From positions 1 through 64,000 of the forward strand of contig JAJFGG010000102.1 of assembly GCA_021776235.1 (NCBI GenBank): DNA of 64,000 nt. Direction: 5' to 3'. The notes beneath the pieces were generated by a model. The model had not been told where the DNA came from. It ran no database searches and saw nothing but the letters and a program-made list of their open reading frames with translations. The position numbers and the translations under genes were made by a program. Within the stretch, counting starts at the first letter, position 1; each line of letters starts with the position of its first letter. Below are positions 1 through 64,000 of the stretch, one piece after another. The DNA is from Alphaproteobacteria bacterium. Lineage in GTDB: Bacteria > Pseudomonadota > Alphaproteobacteria > GCA-2731375.

Positions 1-108
1 ACTACCCACCCGCTCCCCCTGCCCGTCCACCCACAGGGTACCATTAATGGGTGGACGGGCAGGGGGAGCGGGTGGCCCGGCGACTCGATGAATATCGAAT
101 CCGGTCTA
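1..108. repeat. Palindromic intergenic repeat, copy 1
   Basis: This segment recurs at 6967-7074 with one mismatch (position 100 versus 7066). It contains a perfect 28-bp inverted repeat (6-33 and 48-75) around a 14-nt loop, followed by a conserved 33-bp tail. The loop holds the small palindrome GGTACC, and CCATTAATGG spans the loop and right arm. It may continue left of the window. No coding potential is seen. It could be a REP/MITE-like element or a structured RNA element. Confidence 0.85.
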
Positions 109-148
109 ACCCCCGGGATGTGACCACCGTTAACGATATCCTCTTATT

Positions 149-2239
149 TTGGCCATAGACTCAATTGCAAACGGTCCTTGCTATCATGTTGACAGTGGCC
201 GGAAATACGGGGCTGCTCGGAATATGACGATCGCCAAATCAAAATGGGCGCGAAGCTGGCGGGCCGCCGGGCGCAATATCTGTCTCAAAGGAAATCCTGC
301 GGATATCGAGCGCGCTGAAAATGAATTGCCCAAGGCCAATTCACAGCTCGTTGACGCCATTGAAGCGATCTCCGAAGGTTTCGTGCTTTTTGACTCGGAC
401 GAACGCCTGGTAATTTGCAATGCCAAATACAAGCAACTGCATACCATAGCGGCCCACATGATGGTGCCCGGCGCCCGTTTTGAGGACATTATCAGAACCG
501 CCGCGAAAGACGGCCAACATCCCTCCGCAATAGGCCGGATCGAAGAATGGGTCGCGGAAAGGCTTGCCCAGTTTCGCAACCCGGGCCAGTCAAGAGATCA
601 AGAACTTGCGGACGGCCGATGGTTACACTATTCGGAACGGAAGACCCGAGACGGCGGGACGGTGGGTATTCGTGCCGATATTACACGCCTGAAGAAGACC
701 GAAGAGGCCTTGGTAAAAAGCGAAACGCGGTTCCGGGATTTTGCCACCTCGGCTTCCGATTGGTTTTGGGAGATGGACGAAAGTTTGCGGTTCTCCTATT
801 TTTCCAGGCGATTTAGTGAGGTTACCGGTGTTGCCGAGAGCCACTTGCTGGGTAAGACACGCCAGGAAACCGGTATTCCGAACGTGGATGAAGCCGCTTG
901 GGAACAGCACTTGGCCGATTTGGCGGCTCACCGTCCGTTTCGCGCATTTGTGCATCCACGCACCAACGAATTTGGCGCGATCTTGTGGTTCTCCATAAAT
1001 GGCACGCCGATATTCGATGGCGATGGCAACTTCAAAGGCTATCGCGGTACAGGTTCCGATATCACCCAGCAAATACACACGGAGTCTCTGCTGCGTGAGA
1101 GCGAGCAGCGCCTGAAGGCCATCATGGATCACGTCCCGGCCGCCCTGTTCTTGAAAGACCTGGATTGCCGCTATCTGCTCACAAACCGCCAGTATGAAGA
1201 GTGGTTCGGCATCAGTTCCGCCGCTGCCGCGGGTAAGACTGCCCATGATTTGTTCCCCAAGGAATATGCTGATCGGCATGCCATCGGGGATCTGAGAACC
1301 GACGGCGATTGGCGGGTCACCGCGGACGAGGTGAACCTACCGGGCTCATGCGGTGAAAGCCGCGACTTCATATCGACCAAATTTCCCATTTTTGATGCCG
1401 GGGAGGCGACGGGATTTGGTGGCGTAATGATCGACATCACCAAAAGAAAATCGGCTGAAGAAGCCTTGCGGGTTAGCAACCAAAGATTGGAAGCCCATCA
1501 CCGCCGATTGCGACAGGAGCTTAACACCGGACGCGATATGCAGGCTGCATTGCTGCCCTCGCGGTCGCAGTTTCAGTCAATCGAACAGAAATATCTGTGC
1601 CGTGTCGAATCCCATTTCGAAACGTCTTCGGAACTGGGGGGCGACTTTTGGGGTCTGCGGGAGATCGACGACCATCGATTGGGCATTTTTCTGGTCGATT
1701 TTTCCGGCCACGGCGTGGGCGCGGCCATGAACACCTTTCGATTGCATACGCTGATGAGCGAGATGCCGCCACCTGACTCTCCGGCGGCATTTCTGACCGA
1801 ATTGAACGGCCAGTTGATCGAGCTCCTCTCGCGCGGTCAATTCGCAACAATGCTCTATGCGATTATCGATACCCGGATGCATTCCATAACCTATTCGTCG
1901 GCCGCCGCTCTCAATCCCCTGATCGGCTATCCCGACCGAAAAAGAAGCATTTTCGCGGAGTCCCGTGGCAAACCGCTCGGCATCAGCGCCAGGGCGGTTT
2001 ATACGGACCGGCGGTTGGACTTCCCCGCTGAAGCGTATCTGTTCTTGTACAGCGACGCCTTGACCGAGGCACGCGTGCCGGACGGCGGAATGTTTGGCAG
2101 CGAGGCATTGCAGTCGCTGCTGGATGGCCGCCCTGACCCCAGCGGGTCAATCCGCGTTCCGGAAATTGTAAGCCAGTTCAAGGCGCGCGTCTGTTTGCCC
2201 CTGATGGACGATTTGACCACCGTCTGCTTGCAGCGTTGA
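149..2239 (+). CDS. PAS-domain sensor with PP2C/SpoIIE-type phosphatase (RsbU-like)
   Basis: This is predicted to be a cytoplasmic signalling phosphatase that dephosphorylates a STAS anti-sigma-factor antagonist. Three PAS-like segments lie at roughly residues 65-185, 190-310 and 320-440, followed by a short helical linker and a SpoIIE-type PP2C domain from about 480 to the end. The metal-binding motifs GGD (about 496) and DFSGHG (about 515) are present. No membrane segment is seen. The convergent gene at 2279-2584 encodes a STAS protein, the expected substrate, but no HATPase kinase is present here. The start is uncertain: the frame opens with TTG at 149, and ATG at 224 is a credible alternative. 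Neither has a strong ribosome binding site. Confidence 0.85.
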   Translation: MAIDSIANGPCYHVDSGRKYGAARNMTIAKSKWARSWRAAGRNICLKGNPADIERAENELPKANSQLVDAIEAISEGFVLFDSDERLVICNAKYKQLHTIAAHMMVPGARFEDIIRTAAKDGQHPSAIGRIEEWVAERLAQFRNPGQSRDQELADGRWLHYSERKTRDGGTVGIRADITRLKKTEEALVKSETRFRDFATSASDWFWEMDESLRFSYFSRRFSEVTGVAESHLLGKTRQETGIPNVDEAAWEQHLADLAAHRPFRAFVHPRTNEFGAILWFSINGTPIFDGDGNFKGYRGTGSDITQQIHTESLLRESEQRLKAIMDHVPAALFLKDLDCRYLLTNRQYEEWFGISSAAAAGKTAHDLFPKEYADRHAIGDLRTDGDWRVTADEVNLPGSCGESRDFISTKFPIFDAGEATGFGGVMIDITKRKSAEEALRVSNQRLEAHHRRLRQELNTGRDMQAALLPSRSQFQSIEQKYLCRVESHFETSSELGGDFWGLREIDDHRLGIFLVDFSGHGVGAAMNTFRLHTLMSEMPPPDSPAAFLTELNGQLIELLSRGQFATMLYAIIDTRMHSITYSSAAALNPLIGYPDRKRSIFAESRGKPLGISARAVYTDRRLDFPAEAYLFLYSDALTEARVPDGGMFGSEALQSLLDGRPDPSGSIRVPEIVSQFKARVCLPLMDDLTTVCLQR

Positions 2240-2278
2240 GCTAGATGTTTAGCAATGGTGGAGTGACGACGGGAGGTT

Positions 2279-2584
2279 TTAGTTCTCAATGGGAATGATG
2301 TCGTTGAACTCGGTAATTTCGAGCATCTTTCGTACCTGACCCTGGGGGCCGCGAATGCGCAACGGCACGCCCACTGCCTCGGCGGCATCGTTGAGCAGGA
2401 TCAACATGCCCAAGCCGGCAGAATCGATGCTTGCAAGGTCGCAAAGCGACAATACACACTGTTTCTGGCCGTCGCTGGCGAAACCTGCGATGAGTTCTTC
2501 TATGGCCAGGTTGTCGGAATAGGTGAAGTCACCGGCGAGAAGGATTTCGCGGGTGTCGCCCCGGTCTTGAATGCGGTAGTCCAT
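2279..2584 (-). CDS. STAS-domain protein (anti-sigma factor antagonist)
   Basis: A 101-residue single-domain STAS protein of the SpoIIAA/RsbV type. The loop DSAGLG at residues 54-59 carries the usual phosphorylatable serine (Ser55). In partner switching, the unphosphorylated form binds an anti-sigma kinase and frees a sigma factor. The PP2C phosphatase at 149-2239 converges on it and is the likely activator. ATG at 2584 has an AGGAGA ribosome binding site. The cognate kinase and sigma factor are not in the window. Confidence 0.88.
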   Translation of the reverse strand: MDYRIQDRGDTREILLAGDFTYSDNLAIEELIAGFASDGQKQCVLSLCDLASIDSAGLGMLILLNDAAEAVGVPLRIRGPQGQVRKMLEITEFNDIIPIEN

Positions 2585-2638
2585 GCGTTTTCTCCTATGC
2601 CTTGCTAAAACCGGGACCTGTGGCCTGCATCGGGACGT

Positions 2639-2879
2639 CTATGCTGCTGCCCGTTCGTCGGTGCATTCGGCGACGACGCTGTGGTAGGCTTCGATGGCGG
2701 CATCGGGCCCGACGCCGTTGGTCCGTATCGCGAAATTGCGAATATGGTAGGCCACGACGCCGATCTTTTCAGCCCTTTGCGACCGCCGGTGAGCCGTCCG
2801 GTTACAAAGTTGGTTCTCAGTAAACGCACTCTCTTGATCTCGTTGGGCGGCGATCGAAACATATGGAGCGCCACCTGGT
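2639..2879 (-). pseudogene. Possible degraded reading frame upstream of the STAS gene
   Basis: Between the STAS gene and 3102 there is a 517-bp stretch with no convincing intact gene. On the minus strand one frame stays open from about 2879 to a TAG at 2639-2641. It reads like protein near its end (IGVVAYHIRNFAIR, then GPDAAIEAYHSVVAEC) but lacks a good start; only an internal GTG is available. It may be the 3' part of a decayed gene once upstream of STAS. The rest of the gap (2880-3101) shows nothing recognisable. Confidence 0.25.
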
Positions 2880-3101
2880 TAGCGGTTCAATTTCAACCCA
2901 TGCCGCCGATACTCACCTAAAACGATGGCAAACGGCATAGGCCTCCCGTTTATGCAGGACATACATTGATATTTCGTTACACAGGATCGTAACGGCCGGC
3001 GAAATGCCCGCCCGACCGATGCTTCAAGCATTTAGAGCGTGTCGCCGCGCCATGTCAGGTTTCGAAACGCCGCGACCGCAAAAGGTAATTCGCTGCAGGC
3101 A

Positions 3102-4289
3102 CTAACTTTCATCCAGGCCCGTGCCGCCGTACAGCCAATCCAGGCGGTCATAGTAATCTTCCACCGACAGGTTGCTCATGATGCTATTCCGGACCCTGGC
3201 ATGAGCCCCATCGGGATGGTAAATATGATCGCCGATGGCGCGGGCACCCAGTTGCACCCGTGCGGTGCGGATCATGCGCTGTTCGTTATATGCGGCGAAG
3301 GCGCCATCTATGTCGCCGTCGTGGCGCGCCATCATGTGGGAGAGACAAACCGCGTCTTCCAACGCCATGCAGGCCCCCTGGGCATAGTATTGCAGCATGG
3401 GGTGGGCGGCATCACCCAACAGAGTGACCCGGCCATCGACCCAATTTTCCACCGGATCCCGGTCGCATAGCACCCACAGCCTCCAATCCTTGCCGTGGCG
3501 GATGACTTTGAGGATTTTTTCGGTGATATGCTGAAAGCCCCGCAACACTTCCTCATGGCTGACCGGCTGACCGGCAACCGGTTCGGGGGCATGATTGTGA
3601 TAGGTCGCGACCAGATTGAATACCTTCCAGTCAGACAGTGGGTAATGCACGATATGGCAGCGCGGCCCGGCCCAAAGGGTGGCGGCGTTCCAGCGCAGGT
3701 CTTCCGGCATCTGTTCCGTCGGAATGACAGAACGATAGGTGGTGTGGCCCGATACCCTGGGTTGCGCATCACCCACCACCTGACGGCGCACATTCGACCA
3801 CAGGCCATCGGCGCCGATCAGGGCCCTGCCCGTTACCTGTGCACCATCGGCCAGATCGGCGCTGACGCCCTGGCCGTCCTGATCATAACCGACCACATCG
3901 GTATTGACCCGTAGCTCTATCAGGTCGCTATCCTGGCAACCCCGCAGCAGAACCGCGTAGAGGTCACCGCGATGCACCACCGCATAGGGGTTGCCGAAAC
4001 GTTTGCGGAAGGGCTGGTCCAGTGGGATGTGCATGATCTCTTCGCCGTTCATGGCATCCATCAGGCGCAACTTGTCCACATAGACGGCATTCTTTCTGGC
4101 CGCATCACCGACGCCCAGATAATCAAAAGAATGAAAGGCGTTGGGACCCAATTGAATGCCGGCCCCTATCTCGCCCAGCTCTGCAGATTTTTCCAGGACG
4201 ATACTGCGGTAGCCTTTTTGCGCCAGGCCCAGGGCAGCGGCAAGACCGCCGATACCGCCACCGGCTATGATGAACGCATTTTCGCGCAT
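3102..4289 (-). CDS. FAD-dependent 3-hydroxybenzoate 6-monooxygenase-like protein
   Basis: A class A flavoprotein hydroxylase. The family adds a hydroxyl group to 3-hydroxybenzoate using NAD(P)H and O2 to give gentisate. The FAD-binding glycine motif is at residues 10-15 and the second FAD motif is GDAAHP. The stretches EIGAGIQLGPNAF, GADGLWSNVR, SGHTTYRSVIP and LWAGPRCHIVHYPL match what I recall of 3-hydroxybenzoate 6-hydroxylases closely. The frame is open back to 4541, but ATG at 4289, with AAGGAAG upstream, starts the FAD domain correctly and gives 395 residues. No gentisate dioxygenase is nearby, so the substrate is inferred from family resemblance only. It is divergent from the SDR gene at 4428. 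Confidence 0.83.
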   Translation of the reverse strand: MRENAFIIAGGGIGGLAAALGLAQKGYRSIVLEKSAELGEIGAGIQLGPNAFHSFDYLGVGDAARKNAVYVDKLRLMDAMNGEEIMHIPLDQPFRKRFGNPYAVVHRGDLYAVLLRGCQDSDLIELRVNTDVVGYDQDGQGVSADLADGAQVTGRALIGADGLWSNVRRQVVGDAQPRVSGHTTYRSVIPTEQMPEDLRWNAATLWAGPRCHIVHYPLSDWKVFNLVATYHNHAPEPVAGQPVSHEEVLRGFQHITEKILKVIRHGKDWRLWVLCDRDPVENWVDGRVTLLGDAAHPMLQYYAQGACMALEDAVCLSHMMARHDGDIDGAFAAYNEQRMIRTARVQLGARAIGDHIYHPDGAHARVRNSIMSNLSVEDYYDRLDWLYGGTGLDES

Positions 4290-4427
4290 GACTTCCTTCG
4301 CGTCCTTTGCGGCAATGGCGATGTGGGCCTGATGTTTGGAACATATTGATGACGGTGGCAACTGCAAAGCAAGCGCTCTAAAATTAAAATTCACCCTCTG
4401 AATTGGTCGCAGAAAGGAAACCATCCA

Positions 4428-5135
4428 ATGGACGCGGATCGTCCTCATTGCCTGGTTATCGGTGTCGGTGCCGGCACCGGGTTGGCTTGTGTCCGGCGCT
4501 TTGTCGAGGGCGGCTATAAGGTGTCCATGATCGCCCGCCACGCGGAACGGTTACGCGGTTTTGCCGCTGAAACCGAACACAGCACGGCCTATCCCGCCGA
4601 TATCGCAAAACTGGACAGTTACCGGAAGGTGCTGCAGCAGGTGGTAGCCGAACGCGGGTTGCCCAGTATGGTCGTCTATAACGCCGCCCTGGCGACCTTT
4701 GCGCCTTATGCGGAACTGGATACGGACTTGTTTGAGCGCAATTTCCGGGTCAATACCACCGGCTTGCTGGTCACGGCCCAGGAACTGGCGCCGCAAATGG
4801 TGGCGGCGGGCGGCGGTGCGCTGGTGGTAACGGGGAATACCGGCGCCATGCGCGGTATACCGCGGTTTGTCGGGTTCTCTCCCACCAAGGCGTCACAGCG
4901 TATTCTGGCGGAAAGTCTGGCTCGGGAACTGGCGCCTCAGGGCCTGCACGTCGCCTATGTGGTGATCGATGCCATGATCGACATGCCCATGGTACGTAAA
5001 CGCATGACCGACAAGCCGGACGATTTATTTGCCAAACCCGACGACCTCGCCGGCGAGATATTTCACACCGCCCACCAGCCGGCCTCGACCCGCTCGTTCC
5101 TCGTCGAAATTCGCCCACAAGGCGAACCCTGGTAA
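4428..5135 (+). CDS. SDR-family oxidoreductase with atypical active site
   Basis: A 235-residue short-chain dehydrogenase/reductase-like protein with a Rossmann glycine motif GVGAGTG at residues 12-18 and the NAA-type motif (YNAALA) near 84. The catalytic YxxxK position reads FSPTK (Phe150, Lys154), so the usual tyrosine is replaced. I recall an SDR subgroup with phenylalanine here and a following conserved VxYVVIDG-like strand, so this looks like a subfamily trait rather than decay. The substrate is unknown. It is divergent from the flavin monooxygenase, with a 138-bp shared promoter region, and is followed by a strong hairpin at 5153-5187. Confidence 0.82.
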   Translation: MDADRPHCLVIGVGAGTGLACVRRFVEGGYKVSMIARHAERLRGFAAETEHSTAYPADIAKLDSYRKVLQQVVAERGLPSMVVYNAALATFAPYAELDTDLFERNFRVNTTGLLVTAQELAPQMVAAGGGALVVTGNTGAMRGIPRFVGFSPTKASQRILAESLARELAPQGLHVAYVVIDAMIDMPMVRKRMTDKPDDLFAKPDDLAGEIFHTAHQPASTRSFLVEIRPQGEPW

Positions 5136-5152
5136 CGCCTTTCACATGCACG

Positions 5153-5187
5153 CTGGCTCCATTGGCCTTTCCGGCCAATGGAGCCAG
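5153..5187. terminator. Bidirectional terminator-like hairpin
   Basis: A perfect 15-bp inverted repeat with a 5-nt loop lies between the convergent SDR (ends 5135) and enoyl-CoA hydratase (ends 5242) genes. There is no long T-run on either side, so termination is inferred from position and stem strength. Confidence 0.65.
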
Positions 5188-5241
5188 GGACAGGCATGGC
5201 CGCGGCACCCGGTCTGTCCGTCGCTTGGATGCGTCTGGCTT

Positions 5242-6039
5242 CTAATTGCCGGTAAAGTTCGCCTTGCGTTTTTCGACGAACGCCGCAACGCCCTCGCGAT
5301 AGTCGGCGCGCTTGGCGCAATCGGCGAAGCATTCCGCTTCCAACTGCAACTGGGATTCGAACTCGTTCTCCAGGGACCGGTACATGAGCTTCTTACCCAT
5401 GCCATAGACGTGCGTGGGGCCATTGGCCAGACGGGTGGTCAACTTGTCGCATGCCGCATCCAATTCAGCGCCGGGCACGACAAAATTGACCAGGCCCATA
5501 TCCGCCATCTGTTGTGCTGTGTAACGGTCACCCAGCAGCGTCATCTCCAGGGTCTTCTTGATACCGATGGCGCGGGGCAGATGGAAAGACGCCGAGCCAT
5601 CTGGCGTGGTGCCGATATTGCAATAGGCCAAGGTAAAGAAGGCATCCTCTTCCGCGACCACCAGATCGCAGGCGGCCGCCAAAGAGACGCCGGCGCCGGC
5701 GGCGGCGCCGCGAACCTTGGCGACGATGGGCTTGGGCATGCGGCGCATGGAAAACATGATGGTGTGCAGGTCGTGAATGCGGTGCAGAAAATAGCTCTGG
5801 GTCTCTGCTTCATCATGGCTGTTCAGATATTCGTGCATATTCTTCACATCACCCCCCGCCATGAAATGGTCGCCGGCGCCTTCCAAAACCACGCAGCGGA
5901 CGGACGCGTCGAATTCCACCTGATGGAACAATTCGTCCATTTGGCTGCGCATCTCCATGGACAGGGCATTGCGCGCCTCGGGCCGGTTCATGGTCAGGGT
6001 GGCAACGCCGCCCGCGAGGGTCATTTCAAGATCAGCCAT
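5242..6039 (-). CDS. Enoyl-CoA hydratase/isomerase (crotonase) family protein
   Basis: A 265-residue crotonase-fold protein that would act on a CoA thioester. The oxyanion-hole segments are MAGGD (60-64) and GAGVS (115-119). The hydratase glutamate pair is not evident; instead Asp147 in TTPDGSAS aligns with the isomerase-type aspartate seen in PaaG-like enzymes. Double-bond isomerisation or ring-opening-type chemistry is therefore more likely than simple hydration. ATG at 6039 has GGAAGG upstream. The TetR gene at 6161 is co-oriented upstream and may control it. Confidence 0.85.
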   Translation of the reverse strand: MADLEMTLAGGVATLTMNRPEARNALSMEMRSQMDELFHQVEFDASVRCVVLEGAGDHFMAGGDVKNMHEYLNSHDEAETQSYFLHRIHDLHTIMFSMRRMPKPIVAKVRGAAAGAGVSLAAACDLVVAEEDAFFTLAYCNIGTTPDGSASFHLPRAIGIKKTLEMTLLGDRYTAQQMADMGLVNFVVPGAELDAACDKLTTRLANGPTHVYGMGKKLMYRSLENEFESQLQLEAECFADCAKRADYREGVAAFVEKRKANFTGN

Positions 6040-6160
6040 TACTGGTTTCCTTCCGGGGATTGTTCATAGGTTGTCGCGCCATTTGCTGGCGGTCTGGAGA
6101 TAATCACTTGCTGGGGGCAAGCTACCGTCAAGTTCGCCGCCTGCCTAGGGCATTTCCACG

Positions 6161-6760
6161 CTAATGTGGCTCATCCAACATGGCGCATAGGGCCCAGGCG
6201 GTATCGTGGATGGGCCGGGCGCTGCCCTGGACCCGCGCCAGCATAAGGGCGCCTTCCAGTCCGGCTATGATGGCCGTCGCCGTGGCCGGGATCCGTGCCG
6301 GCGGCCAATTGTGACGAGCCAGCAAGGCCGCCATCACTGTCAGCCAATCGGCGAATACGGCTTGCCCCGCCTCTGTTATAGGCTCGGAAGCCGGCGTGGT
6401 TTCCAGAAGGGTCGTGGTAATGGGGCAGCCGTCGCGGAATTTCGAGGCTTCCAGCCAATGGGCCAGCATCCCGGTATAGCGTCGCAAAAAATCGGCCGGG
6501 CTGTCCGCCTGGTTCGCCAATGCGGTAAAGGTATCCGTCACCAAACCTCCCGCCGCCGTGACAGCCGCCGCGCCAATCTGTTCCTTGCCGCCGGGAAAGT
6601 AGTGATAGAGGGAGCCCCGCGCCGCGCCGCTGGCGGCCAGAATGTCACGTAAACCGGTGCCGCTGTAGCCTTGGCGGCGAAACAGTTTCGCAGCCGCCCA
6701 GATCAGGGCCTGGCGCTGGTCGCCCCGTGCTTTGCCCGGCTGTTTGGGTTGCGATGCCAT
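6161..6760 (-). CDS. TetR/AcrR-family transcriptional regulator
   Basis: A 199-residue repressor with an N-terminal helix-turn-helix at about residues 34-60 (TGLRDILAASGAARGSLYHYF). The C-terminal ligand domain has the CPITTTLLE region that resembles LmrA/YxaF-type TetR proteins. Its start codon lies inside a 26-bp perfect inverted repeat (6750-6815) that includes the likely operator, so autoregulation is expected. The divergent neighbour that would normally be co-controlled appears to be only a remnant (6827-6949). Confidence 0.9.
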   Translation of the reverse strand: MASQPKQPGKARGDQRQALIWAAAKLFRRQGYSGTGLRDILAASGAARGSLYHYFPGGKEQIGAAAVTAAGGLVTDTFTALANQADSPADFLRRYTGMLAHWLEASKFRDGCPITTTLLETTPASEPITEAGQAVFADWLTVMAALLARHNWPPARIPATATAIIAGLEGALMLARVQGSARPIHDTAWALCAMLDEPH

Positions 6761-6815
6761 TTGTTCTGGTAATATATAGACCGGTCGTCATATTACCAGA
6801 ACAAATGGCATCGCA
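6750..6815. promoter_or_regulatory. TetR operator within a 26-bp perfect inverted repeat
   Basis: Arms 6750-6775 and 6790-6815 are perfectly complementary around a 14-nt centre containing GACCGGTC. The centre resembles TetR-family operators of the TAGACC/GGTCTA kind known for NemR-like repressors. The arms include the tetR start codon and its first bases, so the right arm is effectively an inverted copy of the start of tetR. Confidence 0.6.
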
Positions 6816-6826
6816 TGCATTTTTGC

Positions 6827-6949
6827 ATGGGTGCAGCCCAGGGCAACCGCCTGGTGGCCTATAGCAAGGCCATACATATGGGCGAAGGAAGTGGTCTGTC
6901 CCGGGTCGATAGCTGGCCGAACGGGACGGCCGTTAAGCCTTGCCACTAG
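6827..6949 (+). pseudogene. Small reading frame, possible remnant of a hotdog thioesterase
   Basis: ATG at 6827 opens 40 codons ending with TAG at 6947. The peptide contains GNRLVAYSKAIHMGEGSGL followed by SRVDSWPNGTAV. This strand pattern resembles the C-terminal half of PaaI-like hotdog thioesterases, which are often paired with TetR regulators and CoA enzymes. No N-terminal half is present, so it looks like a fragment left after a deletion at the palindrome. The rest of 6761-7134 holds the operator, this fragment and the second repeat copy. Confidence 0.35.
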
Positions 6950-6966
6950 TCCATTTTCGAAATTGA

Positions 6967-7074
6967 ACTACCCACCCGCTCCCCCTGCCCGTCCACCCAC
7001 AGGGTACCATTAATGGGTGGACGGGCAGGGGGAGCGGGTGGCCCGGCGACTCGATGAATATCGAAACCGGTCTA
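6967..7074. repeat. Palindromic intergenic repeat, copy 2
   Basis: A direct repeat of 1-108, offset by 6966 bp, with one mismatch in 108 bp. The 28-bp arms are at 6972-6999 and 7014-7041. It separates the TetR remnant region from the 3' end of the molybdenum hydroxylase gene. The near-identity of the copies suggests a mobile or recently duplicated element. Confidence 0.85.
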
Positions 7075-7134
7075 GATCAAACAGCCCAAAATTGGAATCA
7101 TTTTTGCGCTGATAATTTGATCTATTTCAAAGGG

Positions 7135-9498
7135 TTAGAGCAACGCGTCTGCGTTCAAATGAACGCAGGTTGCTCTAATGGCGCGCCAAATGCGTTCCGG
7201 GCTGGCGGGCATGTCGATGTCGGTGATACCGAGGGGTCTCAAGGCATCCAGGATGGCGGCAATAATGGTTTGCGGCGCGCCAATGCAGCCGGCCTGGCCG
7301 GAGCCTTTGACGCCCAATGGATTTGCCGCCGTCGGTGTCTGGCGGAAATGGACCGTAAAGGACGGCAAGTGGACGGCGCGGGGCAGGGTGTAGTCCATAA
7401 AGGTGCCGCTTAACAATTGCGCGGACTCAGGGTCGTAGGCGAGGTTTTCCAGCAGCGCCTGGCCGATCCCCTGGGTCACGCCGCCATGCACCTGACCCTC
7501 GGTCAGCCGCGGATTGATCAGGACGCCATAATCATCCACCATAAGATAACGTTCCAGACGCAGGGCGCCGGTCTGGCGGTCGATCTCGACCTCGGCGACA
7601 TGGCAGCCGCTGGGGAAGGTGAAGGGAGCGTCTTCACGCCGTGCGTAACTGTCGAGGCCATTGGCGACGGCTTCCCCCACTTCGGCGCCCGCGTCCACCA
7701 GATTGGAATCCCGCGCCGCCGCCGCCACTTCCAGCAACGGTACCGAACGGCCGCTGCCGGCAACGCCAAAGGCGCCATTTTCAAACAGCAAAGCCGCTTC
7801 GTCGGCCTGCAGCATCCGCGCCGCCACCGGACGGGCCTTGGCCAGCACCGCCGCCATCGCGGCCACCAGGGCGCTGCCGCCCATATGCATGGAACGGGCG
7901 CCGCCATGGCCATTGCCGGCCTGAACCTCCGCCGTGTCGGCCTGGATATAGCGGAACGCATCCAGGGGCAGGCCGAAGGTCGCGGCGGCGATCTGGCTGA
8001 ATGCGGTTTCATGGCCCTGGCCGTTGGATTCCGTGCCCAGACGCAGTTCGACGGCGCCATCGCCGGGAAACCTGACCTCGGCCCCTTCGGCATTGGCGCC
8101 GCGGGCGGTTTCCAGAAAGCAGCCGACACCCATGCCGCGCAGGCGTCCGGCCGCGGCCGCGGCCTGGCGCCGGTCTTCAAAGCCGGCCCGGTCGGCCAGA
8201 CGCACGGCGCTTTCGATGTTGCCCTTGAAATCGCCGGTATCAATCTCGATCCCCAGGGCGGACCGATAGGGAAAACTGTCGATGGCGTTCAACAAACGCA
8301 ATTCCACCGGGTCGATCCCGATGCGCGGCGCTGCGGCCTCGATCAGGCGTTCGATAATGTAGTTGGCTTCGGGCTTGCCCGCGCCGCGGTAGGCATCGAC
8401 GGGTACGGTGTTGGTAAAGGCGCCGCGCACTGACATGAAGACGCTTGGAATGGCGTAGATCCCACCCATCGCCGTCGAAGCGGCATTGGTCGAGACGCCC
8501 GGTCCGAAGGAGGACAGGTAGGCGCCCATATTCGCGGTCATGTCGGCGGAAAGCGCCAGGAACCGGCCCTCTCCATCCAGCGCCAGACGCGCGCTCGCAT
8601 GCATATCGCGCCCCTGCGTGCTGCTCATGAACTCTTCGTTGCGCTCGGCCACCCATTTCACCGGCCGGCCCAGGCGTCGCGCGGCCCAGAGCAGGAGCAC
8701 CCATTCCGGATAGACGAAATTCTTCAGGCCGAATCCGCCCCCCACATCAGGCGCGGCGACGTGCAGGCGTTCCTCCGGCAGCTTGAAGACCGCAGCGGCC
8801 AACTGGGCCCGAATATTATGCACGCCCTGGCCGGTAAGCAGCAGATCGAGTCGATCCATGGCCACGTCATGACGGCCGATGGCGGCCCGCGGTTCGCTGG
8901 GGGCCGGCGAAACCCGGTTGTTGATAATCTCCAGTTCGACCACATGGGCGGCGCCCGCGAAGGCGCGATCGACCGCCGCAGGGTCGCCTTTCTCGAACAG
9001 GTAGGCGAGGTTGCCCGGGGCCTCGGGCCAGATTTCGGGTGCGCCCGGCGCCAGCGCCGCACGGCCATCGACCAGCGCCGGCAGGGGGTCGTAATCAACC
9101 TGAATCAATTCCAGGGCATCGAGCGCGGTATTGAGGCTATCGGCCACCACGAAGGCCACCGGATCACCCACATGGCGCACCCGGCCCTGCGCCAGGGCGT
9201 ACCGCGGCGGCACGATGATGGGCGCAACCGTCTGCACCACGCCGGCGGCAGCACATGGCAACGGCCCGATCCCGTCGGCCGCGAGGTCCGCCCCCGTATA
9301 GACACCGGCAACACCGGGAAGCGCCGCCGCCGCCGCCGTTTCGATGGCGTTGATCACCGCATGGGCGTACGGCGATCGCAGCACCGCCGCATGCAGTTGG
9401 CCATCCAGATTGATATCTGCGGTGAATTCGGCCGCGCCGGTCAGAAAGCGCCCGTCTTCCCGACGTTTTATGGATTGACCAAGAACGGCATCATTCAC
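7135..9498 (-). CDS. Xanthine dehydrogenase-family molybdopterin-binding (large) subunit
   Basis: A 787-residue large subunit of a molybdenum hydroxylase. An N-terminal a/b hammerhead (starting near GQSIKRREDGRFLTG) precedes the two Mo-cofactor domains. GGGFGLK, AYRGAGKPEA and QGHETAFSQ mark the cofactor site. The usual active-site glutamate motif G-x-GEAG reads GSGQAG (Gln735). The medium (FAD) and small (2Fe-2S) subunits are absent from the window. The frame is open to 9549, but GTG at 9498 with GAAGGA upstream starts the protein properly. It lies 47 bp downstream of the MlrC gene, probably in one transcript. The substrate is unknown; the AYRGAG motif argues against CO dehydrogenase proper. 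Confidence 0.87.
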   Translation of the reverse strand: MNDAVLGQSIKRREDGRFLTGAAEFTADINLDGQLHAAVLRSPYAHAVINAIETAAAAALPGVAGVYTGADLAADGIGPLPCAAAGVVQTVAPIIVPPRYALAQGRVRHVGDPVAFVVADSLNTALDALELIQVDYDPLPALVDGRAALAPGAPEIWPEAPGNLAYLFEKGDPAAVDRAFAGAAHVVELEIINNRVSPAPSEPRAAIGRHDVAMDRLDLLLTGQGVHNIRAQLAAAVFKLPEERLHVAAPDVGGGFGLKNFVYPEWVLLLWAARRLGRPVKWVAERNEEFMSSTQGRDMHASARLALDGEGRFLALSADMTANMGAYLSSFGPGVSTNAASTAMGGIYAIPSVFMSVRGAFTNTVPVDAYRGAGKPEANYIIERLIEAAAPRIGIDPVELRLLNAIDSFPYRSALGIEIDTGDFKGNIESAVRLADRAGFEDRRQAAAAAGRLRGMGVGCFLETARGANAEGAEVRFPGDGAVELRLGTESNGQGHETAFSQIAAATFGLPLDAFRYIQADTAEVQAGNGHGGARSMHMGGSALVAAMAAVLAKARPVAARMLQADEAALLFENGAFGVAGSGRSVPLLEVAAAARDSNLVDAGAEVGEAVANGLDSYARREDAPFTFPSGCHVAEVEIDRQTGALRLERYLMVDDYGVLINPRLTEGQVHGGVTQGIGQALLENLAYDPESAQLLSGTFMDYTLPRAVHLPSFTVHFRQTPTAANPLGVKGSGQAGCIGAPQTIIAAILDALRPLGITDIDMPASPERIWRAIRATCVHLNADALL

Positions 9499-9545
9499 AT
9501 TTCGATCCTTCAAGCTGAGCAAATCCGGAAGATTTCTGGAGCATA

Positions 9546-11042
9546 TCAAGCTTCGTGGGTGGGACCCAGGGGATAGTAGCGCACACCGGGGCGCAGCTTT
9601 CTATAGCGGCAATCGGCCGGATTGGCGACGTAACCGCCGGGCGCAATGGCGGCAAAGGTGGTTTCCGCGATGGGATCGAAGTGGGCCCGGTAGTGACAGG
9701 TGCTTTTCAGCACGATAATGGCCTGGTCCTGCAGCACCAGACCCAGATGTTCAAAGACACTACGGTCAAGCGCCTGCACGCGGCGGCTGCTGATCGCCAC
9801 CTTGACGCCGCCGATGGATAACAGGGCGGATAGGCCTACGTCATAGGCCTTGCCCTGGGATACCGGTCCCGTGGTGTCATAGCGGCCATCGTTGATGACT
9901 TCTACGGTGAAGTCGCCATGAAAGGGTTCGACGCCGGGCAGCTCCGTACGGCCGCCCAGGTCCAGGGTCAATTCCGCGCCAACGCCGGCGGCGTGGGCGG
10001 CGGCGGCGGCCCGTTCATCCTGTACCACGCCGAACAGGGCGCCCTGGGCATCATGGGCCACCAGGGCCGCCAGCATGCCCACGGTATCACCGCTGCCGCC
10101 GCAACCCGGGTTATCCTGGGTATCCGCCACCACGATGGGCTTTTGCGCCGAGGCGGCCAGGCGCATGGCTTCCTGTACCGCCGCGTCGGGCGATAGCAGA
10201 GGTTGGGCGAATTCCGCCTCTTTCAAGGCGATCATCTGGGTAATCTCGTCGACCGCGGCGTCAGCCGCCTTCTGGCTGTGGGCGTGGGCACTGACCGACG
10301 GGCCGCAGGCCGCCAAATCCGATGGCGGGAAGCCCGCCAGATAGGCCAGAGACAGCATGTCATCTGTCTGCCGCGCCGCTGCCGCCTCGACGATGCCCTT
10401 AGATGGCTGCACCAGGGTGCACTGAAAATTCAGCGGCAACAAAAACGGCAACTGCCGCAGGGCCCGGCCGGCGGGGCGGCCTTCGATCAACAGCCGTTTC
10501 ATGGCGGCGGAAGCGCGCTGGCCCGTGGCGTATTGATCCACGTGCGGATAGGTGTGATAGGGCAGAATGGCGTCCGCCTGGGCGACCATGTCCGGCGAGA
10601 CGTTGGCGTGATAGTCCAGGGAGATGACGATGGGCACCTCATCACCAACCACGGCGCGGACCCGGCGCAGCAGTTCGCCTTCGCCGTCCTCGTGCTGGGC
10701 CGAAACCATGGCCCCGTGCAAGTCCAGATAGACGCCGTCCACGGGCAAAGCATCGGACAGCCGCCCGATGATTTCGCCGGCGATGCGTTCATAGGCATGG
10801 GCCGTGACCGTGCCGCCGGGCGTGGTGGAGGTCCACAACAGGGCCGCCAGTTCGTGATTGCCGTCGTTGCCGGCAATGAAACCGGCGGTGGAGGCACCGC
10901 TGACCGCGAATTCGGTCAGAATTTCTTCGCCGCGCAGAATACCGGGCCGGTCCGCCGGTCGGGCGAAATGCTCATAATCCGTCAGCTCGGGTACGAAACA
11001 GTTGGTTTCGTGCATAAAGCCGGCAATCGCGATGCGCGCCAT
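9546..11042 (-). CDS. M81-family metallopeptidase (MlrC/microcystinase C-like)
   Basis: A 498-residue protein of the MlrC family (DUF1485 plus MlrC C-terminal domain). Conserved features are HETN near the start, LDLHGAM, SLDYHANV, the DTQDNPGCGGSGDT stretch and KSTCHYRAHF near the end, which supply the expected metal ligands. Founding members act in breakdown of the cyclic peptide microcystin, but most homologues sit in unrelated catabolic clusters with unknown substrates. ATG at 11042 is the first codon. It is likely cotranscribed with the molybdenum hydroxylase gene downstream. Confidence 0.9.
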   Translation of the reverse strand: MARIAIAGFMHETNCFVPELTDYEHFARPADRPGILRGEEILTEFAVSGASTAGFIAGNDGNHELAALLWTSTTPGGTVTAHAYERIAGEIIGRLSDALPVDGVYLDLHGAMVSAQHEDGEGELLRRVRAVVGDEVPIVISLDYHANVSPDMVAQADAILPYHTYPHVDQYATGQRASAAMKRLLIEGRPAGRALRQLPFLLPLNFQCTLVQPSKGIVEAAAARQTDDMLSLAYLAGFPPSDLAACGPSVSAHAHSQKAADAAVDEITQMIALKEAEFAQPLLSPDAAVQEAMRLAASAQKPIVVADTQDNPGCGGSGDTVGMLAALVAHDAQGALFGVVQDERAAAAAHAAGVGAELTLDLGGRTELPGVEPFHGDFTVEVINDGRYDTTGPVSQGKAYDVGLSALLSIGGVKVAISSRRVQALDRSVFEHLGLVLQDQAIIVLKSTCHYRAHFDPIAETTFAAIAPGGYVANPADCRYRKLRPGVRYYPLGPTHEA

Positions 11043-11064
11043 AGTTTTCCGCCAATTCTGTTTG

Positions 11065-11098
11065 TGTGACTGTAGCTTGAAGTCACAATGAAGTCACA
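11065..11098. promoter_or_regulatory. Candidate operator, repeated TGTGACT/AGTCACA motif
   Basis: TGTGACT (11065-11071) and AGTCACA (11081-11087) form a 7-bp inverted repeat, and a further AAGTCACA lies at 11091-11098. The site is just upstream of mlrC (start 11042), where a regulator could bind. This is pattern only; no binding protein is identified. Confidence 0.35.
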
Positions 11099-11450
11099 GG
11101 AAGTTCCATTGGTGCTCACGTGCAGGGGCGCCGAAAACCGAGACAACCAGTTTAGTCGCCAGCGCGCAATTAAGATTTTCTTAATGGTCGAGACCCTTCG
11201 AATGGAGTTCGCTGTTACCCAAGCAACCGCTTTCGAAGTGGTCACGCCAGTTTTTAGCCGAGAATATGATACGATCGAAAAGGACTGGTACTTAGGTCGA
11301 GATCTCATGAAAAAAATGGGCCGGTTCGTGACATTGACCGGTGATCCATCACAAGATGATCAATCCGTAATCAATGTTGGTTTTCGGCACAATTTCGATT
11401 GGAGAACACCGACGGAAAATAGGTCAGATCCGAATAGAAAGCGCGAGTAA
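11088..11450 (+). CDS. Hypothetical protein, doubtful
   Basis: A 120-codon frame in the otherwise empty 445-bp gap between mlrC and the retron reverse transcriptase. I recognise no family. Its middle has a plausible mixed composition (AFEVVTPVFSREYD, KDWYLGRDLMKKMGRFVTL). The end is polar. It runs opposite to both neighbours, has no good ribosome binding site, and overlaps the repeated AGTCACA motif at its start. It may be a small island gene or a chance frame at the island edge. Confidence 0.25.
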   Translation: MKSQEVPLVLTCRGAENRDNQFSRQRAIKIFLMVETLRMEFAVTQATAFEVVTPVFSREYDTIEKDWYLGRDLMKKMGRFVTLTGDPSQDDQSVINVGFRHNFDWRTPTENRSDPNRKRE

Positions 11451-11487
11451 ATCTCAACATCGCGCCAAGTCTGCAATGGTACCATGG

Positions 11488-13233
11488 TCATGTAGACGTG
11501 CTATCATCCGTTGGCACGTGATCTGCCAGAACCTTGGCTATACGGTCTAGCAACGGATTAAAACCGACAAAATTAATCTTGTCCGCGTTTTTTTGCACTA
11601 CGGCCTTCGCGAAAACCTCTTTGCCATATTCTTTCTCCGGATCAATTTTGCTCGCGGGACTAAATCGCTTCCCATTGAGTTTTATCTCCCGCCATTTCTT
11701 GGGAAACATATCCTCAATGCAACTTTCGCCGCTGGTTTCAGGCGTTTTGATTAGATATAGATTCTCGGTGATATGATAGAAGTCATCGGTTGATTTAAGA
11801 TTTATGGTAACATTGAAATTCTTTTTGATGGTGGAAGCTACCTGCCCCAGTCCATCATCGTTATCTAGGAGAAGGATCACGGGCCAAGACATGGGGATAC
11901 TCTTTATCGGTTTTCGTTTTGGATTATCTTTCTTGAAGTTACGAAGGTAGTCCAACGGAATAGACCTCAGATCGCCCGCGCCGCCACCTAAATCCATGAT
12001 CTCGCTAACCTGTCCGCCATACTTGAAAAATTGAATGGCAAATTCGAAACCCTTCGCTCCAGGCTTTCCTAGAATCGGATGGAATTTTCTCCGCTGTTTG
12101 ATCGCCTCTTTGAGATATATGGGATCGGTCTTGCCTTCTGTGATGATGAGCGGTTTGTCGGGGTTAACGCATTTCCTATAGAAGAGGAATCGCCGGTAGA
12201 GCTCTCGGATTGCACGAGGCTTGTTGCGTTGCTCCTGTGCATCGCGTCGCTCTTCGGTCTGAGTAATCGAGTAGATATGGCTTAGGATTCCTTCGAGATG
12301 GTTGAGGTTATCCGTGTATTTAGGTTGAGGCTTCTCATCCGGGTCTTCTGAAGGAATATAGGAACAGAAATAGTTGCCAGTTTGAAATAACGAATCACAC
12401 ATTGCTCTTGCGCGGCGGTAATAATCGCTCCGAATATTGACCTTCTCGTTTACAACGAGACCTGTGACCAATTGGCGACTGCCTCGACAATGCATTCTTG
12501 TCTTCTCAGGGTTAATCACAAAACCAGACCCTGAAACCTTGGAAACGAGTTCCTCTCCCAGTGTCCAATCGGATACTTCCTCCTCACCCTGAACTGCCAG
12601 TGCGGCGGGGAATATTTTTTGATTTGTTGAGAATGTGATGTCATCAGCGTAGCGAGAATAGGTCACGCCATATTTTTTGGCCAATCTCAAAAGACGTATG
12701 TCAAGAATCCGCCCTATCAATTCTGAGATTACCGGTGAGCACGGGCTTCCTTGCGGCAACGCCTGACCATCGCATGCTATCTGTGCAATCGTGGTGGCTA
12801 CTTCTTCCTTTAACTCAAACGACTTATCCTTCAAAAAAAATCCTCTTACCCGGCCAAAATTAATGGAGGGAAAAAAGTCAGACAGGTCAAGATTTAGGAC
12901 ATAGCGTCGCCGCTTGTGATTTCTAGCATTATCTGAAATTGTGCCCTTTTTTCGGAAACCGAAGGACACTGCTCTGACATTTTGAGATTCTTCGATTTCA
13001 GTTAAACAGGCATAAAGCAAATGCGCCAAATGAAGCTGAAGCTTCTTTAGTTTCTGGTTAGGGGCCTTAATAATTCTAGTGCCGCCCGATTTTTTGGGAA
13101 TCTCAAATTCCGTGTATCGCCGTATAAGGGGCGTTTGATAAATGATCGCTGTCAGCGCCCTTGGCTTGAACCCAAGGAGCCTCGCCAAATCTTTTCTGTT
13201 TTCGGTAGATCTTAATTTATCAAGGTAGCTCAA
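11488..13233 (-). CDS. Retron reverse transcriptase fused to TOPRIM-like effector domain
   Basis: A 581-residue fusion. Residues about 40-290 are a retron-type reverse transcriptase: NARNH (102-106, the retron NAxxH signature), LDLSDFFPSI (motif A), LPQGSPCSP (159-167), YADD (195-198, catalytic) and VTG (256-258, retron signature). Residues about 358-581 resemble a TOPRIM domain: ITEGKTD (364-370) supplies the glutamate and LLLDNDDG (454-461) the Asp pair. This is the architecture known for retron Ec67-type anti-phage systems, where the RT makes msDNA and the fused nuclease-like domain is the presumed effector. The start is TTG at 13233. A predicted msr-msd RNA lies directly upstream. The sequence is A+T rich compared with the flanks, which suggests transfer. 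Confidence 0.9.
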   Translation of the reverse strand: MSYLDKLRSTENRKDLARLLGFKPRALTAIIYQTPLIRRYTEFEIPKKSGGTRIIKAPNQKLKKLQLHLAHLLYACLTEIEESQNVRAVSFGFRKKGTISDNARNHKRRRYVLNLDLSDFFPSINFGRVRGFFLKDKSFELKEEVATTIAQIACDGQALPQGSPCSPVISELIGRILDIRLLRLAKKYGVTYSRYADDITFSTNQKIFPAALAVQGEEEVSDWTLGEELVSKVSGSGFVINPEKTRMHCRGSRQLVTGLVVNEKVNIRSDYYRRARAMCDSLFQTGNYFCSYIPSEDPDEKPQPKYTDNLNHLEGILSHIYSITQTEERRDAQEQRNKPRAIRELYRRFLFYRKCVNPDKPLIITEGKTDPIYLKEAIKQRRKFHPILGKPGAKGFEFAIQFFKYGGQVSEIMDLGGGAGDLRSIPLDYLRNFKKDNPKRKPIKSIPMSWPVILLLDNDDGLGQVASTIKKNFNVTINLKSTDDFYHITENLYLIKTPETSGESCIEDMFPKKWREIKLNGKRFSPASKIDPEKEYGKEVFAKAVVQKNADKINFVGFNPLLDRIAKVLADHVPTDDSTST

Positions 13234-13252
13234 CGCTTGCTCGCAATCGAAT

Positions 13253-13395
13253 TGGACTTGTAGGCACTCTTACGCGATATTGGGTCAATCCATTATTATC
13301 ATTTAACCCGCATTAAGTGTCATGGGAGCACAAGTGCTATCCGTGTCTCGAATCATATGCCTCGAATCCGGGCAACAAATCTGCCTACAAGTCCA
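13253..13395 (-). ncRNA. Predicted retron msr-msd RNA
   Basis: The interval sits 20 bp upstream of the retron RT gene on the same strand. Its ends are a perfect 14-bp inverted repeat (13382-13395, a1; 13253-13266, a2), the pairing that defines retron RNAs. A G follows a1 and could be the branching residue, though the exact base is not proven. Internal stems are AGCAC-AA-GTGCT (13327-13338) and a 7-bp stem with one G-U pair (13282-13288 with 13303-13309), which is a candidate msd hairpin. An 8-bp direct repeat CTCGAATC occurs at 13347 and 13361. The predicted length is about 143 nt. Confidence 0.78.
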
Positions 13396-13417
13396 TGAAC
13401 ACACTATCATTCTAGCG

Positions 13418-13423
13418 ATTATA
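13418..13423 (-). promoter_or_regulatory. Candidate -10 box for the retron transcript
   Basis: A perfect TATAAT on the minus strand lies 22 bp upstream of the predicted 5' end of the msr-msd RNA and follows TGAC. The -35 region is not well conserved. The remainder of the 450-bp gap, 13424-13683, shows no gene or other structure I can support. Confidence 0.4.
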
Positions 13424-13683
13424 GTCAAGGAAGACTTTTCATTGCAGCTTCATCTTAGATCTGTGGTACAAAACGGCAAGTTAAATTGGTTGCAGGGACC
13501 AGCTACCAGCGCCCGAATTATTATCCTATTTAGACCCGCCTCGACCCGGTCGCGCGACGGCGGAGGTTATTGGGATCGATCGTTTCGGCGCTCTGATACA
13601 AGTGCATCCCGAAGACGCGATTATTCAGTCACTCAACTTTGAAACAGATGCTGAATTATAACGTATCGAATTTGACCAAACGG

Positions 13684-15063
13684 CTAGATCCTGGGCCAAG
13701 GAAAATTTCCACCAGAAATGTCGAATTTGCCGTCGTAGTGATTACGTTTTAGGTACCGGAGATCATCCTCCCAGTCGGAGATTGCTACTGAATAATCCCT
13801 GGTCTGGTATTTTGCTCTTCGCACGCAGCCTGCAATCGCATACGCAATTCGCTTCAATCTCGCTGCTGTTTGCGCGCCGCCGATATTTCTGTACTTGGCT
13901 TCAAGCCCCGGCTGTTGGGTTGCCAATAAAGTTTCTAATATCTGGCGTCGCCGAACCGTCGGCAGTCCATTCCGACCGACTCTATATTCAAAATCAGTAA
14001 ATAGCTGCTCGCCACTAAAGTCGTCAGTCGTCAGACGGCGGTTAAAATAGTCCTCAGGGGTCGCCGCCAAAACCAAAGACCGAATTTCCGTCGAAGGCCA
14101 CTTGAAATATTCAAGGCTGGATTTCAGTCGGTCTCGTTTTTTGTTTCTAAATAAATCTATTTGACGAAGTATGTTTGCCAAAAATTCTAAATCTATATCT
14201 CTTATTTTTCGATGATCTGTGTAATATTCAATTCCATCTTCAAGAACCTTAATTTCCCTTTTTTTTGATTTTAGGAATTTGATGAATTTTTTTGCATCCC
14301 TTTTTTCGTATTCAGAGAACAACATGTTTGCATAATCTTCATACACAATTTCCCTTTGACGCAGTTTTTCTTCTAACTCGGCCTTTTCTTTGACAGCATT
14401 GGCCGCATTATTAACTGGTATAAGTTGTCGCGCGCCCGCCAACATCACCCTTTTCCCGGGCTTCTGGCCACTTGCTACTTTTCGATTTCGGACACCAGTT
14501 TTCCTCCCAGGTTTTGACTTCGATCGCTTGAATAAGACATCCTTAAAGTCCTTTGCCTTAGCCGCTTCCAAAGCTTTTTGATATGCAAATCCATTTTCGG
14601 AACACCAGGCACCAAACCCAATTTGACAAATCTCGATTTTGACCTTTGCCGGAAGCCTGTCCGCGACAACAGGCGGAAAAGTCACGTTGTCTTCTTTGGC
14701 CCCCATGACACACAGATTTATAGCGTGTTTAAAGTTCGCCGCCGAATAAATGTTGGCGCGGCTATCAGAATTTTTTCTTGATTTGCCCGATTTCCGGCCT
14801 CTGTTTATCTCAAGCTTGGCGAACTTCCTCCAACCCACTTTTTCAATTTCGCTGCGAATTTCGTCGGAGGCTTTTCCAACAATTTTTTCTATATTTGTGT
14901 GGAGATTCCCCCCGGCAGAAACAGCATGCCTAAGCTGCCGGCGAATGGTCGTTCGGTTGCGAACGACAAGAGACCCTTTCGTCAGGAGGAATTTTGGTTT
15001 CTTGTGCTTTTTCGATTTTGTAGCCTTGCCTGGCTGAGTTGGGCCCTCCTTCGCATCAGCCAT
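13684..15063 (-). CDS. Lysine-rich protein of unknown function in the defence island
   Basis: A 459-residue protein I do not recognise. The N-terminal ~40 residues are strongly basic (KSKKHKKPKF), with further basic patches near 85-95 and 185-210, which suggests nucleic-acid binding. A charged, probably coiled-coil region covers about 225-300 (AVKEKAELEEKLRQRE). The C-terminal part ends in a helical module with DYSVAISDWEDDLRYLKRNHYD, a WExDLxxL-type tail I associate with unassigned defence-island proteins. No Walker, HNH or PD-(D/E)XK motif is visible. It lies between the RM genes and the retron on the same strand, so it could be an accessory of either or a separate system. Confidence 0.75.
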   Translation of the reverse strand: MADAKEGPTQPGKATKSKKHKKPKFLLTKGSLVVRNRTTIRRQLRHAVSAGGNLHTNIEKIVGKASDEIRSEIEKVGWRKFAKLEINRGRKSGKSRKNSDSRANIYSAANFKHAINLCVMGAKEDNVTFPPVVADRLPAKVKIEICQIGFGAWCSENGFAYQKALEAAKAKDFKDVLFKRSKSKPGRKTGVRNRKVASGQKPGKRVMLAGARQLIPVNNAANAVKEKAELEEKLRQREIVYEDYANMLFSEYEKRDAKKFIKFLKSKKREIKVLEDGIEYYTDHRKIRDIDLEFLANILRQIDLFRNKKRDRLKSSLEYFKWPSTEIRSLVLAATPEDYFNRRLTTDDFSGEQLFTDFEYRVGRNGLPTVRRRQILETLLATQQPGLEAKYRNIGGAQTAARLKRIAYAIAGCVRRAKYQTRDYSVAISDWEDDLRYLKRNHYDGKFDISGGNFPWPRI

Positions 15064-15104
15064 TCATACCCCCCAATGTCGCAAGTTGTTGCAACAGATC
15101 GGCC

Positions 15105-15326
15105 CTATCCATCCAGCTCTAGGTCATGCGCAAACACCGCGCCAACGACAGCAAGATCTGATAAGGCGAGCCCCTCATCTTCAGCCACTCGCCGTAACGC
15201 TTGAATGGCTTTGTCTTCGGTGTCATAGCCCCAACGCACTGTGACGTAGCTGAAGTCTTCGGACGACTCATCCTGATACTCCATACGGCAGATTGAAAAC
15301 TTCGTACTAAGACTACGACCGATCAT
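15105..15326 (-). CDS. Small hypothetical protein
   Basis: A 73-residue acidic protein, unrecognised. The second half (EDKAIQALRRVAEDEGLALSD followed by hydrophobic LAVVGAVFA) looks like a compact helical domain. ATG at 15326 has only a weak upstream purine stretch. It lies 95 bp downstream of hsdR and 41 bp upstream of the 459-residue protein on the same strand, so it may be part of one long transcript. Confidence 0.5.
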   Translation of the reverse strand: MIGRSLSTKFSICRMEYQDESSEDFSYVTVRWGYDTEDKAIQALRRVAEDEGLALSDLAVVGAVFAHDLELDG

Positions 15327-15421
15327 GATTGCTCACATACTTGCTATCATTAATTGCCAGAAAAGATTGCCGGCCCGATTTATTCAAAATTTTTTGTGGA
15401 CTCGTGGCAGTGCCACCGCCA

Positions 15422-18400
15422 TCACCGCGCCTCCTGGTAAGCCGAAGCGTTTTTTGCACTCATCACTACGTGAGCGAAAATTTCATCGGTCTTGATTTCG
15501 ATCTCGTCGGGACCAAAGCTTTCCGGGAGGCCCGTTTTTTCGTCCCACAGAAAATCCTTGATCCGCATTTTCACATCGTCGCGGGTGGATTCTTTGACGA
15601 AGAAATCCTGCACGCGGGAGATTTCGGCCCGCAGCGTCTTGTACAGTTCCTCCGCGACCTTCTTGATGCGGGCAATGTCTTGTTTCGAAAGTTCGGGTTT
15701 CAGCAGCAAATCGAACAGCGCCAGCGCCTCTTCATCAAGCCCTTCCTTGACCGCCCGTTGCTGCTCCACATTCAGATCTTCGGTCATTTTCAGCAGGGCG
15801 TGAAAGGTGCGCTCAATCGTCACCCGATCTTTTTCGCTGTTATATTGGGCGACGATCTCTTCGTAATGTCTCTGAAAATCCGTTCGTGTGGGGTTCTGCA
15901 TCAGCATCATTTGAAGACGGTTTTCGATCACCTCCTTCAAGCTTTGCACCGTAGTGTTCTTGGCGGGGCTTCGCTGAAACTCTTGCCTTAGACGAAAAAA
16001 GTCGATTTGGCTGATGTCGTAAAGCTTGTCCTCTTCAAATCCGCCGGGCGATTTGGTTTCGACCGTTTCGGCGATGATCTTGTGAAGTTCGCGAATGATG
16101 TCGGATATATCGGCTTTCGCCACATCTTCCTTAAGGCTCTTGTAGACGATGTTGGTGGCATCATAGGCATGGCGGTAGTTGTTTACGCCCTTGATGGTCA
16201 GGCATGCCTTGAACTTCTTGAACACCTCCCGACACATGATTTCGAACCGCTTGCGGGATTCATCATTCTGATTGACCGCTTCCTTGGCATCAATGATGGC
16301 GCGGTTGCGTTCAAAGCCGGTCTTGTCGTTGATGTCCTGAAGCCGGAAATCATAATTTTCCAGATAGGCTTTTACGGCCTCGATGGCTTCCTCCAAGTCA
16401 GCCAGCAATTCTTCTTCAGGGCGAACCGGGTCCATCTCGGGCGGTGGTGTTCCGTCGCCACCAATAACCCCCTCGCCTTTGTGTCCGGCAAAAGTGGCAA
16501 GCGCCTTGCGCAGGTTTTTGAGTATCCCGCAGTAGTCGACGATCAGGCCGTTGTTCTTGCCTTCATGGATGCGGTTGGCCCGTGCTATGGCCTGCATCAA
16601 TGTGTGGGCTTTCAGGGGTTTGTCCAGATACAGGTTCGACAGGCACGGCACGTCGAAACCCGTCAACCACATCGCACAGACGATGGCGACGCGAAATGGG
16701 TGCTCTTCCTTTTTGAAGGCGCTTTCCACATCAATCCGCTTGCCGTCCCCCGTCTCGAACCCCTCCTTGATCAGCTTGCGGTGCGGGGTAATGTCCAATT
16801 CCCATTTGCGGAATTTATCAACTTCGCCTTGTTCCTCGCTGACCACGACAGCCATGCGGGTCTCGCGCATCCATGCCAGTTGCCGACTTCTGTCGGCCAG
16901 TTCCTGTTCATCAGCGCTGCCGTCGAGTTCCTTCTCCAGCTCAACGATGCGCTCGCCCCAATATTTCAGAAACAGACCGTGCACCCGGACACAGGTAATC
17001 TTGTCGATGCAGATGACCATTGCCTTGCCGGTTTCCCACTGCGTGCTGTAGTGGGTGACAAAGTCCTTTGCAATTTCTTCCAGGCGAGGTTCGGCGGTGA
17101 TCAGGTGATAGTCCCGTTTGAGCTCTTTCTCCAATCGCTCTGTCGCATCGATATCTACCGCTTCATATTCTTCCAGCTTTTCGGCAATACGTTCGTTCAG
17201 GTCGTTTGTGGCGATGCCAAGCTTGTCGCCGCGTGCATCGTAATAGAGCGGCACGGTGGCTTCATCCTCGACCGCCCGCTGGAAGTCATAGGTCGAGATA
17301 TAATCGCCAAACACCCGGCGGGTAATTTCATCGTCTGTGAACAGTGGCGTACCGGTGAAGCCGATCCGGCTGGCTTTGGGTAGGGCATTGCGAAGGTTCA
17401 GCGACAACCGCCCATATTGCGTGCGGTGGGCTTCATCGGTAATGACAATGATATCGTCGCGGTCCGAATAGGCACTGTCCGGGTCGACATCCTTGTTGAA
17501 CTTCTGCACCAGGGTGAAGACATACGCCTTATGCTGACTTAACAACTCCCGCAGGTGATCGCCTGAAGCGGCACGGCACGGGTCTTTGTCGTTGTCCACG
17601 AGACCACAGCCGGCGAAGGTTCTGTATATCTGGCCATCAAGATCATCACGGTCCGTGCAGATCAGAAAAGTGAAATTGCTACCCATCTTCCGGTGAATCT
17701 TGCGGGTCAAGAACGCAATGGAATAGGATTTTCCGGAGCCTTGTGTATGCCAGAACACGCCCAGCTTGCCCTGCCGTTCCTTGCGCTCCCGCGTTGCCTC
17801 GATGGCACGATTGACGCCCAGGAATTGATGGTTGCGGGCTATGATCTTGACCATCGAACCGCCGCTTTCATCGAACAGAATGAAGTTTTCAAACAGGTCG
17901 AGGAAATCAGCCTTGCTGCAAACACCCTTCAGCAGGGTTTCCATATCCACCACACCGGGCTCATCTTCCGCAAGGCGTTTCCAGTCATTGAAATGTTCAA
18001 ACTTGCTGGAAAGGGAACCGATCTTGGCATCAACACCATTGCCCAACACTATAAAGGCGTTGTGATGGAACAGGTGCGGGATGGTGTCCTTGTAATCCGC
18101 CAGATTATCTTCATAAGCCCGGCGAATATCCTTGTGGATGGTTTTGCATTCGATAAAGAGCAGCGGCAGGCCATTGACGAAGCCGATAATATCAGCCCGC
18201 CTGCGATAGATATCGCCCCGCACCCACAGTTCCCGCACGCACAGGAAATGATTGTTATCGGGATTATCGAAATCGATGACCTTCAGGCGTTTCTTAACCA
18301 GCTCGCCCTTGTCGTTTCGGAACTGGGCTTGCACACCGTTCTTCAGCAGGTCGTATTTGCCGTGATTGGTCTGAAGCGTCGTTTGAATGGCCGGTGTATC

Positions 18401-18643
18401 AGTGATCTGCCGCAAGGCATCCTGATAGGCGGCATCGGGCAAATCAGGGTTTAGCTTAACCAGCGCCTCGCCCAGATATCGGATCAACACCACATCCTTG
18501 TCAGACGCCCGGCCCAGCAACCCTTCCGGCCCATAGGTTTCGTTATTGTAAGCGAAGACATTGTCATCCCAGCGAAGCAGATCATGTAGATAATCAGCGG
18601 TAGTCTGTTGAACGAGTGTGTCTTCGTTTAAGGCAGGGTTCAT
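15422..18643 (-). CDS. hsdR: Type I restriction endonuclease subunit R
   Basis: The 1073-residue motor and nuclease subunit. Residues about 120-180 hold a PD-(D/E)XK nuclease site (Asp151, then ECK at 165-167). A DEAD-box-type translocase follows, with Walker A in HTQGSGKS (299-306), DEAH at 403-406 and a helicase C-terminal region with QAIARANR. A C-terminal domain for binding the methyltransferase core is expected beyond about 800. With HsdM and HsdS it would cleave unmodified DNA after ATP-driven translocation. The ATG overlaps the hsdS stop by 4 bp. The length is normal and the frame intact, so the system looks functional. Confidence 0.96.
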   Translation of the reverse strand: MNPALNEDTLVQQTTADYLHDLLRWDDNVFAYNNETYGPEGLLGRASDKDVVLIRYLGEALVKLNPDLPDAAYQDALRQITDTPAIQTTLQTNHGKYDLLKNGVQAQFRNDKGELVKKRLKVIDFDNPDNNHFLCVRELWVRGDIYRRRADIIGFVNGLPLLFIECKTIHKDIRRAYEDNLADYKDTIPHLFHHNAFIVLGNGVDAKIGSLSSKFEHFNDWKRLAEDEPGVVDMETLLKGVCSKADFLDLFENFILFDESGGSMVKIIARNHQFLGVNRAIEATRERKERQGKLGVFWHTQGSGKSYSIAFLTRKIHRKMGSNFTFLICTDRDDLDGQIYRTFAGCGLVDNDKDPCRAASGDHLRELLSQHKAYVFTLVQKFNKDVDPDSAYSDRDDIIVITDEAHRTQYGRLSLNLRNALPKASRIGFTGTPLFTDDEITRRVFGDYISTYDFQRAVEDEATVPLYYDARGDKLGIATNDLNERIAEKLEEYEAVDIDATERLEKELKRDYHLITAEPRLEEIAKDFVTHYSTQWETGKAMVICIDKITCVRVHGLFLKYWGERIVELEKELDGSADEQELADRSRQLAWMRETRMAVVVSEEQGEVDKFRKWELDITPHRKLIKEGFETGDGKRIDVESAFKKEEHPFRVAIVCAMWLTGFDVPCLSNLYLDKPLKAHTLMQAIARANRIHEGKNNGLIVDYCGILKNLRKALATFAGHKGEGVIGGDGTPPPEMDPVRPEEELLADLEEAIEAVKAYLENYDFRLQDINDKTGFERNRAIIDAKEAVNQNDESRKRFEIMCREVFKKFKACLTIKGVNNYRHAYDATNIVYKSLKEDVAKADISDIIRELHKIIAETVETKSPGGFEEDKLYDISQIDFFRLRQEFQRSPAKNTTVQSLKEVIENRLQMMLMQNPTRTDFQRHYEEIVAQYNSEKDRVTIERTFHALLKMTEDLNVEQQRAVKEGLDEEALALFDLLLKPELSKQDIARIKKVAEELYKTLRAEISRVQDFFVKESTRDDVKMRIKDFLWDEKTGLPESFGPDEIEIKTDEIFAHVVMSAKNASAYQEAR

Positions 18644-19896
18644 ACCGCAACTTCCCCACTCATCAACTTGGGTAGCAGGAGGTCGCGGGCCTTTGCCAAC
18701 GCCAGGTTTTGCCTTTGGAGAATTTCAATTTGGTCGAAACTGTCTTTAGCGACAGCGCAGAAACCTTCCATCAGTTGATTTGATGGCAGAAGGATCTCGA
18801 ATTCCTCAATTGTCGATTTCGTAAGCGCTTCTCTAGTAGCTCCGCCTGCCCTGGCGATACTTAAGATTAGTTGTTTTTGCCTCGGATAGTTGATCGCACA
18901 TAAAAGGTATTCGGAGCAAACCACATCGGGAATCGGGCGCATAATCATTACATGCTGGTTGACCCTAGCAGGGAGATGGCGACGAGGTGCAATGCAACAG
19001 CGGGCGACAGACGCCCCAGTTATATTGATAAGAACATCGCCTTCTTCAACAACGACATTTGCAAGTCTGTCCGCTTGTTGCTCGTTGATAAATACGAGCC
19101 CATGATCGTGAAAATCATAGTCGTAGATGTTCAAGCTACGGATGAGGGAAATGCCTTTGGACTGGTAACTTGCAGCTCCTCCCCTTGGAGTAGCTCCACT
19201 TCCAATTTTTGTGCATATGTCGACGATACGTTTTTTCTCCCAGCCCTCTGGCATGCCGTCAATGATTTTGACGTGTTCGTGGCCGGGGAAGCGGAATTGG
19301 ACGAACCATTCCTTGTAGAGTTGCCGTGCGGCCTCCTCCAACAACGCAATCCGCCGCCGGTTGTTCTCGATCAGGTCGTCGTAGGCAGAGAGGATAGAGG
19401 CAATACGTTTCTGTTCGCCCAGTGGGAGAAGAGGAACCGTAAACCCTTCTATCATTTTCTTGGTTAGAGCTTTTCTTGTTCCCCCTGAACCTGACCACGA
19501 AAGCATAGTTGATTGCATTCTTGGCGAGACTAAAAAATGGGCCAAGTAATTAGGATCAAGAGTTTCAGGGTTTGTGCGAATAATCGCCACATGCTGATTG
19601 ACTCGAGCTGGCAGCACATTTGTCGGAACAATGCAGCTTCTGGCTACAGATTCACCCGTAATATTCAAAAGAACATCGTTTTCTTGAACGGATACGCCTT
19701 GCATTCTTTGGGCTGTTTCATCATTGATAAACGCGAGACCAGCCCTTGAAAATTCAGAATTATATACATTTTGACTTCTAATAAGTGCCGTTCCGTCATC
19801 TATATAAACAGACGCACCGCCTCGAGGTGTTATTCCACTCCCAATTTTCCTACAAAGAATTTCTAGCCTTTCACTGTGAACCGCATAAGAACTCAT
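18640..19896 (-). CDS. hsdS: Type I restriction-modification specificity subunit S
   Basis: A 418-residue DNA-recognition subunit with two target recognition domains (about 17-107 and 230-320), each followed by a helical spacer (LSAYDDLIENNRRRIALLEEAA at 169-190; the C-terminal helix near 390). The two TRDs align without gaps over 91 residues with about 55 identities by hand count, including KIGSG, TPRGG, LIRS, NITG and LPARVNQHV. That is unusually high for the halves of one HsdS and predicts similar half-sites. It overlaps hsdM and hsdR by 4 bp at either end, so the three are translationally coupled. Confidence 0.95.
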   Translation of the reverse strand: MSSYAVHSERLEILCRKIGSGITPRGGASVYIDDGTALIRSQNVYNSEFSRAGLAFINDETAQRMQGVSVQENDVLLNITGESVARSCIVPTNVLPARVNQHVAIIRTNPETLDPNYLAHFLVSPRMQSTMLSWSGSGGTRKALTKKMIEGFTVPLLPLGEQKRIASILSAYDDLIENNRRRIALLEEAARQLYKEWFVQFRFPGHEHVKIIDGMPEGWEKKRIVDICTKIGSGATPRGGAASYQSKGISLIRSLNIYDYDFHDHGLVFINEQQADRLANVVVEEGDVLINITGASVARCCIAPRRHLPARVNQHVMIMRPIPDVVCSEYLLCAINYPRQKQLILSIARAGGATREALTKSTIEEFEILLPSNQLMEGFCAVAKDSFDQIEILQRQNLALAKARDLLLPKLMSGEVAV

Positions 19897-21968
19897 ACCC
19901 CCAACTCCTCAAAATTCTTTTGAATTTGAGCGGCCAAGGTGGCGGCTTCGTCGTTGAGATCGGCGAGTTCGTTGTGAATGTCCCCCACGGCTTCTTCGAA
20001 GTCGAAATCTTCGTCTTCTTCTGCCGGTGCAACACCGACATAGCGACCGGGCGTCAGGCTCCAGTCATTGGCTGCGAGTTCATCATGATCCACCAGCTTG
20101 ACCAAACCCTCCACATCCCGCAATTCCGCATCTGGGAAGCGTTCTTGTAGCCAGTGGGCCTGTTTGAAGATGTAGCGAACCAGATGCAGGTGCTCGACAG
20201 CTTCCTTACGGCAACCATCTAGTTCCTTGATTAGCTTGTTCAGTCCACGCCCGCTGGTTGACTTTGCTTGTTTTTCGATGAATTTGAAAAGCTGGTCAGC
20301 CTGCTTGATCAGATCGCGGCTGTTTTCCGCTAGTGGTTCAAGATCTGTTGCGGCTTGCGTTAGTCCGTTATTGTCGCGGGCGGATTGATCCCATGCCTTT
20401 TGCCTCTCGCCCGTGATGGCAAAGTAAGCTTCCGCATCTTCGGAGAACAGGTGATAGGCCTTGTCCGTTTCCTCATCTACCTCGTCCATTTTCTCAACGA
20501 GGTTATTGAAGGCTTGCAGGAAGGATAGAATGGGAACGCCGCTTGTCTTGGCACTTTCCATGGTGACCTGCAGGTAGCATTCGATCAAACTCAGAAATCG
20601 ATCCTGCTGTCCGCGATAGAGCCAGACAATACTGGTCAAGTTTCGCAGGTGTTCCGGTGTAAAATCAAAAACCTTCCGGTTGACTTTGCGATACACATTC
20701 CGGGCATCCAGCATCAAGACTTTGTCTTTGTGTGCGTTCGACTTGTTCTTGTTCAGGAACCATAGTTCACACGGGACAGGGCGGGTGTAAAAGAAATTGC
20801 CGCGAATGGCGATCATGACGTCCACATGAGCGGTTTCAATCAGCTTGCGCCGCACCTCAGCTTCACCACCGCCAGCACTGGATGCCTGTGATGACATCAC
20901 GAACCCGGCTCGGCCTTGTTCGTTCAGGTAACTGTAGAAATAGGATATCCACAGATAGTTGCCGTTGGACACCGCGCCTCTTTGGTTGACGCTCGGCAGG
21001 CCAAAAGGCAGACGCGGGTCATTCTTGATTTTTTCCGCATCCACGTCGTCCACATTGAAAGGTGGGTTCGCCATCACAAAATCAGCCTTGCCGCACAGTT
21101 GGTGATGGTCGTCGTAATAGGTGATGCCCTTCTGGATCTTGCCTTCCAGCCCATGGACGGCAAGGTTCATATTGGCAAGACGGATGGTAGTTGCGTTCTT
21201 TTCTTGGCCCCAGAAGGTCGCCACATCCTGCGGGTTCTTGTGCATCTGTTCGATGAAATGGGCTGATTGCACAAACATCCCGCCCGAGCCACAGGCAGGA
21301 TCGAAGACAGTGCCGTGATCCGGTTCGATCACATTAACCAGCATCTGCACCAGTGACACCGGCGTAAAAAATTCACCGCCATCATGGGCGCTCTGGTCGG
21401 CAAATCGGGTCAGGAAATACTCGTAGATACGGCCAAAGATATCGCCCGTGGCGTGCTTCAATGCAGCATCGTTGAAAGTGCGAAGCAGGTTGCCCAGAAC
21501 GTCATTGTCCAGCTCCTGATATTCGCTTTTGGGTAGCACGCCTTGCAGGGTCTCGTAATCCGCTTCAATGCTGTCCATGGCATCAATGATGGCCTGCGGC
21601 CGGTCATCGGCATCAGACAGATTGACAAGATGATCAAACTGGGCTTCCCGTTTCAGATAGATCGCGCCTTTGCGGGAAAAATCTTCCTTAGTCAGCGGGC
21701 GGGTCTGACCGGCACGGCTTGGCAGGTTTTCTTCGATTTCTGGCTTAACAGCCAAATATCGGCTGTATGCATGCCGCAGGAAGATCAGCCCCATCACTGG
21801 CATGAAATATTCATTGCTGGCGTAATTACTGTTGGCGCGAAGGTTGTCGGCGCTTCCCCACAAACGGCGCTCTATCGCCTCAATATTCTCCAGTTGCGCC
21901 ATTACCCAATCTGTTCCTTCCGTTTGAAGTCTCGCTTTTCGATTGATCACATCGATTTTCGATGTCAT
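19893..21968 (-). CDS. hsdM: Type I restriction-modification DNA methyltransferase subunit M
   Basis: A 691-residue N6-adenine methyltransferase. An HsdM N-terminal helical domain (about 25-170) is followed by the catalytic domain with the SAM motif DPACGSGGM (223-231) and the catalytic NPPF (301-304). The C-terminal ~250 residues are a long helical extension. The first ATG (21968) has no clear ribosome binding site. ATG at 21902 (MAQLENIEAIE) has GGAAGGA about 12 nt upstream and may be the true start. First gene of the hsdMSR operon. Confidence 0.93.
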   Translation of the reverse strand: MTSKIDVINRKARLQTEGTDWVMAQLENIEAIERRLWGSADNLRANSNYASNEYFMPVMGLIFLRHAYSRYLAVKPEIEENLPSRAGQTRPLTKEDFSRKGAIYLKREAQFDHLVNLSDADDRPQAIIDAMDSIEADYETLQGVLPKSEYQELDNDVLGNLLRTFNDAALKHATGDIFGRIYEYFLTRFADQSAHDGGEFFTPVSLVQMLVNVIEPDHGTVFDPACGSGGMFVQSAHFIEQMHKNPQDVATFWGQEKNATTIRLANMNLAVHGLEGKIQKGITYYDDHHQLCGKADFVMANPPFNVDDVDAEKIKNDPRLPFGLPSVNQRGAVSNGNYLWISYFYSYLNEQGRAGFVMSSQASSAGGGEAEVRRKLIETAHVDVMIAIRGNFFYTRPVPCELWFLNKNKSNAHKDKVLMLDARNVYRKVNRKVFDFTPEHLRNLTSIVWLYRGQQDRFLSLIECYLQVTMESAKTSGVPILSFLQAFNNLVEKMDEVDEETDKAYHLFSEDAEAYFAITGERQKAWDQSARDNNGLTQAATDLEPLAENSRDLIKQADQLFKFIEKQAKSTSGRGLNKLIKELDGCRKEAVEHLHLVRYIFKQAHWLQERFPDAELRDVEGLVKLVDHDELAANDWSLTPGRYVGVAPAEEDEDFDFEEAVGDIHNELADLNDEAATLAAQIQKNFEELGV

Positions 21969-22512
21969 CGCGGCGCGACCGCAAAGATATGCAGAATTAT
22001 GAAATCAGTTTTCCGACCGATGTCGCCGGTTGATTAACAGATTATCAGCGAAATTCTTAGGGATTTTAGATCCAGCGATCAGTGTCAAAATTATGATGGA
22101 ATTTTGCGGACGCGTCAAAGTGGTAGAGATAGTGCATATGTTATCCACATTCGAGAATGGCAAAACCGTAGAATGCTCATGATGACCCCGAAATAATGGC
22201 GAACCGAACGATTTGTTGCGAGCCTGCCAGATCCGTGAAGATGACAATCGATACATCAGCGAGTGAGTTCGATTTCTAGTTGCGGCCATCGGACGAAATC
22301 GACGCTCCGCATTCTTTTGTTGGACCTTGCTCCTTGAGTGATATCACGACCGCCGCTATAAACGACCCTGCATCAAGAGCAGGGCCTGACGCCCTCGCCA
22401 ACCGAGCCGACCCGGCCGCGGTGGTGCCCCAGCTGGGGGATGCGGCCACAGGCAAAACCTTGGGCCTCCATCATCGCGTCACCCTCCTCGCAATTGAGGA
22501 AGAAAGTGAAAG

Positions 22513-22635
22513 ATGTCGAACAGTCAGCTGTTTCAAGTCGAATTATTGGTCAATGACGACCGCGAGCGTTTCCAGGCGAAACCTGAAACAGACGCTGCCC
22601 GAGACGTCCGCCAAATATGCGCCATCGCCAGATGA
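22513..22635 (+). CDS. Short open frame, possibly a truncated gene
   Basis: ATG at 22513 follows GAGGAAG at suitable distance and opens 40 codons (SNSQLFQVELLVNDDRERF, then a charged tail) to TGA at 22633. The peptide looks natural but matches nothing I know. It may be the start of a gene that has lost its 3' part. It lies in an 845-bp gap (21969-22813) at the island edge. Apart from this and the RHH promoter, I see nothing supportable there. Confidence 0.3.
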   Translation: MSNSQLFQVELLVNDDRERFQAKPETDAARDVRQICAIAR

Positions 22636-22737
22636 GATGACGGCGAGAGCCATGGCCTTTCCGGCCGAGATCGAGGAGCGGAATGATACCTGACGAGTTG
22701 CCGAGAGCTTATGAAACCAAAATTTTGACTTAGAAGC

Positions 22738-22784
22738 TGTGCACAACTATTGACAATTGAACGAATTGATATAAGTTGTGCACA
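22738..22784. promoter_or_regulatory. Paired TGTGCACA operators with a -35-like box
   Basis: Perfect palindromes TGTGCACA lie at 22738-22745 and 22777-22784, each within a longer similar context (both preceded by GT/CT and followed by A). Their centres are 39 bp apart, close to whole helical turns. TTGACA (22750-22755) lies between them. The RHH gene starts 29 bp downstream, so binding and autorepression by its product is the simple expectation. Confidence 0.55.
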
Positions 22785-22813
22785 ATTGATATTTCGACTG
22801 AAAGGAAAACACC

Positions 22814-23380
22814 ATGTCACCAAGCACAACATTCGGCATCCGTATTCCCGAAGACCTGATGAGGGAAATTGACGCCTACCAAGACACCGCCAAGTTGGCC
22901 AGCCGCTCCGAAGCCGTGCTCAGACTCGTCAGGCAGGGGCTCCCAAAACATCGGGAGACCACCCCGGCAGCGCCGGCATCACAAGATCGGGCGTCAGGTG
23001 CGGCGGCCAATAGGTGGGGCCACGCCACGTCGCGCAAGATCGCCAACATCCTCGGCGCAAGGGAAACCTCGACGACGTCGAACGATTTCGAACTTGACGG
23101 CCTACCGGTTACGATCCGATGCGCCAGGATCGGCAACAACCAAGTCGGCCTTTACGATACGGTACGCGACCGGGTTGCCTTCATCATCGCGGCCTTTCAG
23201 CAGCGCGAAGGTCATTTTGAACTGTATCGTCTGACACCTGAGTTATGGGCCAAGAATTGCAATGATGTAGCAGCGAGCAACCCGAACCACGGTCGATTGA
23301 CCATGTCGAACCGTTCAAGATTTCGGCAGTTCGGTGAAAGCTTGGGCGAAATCCAGATTGAGGAACAGACCGATGATTGA
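22814..23380 (+). CDS. Ribbon-helix-helix protein with C-terminal domain of unknown function
   Basis: A 188-residue protein. Residues 4-45 form a ribbon-helix-helix DNA-binding domain (TTFGIRIPEDLMREID, SRSEAVLRLVRQGL), as in plasmid and antitoxin repressors. A polar linker follows, then a domain from about 72 to 175 with strands VTIRCARIGNNQVGLYD, VAFIIAAF and FELYRLTPELW that I cannot assign. The strand pattern could suit a nuclease-like or ligand-binding fold, but no catalytic motif is evident. AAAGGA precedes the ATG. Its stop overlaps the start of a second, truncated frame (23373), typical of coupled antitoxin-toxin or partition pairs. Confidence 0.75.
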   Translation: MSPSTTFGIRIPEDLMREIDAYQDTAKLASRSEAVLRLVRQGLPKHRETTPAAPASQDRASGAAANRWGHATSRKIANILGARETSTTSNDFELDGLPVTIRCARIGNNQVGLYDTVRDRVAFIIAAFQQREGHFELYRLTPELWAKNCNDVAASNPNHGRLTMSNRSRFRQFGESLGEIQIEEQTDD

Positions 23381-23420
23381 AATTCGCGCAGAATTTTATG
23401 AGGACATGTCTGCCAGCTGA
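23373..23420 (+). pseudogene. Truncated overlapping partner of the RHH gene
   Basis: ATG at 23373 overlaps the RHH stop (ATGATTGA) and has GAGGAAC upstream, so translation would be coupled. The frame ends after 15 codons at 23418-23420. The sequence to 23547 contains no continuation in another frame that I can defend. This looks like a partner gene cut off at the island boundary next to the CoA-transferase genes. Confidence 0.4.
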
Positions 23421-23547
23421 CCGAACGCAGAGAGCAAACCAGTGTGCATGCTGCAGATGGCCAACCAATGTCGTTACAAAGTCGTCGGCGAGATTCGGAG
23501 AGGTTCGCAAAGCGACCGGTAGGACGCAATTGCGATGCGTGCCATGG

Positions 23548-24234
23548 TCAGTTCCCATTGTCCAAATCGGGCGCAATCAGAGCCCGGCAATCGGGCGCGA
23601 AGGTCAGGGGCGCGGCGGTGACGGCGGCCAGCTCATCATGGCCCAGGCCGGGAATGATTTCGCGCACCAGCAGCCGGCCCTGGTCAATATCCAGAACCGC
23701 CAGATCCGTGAAGACCCGGTCCACCACGCCGGGCGCCGTCAAGGGATAGCTGCATTCGGTAACCAGACGGGCCGCGCCGTCGCGGTCATTGTGGCGCATG
23801 ATGACGTGCACCGCCTTGGCGCCCATGGCCAGGTCCATGGCGCCGCCGATCAAGGGGCCCTTGGCGCTGGACAGGGCGTCCCAATTGGCCAGATCGCCGT
23901 TCGCGGCCACCTGAAACGCGCCCAGAATGGTCACATCCAAATGGCCGCCGCGGATCATGGCGAACGAGGCGGCGGAATCGAAGATGCAGGCCCCATCCCG
24001 CAAGGTGACCATCTGGCTGCCCGCATCGACCAGTTCCGGGTCCCCCCGTCCCGATGGCGCCACCGGACCGACGCCCAGGATGCCGTTTTCCGAATGATAA
24101 AAGATCTCCCGCTCGGCCGGGGCATAGTTGGCCGCCAGCACCGGCATGCCCAGCCCCAGATTCACATAAGCCCCGTCGGCCAGATCCTGGGCCGCGCGCC
24201 AGGCCATTTGATTGCGGCTCAGCGGCGTACTCAC
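23548..24234 (-). CDS. 3-oxoacid/3-oxoadipate CoA-transferase, beta subunit
   Basis: A 228-residue beta subunit of a class I CoA-transferase. The motif SENGILGVG holds the catalytic glutamate that forms the enzyme-CoA thioester. The partner alpha subunit is immediately upstream. GTG at 24234 overlaps the alpha stop as GTGA and has GGGAGG upstream, so I prefer it to the ATG at 24249. The acceptor could be 3-oxoadipate, acetoacetate or a similar 3-oxoacid; sequence alone does not decide. Confidence 0.88.
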   Translation of the reverse strand: MSTPLSRNQMAWRAAQDLADGAYVNLGLGMPVLAANYAPAEREIFYHSENGILGVGPVAPSGRGDPELVDAGSQMVTLRDGACIFDSAASFAMIRGGHLDVTILGAFQVAANGDLANWDALSSAKGPLIGGAMDLAMGAKAVHVIMRHNDRDGAARLVTECSYPLTAPGVVDRVFTDLAVLDIDQGRLLVREIIPGLGHDELAAVTAAPLTFAPDCRALIAPDLDNGN

Positions 24235-24914
24235 GGGGTTGCCTCCCATCGCGGCGCCTGCAGTACCCTTTGCACATAGATACCGGGCAGATGCGCCTCG
24301 TCGGGCCGCAGGCTGGTTTCACAAAATTCAGCCACTTCGACAATCGTGGTTTCTGCCGCCGCCGCCATGGCAGAGCCGAAATTGGCCTGGGTGCCGCGAA
24401 AATGCAGGTTGCCGTAACGATCGGCCTTTTCCGCCCGCAACAGCGCGAAATCGGCGGTCAACGCCTCTTCCAGGACACAGGTTTGGCCATTGAAATCACG
24501 CTGCTCACGCCCTTCGACCAAAGGTGTGCCGACAGCCGTGGGGGTATAAAAGGCGGGAATGCCCGCACCGCCGGCGCGAATACGCTCGGCGAAGGTGCCT
24601 TGGGGAACAATATCCAAGGTCATCTCGCCGCGTTTCCATTGGTCTTCATAGCTGGCCGGCGCTGCGCCCGGACCACGGAACGCCGTGGTCACGACATGAT
24701 CGACCCGGCGCTCGCTGAACAGCGACGTGCCGCATTCGTCGATCCGGCGAATGGCATTTACGATCAATGTCAGTCCGGTCAGGTCCATGCCGCCCAAGGC
24801 GCGCACCAGGGTCTTCGGCATGCCGGCATTGCCAAAACCGCTGATCATGATCGAGGCGCCCGCGCCAATGCCGGCCATGGCCGCGGCAAGATCGCCAACC
24901 ACTTTATTGATCAT
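24231..24914 (-). CDS. 3-oxoacid/3-oxoadipate CoA-transferase, alpha subunit
   Basis: A 227-residue alpha subunit with the family glycine-rich segment ISGFGNAGMP near residue 24 and the typical ADFALLRAEKADRYGNLHFRGT stretch, in which the CoA-binding fold is completed. It forms a heteromer with the beta subunit encoded directly downstream (4-bp overlap). It is the first gene of the pair. Nothing else in the window belongs clearly to the beta-ketoadipate pathway. Confidence 0.88.
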   Translation of the reverse strand: MINKVVGDLAAAMAGIGAGASIMISGFGNAGMPKTLVRALGGMDLTGLTLIVNAIRRIDECGTSLFSERRVDHVVTTAFRGPGAAPASYEDQWKRGEMTLDIVPQGTFAERIRAGGAGIPAFYTPTAVGTPLVEGREQRDFNGQTCVLEEALTADFALLRAEKADRYGNLHFRGTQANFGSAMAAAAETTIVEVAEFCETSLRPDEAHLPGIYVQRVLQAPRWEATP

Positions 24915-25049
24915 GGCTATCGATCAAAATTATGACCCTTCATCTTGCCTATCCCAGATGCACGAAGGGCAATCTATCCCGACCACGGGTATAACGCCAA
25001 ACGTTCAGGCTGGCCGCCGGCCCGGCGGCCACGATGTGGGTACGATAGC

Positions 25050-26390
25050 CTACCAGTTCAGGTCGTTTTCATAGCCCATTTCAATCAGGCTTTGTCCGGC
25101 TATCTGCTTGACCGTATCGGTGACCTTTGGGGTGAAGTGGTTCTTCCAATCGCCTTTGATGCCCTTGCGCATACTGGTGGTCACGCCCGGCCCGCCAAGG
25201 TTCTTGATCGACGTGGCGTCCTCCTGGCCTTCAACATGGCGACCTTGCGATTGATGCGCAAAAGTTCCAAGTTCAATGATCCGGTCCAGCGCGGCATCCG
25301 AGATTGGCACCAGATTGGCCTGATCAAGTCCGAGCCAGGCCAGAAGGTCCCGATAAGTCTGGCGCGGATGGTATCTGATATCCTCGAAGCGAATGCCGTA
25401 AACGTTGTCATAATCCTGAATGGCGCGAAAACTCTCGGCAACCTCCTCGAACGACGCGGCCCGGTGAAAATAGTCCCCTTGCGGATGCAGGTAATCAGCG
25501 CCTGTCAGCAATTTCTGAAACACCGCTTCCTTATCAACCGCTTCGCGATCCCCTTGAACATTGACCGAGTCGTGAATCCAGCGCAGACAACAGGTGGTCA
25601 ACCAGTCCCTGGGATCGCGGTAGAGATGCACGATCTTGGCGTCGGGCAGACGGCTCAGAAAATGGCTTGATAGCAGCGTATGGAAATCGATCCAGGTGTG
25701 ATCGTCCATATTGGCGACGATACGCTGGACATAGTCGAGATTGATATCGGCTTCGATAATTCTTTCACTGCTCGAGACACCAGCGTCTTTAAGGCGGGCG
25801 AGATCGGTCCGGCTGCGAATGTAACGCTGGTTCGAATTGGGTGATACATAGTGAATCTGTTCAATGGCGAACAATTTCATCAATTCTCTAAAAACAGGCA
25901 TCAGGCGGTTTGAGCCGCAGCCCGGAAAACTCAACACAACGATGGGTGTCGGCTCGGCAATGCTCACTTCCACAATTGCAGGACTTCCCACGCCGGCCGC
26001 GACGAAGGGTAGGATCAGCGTGGGCGCGCCAATGAAGTGGTTTGCAACGTAGCGGGCAATGTACTCATAATCTTTTGGGTGCGATAGAATAACGACATAC
26101 TTGTAATGGCAGTCGCTGAAGATCGTTTCGATGGAATTCCATCGCCGCCTGTAGAGGTGGTGGTTACCATTGACGTAGGTCACCGACCGCTGTTCGGCAT
26201 AGCTCTTGGAAAGTGTTTCGAAGCGCGCGCCATGTCCGTCAAAATCCAACAGGCAGATGGCATCCGACGGCCCACTGTTCGCCATTACCAACGACCACAC
26301 CCTGTTCGCGGTATCGACGGAAATGGACTTTTGGTCCTTGTATTCGCAGCCGACGGCAATTGCCTGCATTCTACGGCCCCATTCCGGCAT
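25050..26390 (-). CDS. Sulfotransferase-domain protein with N-terminal extension
   Basis: A 446-residue PAPS-dependent sulfotransferase. The 5'-phosphosulfate loop is VVLSFPGCGSNRL (151-163), the 3'-phosphate site VHLYRDPRD (254-262) and the C-terminal RKGIKGDWKNHFT is the family-typical RKGxxGDWK motif. About 140 residues precede the domain and include two segments with Rossmann-like alternation (AICLLDFDGHG and VVILSHPKD); their role is unknown. ATG at 26369 is an alternative start. The donor PAPS would come from CysD and CysNC at 31935-34621. The substrate (polysaccharide or small molecule) is unknown. Confidence 0.85.
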   Translation of the reverse strand: MPEWGRRMQAIAVGCEYKDQKSISVDTANRVWSLVMANSGPSDAICLLDFDGHGARFETLSKSYAEQRSVTYVNGNHHLYRRRWNSIETIFSDCHYKYVVILSHPKDYEYIARYVANHFIGAPTLILPFVAAGVGSPAIVEVSIAEPTPIVVLSFPGCGSNRLMPVFRELMKLFAIEQIHYVSPNSNQRYIRSRTDLARLKDAGVSSSERIIEADINLDYVQRIVANMDDHTWIDFHTLLSSHFLSRLPDAKIVHLYRDPRDWLTTCCLRWIHDSVNVQGDREAVDKEAVFQKLLTGADYLHPQGDYFHRAASFEEVAESFRAIQDYDNVYGIRFEDIRYHPRQTYRDLLAWLGLDQANLVPISDAALDRIIELGTFAHQSQGRHVEGQEDATSIKNLGGPGVTTSMRKGIKGDWKNHFTPKVTDTVKQIAGQSLIEMGYENDLNW

Positions 26391-26605
26391 CGCTGAGGCC
26401 GGTTATCCAGATCACCTGAGCCATTGGGGATACACCACTCCTGGGTATTGCAAGGCATGAGCCGTGGTGATCCACCGAGCCGTATCGGCTCGCCTGGCCA
26501 CAGCTGACGCCGCCGCCTTATCATTCAGCGATAGGGTTAAAATACGATGAATGATACCAAGGACATAGCGTGACCGTCGATCAGTTTAGGTCGCGCAAGG
26601 TGGAA

Positions 26606-27292
26606 TTAGGGCACCAAGCGATAACCGCCGGGTTCGGTGACCAGAATTTCCGCGCTGGAGGGATCGGTTTCTATCTTTTGCCGCAGCCGGTAGATATGGG
26701 TCTCCAGGGTATGGGTTGTCACACCGGCGTTGTAACCCCACACCTCGTTCAACAGGATATCCCGGCTGACAGCCTTGTCGCCGGCCCGGAACAGGTATTT
26801 CAGGATAGAGGTTTCCTTTTCCGTCAAGCGCACTTTCTGGTTGCCGTCATTTTCCAGCAACAGCTTGGCCGACGGCCGGAATGTGTAGGGGCCAATGGCG
26901 AAAACCGCGTCCTCGCTCTGTTCATGCTGGCGAAGATGGGAACGGATGCGGGCCAGCAGAACGGCGAACTTGAAAGGCTTGACCACGTAGTCATTGGCGC
27001 CGGATTCAAGTCCCAGGATGGTGTCGGCGTCGCTGTCCGCCGCCGTCAGCATGATGATCGGGCTCTTCACCCCGGCCTTGCGCAACATCTTGCAGACTTC
27101 CCGGCCGTCCAGATCGCCCAGGCCTACGTCCAGCAACAGCAGGTCGAAATGGTTTCCCTTGGCGATATTCAGGGCTTCGGCACCGGAACTCGCCTGGACC
27201 GTGACAAACTCGTCGTGCAATTCCAGTTGCTCCGCCAAGGCATCACGCAAATGGTCTTCATCATCCACTAAAAGTATTTTTTTCGCCGTCAT
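26606..27292 (-). CDS. OmpR/PhoB-type response regulator
   Basis: A 228-residue two-component regulator. The receiver domain (about 5-118) has the acidic pair Asp10/Asp11, phosphoacceptor Asp55 and Lys105. A winged-helix DNA-binding domain covers about 130-227 with a typical THTLETHIYRLRQKIE recognition region and GYRLVP end. No histidine kinase is adjacent, so it is an orphan in this window. Codon use matches the core genome. The 215-bp gap upstream (26391-26605 is on its 3' side) shows no further gene. Confidence 0.93.
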   Translation of the reverse strand: MTAKKILLVDDEDHLRDALAEQLELHDEFVTVQASSGAEALNIAKGNHFDLLLLDVGLGDLDGREVCKMLRKAGVKSPIIMLTAADSDADTILGLESGANDYVVKPFKFAVLLARIRSHLRQHEQSEDAVFAIGPYTFRPSAKLLLENDGNQKVRLTEKETSILKYLFRAGDKAVSRDILLNEVWGYNAGVTTHTLETHIYRLRQKIETDPSSAEILVTEPGGYRLVP

Positions 27293-27470
27293 TGCACACC
27301 CCGAGGCCGCTGCATTGATTCGGATAATTCACATGCCTAGATATAGGCAACCGCCGCGGGTCCAGCAAGCATAAGCGGATTGACGGGCCGTGGCCGTAGA
27401 CCGGCAAGGACAGCGGAACCGCCAAAAACATCGCCAATTGACTGCCGGCGGTATATTGTCGGCGGCGATC

Positions 27471-28586
27471 ATGACCGTCAGCAACGCCAATGTCATCGCC
27501 GTCGACCGCGCCATCGCCGAATTCCGGCGGGGACGGCCCGTGCTTTTGCAGACCGACGGTGGAGACACCGCACTGGCCCTGGCGGCAGAACAGGCCGACC
27601 CCGACAGCCTGCGCGAGCTATGCGCATGGGGCGATGGGACGGGTGGCGGCGTTGCGGTGCTGGTGTTGACCGAAAGCCGGGCCCATGCCCTGCACATCAA
27701 GCCGACGGGACACGGCGTAGTCCTGTTGCCTGTGGATCAAAACACCGACGCCGGCCTTGTTCAGACCCTGGCCGACGGCAGCACTGATCTGGCCCAGCCC
27801 ATGCGCGGGCCGTTTCGAAGAGACCGCCGGGCGCCCCATGCCAGCGAAACTGCTGCCGTGCAGTTGGCCAAGGCCGCACGGCTGCTGCCTTCCGCCGTTG
27901 TTGTGCGACTGGCCGATAGCACCGATATTTACAGCGCCGAAGCGCGGTTTCTAAGTGTGACCACGGCTCAGATCGCCGCTTATGAGCGGGACACGGCGTT
28001 GACCCTACGGCAGGTGGCGGAGGCTCCGGTGCCTCTGGCCGGGGCTGAGAATTGCCGAATGATCGCCTTTCGCCCCGCCGATGGCGGGGTTGAGCATCTG
28101 GCCATTATTGTGGGCGATCCGGATCGCCATCATCCGGTTCTGACCCGTTTACACTCCGAATGCTTTACCGGCGATTTGCTGGCCTCGTTGAAATGTGATT
28201 GCGGCGAGCAACTGCGCGGCGCCATCGTCCTGATGGCGGAACAAGGCAGCGGCGTCTTGCTGTATCTGGCGCAGGAAGGCCGTGGTATCGGTCTGATGAA
28301 CAAATTGCGGGCCTACAGCCTGCAGGCGGACGGTTTTGATACGGTCGAGGCCAATCTGCGCCTGGGCTTCGATGCGGACGAACGGGTCTTTCTACCGGCG
28401 GCCGAAATGCTGCGTCTGTTGGGCTTTTCCCAGGTCCGCTTGCTGACCAACAACCCCGACAAAGTGGCCGGGCTGGAGGCCTGCGGCATCACCGTTAGCG
28501 AACGGGTGGCCCATGCCTTTCCCGCCAACGTGCACAACGACTTTTATTTGCGCACCAAAAAAGACCGTTCCGGACATCTGCTGTAA
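27471..28586 (+). CDS. ribA: GTP cyclohydrolase II
   Basis: Catalyses the first step of riboflavin synthesis, opening GTP to the diaminopyrimidine 5-phosphate. The C-terminal half has the zinc cysteines in SECFTGDLLASLKCDCG, then YLAQEGRGIGLMNKLRAY and LLTNNPDK, all diagnostic. The N-terminal ~165 residues are a separate domain without DHBP-synthase motifs, as is common in alphaproteobacterial RibA. The frame is open from 27390, but ATG at 27471 fits the family start and gives 371 residues. It converges on the reductase at 28604. Confidence 0.92.
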   Translation: MTVSNANVIAVDRAIAEFRRGRPVLLQTDGGDTALALAAEQADPDSLRELCAWGDGTGGGVAVLVLTESRAHALHIKPTGHGVVLLPVDQNTDAGLVQTLADGSTDLAQPMRGPFRRDRRAPHASETAAVQLAKAARLLPSAVVVRLADSTDIYSAEARFLSVTTAQIAAYERDTALTLRQVAEAPVPLAGAENCRMIAFRPADGGVEHLAIIVGDPDRHHPVLTRLHSECFTGDLLASLKCDCGEQLRGAIVLMAEQGSGVLLYLAQEGRGIGLMNKLRAYSLQADGFDTVEANLRLGFDADERVFLPAAEMLRLLGFSQVRLLTNNPDKVAGLEACGITVSERVAHAFPANVHNDFYLRTKKDRSGHLL

Positions 28587-28603
28587 TATCAGTGGAAACC
28601 TGA

Positions 28604-29605
28604 CTATTCCCGCGGTAAGCGGCGCAGATCCCGTAATTCGAATGAATCCGCAAGAATATCCTGCAGGCCCGCGCCAGCCAGAAAGGCCTGTTTTTTGGCC
28701 GTCTGCACCATCGGCGGATAACCGCATAAATAAACCCCCCAGCCCGACAAATCAGGATGCTCGGCAAGGGCCACGGCTTCGGCCCGGCCCGGCTTTGCCG
28801 CCCGCTCCAACTGCGCTTCATCGCTGTCGCCGGACAGGCAGGGGGTGTAATGAAAATTTCCGTTGGCCTGGGCCAGGGCCTGCAATTCATCGCGGTAATA
28901 AAGGCCCTTGGCCATGCGGCTGCCATGGTACAGATGGATGGGCCCGACATGGCCGTCCGCCAGCGCGTCCCGGAGGATGCCATAGAGCGGTGCCAGGCCG
29001 GAGCCATTTCCGATCAGCAACAACGGCCGGTCAGGTTGCCCGCCAATATAGTAACAATCCCCATTCGGGCCCTGGATATCGAGCGGTTCGCCGACCGTCA
29101 GGTCATCGTAGATCCAGTTGCTCATGCGTCCGCCGCCCAAACGCTTGATATGCAGTTCGAGGCTGTCATCAAGGCGTGGCACGCTGGCCAGGGAATAGGA
29201 CCGCACCAGGCCGTCGCCGCGGCGCAGATTGACGAACTGCCCGGCGTGATAGAACAGCGGCGTCGCCGTTCGCAGGCGAAGGCGGCATATGCTGGCCGTT
29301 AGTCGCGTAACTTCGCTGACCATGGCGCGGCCGAACAACTCGGCATCCGCCGGCGCCTCAATTTCCAGGTCAGCCTCGGGCCGGCAAACGCAGGGCAGGA
29401 AATAGCCTTGCTGTTGTTGGCCGTCCCGCAGGCCCGCCTGGGACGCTTCAGGCAAAATGCCCGTACGCACCCGCATCATACAGGTCAGGCAAATCCCGTT
29501 CCGGCAAGAGAACGGAATTTCATGGTTCGCCCGCTCCAGACACTCCAAAACGGTTTCATCCGCCCCGAGGGCATGACTTTCTCCGGCAAAACTTATATCC
29601 GCCAT
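28604..29605 (-). CDS. 2Fe-2S/FAD/NAD oxidoreductase (phthalate/benzoate dioxygenase reductase type)
   Basis: A 333-residue electron-transfer flavoprotein. The N-terminal plant-type ferredoxin domain (1-90) has cluster ligands Cys34, Cys39, Cys42 and a fourth near 72-74. The FAD-binding barrel has RSYSLAS, and the NAD domain has LLIGNGSGLAPLYGIL and the terminal CGYPPMV. It lies 6 bp downstream of a truncated haemoglobin gene on the same strand and is the obvious reductase for that globin, making a split analogue of flavohaemoglobin. Confidence 0.88.
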   Translation of the reverse strand: MADISFAGESHALGADETVLECLERANHEIPFSCRNGICLTCMMRVRTGILPEASQAGLRDGQQQQGYFLPCVCRPEADLEIEAPADAELFGRAMVSEVTRLTASICRLRLRTATPLFYHAGQFVNLRRGDGLVRSYSLASVPRLDDSLELHIKRLGGGRMSNWIYDDLTVGEPLDIQGPNGDCYYIGGQPDRPLLLIGNGSGLAPLYGILRDALADGHVGPIHLYHGSRMAKGLYYRDELQALAQANGNFHYTPCLSGDSDEAQLERAAKPGRAEAVALAEHPDLSGWGVYLCGYPPMVQTAKKQAFLAGAGLQDILADSFELRDLRRLPRE

Positions 29606-29611
29606 GACAGT

Positions 29612-29980
29612 CTATCGGTTAAGCACGTCGTCCCGGGTCGCGCCGGCAATTGCCATAACCTCGGCGATGGCATCTTCATCGACCTCCAGCTCTTGCAAGG
29701 TCGCCTGCAAATGCCCGGCAACCTTGTCGAAATGGCTATCGTTCAGGCCATCCGCAACCAATTGCGCGTGGGCGGTGCGCAAATCCTGGCCGGTGAATTC
29801 ATGCGGCCCGCCAAACGCCATGGTCAGAAAGGATTTTTGCTTGGCCCGCTGCTCGTCCATATCGGTGGTGTCGAAAAAAAACATGACGTCCGGATCCGTC
29901 AAAACCTTGCGGTAAAAAAGATCCACCGCAGCCTCCACCGCAGCTGCACCGCCAATCCGCTGAAACAAGCTTTCTGACAT
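29612..29980 (-). CDS. Group I truncated haemoglobin
   Basis: A 122-residue 2/2 globin. LFQRIGGAAAVEAAVDLFYRKVL starts the family fold, FFFDTTDMDEQRAKQKSFLTMAFGG covers the distal side, and the proximal His is in RTAHAQLV, followed by LNDSHFDKVAGHL. Group I members bind O2 and NO and often act in NO dioxygenation. The reductase immediately downstream supports a redox-cycling role. The pair forms a two-gene operon. Confidence 0.93.
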   Translation of the reverse strand: MSESLFQRIGGAAAVEAAVDLFYRKVLTDPDVMFFFDTTDMDEQRAKQKSFLTMAFGGPHEFTGQDLRTAHAQLVADGLNDSHFDKVAGHLQATLQELEVDEDAIAEVMAIAGATRDDVLNR

Positions 29981-30073
29981 GGCTGGCCTCCCTCCGAATT
30001 CGCTCTAGGAACCTTATGGCGTCGCAGATCTATGATATTCTCGTTGTCATCATTGATCCAGGGCTGATTGATT

Positions 30074-30571
30074 ATGCGCATTCAGGTTACCGCGGACGGC
30101 TGGCTGCATCATGGTAAACGGCGTTACCGCTGTGCGCTGGGCCGGGGCGGTGTCCGTATTGACAAGCGGGAAGGTGACGGCGCCACGCCCGCCGGCCTGT
30201 ATCCCCTGCGCCGGTTGTTGTATCGGGCCGACCGGCTGGCCAAGCCGGAAAGTAATTTGCCGTTGGCGAAAATTCAATCCACGGACGGCTGGTGCGACGA
30301 TCCCAGTGATGCCGCTTATAACCGGGCGGTCAGGCTACCCTACGGCGCCGGCGCCGAGGCCATGTGGCGAACTGACGGCTTGTACGATCTTGTGGTCATT
30401 ATGGGGCACAACGACGATCCTGTGGTGCCGGGCCGGGGCAGCGCCATTTTCATCCATGTGGCCAGCCGCGATTATGGCCCCACAGAAGGCTGCGTCGCCC
30501 TGGCGCGCCGTGACCTGCTGGCCATATTGCCCCATTTGGCAAGCGACAGCGAGATCCGGATAGATCCCTAG
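30074..30571 (+). CDS. L,D-transpeptidase (YkuD) family protein
   Basis: A 165-residue YkuD-domain protein with the catalytic pattern His128 and Cys140 in HVASRDYGPTEGC. No signal peptide is visible, so either export is unconventional or it acts on cytosolic material. Small leaderless YkuD proteins of this kind are common in alphaproteobacteria. The frame opens with TTG at 30068, but ATG at 30074 begins the conserved MRIQVTADGWL. It converges on the YggS gene at 30574. Confidence 0.85.
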   Translation: MRIQVTADGWLHHGKRRYRCALGRGGVRIDKREGDGATPAGLYPLRRLLYRADRLAKPESNLPLAKIQSTDGWCDDPSDAAYNRAVRLPYGAGAEAMWRTDGLYDLVVIMGHNDDPVVPGRGSAIFIHVASRDYGPTEGCVALARRDLLAILPHLASDSEIRIDP

Positions 30572-30573
30572 TG

Positions 30574-31296
30574 TCATGGACCTGGAGCGCTTCCGGGATA
30601 GGGTTTGCGGGCGCCAAAGATCGCCGTGCCCACCCGGACCAGGGTGGCGCCGAACTGTATCGCCACTTCATAATCCGCGCTCATGCCCATGGACAGTTCG
30701 TTCAAACCATTGCGTTGGGCAATTTGCCGTAACAGGGCAAAATGCAGGCTGCATTCCTCATTCACCGGCGGGATGCACATCAAGCCGCGCACGGACAGGC
30801 CCAGTTCGTCCCGGGCCAGGGCGATGAAGTCGTCGACCTGGTCCGGCCAGACCCCGGCTTTTTGTTCCTCCTCGCCCGTATTGACCTGAATGAAACATTC
30901 CAGGCGCCGGTCCTGTTTGGCCATTTCCCGGGCCAGCGCCCGCGCCAGCTTGGGACGGTCCACGGTTTCGATGACATCGAACAAGGCAACCGCATCACGT
31001 ACCTTGTTGGTTTGCAGCGGCCCGATCAGGTGCAAACGCAGATCACCATGCGCCGCCTTAAGCTCGGGCCATTTGCCTTGTGCTTCCTGCACCCGATTTT
31101 CGCCAAAGCGGCGCTGGCCGGCCTGGATGGCAGGCAGGATAGCCGCCGCTGACTGGGTTTTCGATACCGCGACAAGGTCGGCGTCTTCGGCTTTGCGGCC
31201 GGCGGCGACGGCCGCCGCCGCGATCGCAGCCTGGACAGCGGCCAAGTTGCTGGCCACATCTACCTGTTCGGCGGCTGGTTCCGCGTGCGCGCTCAT
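30574..31296 (-). CDS. YggS-family PLP homeostasis protein
   Basis: A 240-residue alanine-racemase-fold protein that binds pyridoxal 5'-phosphate and tunes B6 and amino-acid homeostasis. The PLP lysine is Lys46 in VAVSKTQ; FGENRVQE, HLIGPLQTNK and SMGMSADYEVAIQFGATLVRVGTAIFG are all diagnostic. It is divergent from the ThiE-like gene with overlapping or abutting starts, so the promoters must lie within coding DNA. Confidence 0.94.
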   Translation of the reverse strand: MSAHAEPAAEQVDVASNLAAVQAAIAAAAVAAGRKAEDADLVAVSKTQSAAAILPAIQAGQRRFGENRVQEAQGKWPELKAAHGDLRLHLIGPLQTNKVRDAVALFDVIETVDRPKLARALAREMAKQDRRLECFIQVNTGEEEQKAGVWPDQVDDFIALARDELGLSVRGLMCIPPVNEECSLHFALLRQIAQRNGLNELSMGMSADYEVAIQFGATLVRVGTAIFGARKPYPGSAPGP

Positions 31297-31299
31297 GGC

Positions 31300-31926
31300 A
31301 TGTTTATCCTTATGTCTGCCGCAACCCTAGCAAAACTGTCCCTCCGCCTCAATCGCCGGGCGGGATATAGCCGCCGGCTGCCTGGAGTCATCCTGCTGAC
31401 GGATGCTGTACGGTTGGCGGATCCGTTGCCCGCCGCAGCCGCTCTACCCCGGGGCAGCGGCATTATCTTGCGGCATTATGGCGTCTCGGGTCGCGAAGCC
31501 CTGGGCCGGGATCTAATGGCCCTATGCCGCCGCCGCAACCTGTCCCTATTGATCGCCGGCGATTGGCGCCTGGCCTGGAAGCTGGGCGCCCACGGCGTAC
31601 ACCTGCCGGAATGGCAGGTGGCACGGCTGCCGCCATGGCCCCGTAAACCAGGCTGGCTGATCACCGCCGCGGCGCATTCCCGGCCCGCTCTGCTGCGGGC
31701 GGCGCGCCTTGGGGTGCATGCGGCGCTGCTATCGCCGGTGTTCGCCACCGCCTCGCATCCCGGCGCCCGGACACTCGGTCCCACGCGCTTTGCCCACTTG
31801 GTCCAGCAAACTGAATTGCCGGTCTATGGCCTGGGGGGGATGACAAACCCCAACGTAGCGCGGCTGGGATCCAGCGGGGCCGTTGGCATCGCCGCCATTT
31901 CCGGTCTAGTGGCGCAAACTGATTGA
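31300..31926 (+). CDS. ThiE-like (thiamine phosphate synthase family) protein
   Basis: About 208 residues of a TIM-barrel TenI/ThiE-type fold. Family segments are ILRHYG, GAHGVHLPEW, ITAAAHS and LLSPVFATASHPGA, then YGLGGM near the end. It is shorter and more divergent than canonical ThiE, and several substrate-binding residues are not clearly kept, so catalysis of thiamine-phosphate formation is not assured. The start is uncertain: GTG 31285, ATG 31300 and ATG 31312 are all possible. It converges on cysNC. Confidence 0.78.
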   Translation: MFILMSAATLAKLSLRLNRRAGYSRRLPGVILLTDAVRLADPLPAAAALPRGSGIILRHYGVSGREALGRDLMALCRRRNLSLLIAGDWRLAWKLGAHGVHLPEWQVARLPPWPRKPGWLITAAAHSRPALLRAARLGVHAALLSPVFATASHPGARTLGPTRFAHLVQQTELPVYGLGGMTNPNVARLGSSGAVGIAAISGLVAQTD

Positions 31927-31934
31927 ATCTTTCG

Positions 31935-33815
31935 CTATTCCGACACCGGTTTGGCGTAGATAGCGAAGCGGCTCTGAACATATTCGACCACCCGCTCCAC
32001 GGCCTCTTCGACTGTCAAAGTCGCGGTATCAATCACCAGATCCGGTGCGCCCGGCGCTTCATAAGGGGCTGAAATACCGGTGAAATCGGGAATGTCGCCG
32101 GCGCGCGCCTTTTTGTACAGACCTTTGGGATCGCGTCGTTCGCAGGTCGCCAGATCAGCCTTGATAAATATCTCGGCAAAGCCATCGCCGCCAGCCAGCC
32201 GCGCCCGGTCACGGTCCGAGCGGTAGGGGGAGATAAAGGCGGTGATACAAAGCATCCCGGCGCGGCTGATCAACGCCGCCACTTCGCCCACCCGGCGAAT
32301 ATTTTCCGCCCGGTCCTCCGGCGAGAATCCCAAATCGCCGTTCAGGCCGTGGCGTACGTTGTCGCCATCCAGCACATAGGTCTGATAGCCCAAATTGAAC
32401 AAGCGCCGCTCTACCGCAACGGCAACGGTGGATTTGCCGGCACCGGACAGACCGGTAAACCACAACACCCCGCCCCGGTGCCCATTGCGGCTTTCCCGGT
32501 TCTCCGCCGTGACATCATGTTCTACCCGTTGAATATTGCTGGACTGGCGGGCGACAAGATTGCGCTGGTCGGCATATCCCTCCATGGAAATGATGCCGCC
32601 GCCGGCAATATTGTAGTTGTCGACCAAGACAAAACGCCCGGTTGGCGGCGAGGATGTAAAGGCATCCAAAGCCTGCATGGTGTCCGCGCGCAGGGTAATT
32701 TCGGCCACCTGGTTACGGGCGACCTTTACCTCACCCTTGGTTGACAGATCGCCGGTATCGATCACCCGGTCGACGGATTGCACCACCACGCCGACCTCGG
32801 CCGTGTTCAGCTTCATGGTATAGCGGCTGCCCATCGTCAGATCCCGGTCGCCCAGCCAGAACAGCCGGGCCAGAAATACATCCGATTCGATGGGCGGGTT
32901 GACTTCGTGGGAAGCCACATCACCCCTTTCCACGAAAATCTGTTCTTCCAGCGTAATGCCAATGCTTTCACCCGCACAAGCCTGGATGGGAGGCGCCGCG
33001 ACGCTCCAGGCCTCGATCGATTTCACCTTGCCCATACGATTGGCGGGCGAAAACAACAGCTGATCACCCACTTGCAGGATGCCAGTTTCGATACGCCCCG
33101 CGATAATCCGGCGTTCGTCGAAACGATAGACGTCCTGTACCGGAAACCGCAGCGGCAGGCCATCAGGCTGGGTAATCACCTGGAAGTCATCCAGGGCCTG
33201 CAAAACGGTCGGACCCTGATACCAGGCCATGGCCTCGGATGGCCTGGCGATATTGTCGCCCTCACGCGCCGAAATCGGAATGAAATGGGTCGGTGTCACG
33301 CCAAGTTCCCGCAAATAGACCCGATAGTCCCGCTCTATCGTCGCAAAACGGTCGCGGTCGTAAGCCACCAGATCCATCTTATTGACGGCAACCGTGACTT
33401 GGCGCACCCCCAACAGATGCAGCAAGTAGCCATGACGGCGGGACTGTTCCTTGATGCCTTCCTCGGCGTCAATCAACAGCAGGGCCGCATCCGAGGCGGC
33501 TGCGCCAGTGACCATGTTTTTCAGGAATTCCTTGTGTCCCGGCGCGTCGATGATGACATAGCCGCGTTTGGCCGTACGAAACCAGATTTGCGATGTATCG
33601 ATGGTCACGCCCTGGTCGCGCTCCGCCTGCAGCGCGTCCATCAGAAAAGCCCATTCAAACGGCATGCCGCGGCGTTTGCACATGGCCTGGATGGCCTCGA
33701 ATTTTCCCTCGGGCAGACTGCCGGTATCATGAAACAGCCGTCCCACCAGGGTGGATTTGCCATGATCCACGTGGCCGACAATGGCAACTTTGAGGCTTTC
33801 TTCGGCGACGCTCAT
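31935..33815 (-). CDS. cysNC: Bifunctional sulfate adenylyltransferase subunit 1/adenylylsulfate kinase
   Basis: A 626-residue fusion. CysN (1-430) is an EF-Tu-like GTPase with GHVDHGKST (P-loop), DAPGHKEF and NKMD; with CysD it makes adenylyl sulfate from sulfate and ATP. CysC (about 445-626) has GLSGAGKST and LDGDNVRHGLNGDLGFS and phosphorylates the product to PAPS. The arrangement is that of NodQ. It lies 11 bp downstream of cysD in an operon. PAPS can feed reductive assimilation or the sulfotransferase at 25050-26390; no PAPS reductase is in the window. Confidence 0.96.
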   Translation of the reverse strand: MSVAEESLKVAIVGHVDHGKSTLVGRLFHDTGSLPEGKFEAIQAMCKRRGMPFEWAFLMDALQAERDQGVTIDTSQIWFRTAKRGYVIIDAPGHKEFLKNMVTGAAASDAALLLIDAEEGIKEQSRRHGYLLHLLGVRQVTVAVNKMDLVAYDRDRFATIERDYRVYLRELGVTPTHFIPISAREGDNIARPSEAMAWYQGPTVLQALDDFQVITQPDGLPLRFPVQDVYRFDERRIIAGRIETGILQVGDQLLFSPANRMGKVKSIEAWSVAAPPIQACAGESIGITLEEQIFVERGDVASHEVNPPIESDVFLARLFWLGDRDLTMGSRYTMKLNTAEVGVVVQSVDRVIDTGDLSTKGEVKVARNQVAEITLRADTMQALDAFTSSPPTGRFVLVDNYNIAGGGIISMEGYADQRNLVARQSSNIQRVEHDVTAENRESRNGHRGGVLWFTGLSGAGKSTVAVAVERRLFNLGYQTYVLDGDNVRHGLNGDLGFSPEDRAENIRRVGEVAALISRAGMLCITAFISPYRSDRDRARLAGGDGFAEIFIKADLATCERRDPKGLYKKARAGDIPDFTGISAPYEAPGAPDLVIDTATLTVEEAVERVVEYVQSRFAIYAKPVSE

Positions 33816-33826
33816 GTCAGCAAGAC

Positions 33827-34621
33827 CTACATATAGCCTGCGGTGCGCAGACGCTCGAAAGCGTCCTCGGCTTCGTGATCCATGGCCCGGCCGGAGCGCT
33901 CGGAAATTCTCGTGGTCTGCAGTTCGGCAATGATCTCGGGAATGGTGCCGGCCGTGCTGTCGATGGGAAAAGTGATGTCGGCATCACCTAACGAGCGGTA
34001 ACGCTTGCCGTCACGGGCAAAATACAGCGGTATGGTGGGGATATTCTCCCGCAGGGTGTAGCGCCAGATATCGATTTCCGTCCAATGCAACAAGGGATGA
34101 ATGCGCAGATGCGTGCCTGGCGGAAAGGTGGTGTTGAATTGGCCCCAGAACTCAGGGGGCTGGTCTTTGATCTCCCAGGTGCCCCGGGCGCCACGCGGTG
34201 AAAAATAGCGTTCCTTGGCCCGCGTGCCTTCCTCGTCGCGGCGAATGCCCGCAAAGATGCCTTCAAAGCCATGGGTTTCCAGCAGGGTTTTCAGGCCGGC
34301 GGTCTTGCGCGCCGCGGAACGGGCCGCGGGGGGCAGGGTTTCATCCATTTCCGCCACCGGCGGACAAGTACCGGAGAGAAAATTGAGCCCCCATTCCGTG
34401 ACATAACGGTCCCGAAACGCATACATTTCGGGAAACTTGTTCCCCGTATCGATATGCATGGCGGGAAATGGCAGATGACCGAAGAATGCCTTGCGGGCTA
34501 GCCAAAGCATGACGTTGGAATCCTTGCCCAGGGACCACAGCATGGCCAGCTTGTCTATGCGACTGAAGGCCTCGCGAAAGATATAGATGCTTTCGCTTTC
34601 CAAAACGTCGAGATGGTTCAT
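33827..34621 (-). CDS. cysD: Sulfate adenylyltransferase subunit 2
   Basis: A 264-residue PP-loop ATP pyrophosphatase, the catalytic partner of CysN. The ATP motif is SLGKDSNVML near residue 30, with MHIDTGNKFPEMYAFRD and IHPLLHWTEIDIWRY further on. It is first in a cysD-cysNC operon. The 201-bp upstream gap (34622-34822) to the divergent methyltransferase gene presumably contains its promoter, but no clear box was identified. Confidence 0.96.
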   Translation of the reverse strand: MNHLDVLESESIYIFREAFSRIDKLAMLWSLGKDSNVMLWLARKAFFGHLPFPAMHIDTGNKFPEMYAFRDRYVTEWGLNFLSGTCPPVAEMDETLPPAARSAARKTAGLKTLLETHGFEGIFAGIRRDEEGTRAKERYFSPRGARGTWEIKDQPPEFWGQFNTTFPPGTHLRIHPLLHWTEIDIWRYTLRENIPTIPLYFARDGKRYRSLGDADITFPIDSTAGTIPEIIAELQTTRISERSGRAMDHEAEDAFERLRTAGYM

Positions 34622-34822
34622 GATCTAAGCCTGTCCCCGGGGCAATTGTCTTTCGCTGCCAAAACGGCTGGATAAAGCGTCGAATAGCGCCGGATGACAA
34701 CGTCTAATCGGCTGTGAAGTCAAGCTGGAACTGACCTTGATCAGCAACCACTGACGCGTTGTCAGACTTTCGATCCATGGCTAGACTGGCCGGCAGGGCC
34801 AATTTGAAAGTAAAGTGGTTGG

Positions 34823-35389
34823 ATGCGCCTTAATCTCGGTTGCGGCTTTGACAAGAAAGCCGATTGGATAAATGTCGATAAGAGTCCGCTGTCGGAACCG
34901 GACGAGCTGGTGGACCTGGAAGCAATTCCGTGGCCCTGGCCGGATAATAGCGTCGAGGAAGTACAGATGCGCCACGTATTGGAGCATTTAGGCGCAACAT
35001 CTGATGGCTATTTGGCAATTATCAAGGAGTTATGGCGGGTTTGCCGCCCCGGCGCACTGATCCGCATCGTGGTGCCCCACCCCCGTCACGACCACTACCT
35101 GAACGATCCAACCCACGTCCGTCCGATTACCGTTCAGGGCCTGGAAATGTTTTCGCAAAAACGGAATCGGGAATGGCAGAAAAGTGGCATTCCCAACACC
35201 CCTTTGGGGCTTTATCTGGGCGTCAATTTCGAAATCGTATCATTTGATGTATTGCCCGATGAACCCTGGCGCGGCCGCCTGCAACGCGGCGAAATACAAA
35301 CCGCAGCCCTGCAGGAAGCCATGCGCATGTATGCCAACGTTATAATGGAAACCACCATAGTCATGCGGGCGCTGGACGCCGATGCTTAA
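34823..35389 (+). CDS. Class I SAM-dependent methyltransferase-like protein
   Basis: A 188-residue protein beginning with the SAM motif LNLGCG (3-8), then an acidic strand INVD, DLEAIPWPWPDNSVEEV and ELWRVCRPGALIRIVVPH, the usual methyltransferase order. Proteins with this LNLGCG start and PHPRHDHYLNDPTHVR stretch often accompany surface polysaccharide genes. The substrate is unknown. ATG at 34823 has GGTTGG upstream. Confidence 0.8.
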   Translation: MRLNLGCGFDKKADWINVDKSPLSEPDELVDLEAIPWPWPDNSVEEVQMRHVLEHLGATSDGYLAIIKELWRVCRPGALIRIVVPHPRHDHYLNDPTHVRPITVQGLEMFSQKRNREWQKSGIPNTPLGLYLGVNFEIVSFDVLPDEPWRGRLQRGEIQTAALQEAMRMYANVIMETTIVMRALDADA

Positions 35390-35613
35390 AGCTATGGCCG
35401 TGCCGCCTTTGCGGTCGCGGCAAATTGTTGGCGGCCGGTTCCGCCGTTGTTGCAACATTACCACAGTGTTCGATTATCGACACAGTCACGGCCATGAAGA
35501 CTTGCCTTTTCCCATGCTACAGTGCTCTATGATAATGAGTTGGCAGTGCTTCAACGGTCCGTGACGCGTGTTGCGATGGCCATCAAGCAAGATAGAGAGA
35601 GAAGGTAAAAGCA

Positions 35614-36732
35614 ATGAAAAGTATTCTTTACGGTACTACAGCCTTGATGGCCGTTGGCCTCATGGCTGGCACGGCGGTTGCGGCTGAGAAGATCAAGCTG
35701 GGCCTGGGCGGCTACTGGCGTGGTGCGGTTCACCTTGGTGGTGATGATTTCGCCGCCGCCGGTACAGCGAACAGTGACAACCGGGACCACGGTTTCGGGC
35801 AAGAATCGGAAATCTACTTCAGCGGCAAGACCACGTTGGACAACGGTATCAAGTTTGGCGTGATGGTGCAGCTCGAAGGTGAGACATCCGCTGACCAGAT
35901 GGATAACTCCTATATCTGGAGTGAATCTTCCTTTGGCCGTATCGAGTTTGGCGAGACCTGGGGTCCCAGCCTGTTGATGTCCTATGGTACGATCGGTGAA
36001 AAGCTTGACGGGCATGGCGACTTTGGCTCGCACACCACCCTCACGAACCCGAATGGCCTGAATATCAACTCCTATGGCGGTGGCGCAGGCATGCTTTCAA
36101 CGCCAGAGCAGAAGATGAACTACTTTACGCCGCGCATGGCCGGCTTCCAGTTGGGCGTCGGTTACATTCCGGAAAACAACCCAGGTGGCAACACCACGGG
36201 CAGTGGTATTAACAACTCCGAGAGAGACGGCCTCATCGGCAGCGAGTTGTTCGATATCGGCGCCAACTACATCGGCAAGTTCGGTGGAGTGGACGTTGCC
36301 GCATTCGGTAGCTATTTCACCTCTGAGACTGAGCCCGCACTTGCTGTTGGCTCTGTCGCCGCCGAAGATGTCGACGGCTATTCGGTCGGTGGTCAGGTTG
36401 GCTTCGCTGGCTTCCGGGTCGGTGGCAGGTACGTCAATCTTGAAGACCTCAACGGCCGCGGCAATGATGAGTACCAGTGGCGCGTCGGTGTCGAATACGG
36501 CCAGGGCCCCTGGTCGGTCGGTGCCGTATACCAGCTCGCCAACGCCGATATCGCTGGCGCGGGCAGGGATGACGAGACTGAGTATGTCTCGGTCGGTGGC
36601 GCTTACAATCTCGGACCTGGCGTCAAGCTTTTCGGTGGTGTCCAGTTGTGGGACTTCGAAGACTCTTCGGGTGCCAACACAAGCGAGGGCGACGCTGCAG
36701 TTGGTGTGTTGGGTACGAAACTCTCGTTCTAA
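35614..36732 (+). CDS. Alphaproteobacterial outer-membrane porin
   Basis: A 372-residue protein with a signal peptide (cleavage after about residue 24, AVAA/EK). The mature part is rich in alternating strands and glycine, has the FGRIEFGETWG segment typical of trimeric porins after the constriction loop, and ends in phenylalanine as outer-membrane barrels do. GAGAGAGAAGG precedes the ATG. A strong Rho-independent terminator follows at 36759. The strong initiation and termination signals suggest a highly expressed major porin; substrate preference cannot be read. Confidence 0.92.
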   Translation: MKSILYGTTALMAVGLMAGTAVAAEKIKLGLGGYWRGAVHLGGDDFAAAGTANSDNRDHGFGQESEIYFSGKTTLDNGIKFGVMVQLEGETSADQMDNSYIWSESSFGRIEFGETWGPSLLMSYGTIGEKLDGHGDFGSHTTLTNPNGLNINSYGGGAGMLSTPEQKMNYFTPRMAGFQLGVGYIPENNPGGNTTGSGINNSERDGLIGSELFDIGANYIGKFGGVDVAAFGSYFTSETEPALAVGSVAAEDVDGYSVGGQVGFAGFRVGGRYVNLEDLNGRGNDEYQWRVGVEYGQGPWSVGAVYQLANADIAGAGRDDETEYVSVGGAYNLGPGVKLFGGVQLWDFEDSSGANTSEGDAAVGVLGTKLSF

Positions 36733-36758
36733 CAAACCGACATACATCGCGTATAGGG

Positions 36759-36791
36759 ACGTGGGGCCAGTTGGCCCCACGTTCTTTTTTT
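36759..36791 (+). terminator. Rho-independent terminator of the porin gene
   Basis: A 10-bp perfect GC-rich stem (36759-36768 with 36773-36782), AGTT loop and a following TCTTTTTTT run, 26 bp after the porin stop. The remainder of the gap to 37102 (36792-37102) shows no gene; a weak CTGGCGC...GCGCCAG pair is present. Confidence 0.93.
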
Positions 36792-37102
36792 GCCTGGGGT
36801 TTGCTTTTCCCAGACGCATGCCTGGCGCAACTCAACGAGTAATAATCGCGCCAGGTTGGGGTGCCGCGGCCGACCTTATAGCGATCGCGCGATAGGAATT
36901 ATGCTACGCAACGGAAATACCCGATGCGGCAGAAATGCCCTGGAGTCGCGCGGGGCGTTAAAGGTCGTACACGACCCGCGGTTTAACTGGCCCGCGCCCA
37001 CATTGCCCGATCATTTTCAACAGGACTGGTAACCTTTTCTGGCCGGTCCTTTCGCGGACTTTGCAAGACCATACCGGTCAGGTTATGGCAGCGGTTTTGA
37101 AA

Positions 37103-38398
37103 TTAAGGCAAACGGTCGATCAGATCGGCGCGGATCTTTTGCGCGATGTCCGCCGCGCCCGCCGCGACGGCGGCCACGCAGGGAATGGGTGTCTGCAATA
37201 ACAAACGCCGGATCAGATCCTGGTCCGGTCCATCAACGATCGACGGCAAATCCTTTTTGGCCACGCCCAACGAGGCCATGCAACCGACTCGGCCGTCGGA
37301 AGTTTGCCGCAGTTTCGCCAGGCCGCAGGGCGCCTTGCAGTAATCGCTGCTAAATTGCACTTGGATCGGATGAAGATTTCCGTGCCGGCCAAGCAGTAGC
37401 TCCGATGGCGCCGAGGTGAAGACCGCCGCGCCTGGGCGTTGTTCTAGCTTGCTTAAATGGGCCGGGCCGGAATCGGCGAATACCGCATAGTCAAACCGCC
37501 GCATCACCGCCAGCAGGTCGGCCACCGAACGGGTATCTGCTATATAAACCAGATCCGGGGCGGCGGCAGCCAAGGCCGACCGCAAATATTCCGACTGGTT
37601 CTGCTGCCGGTTCAGGACAATTCGCACATCCATGCCATCCTCGCCCAGCAATCTGCTCAGGCCCAGGATCAGGGCCGGCGGCAAGGTACGAAGAGGTGAC
37701 GATGCCAGGGGCAGAATACCGACACACAGAGGCCCGTCCCTGGCCGGTATCGCCGCCACTGGCGTTTTTCCGGGCACTGTTAAGCCAAACAATTCATAGA
37801 GGGCGGCTTCCATATCTACCGGCCAGAATTCGATTTCCCGGCGCGCCGGCACGTCATTCAGGTCTATGATGGTGGCAAAACGCTTTAGCTCATCATGGGC
37901 GATCCAGGCCGGATATACCGTCAGCCCGTCCAAACCAACATAAACATCCGAGGCCGAGTCGCTGCCCAACAGTGCAACCTCTTTTGGTTCTGCCTGCGCC
38001 ATGAAAGCTTCCAGAAACAGGCGTATAGCCACATGTTCGCCGATCGCCGGCGGGGGCATGAGGAACAGCACCGAGCGGCCGCGGTACGGATACCGCCGCC
38101 ACCGCGCCACCTTCATGGGCTGGATCTTGGCATTGCCCAGTTCCCGCATCAGCCCTGATTGGCCACGCACGACTTGACGATGGAAATTGCCCGATGCGGT
38201 TACATAGGTGAGGCCCTTGCGGCCCTGCTGCGGCGGCAGGGCGGTGCTGTTGGGGGTTGGAAATTGGAAATTTGCCAGACCTGTAAATACCGGTAACGAC
38301 TTCGCCAAGTGCCCTGCCCCTCCAGCGGCGCTTGTGGCCGGCCCGATTGCGAACCGCCCGCCCGCGCAGCATGGCGTGAACCGGCAACTTTCGACCAC
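37103..38398 (-). CDS. Glycosyltransferase family 9-like (heptosyltransferase fold) protein
   Basis: A 431-codon frame. The C-terminal half has a GT-B pattern with FDYAVFADSGPAHLSKL, the nucleotide-sugar site seen in ADP-heptose:LPS heptosyltransferases. It then carries four cysteines (DYCKAPCGLAK... and GRVGCMASLG) as in some GT9 relatives. The N-terminal acceptor domain is less clear. The first codon is GTG (38398); ATG at 38149 or 38116 may be the real start, since the first 80 residues are atypical. Likely acts at the inner membrane on LPS or another glycan; the substrate is unknown. Confidence 0.65.
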   Translation of the reverse strand: MVESCRFTPCCAGGRFAIGPATSAAGGAGHLAKSLPVFTGLANFQFPTPNSTALPPQQGRKGLTYVTASGNFHRQVVRGQSGLMRELGNAKIQPMKVARWRRYPYRGRSVLFLMPPPAIGEHVAIRLFLEAFMAQAEPKEVALLGSDSASDVYVGLDGLTVYPAWIAHDELKRFATIIDLNDVPARREIEFWPVDMEAALYELFGLTVPGKTPVAAIPARDGPLCVGILPLASSPLRTLPPALILGLSRLLGEDGMDVRIVLNRQQNQSEYLRSALAAAAPDLVYIADTRSVADLLAVMRRFDYAVFADSGPAHLSKLEQRPGAAVFTSAPSELLLGRHGNLHPIQVQFSSDYCKAPCGLAKLRQTSDGRVGCMASLGVAKKDLPSIVDGPDQDLIRRLLLQTPIPCVAAVAAGAADIAQKIRADLIDRLP

Positions 38399-38625
38399 GC
38401 CATCGCCATAGCGGTTTGCTTTTTGCGAAGCAAGTTTTCTTTATCCAGACAGTGCCGAATAGGCGGGCTCTTGTATTGTCGCCCCGGCTTCGCGCGGGTC
38501 GGCCGGAGCGCCGGCGGAATTGTTTTGGGCATAGCAACGGGTCGGGCAAATCTGGCCGATGGCGGGCAGCTGCCCGGCAGCATTTTCCCATACCCGCCAT
38601 GCCCCCGCGCTAAGTGCTTGAAATA

Positions 38626-39513
38626 ATGCCGCTGATTGTTGGCGCGTTTCTTGCATTCCTATTCCACATGACCATGTCCACTTTGCAGCCAACGCGCGTC
38701 GCCCCGGTACCCGATTATCATATGCCGGGCCGGGATGAGATTGAGCCGGGAACCAATACTCTGGTTAGCGGCGGCGGGGTTGCCAGCACCGGGGCGGTTC
38801 TCCAGCCAGAGCAAGCAGTTGCGGAAAGCAATTTCTTTGGCGACGATGGTATGACCTTCGCCGATTTATTGGATGTGTTGAACCCATTGCAGCATATTCC
38901 GGTGATTGGTGATATCTATCGCGCCGCGACCGGTGATGAGATTTCTATGGGCGCGCGTTTAGCCGGCGGTACTTTGTACGGTGGTTCCTTGGGTTTCTTG
39001 AGCGCCCTGGCAAATTCGGTCGTGGAGGACGCAACTGGCAAGGACATCGGCGGCAATGTCCTGGCCCTGTTTTCCGGTGACGGCGAGACAGATAGCACCG
39101 AGCTGGCCGCCGGCGCCGCATCGGCGCCCGACAATGCACAACTGGCCAGCCACAATCCTTCCCCGGCGCCCTCGGACCAAGCCAGTGTAACCGAGGTCGC
39201 CGCAGGATATCCTTCAGCATCCAGCCCTGGCTATTACCAGGCAGGCGTGCCTTTCGCGGCCGGGTCGGAGCAGTTGGCGAAGGGCCCCCTGGCACAACCG
39301 GTGGCATTTACGGTCACCAACCAGACGGTGCCGGGCTTAAGCCCGGCTGCCTTCAACACCCTACTGAATGACTTCACTGCCATGCCCCGGGCCGGCGAGC
39401 GGCAGGGCCTGGCCGCAGGCGGCGGGACGGATCGATCTGACCAGGGCACCATTCGGGACGCCGGACTGGAAATCAACCGCCTCTTGCGCCCCCACGCGGC
39501 GGGGCAGAATTAG
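38626..39513 (+). CDS. Conserved hypothetical protein with hydrophobic N-terminus
   Basis: About 295 residues. A hydrophobic segment at the start (PLIVGAFLAFLFHMTMSTL) could be a membrane anchor. Residues about 75-150 hold a compact glycine-rich hydrophobic module (DVLNPLQHIPVIGDIYRAATGD, then AGGTLYGGSLGFLSALANSVVEDATGKDIG) that I recall from other Rhodospirillales proteins without a known role. The rest is low-complexity Ala/Gly/Ser/Pro. GTG at 38614 is an alternative start. An envelope-associated role is only inference. Confidence 0.7.
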   Translation: MPLIVGAFLAFLFHMTMSTLQPTRVAPVPDYHMPGRDEIEPGTNTLVSGGGVASTGAVLQPEQAVAESNFFGDDGMTFADLLDVLNPLQHIPVIGDIYRAATGDEISMGARLAGGTLYGGSLGFLSALANSVVEDATGKDIGGNVLALFSGDGETDSTELAAGAASAPDNAQLASHNPSPAPSDQASVTEVAAGYPSASSPGYYQAGVPFAAGSEQLAKGPLAQPVAFTVTNQTVPGLSPAAFNTLLNDFTAMPRAGERQGLAAGGGTDRSDQGTIRDAGLEINRLLRPHAAGQN

Positions 39514-39604
39514 ACCCTACATATCAATTTGCCGGTTCTTGTTCCGCACCGGACGGCGACGGTGTATACAGCAAGTCACGGTTGGTTGGTTTTGGAGTGG
39601 TTTT

Positions 39605-40165
39605 ATGACCTGGACGCCGCATCTTGGATGGATCTGGCATCGCATGGGAGCCTGCACGGTGGTGGCGGCGCTGCTGTTGGGGGCCTGCGCTGCAGCCGAT
39701 CCCGAGCAGAATTATCCCAGCAGGTCGGGCCGTCAAACGGACGCCAATCCGAGTGGAGAAAAGGATTCGTTGTTTGGATCCGACGGCTTGAATATTTTTG
39801 GCGGCCAAAAATCGGGTCCCTCGGACGGCAGCGGCGGCGGTATCGGCATCAACAGTTTTCTTTGGCGCGCCTCCCTGGATACCCTGTCTTTCATGCCGCT
39901 GAATTCGGCCGATCCGTTCGGCGGTGTGATCATCACGGATTGGTACAGCGCGCCTGACAGTCCCAATGAACGATTCAAGATGACAATCTATATTGTCGAC
40001 CGGCGTTTGCGGGCCGACGGTATCAAGGTAGCGGTTTTCAAACAGACCAAAGATGAAACCCAGCAATGGTTGAATGCCGAGATCGCCGACGATACAGCCA
40101 TACAATTAGAGAACGCCATATTGGTCCGAGCCCGGCAACTACGGTTGGATACCATACAACAATAG
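39605..40165 (+). CDS. DUF3576-type predicted lipoprotein
   Basis: A 186-residue protein with a lipoprotein signal (LLLGAC, Cys28) followed by a polar, Gly/Ser-rich linker. The conserved domain begins INSFLWRASLDTLSFMPLNSADPFGGVIITDWYS and continues with ERFKMTIYIVDRRLRADGIKV, which I recognise as the DUF3576 family of alphaproteobacteria. Upstream codons remain open to 39368, overlapping the previous gene, but ATG at 39605 with GGAG ahead gives the proper signal sequence. It lies upstream of leuS-lptE-holA, as in related genomes, so an envelope role is plausible. Confidence 0.85.
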   Translation: MTWTPHLGWIWHRMGACTVVAALLLGACAAADPEQNYPSRSGRQTDANPSGEKDSLFGSDGLNIFGGQKSGPSDGSGGGIGINSFLWRASLDTLSFMPLNSADPFGGVIITDWYSAPDSPNERFKMTIYIVDRRLRADGIKVAVFKQTKDETQQWLNAEIADDTAIQLENAILVRARQLRLDTIQQ

Positions 40166-40349
40166 GGTAAGGACCCCAGCTTCACTTATAGTTGTTTTTG
40201 CCGGTTTATCTCTGGATCACTTGACCTATTGTCAGGCGCTGCCGTTTTTGCGAAAACATGAATAGACGGACCGGGAAACGCCTGATGGTGCGGTATTGAT
40301 GCATATGATTGGCTCCTCCCCTATTGGAGCGGCCAGGGAGAAAAAGTCC

Positions 40350-42932
40350 ATGGCGCGTTACAATGCCAAAACCACCGAGGCGAAGTGGCAGGCGGCCTGG
40401 AAGGCAGCCAGAACTTTCGAGGCGGTGGAAGACCCGGATAAGCCGAAATACTATGTCTTGGAGATGTTTCCCTATCCCTCGGGACGCATCCACATGGGTC
40501 ACGTGCGCAATTACGCCATGGGCGACGTGGTGGCACGGTATAAACGGGCCCGTGGCTTCAACGTCCTGCATCCCATGGGTTGGGATGCCTTCGGATTGCC
40601 GGCGGAAAACGCGGCCTTGGAAAAACAGATCCACCCCGCCAAATGGACCTACGAAAATATCGCCAACATGCGCAGCCAATTGCAGGCCATGGGGCTCTCC
40701 CTGGATTGGTCGCGGGAATTCGCCACCTGCGATGTGGAATATTACCGTCATCAGCAAAAGTTGTTTCTCGATTTGTTGGACAGTGATATGGCCTATCGTC
40801 GCGAGTCCTGGGTCAATTGGGACCCTGCGGAACAGACGGTTCTGGCCAATGAACAGGTGATCGATGGCCGCGGCTGGCGCTCGGGCGAGCCGGTGGAACG
40901 GCGGCAATTATGGCAGTGGTTTTTCCGCATTACCGCTTTCGAGGATGAATTGCTTGATGCCCTCGGCGACCTGGAGCGTTGGCCTGACAAAGTCCGCCTG
41001 ATGCAGGCCAATTGGATTGGTCGGTCGGAAGGGGCCAGGTTACGTTTCGCCGTCAAGCATCAGGATCTGGAGATCGAGGTTTTTACCACCCGTCCGGATA
41101 CTATTTTTGGGGCGTCGTTCCTGGCCCTGTCGCCGGACCATCCCGAAACTGCCGCGCTGGCCGCGGATAATCCGGAGATCGCAGCTTTCGTCACCGAATG
41201 CCGGCGCCAGGGCACCTCGGAAGAGGCAGTGGAAAAGGCCGAAAAGCTCGGTTTTGATACGGGCTTGCGGGCCCGGCATCCGTTTTCAGATGATGTCGAA
41301 TTACCGGTCTATATCGCAAATTTCGTTTTGATCGGCTATGGCACGGGCGCCATATTCGGCTGCCCGGCCCACGATCAACGGGATTTGGATTTTGCCCGTA
41401 AGTATGGTTTGGCCGTGCAGCCGGTTGTGGTTCCCAAAGGCACAGAGGCCTCTGAATTTGCAGTGGGTACAGAGGCCTATACGGGGCCTGGATTGCTGGC
41501 AAATTCCGAATTCCTGGACGGCATGAGCATGGAAGATGCCATGGGGGAAGTGGCGCGGCGGGCCGAAGAGGGTAATTTCGGGACCCAGGAGGTCATGTAT
41601 CGCCTGCGCGACTGGGGTGTGTCCCGGCAACGTTATTGGGGTTGCCCAATTCCGGTGGTCCATTGCGATGATTGCGGTGTGGTTCCCGTGCACGAGGCTG
41701 ACCTACCCATTACGCTGCCCGATGACGTGACCTTTGATCGTCCCGGCAATCCCCTGGACCGCCATCCCACCTGGGGTGCAACGGACTGTCCGGTCTGTGG
41801 CAAGTCGGCCCGGCGGGAAACCGATACTTTCGACACCTTTGTGGATTCGTCCTGGTATTTTGCCCGCTTTTGCAGCCCCCACGCGGACCGGCCCCTGGAC
41901 AAAGCGGCGGTGGACTACTGGTTGCCGGTCGATCAATACATCGGCGGTGTCGAACATGCCATTTTGCATCTGCTCTATGCCCGATTTTACACCCGCGCCA
42001 TCCAAAAATGCGGCCATTTGGCGGTCAGTGAACCATTTGCCGGGCTGTTTACCCAAGGTATGGTCTGTCACGAGACCTATCGCGACGATGATGGCAACTG
42101 GCTGGAACCGACCGAAGTGAGCCGGAATGACACCGGGCAGCTAGTCCGTATGGACAATAGTGCTGCCGTGACCACCGGGCGCTCCGAAAAGATGTCCAAG
42201 TCCCGCAAGAATGTCATAGATCCGGAGGATATTATTGAGCGCTATGGCGCCGACACGGCCCGCTGGTTCATGCTATCCGATAGTCCTCCGGAACGTGATT
42301 TGGAATGGACCGACGGTGGTATTGAGGGCGCCTGGCGCTTTACCGGTAGAATCTGGCGTATTATCGAGGAAGCGGCCGTAGAGTTGCCGCCGCCTGGACT
42401 GGCAATGCCGGACCATTTCGGCGATCGGGCCCTGGCGCTGCGCCGCATCACCCATCAGGCTATTGCGGCCGTGACCGATGGCATTGAGCGTTTCCAGTTC
42501 AATGTCTCTGTGGCCCGTCTTTATGAAATTGCCAATGCATTGGGATCCCTGGAGGCTGAAGATCAGTCGGGCAAGGACGCGGCGGGCGAAGGCTGGGCCC
42601 GGCGTGAAGCTATTGAAAGCCTCGTGGTCATGATTGGACCAATGATGCCACACCTCGCGGAAGAGGCTTGGCAGGCCTTGGGCCGGTCTGGCTTGTTGGC
42701 GGATGCGCCATGGCCCACTGTCGATGCCAGCCTGCTGGTCGAAGACATCGTTACAATCGCGGTGCAGCTAAATGGTAAAATTCGCGCGACATTAGAAATT
42801 GAACGGGACCAGGCTGAAGGCGATGTGCGGGATGCGGCCCTGGCGTTGGATAAAGTCAAGGCGGCGGTGGCGGATAAGACCGTGCGCCGGGTCATCGTCG
42901 TGCCCAACCGTATCGTCAATGTTGTCATCTAG
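40350..42932 (+). CDS. leuS: Leucyl-tRNA synthetase
   Basis: An 860-residue class I aminoacyl-tRNA synthetase charging tRNA-Leu. The HIGH-type motif is HMGH (48-51, in [15 protein letters not shown]), the KMSKS motif lies near residue 615, and a CP1 editing domain with the threonine-rich TTRPDTIFG and DQRDLDFA regions lies between. ATG at 40350 with GGGAG upstream is preferred to the first in-frame ATG at 40296. It overlaps lptE by 14 bp and heads a leuS-lptE-holA operon. Confidence 0.97.
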
Positions 42933-43476
42933 TTGGCACTTTAAGCCTTATTTGGCACACGTACTTGTATGCGGCGCCTTGGTCGGTGTTTTGGCGGGGT
43001 GTGGATTTCAGCCGCTGTATGGTCATAGTGCAAAAACCAAAAACAATACAACCTTATATGCGGGCGATGTCATTAGTGACATGGCCTATGTGCAGGTTGA
43101 CCCCATTGCAGAGCGTGTCGGGCAATTGGTGCGCAACCAGTTGCTGGACCTGCTGCATCCGGGCGGGATGAGCGAGAAGCCCGTCTTCCGCCTGGTTGTT
43201 TCGCTGAAAGAGACCGTGGAGGGCCTGGCAATTCAGCAGGATGACAGTACAACGCGATACAATTTGCGTCTGGTTGCGCGTTTTCGGCTGACCGATAACC
43301 GCGATGGCGCCGAAGCGCTAAAGGCCACCACGAGGGCCATTGCCGCCTATAACGTGGTGCAGTCCGACTACGCCAATCTGATCAGTCATAAGGATGCCCG
43401 TAAGCGCGCCGCCCACAGTGTGGCCGAAGGCATTCAAAGTCGAATAGCGGTTTATTTCTCCCGGCGACGCGGTTAG
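42919..43476 (+). CDS. lptE: LPS-assembly lipoprotein LptE
   Basis: A 185-residue outer-membrane lipoprotein that plugs the LptD channel and helps insert LPS. The signal peptide ends in the lipobox LAGC (Cys28) followed by GFQPLYG, characteristic of LptE. ATG at 42919 lies inside the leuS end in another frame; the frame is open further upstream, but that part has no signal peptide. It sits between leuS and holA, the usual place in alphaproteobacteria. Confidence 0.92.
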
Positions 43477-43493
43477 AGGTTTGAAGAAACGCC

Positions 43494-44546
43494 ATGGTCA
43501 AGCTCGCTAACCGTGCTATCGATGGGTTCCTGGATGCGCCCGGAGATGGAATTGTTGCCGTCCTGTTGTACGGTGAAGACAATGGCCTGGTGCGCGAGCG
43601 CGCGGCCCGCCTGGCCGCCGCTGTTGTTGACGACGTCAACGATCCCTTTCGGGTCTTCGAAGTGAACGCCGCCATGCTCAAGGAAGAGCCGACCCGTCTA
43701 TTCGACGAAATGGCCGCGCTTTCCCTGACCGGAGGCCGGCGTCTGGTTCGTCTGGGCCGGGCCGGCAATGGTAATAGTGCCACGATTGAAGCCATTTTGG
43801 ATGCCAGTGCAATTTCGGCGGAGGACAGTTTACTACTGGTCGAGGCGGGCACGTTGGCACCACGGGATAGTCTGCGAAAACTGTTCGAAACGAACGACCG
43901 CGCTGCAGCGATTCCTTGCTATCTGGATGACGGTCGGTCGTTGGAGATGTTGGTCGCAGAGAGCCTGGGCAAGTATGGATTGCAGGTGGAACCTTCTGCA
44001 ATGGCCTATTTGTGCGATAATTTGGGCACTGATCGCCAAATCACCCGGTCAGAACTGGAAAAACTGGCCCTGTACAAAGGTCGGAACGGCGGTGCAGTCA
44101 GCCTTGACGACGCCGAAGCCAATGTGGGAGATGGCGCCCCCATGGCGCGGGATGATGTCGCCCTGGCAACCGCCAGCGGCGACCAGACAGGCCTGGACCG
44201 GGCCCTAATGAAATGCCGCATTGCCGGCGAATCGCCCATCGCCGTTCTACGGGCTGTAATTCGTCACCTGCAACGGCTGCATCTGCTATCTCTTAAGGCA
44301 GCCAACGGCACCGATATTGGTCATCTGATAAAATCGCACCGGCCACCCATTTTTTTCAAGCATCAGCCGCAAGTGCAAAGACAGTTGCAGAATTGGCGGC
44401 CACAACGGCTGGCCCAAGCCCTGAACATTCTGACCGAGGCCGAACTGGACTGTAAAACAACCGGTCTTCCCGCAGATGCGATATGTGGCCGGGCCTTGAT
44501 CCGCATCGCCAATGCGGCCCGGCCACATACCGGCCGGTCGGCCTGA
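43494..44546 (+). CDS. holA: DNA polymerase III subunit delta
   Basis: A 350-residue clamp-loader subunit that opens the beta sliding clamp. VLLYGEDNGLVRERAARLA near residue 23 is the degenerate AAA+ start typical of HolA, and the remainder has the helical lid and collar pattern (NLGTDRQITRSELEKLALY). It is 17 bp after lptE in the same operon and converges on parB. Confidence 0.93.
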   Translation: MVKLANRAIDGFLDAPGDGIVAVLLYGEDNGLVRERAARLAAAVVDDVNDPFRVFEVNAAMLKEEPTRLFDEMAALSLTGGRRLVRLGRAGNGNSATIEAILDASAISAEDSLLLVEAGTLAPRDSLRKLFETNDRAAAIPCYLDDGRSLEMLVAESLGKYGLQVEPSAMAYLCDNLGTDRQITRSELEKLALYKGRNGGAVSLDDAEANVGDGAPMARDDVALATASGDQTGLDRALMKCRIAGESPIAVLRAVIRHLQRLHLLSLKAANGTDIGHLIKSHRPPIFFKHQPQVQRQLQNWRPQRLAQALNILTEAELDCKTTGLPADAICGRALIRIANAARPHTGRSA

Positions 44547-44548
44547 TT

Positions 44549-44563
44549 CGGCCCATAGGGCCG
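44549..44563. terminator. Weak hairpin between holA and parB
   Basis: A CGGCCC-ATA-GGGCCG stem sits between the convergent holA and parB genes. It is short and has no T-run, so terminator function is only suggested by position. Confidence 0.35.
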
Positions 44564-44586
44564 GTGCAAACAGATATCGACCGTTC

Positions 44587-45471
44587 TTAGGATGAAAGCT
44601 GCTGGCTTAAACGTTTGAGAATTTCGTCAAATTGATCCAGCGATCTGAAACCTATGCGCACTTCGCCGCGCTCTCCCTGGTGCCTGATTTTCACTGTCAG
44701 GCCCAGTTTTTCCGATAATCGCTTTTCCATGGCCCGGGTGTTTTCATCCTGCCCAGGGACCTGGGATGATGCCGCCGCCGTCGCTGATTTTTGCGGTTTT
44801 TTCACCAGAGCTTCAGTCTGGCGCACGTTCAGACCTTGGCGTACGACGGTTTGGGCCAGAGCCTCCGGATCCTCGGCCGCCAGCAGGGCCCGGCCATGGC
44901 CAGCAGACAAACTGCCGTCCTGTAACAAGGTCTTCACCCCTTCGGGCAAACCCAAAAGACGCATAATATTGGCGACATGACTGCGGCTTTTCCCAACCGC
45001 GCGGGCCAGATCTTCCTGCGTATTGGCGAACTCTTCCATCAACCGGCGGTAGCCTTCGGCTTCTTCCAACGGCGTCAGGTCCTGCCGCTGGACATTTTCT
45101 ATCAAGGCCACTTCCAAGGCCTGACTATCGTTTAGCTCCTTGACGATAATCGGTACTTCGTACAATTGCGCGGCCTGGGCCGCACGCCAGCGCCGTTCAC
45201 CGGCAACGATTTCAAAGCTGTTCTGGTCATCAGCCATGCGGCGCACCAGGATCGGCATCAGGATGCCGTTCTCCCGGATCGATTGGGTCAGAGCCTGCAA
45301 TTCTTCCGGATCGAAGTAATGCCGCGGCTGATAACGGTTCGGCACCAGGCTTTCCACGGGCACGGTCCGGCCAACACGCAGACGGTCCAATGCTGGCTGG
45401 TCGTCGGGATCCTCCGCCAGCAGGGCCGAGAGGCCGCGGCCGAGACCTTTGCGAGGTTGCTCGTCGCTCAT
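44587..45471 (-). CDS. parB: Chromosome-partitioning protein ParB
   Basis: A 294-residue parS-binding CTP-switch protein. The N-terminal KGLGRGLSALL is the ParA-contact motif. GERRWRAA (91-98) belongs to the CTP-binding ParB/Srx domain, a central helix-turn-helix follows (TQEDLARAVGKSRSHVANIMRL), and the C-terminal dimer domain ends in FDEILKRLSQ. Two perfect parS sites lie 1.4 and 3.4 kb away. ATGA overlap with parA indicates coupled translation. Confidence 0.97.
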   Translation of the reverse strand: MSDEQPRKGLGRGLSALLAEDPDDQPALDRLRVGRTVPVESLVPNRYQPRHYFDPEELQALTQSIRENGILMPILVRRMADDQNSFEIVAGERRWRAAQAAQLYEVPIIVKELNDSQALEVALIENVQRQDLTPLEEAEGYRRLMEEFANTQEDLARAVGKSRSHVANIMRLLGLPEGVKTLLQDGSLSAGHGRALLAAEDPEALAQTVVRQGLNVRQTEALVKKPQKSATAAASSQVPGQDENTRAMEKRLSEKLGLTVKIRHQGERGEVRIGFRSLDQFDEILKRLSQQLSS

Positions 45472-46337
45472 GCCGCCGCTGCTAGGCGTTCACGCCGCAG
45501 CATTTCACTGGCCAATTGCATATAGGCCAAGCTGCCGGCGCATTTGTGATCGTACAACAAGGCCGGTTTGCCATGGGACGGCGCCTCCGACACCCGAACA
45601 TTGCGTGGAATAATGGTTTTATAAACCTTGTCGCCCAAAAAGCCACGAACATCCTGGGCCACCTGATCCGAGAGATTATTGCGCTTGTCATACATGGTCA
45701 AGACAACACCCAGAATTTCCAGTTCAGAGTTGAAACCCTTGCGGATGCGATCGATGGTTTTGATCAACATCGATAGGCCTTCCAGGGCGAAAAACTCGCA
45801 TTGCAAGGGTACCACCACCGACTTTGCCGCCACCAGGGCATTGACGGTCAACAGATTTAGGGATGGCGGACTATCTATCAAGACGTAGTCAAGGTCCTCT
45901 TCGCGGACTGCGAGGGCCTCGCGCAGGCGATAGGCCCGGCGCGGCATATCGATCAGTTCCAGTTCAGCGCCGGTCAGATCAACAGTAGAGGGAATAATGC
46001 TCAAGCCGGGAACCGAGGTCGCAACCTGGGCTTCCGCTACGGTTGCCCCGCCCATCAGGACATCGTAGGAGCTAACCCCTCGGTTGGTACGATCAATGCC
46101 CAGACCTGTGCTGGCATTGCCTTGCGGGTCCAAATCCACGACCAGCACCCGCCGGCCGATAGCGGCCAGGCCGGTTCCCAGATTAATGGCGGTGGTGGTT
46201 TTGCCCACACCACCCTTTTGATTGGCGATAGCGATAATTCGTGGCTGCCGTCGGGGGCCACCCGCGCGACTGGTTTCGGCGGCGTCCGCAACGGCCATAT
46301 TGGCGCCTTGCATTTTGGCTGGGGGAAAATCAGACAC
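45468..46337 (-). CDS. parA: Chromosome-partitioning ATPase ParA
   Basis: A 289-residue deviant-Walker ATPase that moves ParB-parS complexes apart after replication. KGGVGKTT is at 41-48, with VLVVDLDPQGN and DYVLIDSPPSLN downstream. Its first 30 residues are an extension with several possible starts (Met9, Met14). It overlaps rsmG by 8 bp and parB by 4 bp. Confidence 0.97.
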   Translation of the reverse strand: MSDFPPAKMQGANMAVADAAETSRAGGPRRQPRIIAIANQKGGVGKTTTAINLGTGLAAIGRRVLVVDLDPQGNASTGLGIDRTNRGVSSYDVLMGGATVAEAQVATSVPGLSIIPSTVDLTGAELELIDMPRRAYRLREALAVREEDLDYVLIDSPPSLNLLTVNALVAAKSVVVPLQCEFFALEGLSMLIKTIDRIRKGFNSELEILGVVLTMYDKRNNLSDQVAQDVRGFLGDKVYKTIIPRNVRVSEAPSHGKPALLYDHKCAGSLAYMQLASEMLRRERLAAAA

Positions 46338-46950
46338 GTGATATCTCCGTTAGCTGCAAAATTGAACCCGACTCATCGGTTACACTTGGGATGCGGCGGA
46401 CGCTCATATTCCAACATTTTGCGGCTTCGGTCAATTCAACATCAACATCTTGTCCCTTTAGCAGGATGATCTGACCGCCCGAGGACAGATGTCCATAGGC
46501 CAGGGGCAATAACCGGGGTAGTGGCGCCAGGGCGCGGGCCGAGATCGTTCCGGCTCTCTGGGGCGGCAAGGCCTCGATTCTATCATTGTGTACAGTCACT
46601 TCCGCGCCGGTAATTCGGGCCGCCTCGCGCAGGAAAGCGCATTTCCGGCTATCGCTTTCCACCAAATGAACATTCCTGACGCCGGCGATGGCCAAAACCA
46701 GACCGGGAAACCCGGCCCCACTGCCCAGGTCCAGCCAGGGTACTTCAGCCTCGTTGTGCCAACCGGTATCATAAAATTTGAGGAGTTGGACCGAATCGAG
46801 CATATGACGCCGCCAAAGATCCTTCAAACTGCGCCGGCTAACCAAATTGATGCGTCGGTTCCATTTGCACAACAAGGCAGCATAGGCTTCCAGGCGCGTC
46901 AGTGTTTCACGTGAAACATTGGCGTCCGTCTGAAATTCCGCCCCGGTCAT
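46330..46950 (-). CDS. rsmG: 16S rRNA (guanine-527-N7)-methyltransferase
   Basis: A 206-residue SAM-dependent RsmG (GidB). LDLGSGAGFPGLVLAI is the SAM site and VSRETLTRLEAYAALLCKWNRRINLVS the typical start. The frame is open to 47097, but ATG at 46950 matches the family start. The codons for NVSRET contain a perfect parS sequence, as known for rsmG in many bacteria. Second gene of the mnmG-rsmG-parA-parB cluster. Confidence 0.95.
   Translation of the reverse strand: MTGAEFQTDANVSRETLTRLEAYAALLCKWNRRINLVSRRSLKDLWRRHMLDSVQLLKFYDTGWHNEAEVPWLDLGSGAGFPGLVLAIAGVRNVHLVESDSRKCAFLREAARITGAEVTVHNDRIEALPPQRAGTISARALAPLPRLLPLAYGHLSSGGQIILLKGQDVDVELTEAAKCWNMSVRRIPSVTDESGSILQLTEISRV
46903..46918. promoter_or_regulatory. 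parS centromere site 1
   Basis: TGTTTCACGTGAAACA, a perfect 16-bp palindrome matching the conserved ParB-binding consensus, inside the 5' part of rsmG. Confidence 0.95.
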
Positions 46951-46987
46951 GGCTGCGGAGGATTCCACGGCACCTAAATCCGGTTCC

Positions 46988-48850
46988 CTAGGCAACTGCG
47001 CGCCGTTTTCCACGGCGTACATGGGCCAACAGGATGGTAAGCGCAGCCGGCGTGATACCCGGAATTCTCGCCGCCGCTCCCAAAGTCGCCGGCCCATGAT
47101 GGGTCAGTTTTTCCCGAACTTCATTGGAAAACCCCGCCACCTGCCCATAATCAAGATCTTCAGGCAGTTCCAGCGCCTCATCCCGCCGGTAGGCATCAAT
47201 ATCGGCCTCTTGTCGGCTCAGGTACCCGGCATAGTGGGCTTCAATCTTCACCTGCACGGCTATTGCATCCGGGATTGACGCCAATTCCGGCCACAGCGCC
47301 GATAAACGCTTCAGATCAACATCCTTATAGGCAAGCAGTTCCATGCCGGTCCGGCGCCGGCCATCGGCATTCACCGGGATACCCCGCCCGCTTGCTTCAT
47401 GTGGCGTCGCCCGATGGTTTTGCAAGAATCGCCGGGCACCCTCTAGGGCCGCCAACTTGGCTTTGAAGGCCCCGCCCCGGCGTCCCTGAACACAGCCCAC
47501 CGAAAGACCCAGCGGGGTCAAACGCTGGTCCGCATTGTCAGAACGTAACAATAATCGGTACTCGGCGCGGGAGGTGAACATGCGATACGGCTCCTGGGTG
47601 CCGCGGGTCACCAAATCATCTATCATCACGCCAATATATCCGTCCGCCCGGTCCAACAGCAAAGGCGCGCTATCACCACTGGCGAGGGCGGCATTCATTC
47701 CGGCCATCAAACCTTGTGCCGCGGCTTCCTCGTACCCGGTTGTGCCATTGATCTGCCCGGCCAGATAGAGGCGGGGCATTGTTCGGACTTCCAGGCTTGG
47801 CGACAATTCCCGTGGATCAACAAAATCGTACTCAATGGCATAACCAGGCTGGATCATTCGTGCCTGCTCCAAACCGGGTATCAATTGTAAAACCGCCGCC
47901 TGGACTTCTTCCGGTAGAGACGTGGAGATGCCATTTGGATAAACCGTGTGATCGTCCAGGCCCTCGGGTTCCAGAAAGATCTGATGCCGGCCGCGATCGG
48001 CAAACCGCACCACCTTGTCTTCAATGGAGGGGCAATACCGCGGCCCTGTACCTTCGATCTGCCCGGAATATATCGGCGCTCGATCCAAATTTGCGCGGAT
48101 CAGGTCATGCACCGGCAAGGTCGTCCCGGTAATATGACAGTCAATCTGTGGATTCGTAATGGCAGGGGTAAGCGTAGAAAACGGTTCCGGCGAGATGTCG
48201 CCGGCTTGCCGATCCAATTGCGCCCATGCAATCGTCCGTCCGTCCAATCGCGGCGGCGTCCCCGTCTTCAAGCGGCCCATGCGCAGATTGAGGTCGTATA
48301 AGCGCGCCGACAACCCCATGGCCGGCGCTTCCCCGACCCTGCCGGCCGCCCAGTTCTTCTCGCCAATATGAATACGCCCACGCAAAAATGTGCCCGTAGT
48401 AAGGACCACGCGCCCGCCAGCAATTGCCCGGCCATCCGACAACCTGATCCCCGTCACGGCGCCGTCGTCAACCAGAAGGTCCTCTACCGCACCCGCCTGA
48501 ATGGCGAGGTTTTCGACCTCAGCCAAGGCCCGCTGCATGGCAGTCCGATACAGAGTGCGATCAGCCTGGGCGCGCAGACCCCGCACCGCAGGCCCCTTGC
48601 TTCGATTTAGCATACGGAACTGAATACCGCCGGCATCCGCCACCCGGCCCATAAGGCCGTCCAGGGCGTCGATCTCCCGCACCAGATGACCTTTGCCCAG
48701 ACCACCGATGGCCGGGTTGCACGACATCTCGCCGATGGTATCCAGGCGGTGAGTCAACAACAGGGTTCGCGCCCCAATGCGGGCCGCCGCCGCCGCTGCT
48801 TCGCAGCCCGCATGGCCGCCGCCAACCACAATTACGTCATAGCTGTTCAT
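46988..48850 (-). CDS. mnmG: tRNA uridine-5-carboxymethylaminomethyl modification enzyme MnmG
   Basis: A 620-residue FAD enzyme that, with MnmE, modifies the wobble uridine of certain tRNAs. [13 protein letters not shown] at the start binds FAD, and [21 protein letters not shown] and the [13 protein letters not shown] segments are diagnostic. The frame opens at a TTG at 48910, but ATG at 48850 fits the family start. A parS site lies 60 bp upstream. Confidence 0.97.
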
Positions 48851-48910
48851 GGCCGGCAAAATAGGCAGCCTAGGTTCAAGAGTCAAAATTTCCGCACGGG
48901 AATTTTCCAA

Positions 48911-48926
48911 TGTTTCACGTGAAACA
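48911..48926. promoter_or_regulatory. parS centromere site 2
   Basis: A second perfect TGTTTCACGTGAAACA palindrome, in the intergenic space between mnmE (ends 48949) and mnmG. The spacing to site 1 is 2008 bp. Confidence 0.95.
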
Positions 48927-48948
48927 CACGGAGGTCCTGATACCTACC

Positions 48949-50274
48949 TTATTTGCCTATACAGAAGTCTCTAAACACTACATCTAGAATATCTTCAACA
49001 TCAACACGGCCAGTTATACGACCCAAATGCCGCGCCGCGAGGCGTACATCCTCTGCCACCAACTCTTCGTCGGTCTCGGCTAGACCCCGCCGCAGAGCCG
49101 ACTGGCAATCCTCCAGGCCCTGACGATGGCGTAAACGGGTCAAACCCGCCGGCCCACTGCCCGCCATTTGCAACTTCGCCGCCGCTTCCAAACAAGACAG
49201 CAACTCCGGCAGCCCCGCCCCCGTCTTGCTGGACACCGGCAAACCATGCACCGGTGCCGTGGCGGCCAGATCGGTTTTATTGGCCACCAAAACGCCGTCG
49301 TCACCGGCCAAATTCAGTACCTCGGCGCCGGCTATCGCCGCTGCTGAACAGTCATAAAGAACAATTCTCAGATCCGCCCGCTCAGCCAACGCCCGGGCCC
49401 GGCGCACCCCTTCCGCCTCGACCGTATTATTGCTTTCACGCAAACCAGCGGTATCGGCCAATATCACTGGATACCCCCCTAAATTCAAATGTACCTCAAC
49501 GATATCCCGGGTGGTGCCAGCCTGTTCCGAGACAATGGCGGCATCCCGTTGCGCCAAGGCGTTCAACAGGCTCGATTTTCCCACGTTGGGCGCGCCCAGA
49601 ATGACCATTTGACACCCCTCCCGCAGGCGTTCGCCGCGGTGATCGTCGTCTAAATGAACCGACATAGCATGCACCAGGCGCTCAAGAACCGGCTTCTGCC
49701 GCGCCAAAAGGCCGCCTGGCAGGTCTTCATCGGGAAAGTCGATCTCCGCCTCCAGATGGGCCAGCGCGCCAATCAGGTCGGACCGCCATGTTTCATACAG
49801 GCGGCCCAGCGCGCCGCTCATCTGTCGTTGCGCCTGACGCCGTTGCGCCTCTGTCTCTGATGCGATCAGGTCGGCAAGGCCCTCGGCCTGGGTCAAATCC
49901 ATTTTGCCGTTTTCAAAGGCTCGCCGGGTAAATTCTCCCGCCCGGGCCAGGCGACAGCCCGGCAGCCGACCCAAGGCCTGCAAAAGAGCGGTTATCACGG
50001 CCGGACCGCCATGACCGTGCAATTCGGCCACGTCCTCGCCGGTAAAACTATCGGGGGCAGGGAACCACAGCACCAATCCACGGTCCAGGATCTCGCCACC
50101 AACGGGATCGACAAAGGAAGTCAAATGGGCCCGCCGCGGGACCGGCAGGTTCCGACCATCCATAACAGCCGCCAGAGCCGCACCCGCCCGTGGCCCTGAA
50201 ACACGTAGAACCGCCACCCCGGCCCGCCCAGGCGCCGTCGCCAGGGCATAGATCGTATCGCCGGCCGGCATCAC
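48949..50274 (-). CDS. mnmE: tRNA modification GTPase MnmE
   Basis: A 441-residue GTPase partner of MnmG. The N-terminal tetrahydrofolate-binding domain (DTIYALATAPGRAGVAVLRVSG) precedes a helical domain with an inserted G domain: GAPNVGKSSLLN is the P-loop, DTAGLRES and NKTD follow. The C-terminus FCIGK keeps the catalytic cysteine of the CxGK motif. Its start overlaps the nitroreductase stop by 4 bp. Confidence 0.97.
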   Translation of the reverse strand: MMPAGDTIYALATAPGRAGVAVLRVSGPRAGAALAAVMDGRNLPVPRRAHLTSFVDPVGGEILDRGLVLWFPAPDSFTGEDVAELHGHGGPAVITALLQALGRLPGCRLARAGEFTRRAFENGKMDLTQAEGLADLIASETEAQRRQAQRQMSGALGRLYETWRSDLIGALAHLEAEIDFPDEDLPGGLLARQKPVLERLVHAMSVHLDDDHRGERLREGCQMVILGAPNVGKSSLLNALAQRDAAIVSEQAGTTRDIVEVHLNLGGYPVILADTAGLRESNNTVEAEGVRRARALAERADLRIVLYDCSAAAIAGAEVLNLAGDDGVLVANKTDLAATAPVHGLPVSSKTGAGLPELLSCLEAAAKLQMAGSGPAGLTRLRHRQGLEDCQSALRRGLAETDEELVAEDVRLAARHLGRITGRVDVEDILDVVFRDFCIGK

Positions 50275-50837
50275 CAGGTCTGCAGGTAATCCGCCGGGTC
50301 CGGGCGCTTTTTCATAGGTGTCATCTGCTTTGCGGTACCAATATGGATGAAACCGACCAGCGTATCCTTTGGCGCCAGCCCCAAAGGCGCCTTGACGTTT
50401 TCGTCGTAGCAGGGCGCACCGGTCACCAGAATAGCGTCATAGCCTTGGGCATGCAGCGCGTTCAGCAGGTTTTGCGCCGCCGCGCCCGTCGCCACCACCT
50501 GTTCGATGGGGGGCACTTTCGGGTGATTCTCGACAATTTCAGCCCAAACCGCCAGAACCAACGGTGCCCGCATGGGCTTACCCCTGGCTTTTTCAACTTC
50601 GTCCGATCCGGCTTCAGGTTCCCGCCGCGCCAGGGCCGCGGCGAATATATCGCCCAGATCCTGCCGCCGTCCCCCGCGGATAATCAGAAACCGCCAGGGC
50701 CGCAAAGCACCGTGGTCGGGCGCCCGCATGGCGGTTTGCAGCAAAGTGAGAACCTCGCCATCACTGGGCGCCGGTTCCACCAACAACCCCGCAGGCGTCG
50801 ATTGCCGACCCATTAAACATTCCATGGCGTCCATCAC
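50271..50837 (-). CDS. YdjA-like nitroreductase
   Basis: A 188-residue FMN nitroreductase-fold protein. RAPDHGALRPWRFLIIRG is the FMN-binding start as in YdjA, and GAAAQNLLNALHAQGYDAILVTG and GFIHIGT follow. Physiological substrates of this group are unknown; NAD(P)H-linked reduction is assumed. It is translationally coupled to mnmE (ATGA). Confidence 0.87.
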   Translation of the reverse strand: MMDAMECLMGRQSTPAGLLVEPAPSDGEVLTLLQTAMRAPDHGALRPWRFLIIRGGRRQDLGDIFAAALARREPEAGSDEVEKARGKPMRAPLVLAVWAEIVENHPKVPPIEQVVATGAAAQNLLNALHAQGYDAILVTGAPCYDENVKAPLGLAPKDTLVGFIHIGTAKQMTPMKKRPDPADYLQTW

Positions 50838-50875
50838 CCACTCTCCCCTATATCTTCATTCCCGGAAACTCGACT

Positions 50876-51121
50876 CTATGCCTTCTTGTCGTCCTGCCCC
50901 ATGGTATTGGCCCAAAAGGCTTTTTGCAGGGTGTCCCAACCCTGCAATCCAGAGGGCAACCAGGTTTTCAAAAGGCCTTCCATATCGGCACCGGCGACCG
51001 CATCGGTCATCCGGCTCTGCATTGCGGCCAGCAGGGCCTCCTGCATGGGCGCAACATCGGGCAAACCCAAAAAGGCCCGGGCCTCCTGAGCACTACAATC
51101 AATATCGATCTTGATTTTCAT
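50876..51121 (-). CDS. DUF6489-type small protein
   Basis: An 81-residue protein starting MKIKIDIDCSAQEARAFLGLPDVAPMQ, the conserved pattern of the DUF6489 family found in alphaproteobacteria, then an amphipathic helix and a short region with GLLKTWLPSGLQGWDTLQKAFW. The function is unknown. It lies 38 bp upstream of the nitroreductase gene on the same strand. Confidence 0.85.
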   Translation of the reverse strand: MKIKIDIDCSAQEARAFLGLPDVAPMQEALLAAMQSRMTDAVAGADMEGLLKTWLPSGLQGWDTLQKAFWANTMGQDDKKA

Positions 51122-51231
51122 TTCTTCAATATCCCGCTTTTGCCCAAGCCATCAACGTGCCAAACTTAGTGCAGGGCATCACTGGGGGCAATGGCGCCTC
51201 GACGTACTATACTGGTATAGGGGATACGGGC

Positions 51232-53280
51232 ATGGCGAACGAGCTTGGGGCCGAGACCTCGCCCTATTTGCTGCAACATAAAGACAATCCGGTGCATTGG
51301 CGCCCGTGGGGTGATCGGGCCTTGGCCGAGGCCCGCGCCAGCGGCAAACCAATCCTGTTGTCGGTCGGTTATGCGGCCTGTCATTGGTGTCACGTTATGG
51401 CCCACGAATGTTTCGAAAACCCTGCCATCGCCACCCTGATGAACGAACTATTCATCAATATCAAGGTAGACCGGGAAGAACGCCCAGACATCGATGCCGT
51501 CTATATGGCGGCACTGGGCTTGATGGGGCAGCACGGCGGCTGGCCCCTGACCATGTTCCTGACGCCTGCCGGTGAACCGTTCTGGGGCGGTACCTATTTT
51601 CCCCCGGAGGCACGTTACGGCCGGCCCGGCTTCCCCGATATCATGCGCCGCATCACCGAAGTTTACCATACAGACCCCGAATCCGTCCGCAAAAACACCG
51701 AAGCGGTGCTGCAATCCCTAAACCAGCTTGCCGCCGGCGACCCCGACGCCCCAACGATACAGATTGGCATCGAAATCATTGACCGGGTGGCGCAAACACT
51801 ATGCGAACAGGTCGATTCCGTTCACGGCGGCATCGGCCAGGCGCCGAAATTCCCACAGACCTACGCTATTGAAATGATACTGCGCGGCTGGTTACGTCAG
51901 CATGACGACGCCATGCTGCAGGCGGTGGACACGACGCTGACCGGCATGTGCCAAGGCGGCATCTACGATCATTTGGCGGGCGGGTTCGCGCGCTATTCCA
52001 CCGATGAACGGTGGCTGGCGCCGCATTTTGAGAAGATGCTGTACGACAATGCCCAATTGATCGATATTCTGACGCTGGCATGGCAGGCGGACCGTAATCC
52101 CCTTTATTCTCAACGGGTTAAAGAAACCGTTGCCTGGGTATTGGACGAAATGGTGGTCGAAGGAGGCGGCTTTGGCGCCACCCTGGACGCGGACAGTGAG
52201 GGTGAGGAGGGCCGCTTCTATGTCTGGCAGGAAGCAGAGGTCGATGCCGTCCTGGCCGACGCTGCGTCCGTCTTCAAAGCCGCCTATGACGTCTCGCCCC
52301 ATGGCAATTGGGAAGGCAAGGTTATCCTCAACCGGTCGGCCCGGCCGGACCTTGGTTCCGACGAAGAAGAAGCTTTGTTGCGGCATTGCCGTGAAAAACT
52401 TCTGCTCCAGCGCGGCAACCGTATCAGGCCCGGTTGGGATGACAAGGTTTTAGCGGATTGGAACGGTCTGATGATAACGGCACTGGCTAACGCAGCAGCC
52501 GTATTCGAACAGCCGACCTGGGCCGCTGCCGCCGTTACCGCGTTTGACTTCATCGCCGACAAACTCTGCCCGAACGGAACCTTGCTGCATGGCTACCGGC
52601 AGGGGCAAGCCAAGCACCGGGCCCTGTTGGACGATTATGCCAATATGGCGCGCGCCGCCATACAGCTCTATGAGATACATGGTGAGGATCGCTACCTGCA
52701 ACAAGCCCAAAACTGGGTTGCCACCATTGAAACAGAGTTCGCCGATACGGAACGGGGCGGCTATTATTTTTCCTCGGATCAGGCAACCGACGTCATCGCA
52801 CGCATGCGCCACGGCAACGATAATGCTGTGCCGTCGGGCAATGGGCTCATGGTCGGCGTACTGACCCGGTTATGGCTTTTGACCGGTGATGCGATTTACG
52901 GCCAACGGGCGGACGCCGTGGCGCGGTCGTTTTCGCCGCAACTGAGCAACTACGCCCTGGCCATGACCACTTTGTTGAACAATATCGAGCTTATGTTACA
53001 GCCACTGCAAATTGTTATTATGGGTGAACGCAACGACGAAACCGTCAAAAATATGCTGTCGGCGGTCCACAGTCTGGCGCTGCCCAACAAGGTCCTGCAG
53101 GTTTTATCCCCGGGGCAAACATTGCCCACCGGCCACCCCGCAACAGGCATGCAGCAGCAGGACGGAAGACCCACGGCATACGTCTGTATCGGACAGACCT
53201 GTTCCCTGCCCCAGACCAGGCCGGCAGACCTGCATAACGCCCTGGCCATGGCCACAACCATCCCTGAACCAGGACCCTAG
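51232..53280 (+). CDS. Thioredoxin-fold DUF255 protein (YyaL/SPATA20 family)
   Basis: A 682-residue protein. The N-terminal DUF255 thioredoxin-like domain (1-165) has ETSPYLLQHKDNPVHW and a CHWC motif (50-53). The remainder is an (a/a)6 toroid resembling N-acylglucosamine 2-epimerases (LYDNAQLIDILTLAW, MARAAIQLYE). The biological role is unknown in spite of wide conservation. The frame extends to 51157, but ATG at 51232 with GGGGA upstream starts the conserved region. Ogt follows 4 bp downstream. Confidence 0.9.
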   Translation: MANELGAETSPYLLQHKDNPVHWRPWGDRALAEARASGKPILLSVGYAACHWCHVMAHECFENPAIATLMNELFINIKVDREERPDIDAVYMAALGLMGQHGGWPLTMFLTPAGEPFWGGTYFPPEARYGRPGFPDIMRRITEVYHTDPESVRKNTEAVLQSLNQLAAGDPDAPTIQIGIEIIDRVAQTLCEQVDSVHGGIGQAPKFPQTYAIEMILRGWLRQHDDAMLQAVDTTLTGMCQGGIYDHLAGGFARYSTDERWLAPHFEKMLYDNAQLIDILTLAWQADRNPLYSQRVKETVAWVLDEMVVEGGGFGATLDADSEGEEGRFYVWQEAEVDAVLADAASVFKAAYDVSPHGNWEGKVILNRSARPDLGSDEEEALLRHCREKLLLQRGNRIRPGWDDKVLADWNGLMITALANAAAVFEQPTWAAAAVTAFDFIADKLCPNGTLLHGYRQGQAKHRALLDDYANMARAAIQLYEIHGEDRYLQQAQNWVATIETEFADTERGGYYFSSDQATDVIARMRHGNDNAVPSGNGLMVGVLTRLWLLTGDAIYGQRADAVARSFSPQLSNYALAMTTLLNNIELMLQPLQIVIMGERNDETVKNMLSAVHSLALPNKVLQVLSPGQTLPTGHPATGMQQQDGRPTAYVCIGQTCSLPQTRPADLHNALAMATTIPEPGP

Positions 53281-53284
53281 AGCC

Positions 53285-53731
53285 ATGCCGCAACAATCAA
53301 TGCACTCGCCCATAGGCGATTTGACCGTTACCAGCGAAAACGGCGCCCTGGTTGCATTGGATTGGGGTTGGGCCCGGGATCAGGGGTCGGACGCTCTGCT
53401 GGACGAGGCAAAAGCCCAACTGGAGGCCTATTTCGATGGCGGCAGGCAAACCTTCGATCTCCCGCTGACGCCTGCCGGTACTGCTTTCCAGCATCGTGTC
53501 TGGCAACTGATGGCGGCTATTCCCTGTGGAGAAACACGCAGCTATGGCGCCATGGCGAAGGATCTGGACAGTGCTGCCCGGGCCGTGGGCATGGCCTGTG
53601 GCGCCAATCCCATTCCGGTGATCATACCCTGCCACCGGGTTCTGGCGGCCAACGGCATGGGCGGCTATTCCGGCGAAGGCGGCCTGCAAACAAAGATCGC
53701 ACTGTTACGGCTGGAAGGCGCCTTGTTGTAG
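53285..53731 (+). CDS. ogt: Methylated-DNA-protein-cysteine methyltransferase
   Basis: A 148-residue O6-alkylguanine repair protein that transfers the alkyl group to its own cysteine. The active site is IPCHRV (Cys116), preceded by FQHRVWQLMAAIPCGETRSYGAMA, the DNA-binding helix-turn-helix. The N-terminal domain is short (about 60 residues) and lacks the Ada regulatory part. ATG at 53285 is 4 bp after the DUF255 stop; the frame is open upstream only as an overlap. Confidence 0.92.
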   Translation: MPQQSMHSPIGDLTVTSENGALVALDWGWARDQGSDALLDEAKAQLEAYFDGGRQTFDLPLTPAGTAFQHRVWQLMAAIPCGETRSYGAMAKDLDSAARAVGMACGANPIPVIIPCHRVLAANGMGGYSGEGGLQTKIALLRLEGALL

Positions 53732-53865
53732 CTCTGGCAGTTTTCCAGCAATTTTCCTACGTGACAAGCTTTAGCCCGTCAGTCTATTGTCCCTCATCCA
53801 ATCATTGCGTACCGCCAAATCGGCAGGAATCGTAACCAGTTAACTTGGGAAAAGGCTACACAAAC

Positions 53866-54840
53866 ATGGTCAAAGCAATCCAATTTCACAAAGCGGGCGG
53901 CCCATCGGTAATGAAATGGGAAGAGGTAAAACTGGGCAAGCCCAGAAAAGGGCAGGTCCTGATCCGTCATACCGCTATCGGTTTAAACTATATCGATACC
54001 TACCAACGTAGCGGCCTGTACCCGATGCCAATGCCTTCCGGCCTGGGGATGGAAGCCGCCGGCGTGGTCGAGGCGGTCGGCGCCGGCGTCAAGCACGTCA
54101 AGCCAGGCGACCGTGTCGCTTATGGCAGCGGTGCCCCTGGCGCCTATTCCGAGGCCCGGATCATGGATGCGGCAACTTTGGTAAAAATTCCCCGCGGTAT
54201 CTCCGATGAAGCCGCCGCCGCCATGATGCTCAAAGGCATGACCGTGGAATACCTGATCCGCCGCACCTATCCGGTCAAAAAAGGTCAGACAGTCTTGTTT
54301 CACGCTGCCGCGGGCGGGGTTGGTCTGATAGCCGGCCAATGGCTGAACGCGCTCGGAGTTCGCGCGATCGGTACCGCAGGCAGTGCCGCCAAGGTGAAAT
54401 TGGCCAAAGCCCATGGCTATGCCGAGGTTATTGACTACAACAAGAAGGACTTCGTCAAGGAAGTTGCCCGGCTGACGAAAAAGCAAGGCGTGCCCGTGGT
54501 CTACGATTCAATCGGGAAGTCGACCTGGGATGGATCTCTCAATTGCCTGCAGCCGCGCGGTTACATGGTGTCCTTTGGCAATGCGTCTGGCGCCGTGGAT
54601 AGTTTTGCGCCCGGTATTCTGGCGGCCAAAGGCTCCTTGTACCTGACCCGTCCCAGCCTGGTCGCTTACACCTCCAACCGCAAAGCATTGGAAGACTGCT
54701 CAAAGGCCCTTTTCGCCGTCGTAAAAAGCGGCAAGGTCAAGATCGAGATCAATCAGACCTATGCTCTAAAGGACGCAAAACAGGCACATAAGGATCTGGA
54801 AAGCCGTAAAACCACAGGTTCAACCATCCTAATTCCGTAG
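53866..54840 (+). CDS. qor: NADPH:quinone oxidoreductase (zinc-free MDR family)
   Basis: A 324-residue medium-chain reductase like QOR. The NADPH-binding stretch is HAAAGGVGLIAGQWLNALG and the substrate side has NYIDTYQRSGLYP, with no structural or catalytic zinc cysteines. It would reduce quinones or enones with NADPH. ATG at 53866 with GGGAAAAGG upstream is preferred to TTG at 53845. Followed by a bidirectional hairpin. Confidence 0.9.
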   Translation: MVKAIQFHKAGGPSVMKWEEVKLGKPRKGQVLIRHTAIGLNYIDTYQRSGLYPMPMPSGLGMEAAGVVEAVGAGVKHVKPGDRVAYGSGAPGAYSEARIMDAATLVKIPRGISDEAAAAMMLKGMTVEYLIRRTYPVKKGQTVLFHAAAGGVGLIAGQWLNALGVRAIGTAGSAAKVKLAKAHGYAEVIDYNKKDFVKEVARLTKKQGVPVVYDSIGKSTWDGSLNCLQPRGYMVSFGNASGAVDSFAPGILAAKGSLYLTRPSLVAYTSNRKALEDCSKALFAVVKSGKVKIEINQTYALKDAKQAHKDLESRKTTGSTILIP

Positions 54841-54882
54841 TTTTCGTAAAAATCAAGGAAATAGTCGAATTTCCATGAAACC

Positions 54883-54908
54883 GGGCCGCGCTGCTCCCAG
54901 CGCGGCCC
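54883..54908. terminator. Bidirectional terminator between qor and rho
   Basis: An 11-bp perfect G+C-rich stem with a CTCC loop between convergent genes. It is followed by ATTTCG on one side and preceded by GAAACC (read as GGTTTC on the other strand), so short T tracts exist in both directions. Confidence 0.75.
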
Positions 54909-54919
54909 ATTTCGTTACT

Positions 54920-56176
54920 TTACGTGTTCATGGAATCAAAAAACTCGTTGTTATCCTTGGTCGCCTTTAACTTGCCCAACAGAAAGTCCATGCTGTCCAT
55001 GGCGCCCATTGGGTTGAGGATGCGCCGCAGCACCCACATTTTCGCCAATGCCGCCTTGTCCACCAGCAGTTCCTCCTTGCGGGTGCCGGATTTGATAATA
55101 TCAATGGCCGGAAAGACCCGTTTGTCGGCCAATTTACGGTCCAGCACGATCTCCGAGTTGCCCGTACCCTTGAACTCCTCAAAAATGACCTCATCCATCC
55201 GGCTGCCGGTATCGATCAGGGCGGTGGAGATAATGGTCAGGGAGCCGCCCTCTTCAATATTCCGCGCTGCGCCAAAAAACCGTTTGGGCCGCTGCAGGGC
55301 GTTGGCATCAACACCACCGGTCAGCACCTTGCCCGAAGACGGCACCACAGTGTTGTAAGCCCGCGCCAGCCGGGTGATGGAATCCAGCAGGATAACAACG
55401 TCGCGCTTGTGTTCCACAAGACGCTTGGCCTTATCAATAACCATCTCCGCCACCTGCACATGGCGCGACGCGGGTTCGTCAAAGGTTGAACTGATCACCT
55501 CGCCTTTCACCGATCGTTTCATATCGGTGACTTCCTCCGGCCGCTCGTCAATCAAAAGGACGATCAGGAAGCATTCAGGATGGTTGGCCATGATGGAATG
55601 GGCAATGGATTGCAGAATAACCGTCTTACCCGTACGCGGCTGGGCCACGATCAAGGCCCGCTGTCCCTTGCCAATGGGCGACACCAGCTCGATCACCCGG
55701 CCAGTTTTGTCTTCCAGGGTCGGTTCATCCCGTTCCATGACGAGCCGTTCATCCGGGTACAATGGCGTCAGGTCGTCGAAGTGAACCTTGTGTCTGGCCT
55801 CTTCCGGATCACTGAAATTGATACTGTTGACCTTCAACAAGGCGAAATAGCGTTCGCCGTCCTTGGGCGCCCGGATCTCCCCTTCCACGGTATCACCGGT
55901 ACGCAGGGAAAAGCGCCGGATCTGCGACGGCGAGACATAAATATCATCCGGTCCCGGCAAGTAGTTTGCCTCTGGCGCGCGCAAAAAACCAAAACCGTCC
56001 TGGAGAATTTCCAGTACCCCGACGCCGGTAATTTCTTCATTATTATCGGCGGCAAGCTTCAATATTGCGAACATCTGTTCTTGCCGGCGCAGAGACGAGG
56101 CATTTTCTACCTCTTGTTCCTCGGCATAGGCCAGAAGGTCTATTGGCGACATCGCCTTTAATTCTTGCAATTTCAT
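54920..56176 (-). CDS. rho: Transcription termination factor Rho
   Basis: A 418-residue hexameric RNA helicase. The N-terminal helical part ([27 protein letters not shown]) and an RNA-binding cold-shock-like fold ([43 protein letters not shown]) precede the RecA-type motor with [16 protein letters not shown] and [13 protein letters not shown]. The frame opens at 56257, but ATG at 56176 matches other Rho starts. The 256-bp region upstream to 56432 shows no gene and may hold a leader. Confidence 0.97.
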
Positions 56177-56432
56177 TTGTTTGTCGTTTGCTGACTGGAA
56201 AGGAAAAACGGTTGTGACATCAGGCCTCGCCGAATAACGTCGCAATCGCGATATCAATCGGATAGAGCGTGGAAAGTTTGAGGCTTACCGAGAGGAAACT
56301 CGTAATGCGGCGCCGGACGGCACCATTGGCCTTTGTTCGTAATCTTCACCTAACATAGGTTGCGCAACGGTGAAAGCAAGAAATTGCCGCAAAAAAGGCG
56401 CGCCAATTTATTCCGCTAAAAATTCACAAGAC

Positions 56433-57197
56433 CTATCGGGCCGCATAGCCTCCGTCGATCAACAGATCCGACCCGGTCATGAAACGTGAATCATCGCTGG
56501 CCAGATAGACCGCTGCGCGGGCAATTTCCACAGGTTGGCCCAGGCGGCCCAAGGGATGAGCCGGACCCCACTCCCGTTCCGCCGTTTCCAGATCACCGAA
56601 TTGCTGGGCCAGACGATCCGTCGCTATACCCCCTGGCGACAGTGTATTGGCGCGAATCTTCTGCGCCGCGTGCTCCAAGGCAATGACCTTTGCCAACTGC
56701 AGTAAGGCGCCCTTGGTCGCACAATAGGCGCCACGCAGTGGGGTCGCAACCCGCGCCATCTGTGACGCGGTAATGATAATGGATCCGCCACCCGCCAATA
56801 TCATATGTGGAATCAAATACTTAGATGTTAGGAAAACGCCCGTCAAATTGACGGCCAGAGCCTGATTCCAAGCATCCAAAGACAGATCCACGATACTGGC
56901 AGGTTGGGTCAGAGTGGCAGCGTTACACATACCCACATTGATAGTTCCGAACTTGGCCGCGACCGCGTTGACGGCCGTCCGTACCGAGGCATCATCGCGC
57001 ACGTCGCAAGGACAGGCCATGGCACGGCCGCCGGCCGAGATAATTGCCGCCGCCTCTGCTTCCGCCGTTGCGATATCCAGGTCCAGCAATGCTACCGCCG
57101 CACCTTCATCAGCGAATGCCTGGGCGCTGGCCAAACCAATACCGCGCGCCGCGCCGGTTACCAATGCCACTTTGCCTGCTAGAACGCCTTCTACCAT
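56433..57197 (-). CDS. SDR-family NAD(P)-dependent oxidoreductase
   Basis: A 254-residue classical SDR. TGAARGIG near residue 14 binds the cofactor, CNAATL replaces NNAG, SQ and YCATK give the active-site Ser/Tyr/Lys, and PGGIATDR follows. FMTGSDLLIDGGYAAR is the usual end. GGGAGA precedes ATG at 57197. It stands between rho and hemJ, which are adjacent in many relatives, so it may be an insertion. The substrate is unknown. Confidence 0.9.
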   Translation of the reverse strand: MVEGVLAGKVALVTGAARGIGLASAQAFADEGAAVALLDLDIATAEAEAAAIISAGGRAMACPCDVRDDASVRTAVNAVAAKFGTINVGMCNAATLTQPASIVDLSLDAWNQALAVNLTGVFLTSKYLIPHMILAGGGSIIITASQMARVATPLRGAYCATKGALLQLAKVIALEHAAQKIRANTLSPGGIATDRLAQQFGDLETAEREWGPAHPLGRLGQPVEIARAAVYLASDDSRFMTGSDLLIDGGYAAR

Positions 57198-57221
57198 AGT
57201 GAAATCTCCCACAAAAATTCG

Positions 57222-57674
57222 TCAAAATGGCCGCACAATCACCATAATCACGATTACAATCATGAAAACCGTCGGGATTTCATTAATTTTTCGATAAAAA
57301 CCAGCTGAATGTTTATTGCGGTCCTCGGCAAATGCCCGGCGCCAACGTGACAACCACGCATGCATCCCGCCCAACCCTATGATGGCGCAAAATAGCTTTA
57401 TCCAGATCCAAATTTCATCAAAATCAACCAAACCTGGCGTAAATAAAAGGAAAACGCCCAAAATCAGCGCCATCGTCATTGCTGGATTGATAATCGCCCG
57501 TAGCAGCCGGCGCTCCATTACTTTTAAGGTTTCCGATAATTCCGAGCCAACCGCCGCGCCCGCGTGATAGACATAAAGGCGTGGCAAATACAACATGCCC
57601 GCCATCCAGGCCATCACCGCTATGATGTGCAGCGCTTTGATCCAGCTATACCACTCCGAAAGAAAATCGCTCAT
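57222..57674 (-). CDS. hemJ: Protoporphyrinogen IX oxidase HemJ
   Basis: A 150-residue membrane protein with about four transmembrane helices. WIKALHIIAVMAWMAGMLYLPRLYVYH holds the conserved His and tyrosine region that defines HemJ; KINEIPTVFMI is near the end. It oxidises protoporphyrinogen IX in the haem pathway. ATG at 57674 overlaps the hemH stop by 4 bp. Co-oriented with hemH and hemE. Confidence 0.93.
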   Translation of the reverse strand: MSDFLSEWYSWIKALHIIAVMAWMAGMLYLPRLYVYHAGAAVGSELSETLKVMERRLLRAIINPAMTMALILGVFLLFTPGLVDFDEIWIWIKLFCAIIGLGGMHAWLSRWRRAFAEDRNKHSAGFYRKINEIPTVFMIVIVIMVIVRPF

Positions 57675-58726
57675 GGCGTGCTTCCGTATCCACATGCGCC
57701 TAAAGTTGCCGGGCAGCAGCGGCTGTCAGTCCCATTGCCGCAGCGGGCAGCTGGGTCCGCCCAGTTCAGCGCCCTGCGGGTCATGGCCGCCAGGCCATCA
57801 ATGAATTCTGCCTGGGTACCGACCGTCGGAATTCGGACATAGTCTTGCACGCCAACCGTTTTCGCCAGGTTTTGATAATCAATATCCAACTCCACCAAGG
57901 TTTCCGAATGTTCGGAAACAAAGGCAATCGGCGCCAGCACTATACCTAAACCGTCTTGGCCGGCCTCGGTAATCTCGTCCTCGGTCGCGGGTCCGATCCA
58001 CTCCAAAGGCCCAACCCGGCTTTGATAACAAACCCGCCAGTCCAGCTCCTCGAATCCCGTCTCGGCCAATCCCGCGACGATAGACGCACAAGTCTGTTCA
58101 ACCTGCCATTGGTAAGGATCGCCGCGGGCAATAATTTTCTTCGGCAAGCCATGGGCGGAGAACAGCAATCTGACCGGCCCTTTATCCAATGCTGACCGTA
58201 GCATAGGCGCAATAAGCGCCACCTGTGCAGCAACAAAGCCGTCATCCTGCGCATAGCAGCAAATTGTCCGTGACGGCGCCTGCAGACCCGCCAGCTCTGC
58301 CGCCCGGTACCAGTCATTGATCGAAGAGCCGGACGTCGTCGTTGAAAATTGCGGATACAAGGGCAAGAGTACAATGTGATCGGGGGCAAACTCCGCCACC
58401 GTCCTCGCGACCTGATCACTGAAAGGGTGCCAATAACGCATACAGGGAAAGGCCTTCACTGTGCCCAGATCGGCCAATGCCGCTTCCAGTGCCCTGGCTT
58501 GCTTCTCCGTTTGCATCCGGATAGGTGAACTGCCGCCGATCTTGGCATAAATTGATCGAGCATGAGAAGCCCGGCGTGCGGAAATCAGCCATGCCAGAAA
58601 CCAACGAACGGGCGCCGGTGCGGTGATAATCGCCGGATCACTGAACAAATTGCGCAAAAACGGCTTGACTGCGTCCAGGCCGTCCGGGCCGCCAAGATTG
58701 AATAAAACGACCGCTACCCGAGACAT
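57671..58726 (-). CDS. hemH: Ferrochelatase
   Basis: A 351-residue enzyme that inserts Fe2+ into protoporphyrin IX. VVLFNLGGPDGLDAVKPFLRNLFSDPAII is the family start; CMRYWHPF, LPLYPQFSTTTSGS and LLFSAHGLPKKI (with the active-site histidine) are conserved, as is FVSEHSETLVELDIDY. It starts 34 bp downstream of hemE on the same strand and overlaps hemJ, giving a hemE-hemH-hemJ operon. Confidence 0.96.
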   Translation of the reverse strand: MSRVAVVLFNLGGPDGLDAVKPFLRNLFSDPAIITAPAPVRWFLAWLISARRASHARSIYAKIGGSSPIRMQTEKQARALEAALADLGTVKAFPCMRYWHPFSDQVARTVAEFAPDHIVLLPLYPQFSTTTSGSSINDWYRAAELAGLQAPSRTICCYAQDDGFVAAQVALIAPMLRSALDKGPVRLLFSAHGLPKKIIARGDPYQWQVEQTCASIVAGLAETGFEELDWRVCYQSRVGPLEWIGPATEDEITEAGQDGLGIVLAPIAFVSEHSETLVELDIDYQNLAKTVGVQDYVRIPTVGTQAEFIDGLAAMTRRALNWADPAARCGNGTDSRCCPATLGACGYGSTP

Positions 58727-58760
58727 CTAGACTTATTCCCCAAAGCCACGGATCTCATCG

Positions 58761-59807
58761 TCAGCCGCGCAGCATTTCAGCCAAACGGTCAACATGTTCA
58801 GGTGGCGTTTCCGGCACGATGCCATGGCCCAGATTAAAAATGAACGGCCCATGGCCCAGAATTCTCAGAATTCGACGCACTTCCGTTTCCATTGCCGAGC
58901 CACCGATGACCAAAAGCCGGGGATCCAGATTGCCTTGCAGGGTCGCTTTACCCTCGGCATTCGACCCCTGCAATTCCGCTGCCGCCCATTCCAATGGCAC
59001 AGTCCAGTCCAAGCCAATTCCATTGACCGCCCCGGCCTGGGCAAAAGTCTTATAGCCAGCACCGACACCACGGGGGAAACCAATTATTGGAAGCTCCGGG
59101 TATTTCCGCCGTAACTGCACCGCGATTTGTTGCACCGGCTCGATACACCAGCGTCGAAAAGCCGTTTCCGATAACGCCCCGGCCCAGGTATCAAACAGTT
59201 GCACCGCCTCGGCGCCGGCATCGACCTGCCGGGACAGATATTCCACCGTGGCAGTCACCAACAATTCAATTAGCCGGCCAAATCCATCCGGATCGGCATA
59301 AGCCCATTGTTTCACGATCGCATGATCGCGGCTGCCCCTGCCCTCCACCATATAGGTCGCGACCGTCCAGGGCGCGCCGGCAAAACCGATCAGCGCAACG
59401 TTGTCCGGTAATTCCGACGCCAGCCGGCCAACAGTCTCATACACCGGTGCCACGCGCTCATGCAGATCATCCATGCGTAATTGCGCTAATTCCGCGACGC
59501 TGCGGACCGGCTCCAAAATCGGCCCCTCGCCCTCGCGGTAGTCCAGTGCCTGGCCTAATCCATGCGGAATGAGGAGAATATCGGCAAACAGTATGGCCGC
59601 ATCCATGCCAAACCGCCGGATCGGCTGCAAGGTAACTTCCGTCGCCAGATCAGGATTGAAACAAAGGTCCAGAAAGCTGCCGGCCTGAGTACGCGTTGCC
59701 CGGTACTCCGACAAGTACCTGCCTGCTTGCCGCATGAACCAGAACGGCGGGCGCGTCAGCGTCTCACCCCGTAAGGCACGAATAAGAAGTTTATGTTCTG
59801 TTGGCAC
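58761..59807 (-). CDS. hemE: Uroporphyrinogen decarboxylase
   Basis: A 348-residue enzyme that converts uroporphyrinogen III to coproporphyrinogen III. RPPFWFMRQAGRYLSEYR is the signature start, with GFAGAPWTVATYMVEG and the catalytic aspartate in AILFADIL. The start is GTG at 59807. It is the first gene of the haem operon and borders the predicted replication origin, as in Caulobacter, where hemE flanks Cori. Confidence 0.96.
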   Translation of the reverse strand: MPTEHKLLIRALRGETLTRPPFWFMRQAGRYLSEYRATRTQAGSFLDLCFNPDLATEVTLQPIRRFGMDAAILFADILLIPHGLGQALDYREGEGPILEPVRSVAELAQLRMDDLHERVAPVYETVGRLASELPDNVALIGFAGAPWTVATYMVEGRGSRDHAIVKQWAYADPDGFGRLIELLVTATVEYLSRQVDAGAEAVQLFDTWAGALSETAFRRWCIEPVQQIAVQLRRKYPELPIIGFPRGVGAGYKTFAQAGAVNGIGLDWTVPLEWAAAELQGSNAEGKATLQGNLDPRLLVIGGSAMETEVRRILRILGHGPFIFNLGHGIVPETPPEHVDRLAEMLRG

Positions 59808-60235
59808 TATTCGTATCCCATATCCTCAGGCGCGATCCTATTTTCAGCCTTTCTTTACATATAATATTTTTAAAAGATAGATAGTGGTAGGTAGTGAATC
59901 TCTGTGAAAATCGGGGATTAAGGCCTGTCCCTCGATTCGTCCCGAAGATAATCCCCAATCCATCCGCTTTGCTTACCTATGGGGATAAAGGTGATAAATC
60001 GGGACAACTTCAGGCCGCGCAACATGGGGATATTCGGGATAGAAAAGAGAGCATGGGAATACTCACGGGATATCGATTCGAATGCAGGGCTGCATTCAGA
60101 GGCTAAAATATGCAGGTACTAGTAACCTCTCAAGGTGTGCAATTTTTCTTGTTTGCATGGCGATGCCGGCTTATCCCCATGACTAACAGTTTCCATGTTA
60201 CTGATTCCTGATCTGCAAAAGGCTATTGAACGGCA
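59808..60235. other. Predicted chromosomal replication origin (oriC)
   Basis: A 428-bp gene-free gap between divergent hemE and ppsR. DnaA-box candidates: TTATCCCCA at 60171-60179 (+) and 59980-59988 (-), each one base from TTATCCACA; weaker TAATCCCCA (59949-59957), ATATCCCCA (60025-60033, -) and TAATCCCCG (59912-59920, -). An A+T-rich tract lies at 59851-59880 and could be the unwinding element. A perfect 8-bp inverted repeat (60080-60097) is also present. The location between hemE and the DUF299 gene equals that of Caulobacter Cori. Confidence 0.78.
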
Positions 60236-61069
60236 ATGACCAAGTTTCATTTGCACCTGGTATCCGATGCTACGGGCGATACCCTGCTTTCCCTGGCGGC
60301 CGCTGCTCTGGTCCAGTTCGAGTCTGCGGAGCCGAACCGCCATATGTGGACAATGGTGCGCTCCGAAGCCTTGTTGCTGCCGGTTATTGCCGCGATTGAA
60401 AAGACTCCTGGGCTGGTGATGTTCACTCTGGTGGATCACAATCTGCGGGAAATTCTGCGCGAAGAATGCCGTCGCCTGCAAGTGCCATGTGTACCGGTAC
60501 TGGATCCAATTCTCGGTGCGTTGGAAAATTTTCTCGGCGCCGAAAGCCGTGAATTGCCGGGTCGACAACATATCATGGACGCTGATTATTTCAGCCGCAT
60601 CGACGCCATCCAATTCAGTCTGCACCATGACGACGGACAGGCAGTCGATGGTTTCTACCGGGCCGACGTCATTCTGGTAGGCATTTCCCGTACTTCCAAG
60701 ACACCTACCTGCATGTATTTGGCCAATCGTGGCTTGAAAGCCGCCAATATTCCTTTGGTGCCGGGCATTCCCCTACCCGAACAGTTAATGCAACTGGATG
60801 ACGTCCTGATTATCGGTCTGACCGCGTCTCCGGATCGACTTGTTCAAATCCGCCGCAACCGATTGAAGTACTTGAACCAGGATGAAGACACCGATTATGT
60901 CGATATGCAATCGGTGAAAGAAGAAGTAATCAATGCCCGGCGTCTGTTCGACAGCAAAGGCTGGCCCAGAATTGATGTCACGCGCCGGTCAATCGAGGAG
61001 ACCGCGGCTGCGATCATCGGCTTGCATACTCAGAGAACGGAAGCAAAGGCCGAATTTCTGGGCAAGTAG
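60236..61069 (+). CDS. ppsR: Pyruvate, phosphate/water dikinase regulatory protein
   Basis: A 277-residue DUF299 protein. The bifunctional family phosphorylates and dephosphorylates PPDK or PEP synthase to switch them off and on. The nucleotide motif GISRTSKTPT (149-158) is clear, and HLVSDATGDT starts the protein. The target dikinase is not in the window. The DUF299 gene is the known right-hand neighbour of the origin in Caulobacter (RP001 type). ATG at 60236. Confidence 0.93.
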   Translation: MTKFHLHLVSDATGDTLLSLAAAALVQFESAEPNRHMWTMVRSEALLLPVIAAIEKTPGLVMFTLVDHNLREILREECRRLQVPCVPVLDPILGALENFLGAESRELPGRQHIMDADYFSRIDAIQFSLHHDDGQAVDGFYRADVILVGISRTSKTPTCMYLANRGLKAANIPLVPGIPLPEQLMQLDDVLIIGLTASPDRLVQIRRNRLKYLNQDEDTDYVDMQSVKEEVINARRLFDSKGWPRIDVTRRSIEETAAAIIGLHTQRTEAKAEFLGK

Positions 61070-61073
61070 GGAA

Positions 61074-62144
61074 TTAGATCTCAGCCAGTTGGGTCCATTG
61101 AAATGGAATTTCCGGCGCCGCCAATTCAGGTTGCGGAAGTACGGCCGCGTCTTTAATCCGCAGCCAGGGTTTCGATAAATCCCGGTCTCGATGCTGTCGC
61201 TCTCCGGGTTGTGCCGCTGCCGTACGTTCCAAACGCAAGCGGTACAGCATGGGAGAAGCACCAGCGTGGGAATCCGTGCTACCTACTCCGGTCAAGGCGT
61301 ATTCGCCTAAATCCTCTACTCCGGCTGCCAGGGCGGCTTGCTGCAAGCGCTGCAATGGCATGCCGCTAGGCCGGATCAACAGGTATTGTTCAATTAATGG
61401 ACCTTGATCCAGGATGGTCAGACGGCAATCTTCCTGTCCGGCGACAAAAACCGCGAAGCGCTGATTATGGGCGGATAATAACTGTGTGGCCATGGCAGCA
61501 GCACTTTTTCGCCCCGCCGCGTTGGCAGAAAATCCAAAATACTCGAAAAACTTGCCTTCCAATGCCTCGACATAGTCTTCGCCCCGTTCAAACAACCGCC
61601 GGTCAATATAACCCAGTTGCTTTCCCAGTTCCTTGATTGCCGTATCGGTTAAACGCTCCAGCTTCACATGCATATGGCTAAGTGCCATACCATCACTATC
61701 AGCGCTTTTCTGGGCCAGTAGGGCATAATCCAGGGCTAAGAGACGGCTCAATAACGGGCCAAGGCCTGGATCGTTCAGATTACAGTGGCTTGCCTTGAAT
61801 TCGGACAGGTCCAGGTCCGGCGCCAGACGCTGAATATTGCGCCAGGTGACACGATTCGAGGTACGTAGGCGAAAGTACTTGTTCAAGGGGCGGGGCAAGG
61901 CGCCATCGATCAGGAACATCAACACCGTGCTCTGATGCCGATGCTCAATCCAGCCGTGGCCAAGGTTGGGCAACAACTGATCCGCGGAAATAAAAGGGTA
62001 GGGCTTTCCATCGGCTACAAAGCGAAAGAAACTGTTGATCAAACTATGGCGCAGTAACTGACTGGTCAGCCGTGCCCGATTCGTCAAAAAAGAGTCGGCC
62101 TCTATGAGTCCAGGCAGTGGAATAATATTGCTTTTATCCGTCAT
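61074..62144 (-). CDS. Conserved hypothetical protein between ppsR and maf
   Basis: A 356-residue soluble protein I do not recognise. There is no signal peptide or membrane segment. The first part (RHSLINSFFRFVADGKPYPFISADQLLPNLGHGWIEH) and the middle (ERLTDTAIKELGKQLGYIDRRLFERGEDYVEALEGKFFEYFG) look globular and helical. A PAS-like short region (RLTILDQGPLIEQYLLIRPSG) follows. It runs against its neighbours, ends 4 bp from ppsR, and has no visible catalytic motif. Confidence 0.75.
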   Translation of the reverse strand: MTDKSNIIPLPGLIEADSFLTNRARLTSQLLRHSLINSFFRFVADGKPYPFISADQLLPNLGHGWIEHRHQSTVLMFLIDGALPRPLNKYFRLRTSNRVTWRNIQRLAPDLDLSEFKASHCNLNDPGLGPLLSRLLALDYALLAQKSADSDGMALSHMHVKLERLTDTAIKELGKQLGYIDRRLFERGEDYVEALEGKFFEYFGFSANAAGRKSAAAMATQLLSAHNQRFAVFVAGQEDCRLTILDQGPLIEQYLLIRPSGMPLQRLQQAALAAGVEDLGEYALTGVGSTDSHAGASPMLYRLRLERTAAAQPGERQHRDRDLSKPWLRIKDAAVLPQPELAAPEIPFQWTQLAEI

Positions 62145-62251
62145 TATCTAAAGCCAATAAAAGACGTATTTTCAATGGGTTCATAGGATAATATAATTTC
62201 AACTATCAACACTATCATGAAACTAGCCAAAATAACAGGAACTGTTTGTTG

Positions 62252-62875
62252 ATGAAAGAATCTCCACCGCCGCACCTGGTTCTTGCTTCCAGTAGCCAGG
62301 CCCGGCACGCCATGTTGCGCCAGGCGGGTCTGAAAATCGCTGTCCACCCCTCGGATCTGGACGAGCGTACAATCAAGGCCGGGCTGCAGACCCAGAGTAC
62401 TTCCTCTCCGGCCATTGCAGCCGCTCTCGCCAAGGCGAAAGCCCGGGCTGTTGCCAGGCAATATCCAAACGCCTGGGTTATCGGTGCCGATCAGGTCCTG
62501 TCCTGTGACGGCGATATGTTTGACAAGGCGCCGGATTTCACGGTGGCGAAATCAACATTGCAACGCCTGCGGGGGCGCCGGCACGAATTGCATGCGGCAG
62601 TCTGTGTGGTGCGGGACAACGGCTCGCAGGATGTGGTTCCATGGCAGCATGTGGGGACGGCGCAGCTGTGGATGCGGTCACTTTCCGATGAATTTATTGC
62701 TGCCTATTTAGACCAGGCGGGCCGGTCGGTGCTATGGTCCGTCGGCTGTTATCAAATTGAAGGTTTGGGTGTGCAATTGTTCGACCGAATTGAAGGGGAT
62801 CATTTCACGATCCTGGGGCTGCCCTTGCTGCCTCTGCTAAAATATCTACGTTCGAAGGGGTTGTTGCAGCGATGA
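62252..62875 (+). CDS. Maf-family nucleotide pyrophosphatase
   Basis: A 207-residue Maf/HAM1-fold protein that hydrolyses non-canonical or excess nucleoside triphosphates. LVLASSSQARHAMLRQAG is the family start, and GADQVLSCDG and SVGCYQIEGLG are conserved. ATG at 62252 with AGGA ahead is chosen over the TTGs at 62246. It overlaps aroE by 4 bp, as in many alphaproteobacteria. Confidence 0.92.
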   Translation: MKESPPPHLVLASSSQARHAMLRQAGLKIAVHPSDLDERTIKAGLQTQSTSSPAIAAALAKAKARAVARQYPNAWVIGADQVLSCDGDMFDKAPDFTVAKSTLQRLRGRRHELHAAVCVVRDNGSQDVVPWQHVGTAQLWMRSLSDEFIAAYLDQAGRSVLWSVGCYQIEGLGVQLFDRIEGDHFTILGLPLLPLLKYLRSKGLLQR

Positions 62876-63711
62876 TTAGCGGCAAGGCCCGGCTAGCCGG
62901 TGTAGCGGGCTGGCCCGTTTCCCATTCCCGCTCACCGCGGCTGCATAATTTTTGGTTGCGGGCATATGGCATCGATGGTGCCTATCTGCCGCTTGCCATT
63001 AGACCGATCGATTTCGAAGTGGCCGTCCGGGCCTTGCCCAAGCTGGGATTTGCCGGCTGCAACGTGACGATGCCCCACAAGGAAATGGCCATGAAAGCGG
63101 TCGATCGGGTTGATGCCGCGGCGCGGCGGATCGGCGCGTTAAATACTATCGTGGTGGCGGAGGACGGCAGTCTGGACGGCTCCAATACGGACGCTTTCGG
63201 TTTCTTGCAGGCTTTGTATGAAGGCGCACCAAAATTGAATGTGGCGCGGGGACGGGCTGTCCTCATTGGTGCCGGCGGCGCGGCAAAGGCCATTGCAGTG
63301 GCCTTGCTGGATGCCGGCGTGCCCGAGTTGGTCGTGCTCAACCGGACCGAAACACGGGCCGGCGCCCTGGCGGAAGCACTGGGTGGGGGTATCACGGTTG
63401 GCGCCTGGAAAGAGCGGGCTGCTTACCTGGCCGAGGCCAATTTGCTGGTCAACAGCACGACGCAAGGTATGCACGGGCAGCCGGCCCTGGATCTGGTCCT
63501 GGATGATCTGGCCTCGGAAGCGGTGGTCATGGATGCGGTCTACACCCCTTTAATAACGCCGTTGTTGTCGGCGGCCCGAGAAAGGGGCAATACAATTGTC
63601 GACGGTCTGGGCATGTTGTTACACCAGGCCCGCCCTGGTTTTGCCGCATGGTTCGGCCGGCAGCCCGTGGTAGGACCGGCCTTGCGCAAGCATGTTCTGG
63701 CGGATTTGTAA
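62872..63711 (+). CDS. aroE: Shikimate dehydrogenase
   Basis: A 279-residue NADP-linked enzyme that reduces 3-dehydroshikimate in aromatic amino-acid synthesis. [12 protein letters not shown] binds shikimate, NVTMPHKE holds the catalytic lysine, NTDAFGF the catalytic aspartate, and [10 protein letters not shown] the NADP site. It overlaps maf by 4 bp and precedes coaE. Confidence 0.96.
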
Positions 63712-63722
63712 GGGGTGATGGG

Positions 63723-64000
63723 GTGTATATCGTTGGTTTGACGGGCTCCATCGGTATGGGTAAGTCGGAAACATCGAAAATGTTCCGCCGCCTTGGCGTG
63801 CCGGTGTTCGATGCGGACGCGGCGGTGCATGATCTGTTGAAACGCGGTGGCCGCGCTGTGCGCCGGGTCGAACAGGCCTTTCCGGGCGTTACCAAGGACG
63901 GCGCTGTTGATCGCCCCGCCCTGGGCGCGCGGGTATTCGGCAAACGCCAGGAACTGCGCCGTCTGGAAGGAATTTTGCACCCCATGGTCGGCCAGGCCCA
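63723..64000 (+). CDS. coaE: Dephospho-CoA kinase (partial, runs off the window)
   Basis: The last step of CoA synthesis. GTG at 63723 opens [15 protein letters not shown], the P-loop of CoaE, followed by FDADAAVH and the conserved LHP. About 92 codons are visible and the 3' end lies beyond position 64000. It is 11 bp after aroE in the usual maf-aroE-coaE order. Confidence 0.93.

Follow-up and report, generated by a model that had tools for sequence, protein, structure and literature searches.

The hemE–ppsR intergenic region

The window, a 64-kb stretch of DNA from an uncultured marine alphaproteobacterium, contains a 428-bp gap between the divergent genes hemE and ppsR, in which a chromosomal origin had been predicted by a first-pass annotation of the sequence. 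The main features of the locus are as follows.

58761-59807, minus strand: hemE, uroporphyrinogen decarboxylase, left flank (NCBIfam TIGR01464, 405 bits)
59808-60235, no strand: predicted oriC, the 428-bp region that separates the divergent genes hemE and ppsR, called from box cluster, DNA unwinding element (DUE), conservation among congeners and profile match
60236-61069, plus strand: ppsR/DUF299 (COG1806-type) regulator, right flank (NCBIfam NF003742, 332 bits)
46903-46918, no strand: parS, exact TGTTTCACGTGAAACA, 12.9 kb from the gap
48911-48926, no strand: parS, exact TGTTTCACGTGAAACA, 10.9 kb from the gap

The hemE–ppsR gap is the usual place of oriC in Alphaproteobacteria, and the origin of Caulobacter crescentus, Cori, has been mapped experimentally to a gap with the same flanks (PMC1914354). 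Family profiles identified the flanking products as HemE and DUF299/PpsR, which bears out the correspondence with Cori drawn in the first-pass annotation, and the two exact parS 16-mers lie at the distance of 11-13 kb given there. With these flanks, the length of 428 bp fits the ~300-600 bp expected for an oriC in the Cori location. An intact dnaA gene is found on a different contig of the same genome (C172). Elsewhere on the window, positions 11000-16000 and 17000-22000 have a G+C content of ~45-53%, against ~58% in the rest, and are possibly acquired DNA.

DnaA boxes and their conservation within the genus

Five elements resembling DnaA boxes are present in the gap.

59912-59920, minus strand: DnaA box-like TAATCCCCG, kept in the genus as GGGGATTA
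59949-59957, plus strand: DnaA box-like TAATCCCCA with W-box core TCCCCA; CCCCA core kept in most congeners
59980-59988, minus strand: predicted DnaA box TTATCCCCA
60025-60033, minus strand: DnaA box-like ATATCCCCA; most congeners have TTATCCCCA/G here
60171-60179, plus strand: predicted DnaA box TTATCCCCA adjoining ppsR; TTATCCCC invariant in 11 congeneric genomes

These comprise two boxes one base from the DnaA consensus (59980-59988 and 60171-60179) and three weaker relatives, as previously annotated, and the CCCC variant described as common to them was recovered as well: five ATCCCC cores fall within the 428 bp, where 0.15-0.18 are expected from the rate in the window (Poisson P ~1e-6). 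The W-box core TCCCCA is present in the boxes at 59949, 59980, 60025, and 60171. Exact TTATCCCCA occurs twice in the whole window, both times inside the gap, and 23 times in the 6.36-Mb genome, where the gap pair is the only pair less than 9 kb apart. The number of boxes with one mismatch to TTATCCMCA in the whole 64-kb window was not unusual (26, against 20.6 expected), so that the signal lies in their clustering and not in their number.

The hemE–ppsR gap was located in ten other genomes of the genus and in a sister genus, giving a genus set of 11 genomes with our own included. Nearly all 11 carry gap boxes at near-fixed offsets, namely 102-105 (minus strand; 59912 in the window), 170-173 (minus; 59980), 215-229 (minus; 60025), and 361-375 (plus; 60171). 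At the second of these sites, TTATCCCCA is replaced by TTATCCACA in one genome (L003), and at the third, two genomes (L005 and L010) carry TTATGCACA. Because known box forms thus swap at the same site, the CCCC elements of the gap can be read as DnaA boxes; the swaps at these two sites are the best sequence evidence in support of this reading.

Box form across the class

A census of boxes covered 96 hemE–ppsR gaps in relatives and in public genomes, the majority belonging to Rhodospirillales, with a few genomes included twice under different locus ids. The gaps contained 55 copies of TTATCCACA, 11 of TTATCCACG, 47 of TTATCCCCA, and 41 of TTATCCCCG, with ~0.3 expected of each; the CCCC form TTATCCCC[AG] was thus found 88 times, against 66 for TTATCCAC[AG]. 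By this count, C is as usual as A at box position 7 across the class. The weak W-box of Caulobacter is TCCCCA (PMC4285127), and the CCCC boxes of the gap are its 9-mer form. The recognition segment of DnaA is unchanged in the genus, its signature ARPRQ...GGRDHTT being that of E. coli DnaA (PDB 1j1v) and of other genera. Since C at position 7 is usual throughout the class, the W-box is already published, and the DNA-contact segment of DnaA is unchanged, the suggestion of the first-pass annotation that these boxes are a lineage-specific form is not supported.

A related explanation would be that the CCCC boxes reflect an altered specificity of DnaA in this lineage, in line with the absence of TTATCCACA from the origin in 10 of the 11 genus genomes. 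This is very unlikely, however, as CCCC boxes are equally common in the class at large, the DnaA signature is shared with E. coli and other genera, and CCCC and CAC forms interchange at fixed sites within the genus. The peculiarity of the genus appears to be limited to the near-absence of the canonical TTATCCACA, which is common in other genera. In many Rhodospirillales gaps (e.g., L085, L103, and L119), TTATCCCCG near ppsR has a TTATCCACA behind it, the two starts being separated by 19 bp; of this ppsR-side pair, the window's genus keeps the CCCC member alone.

The predicted unwinding core

In gaps throughout the class, the left third is made up of an A+T tract, a second tract poor in C and rich in G and T, and CCTGTGGATAnCGGGGAT, in that order. 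The corresponding features of our gap are the following.

59850-59883, no strand: predicted A+T-rich DNA unwinding element (nearest-neighbour energies)
59878-59897, plus strand: DnaA-trio-like TAG-a-TAG-TGG-TAG-g-TAG-TGA (3'-GNT-5' when read away from the boxes), hardly varying among the 11 genomes of the genus
59902-59919, minus strand: tandem box element CTGTGAAAATCGGGGATT, corresponding to class consensus CCTGTGGATAnCGGGGATt, with a degenerate first box in our gap

The A+T tract reported at 59851-59880 is indeed there: it is 87% A+T and overlaps the 30-mer with the lowest stability anywhere in the 64-kb window (59854-59883, by nearest-neighbour energies).

DnaA-trios have the consensus 3'-GAT-5' and lie on the strand that forms the 5' tail from the boxes (PMC8287927), and the trios of our gap and of the class agree with this orientation. 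To describe their sequence, 29 non-redundant tracts (<75% identity) were compared with 300 dinucleotide shuffles. Runs of at least three in-phase TNG were found in 14 of the 29 tracts, against 1.5 in shuffles (maximum 5 in 300), although the shared descent of the tracts means that this comparison overstates the significance somewhat. Runs of A-centred trios (NAN) showed no excess in the same tracts (3, against 3.2 expected). The middle bases of the trios were A in 21 cases, T in 18, G in 8, and C in none.

In our own gap, in-phase trios TAG-TGG-TAG at 59882-59890 precede CTGTG at 59902 by 11 nt, so that at least three in-phase trios with any middle base lie within 16 nt of a box. Three trios in a row with A in the middle were not found in this gap, the middle bases being A, G, and A, and neither was an adjacent box with at most two mismatches to TTATCCACA: the tandem boxes have three mismatches each, while the class consensus includes one perfect box. 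As the first tandem box is degenerate, the gap falls short of the strict published thresholds for a basal unwinding system (BUS), though it has the architecture. Trios without the middle adenine were already suspected by the BUS authors (PMC8287927). Alphaproteobacterial trios could accordingly be of the form 3'-GNT-5', with a free middle base (A, T, or G, but very rarely C) and the outer bases read by DnaA, an idea we advance tentatively and hold at somewhat less than even odds. Such a relaxed trio rule, offered here as a hypothesis with good statistical backing, would be a variant of the unwinding code outside the published A-centred rule; if it holds, Alphaproteobacteria would have a basal unwinding system as well, but under a sequence rule that differs.

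Genome-wide profile search

From 42 loci, none of them in the genus, we constructed a sequence-only profile that spans the A+T edge, the trio tract, and the tandem box of the core. In our own 6.36-Mb genome, the best and only full-length match was at 59872-59919, inside the gap (profile R1, 22.1 bits, E 9.8e-4); the next best was a partial match of 25 bases on contig C14 (E 9e-3). Matches with E of at most ~0.001 were found in 26 genomes. ppsR was found in 23 of these, and in 22 of the 23 it adjoins the best match; in the exception, G048, the top match lies elsewhere and a weaker one lies beside ppsR. Two genomes in which ppsR was not found, G034 (C2:273195-273237) and G054 (C1:270196-270233), have a core match that adjoins hemE. 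In G012 (C9, upstream of 37736, and C3:444218), hemE and ppsR are on different contigs, and the core has stayed with ppsR, upstream of which a weak profile match, an A+T tract, a TNG run, and a box are still readable. The profile can be used to find the origin core in fragmented assemblies of the class. One further good core match, G045:C3:11880-11920, is in a genome in which neither ppsR nor hemE was found.

GC skew

Skew could be followed locally, on the 68.6-kb contig of our 174-contig assembly, on contigs of relatives, and on stretches sampled from two single-contig genomes. The cumulative minimum of our own contig is at 61.7 kb, 1.5 kb from the gap. That of the 359-kb G010 contig (148191) lies ~2 kb from its gap, and that of the G006 contig (124307) lies within its gap but close to the end of the contig. 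Minima were found within ~0-7 kb of the gap in G000, G006, G010, G012, and G008; on the G004 contig, the minimum is not at the gap. Local skew is weak, and gene orientation flips at the gap as well. Among public loci, the hemE side had lower skew than the ppsR side in 37 of 44, with gene direction again changing at the same place. In the single-contig class relative G023, skew changes sign near the ppsR gap (3.606 Mb), negative values giving way to positive ones. In G026, where ppsR lies at 2.209 Mb, the switch falls between 2.06 and 2.19 Mb, which is coarse agreement only.

GANTC and other possible regulatory sites

Three GANTC sites are conserved in the gap.

59896-59900, no strand: GANTC (CcrM-type) site, invariant in the genus
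59934-59938, no strand: GANTC site, invariant in the genus
60075-60079, no strand: GANTC site in the TCGATTCG block, the block being invariant in the genus

Out of 256 patterns of the form NN-N-NN, GANTC alone has more than one fully kept copy in the 11 genus genomes, with three. Our genome encodes a GcrA homologue and a protein with a RAMA domain whose 373-aa frame matches CcrM in length; this CcrM homologue probably methylates the GANTC sites. One block that varies little within the genus, at 60062-60085, is similar to TTATCAACGGCATTTCGATTCG and includes a GANTC site.

The CtrA consensus TTAA-N7-TTAA does not occur in our gap and occurs once in one of the 12 aligned genomes; the G-box TGATCCACA does not occur in our gap either. 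For IHF, one loose match to WATCAN5WTR is found at 60194. In our own assembly, no match to the CtrA family exceeded the cut-off (best 167 bits, C106:28215-28880), reflecting either an assembly gap or a loss. Loss of the CtrA gene was considered as an explanation for the missing CtrA sites and rejected: the congeners G004, G009, and G010 have CtrA-family matches of 424-426 bits, yet their gaps lack the sites.

Interpretation of the gap

In Caulobacter, GcrA and CcrM act jointly on promoters, and DnaA also regulates transcription. The gap could thus be a mere divergent promoter of hemE and ppsR, with the kept sites bound by transcription factors, either DnaA as a regulator or GcrA and CcrM; the divergent orientation of the two genes and the CcrM-like and GcrA-like genes in the genome would agree with this. 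The A+T tract, trios, and tandem boxes, however, stay together where ppsR or hemE has been lost from one side (G034, G054, and G012), most of the local skew minima lie at or near the gap, and Caulobacter Cori maps to the same gap, leaving little probability for a promoter function alone. It is possible that the gap serves as both origin and promoter. That the origin lies elsewhere, next to dnaA on C172 or at the parAB-parS cluster, and that the gap is a relic, is least probable of all: oriC adjoins dnaA in many bacteria, the broken assembly leaves room for a second site, and parS lies 11-13 kb away, but no other core-profile match in our genome reaches the same score, the next being the partial one on C14, and a relic would not be expected to keep its non-coding sites so strongly across 11 genomes.

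The flanking genes, the box cluster, the unstable A+T tract, the kept architecture, the genome-wide profile search, and the local skew therefore favor an origin, as the first-pass annotation had predicted, and 59808-60235 is very probably the chromosomal oriC of this bacterium. By sequence, it is near certain that this is an oriC of the kind already known from Alphaproteobacteria, here in a new lineage. An oriC is thereby placed in an uncultured marine lineage known solely from metagenome assemblies.

Given this anatomy and conservation, we infer the following course of DnaA binding, strand opening, and methylation. DnaA would dock on the double-stranded CCCC-type boxes and the tandem element at 59902-59919, and a DnaA filament would grow from there to the left, covering the TNG trios (59878-59897) on the plus strand. 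It would then open the adjacent A+T tract at 59850-59883, where the helicase would be loaded. The methylation state of GANTC may mark newly copied origins.

Comparison with known systems

The closest experimentally mapped counterpart is Caulobacter Cori (hemE–CC0001/COG1806), which, like the Rickettsia hemE–RP001 gap, resembles our gap in its flanks, its length of ~400 bp, its A+T-rich stretch, and its DnaA sites with a TCCCCA core (PMC1914354, PMC4285127). In contrast to Cori, our gap has neither the TTAA-N7-TTAA CtrA site nor the TGATCCACA G-box, carries three invariant GANTC sites, and has boxes that are full TTATCCCC(A/G) 9-mers. The gaps of Rhodospirillales and other Alphaproteobacteria share with ours the core consensus AAAGGTGGCTGTGGT-GTGG-TGCCTGTGGATAnCGGGGATt and TTATCCCCG/A near ppsR; in addition, they usually carry TTATCCACA, in many cases 19 bp behind the CCCC box, whereas this form is nearly absent from our genus.

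The BUS of the Bacillus subtilis type consists of DnaA-boxes, a spacer, and DnaA-trios (3'-GAT-5'). Unlike in that system, the middle base of alphaproteobacterial trios is A, T, or G, and the adjacent boxes of our gap are degenerate by the published thresholds. The order of A+T tract, trios, and tandem boxes is nevertheless the same, the trios lie on the strand forming the 5' tail from the boxes, and the spacer measures 11 nt, as in a BUS (PMC8287927).
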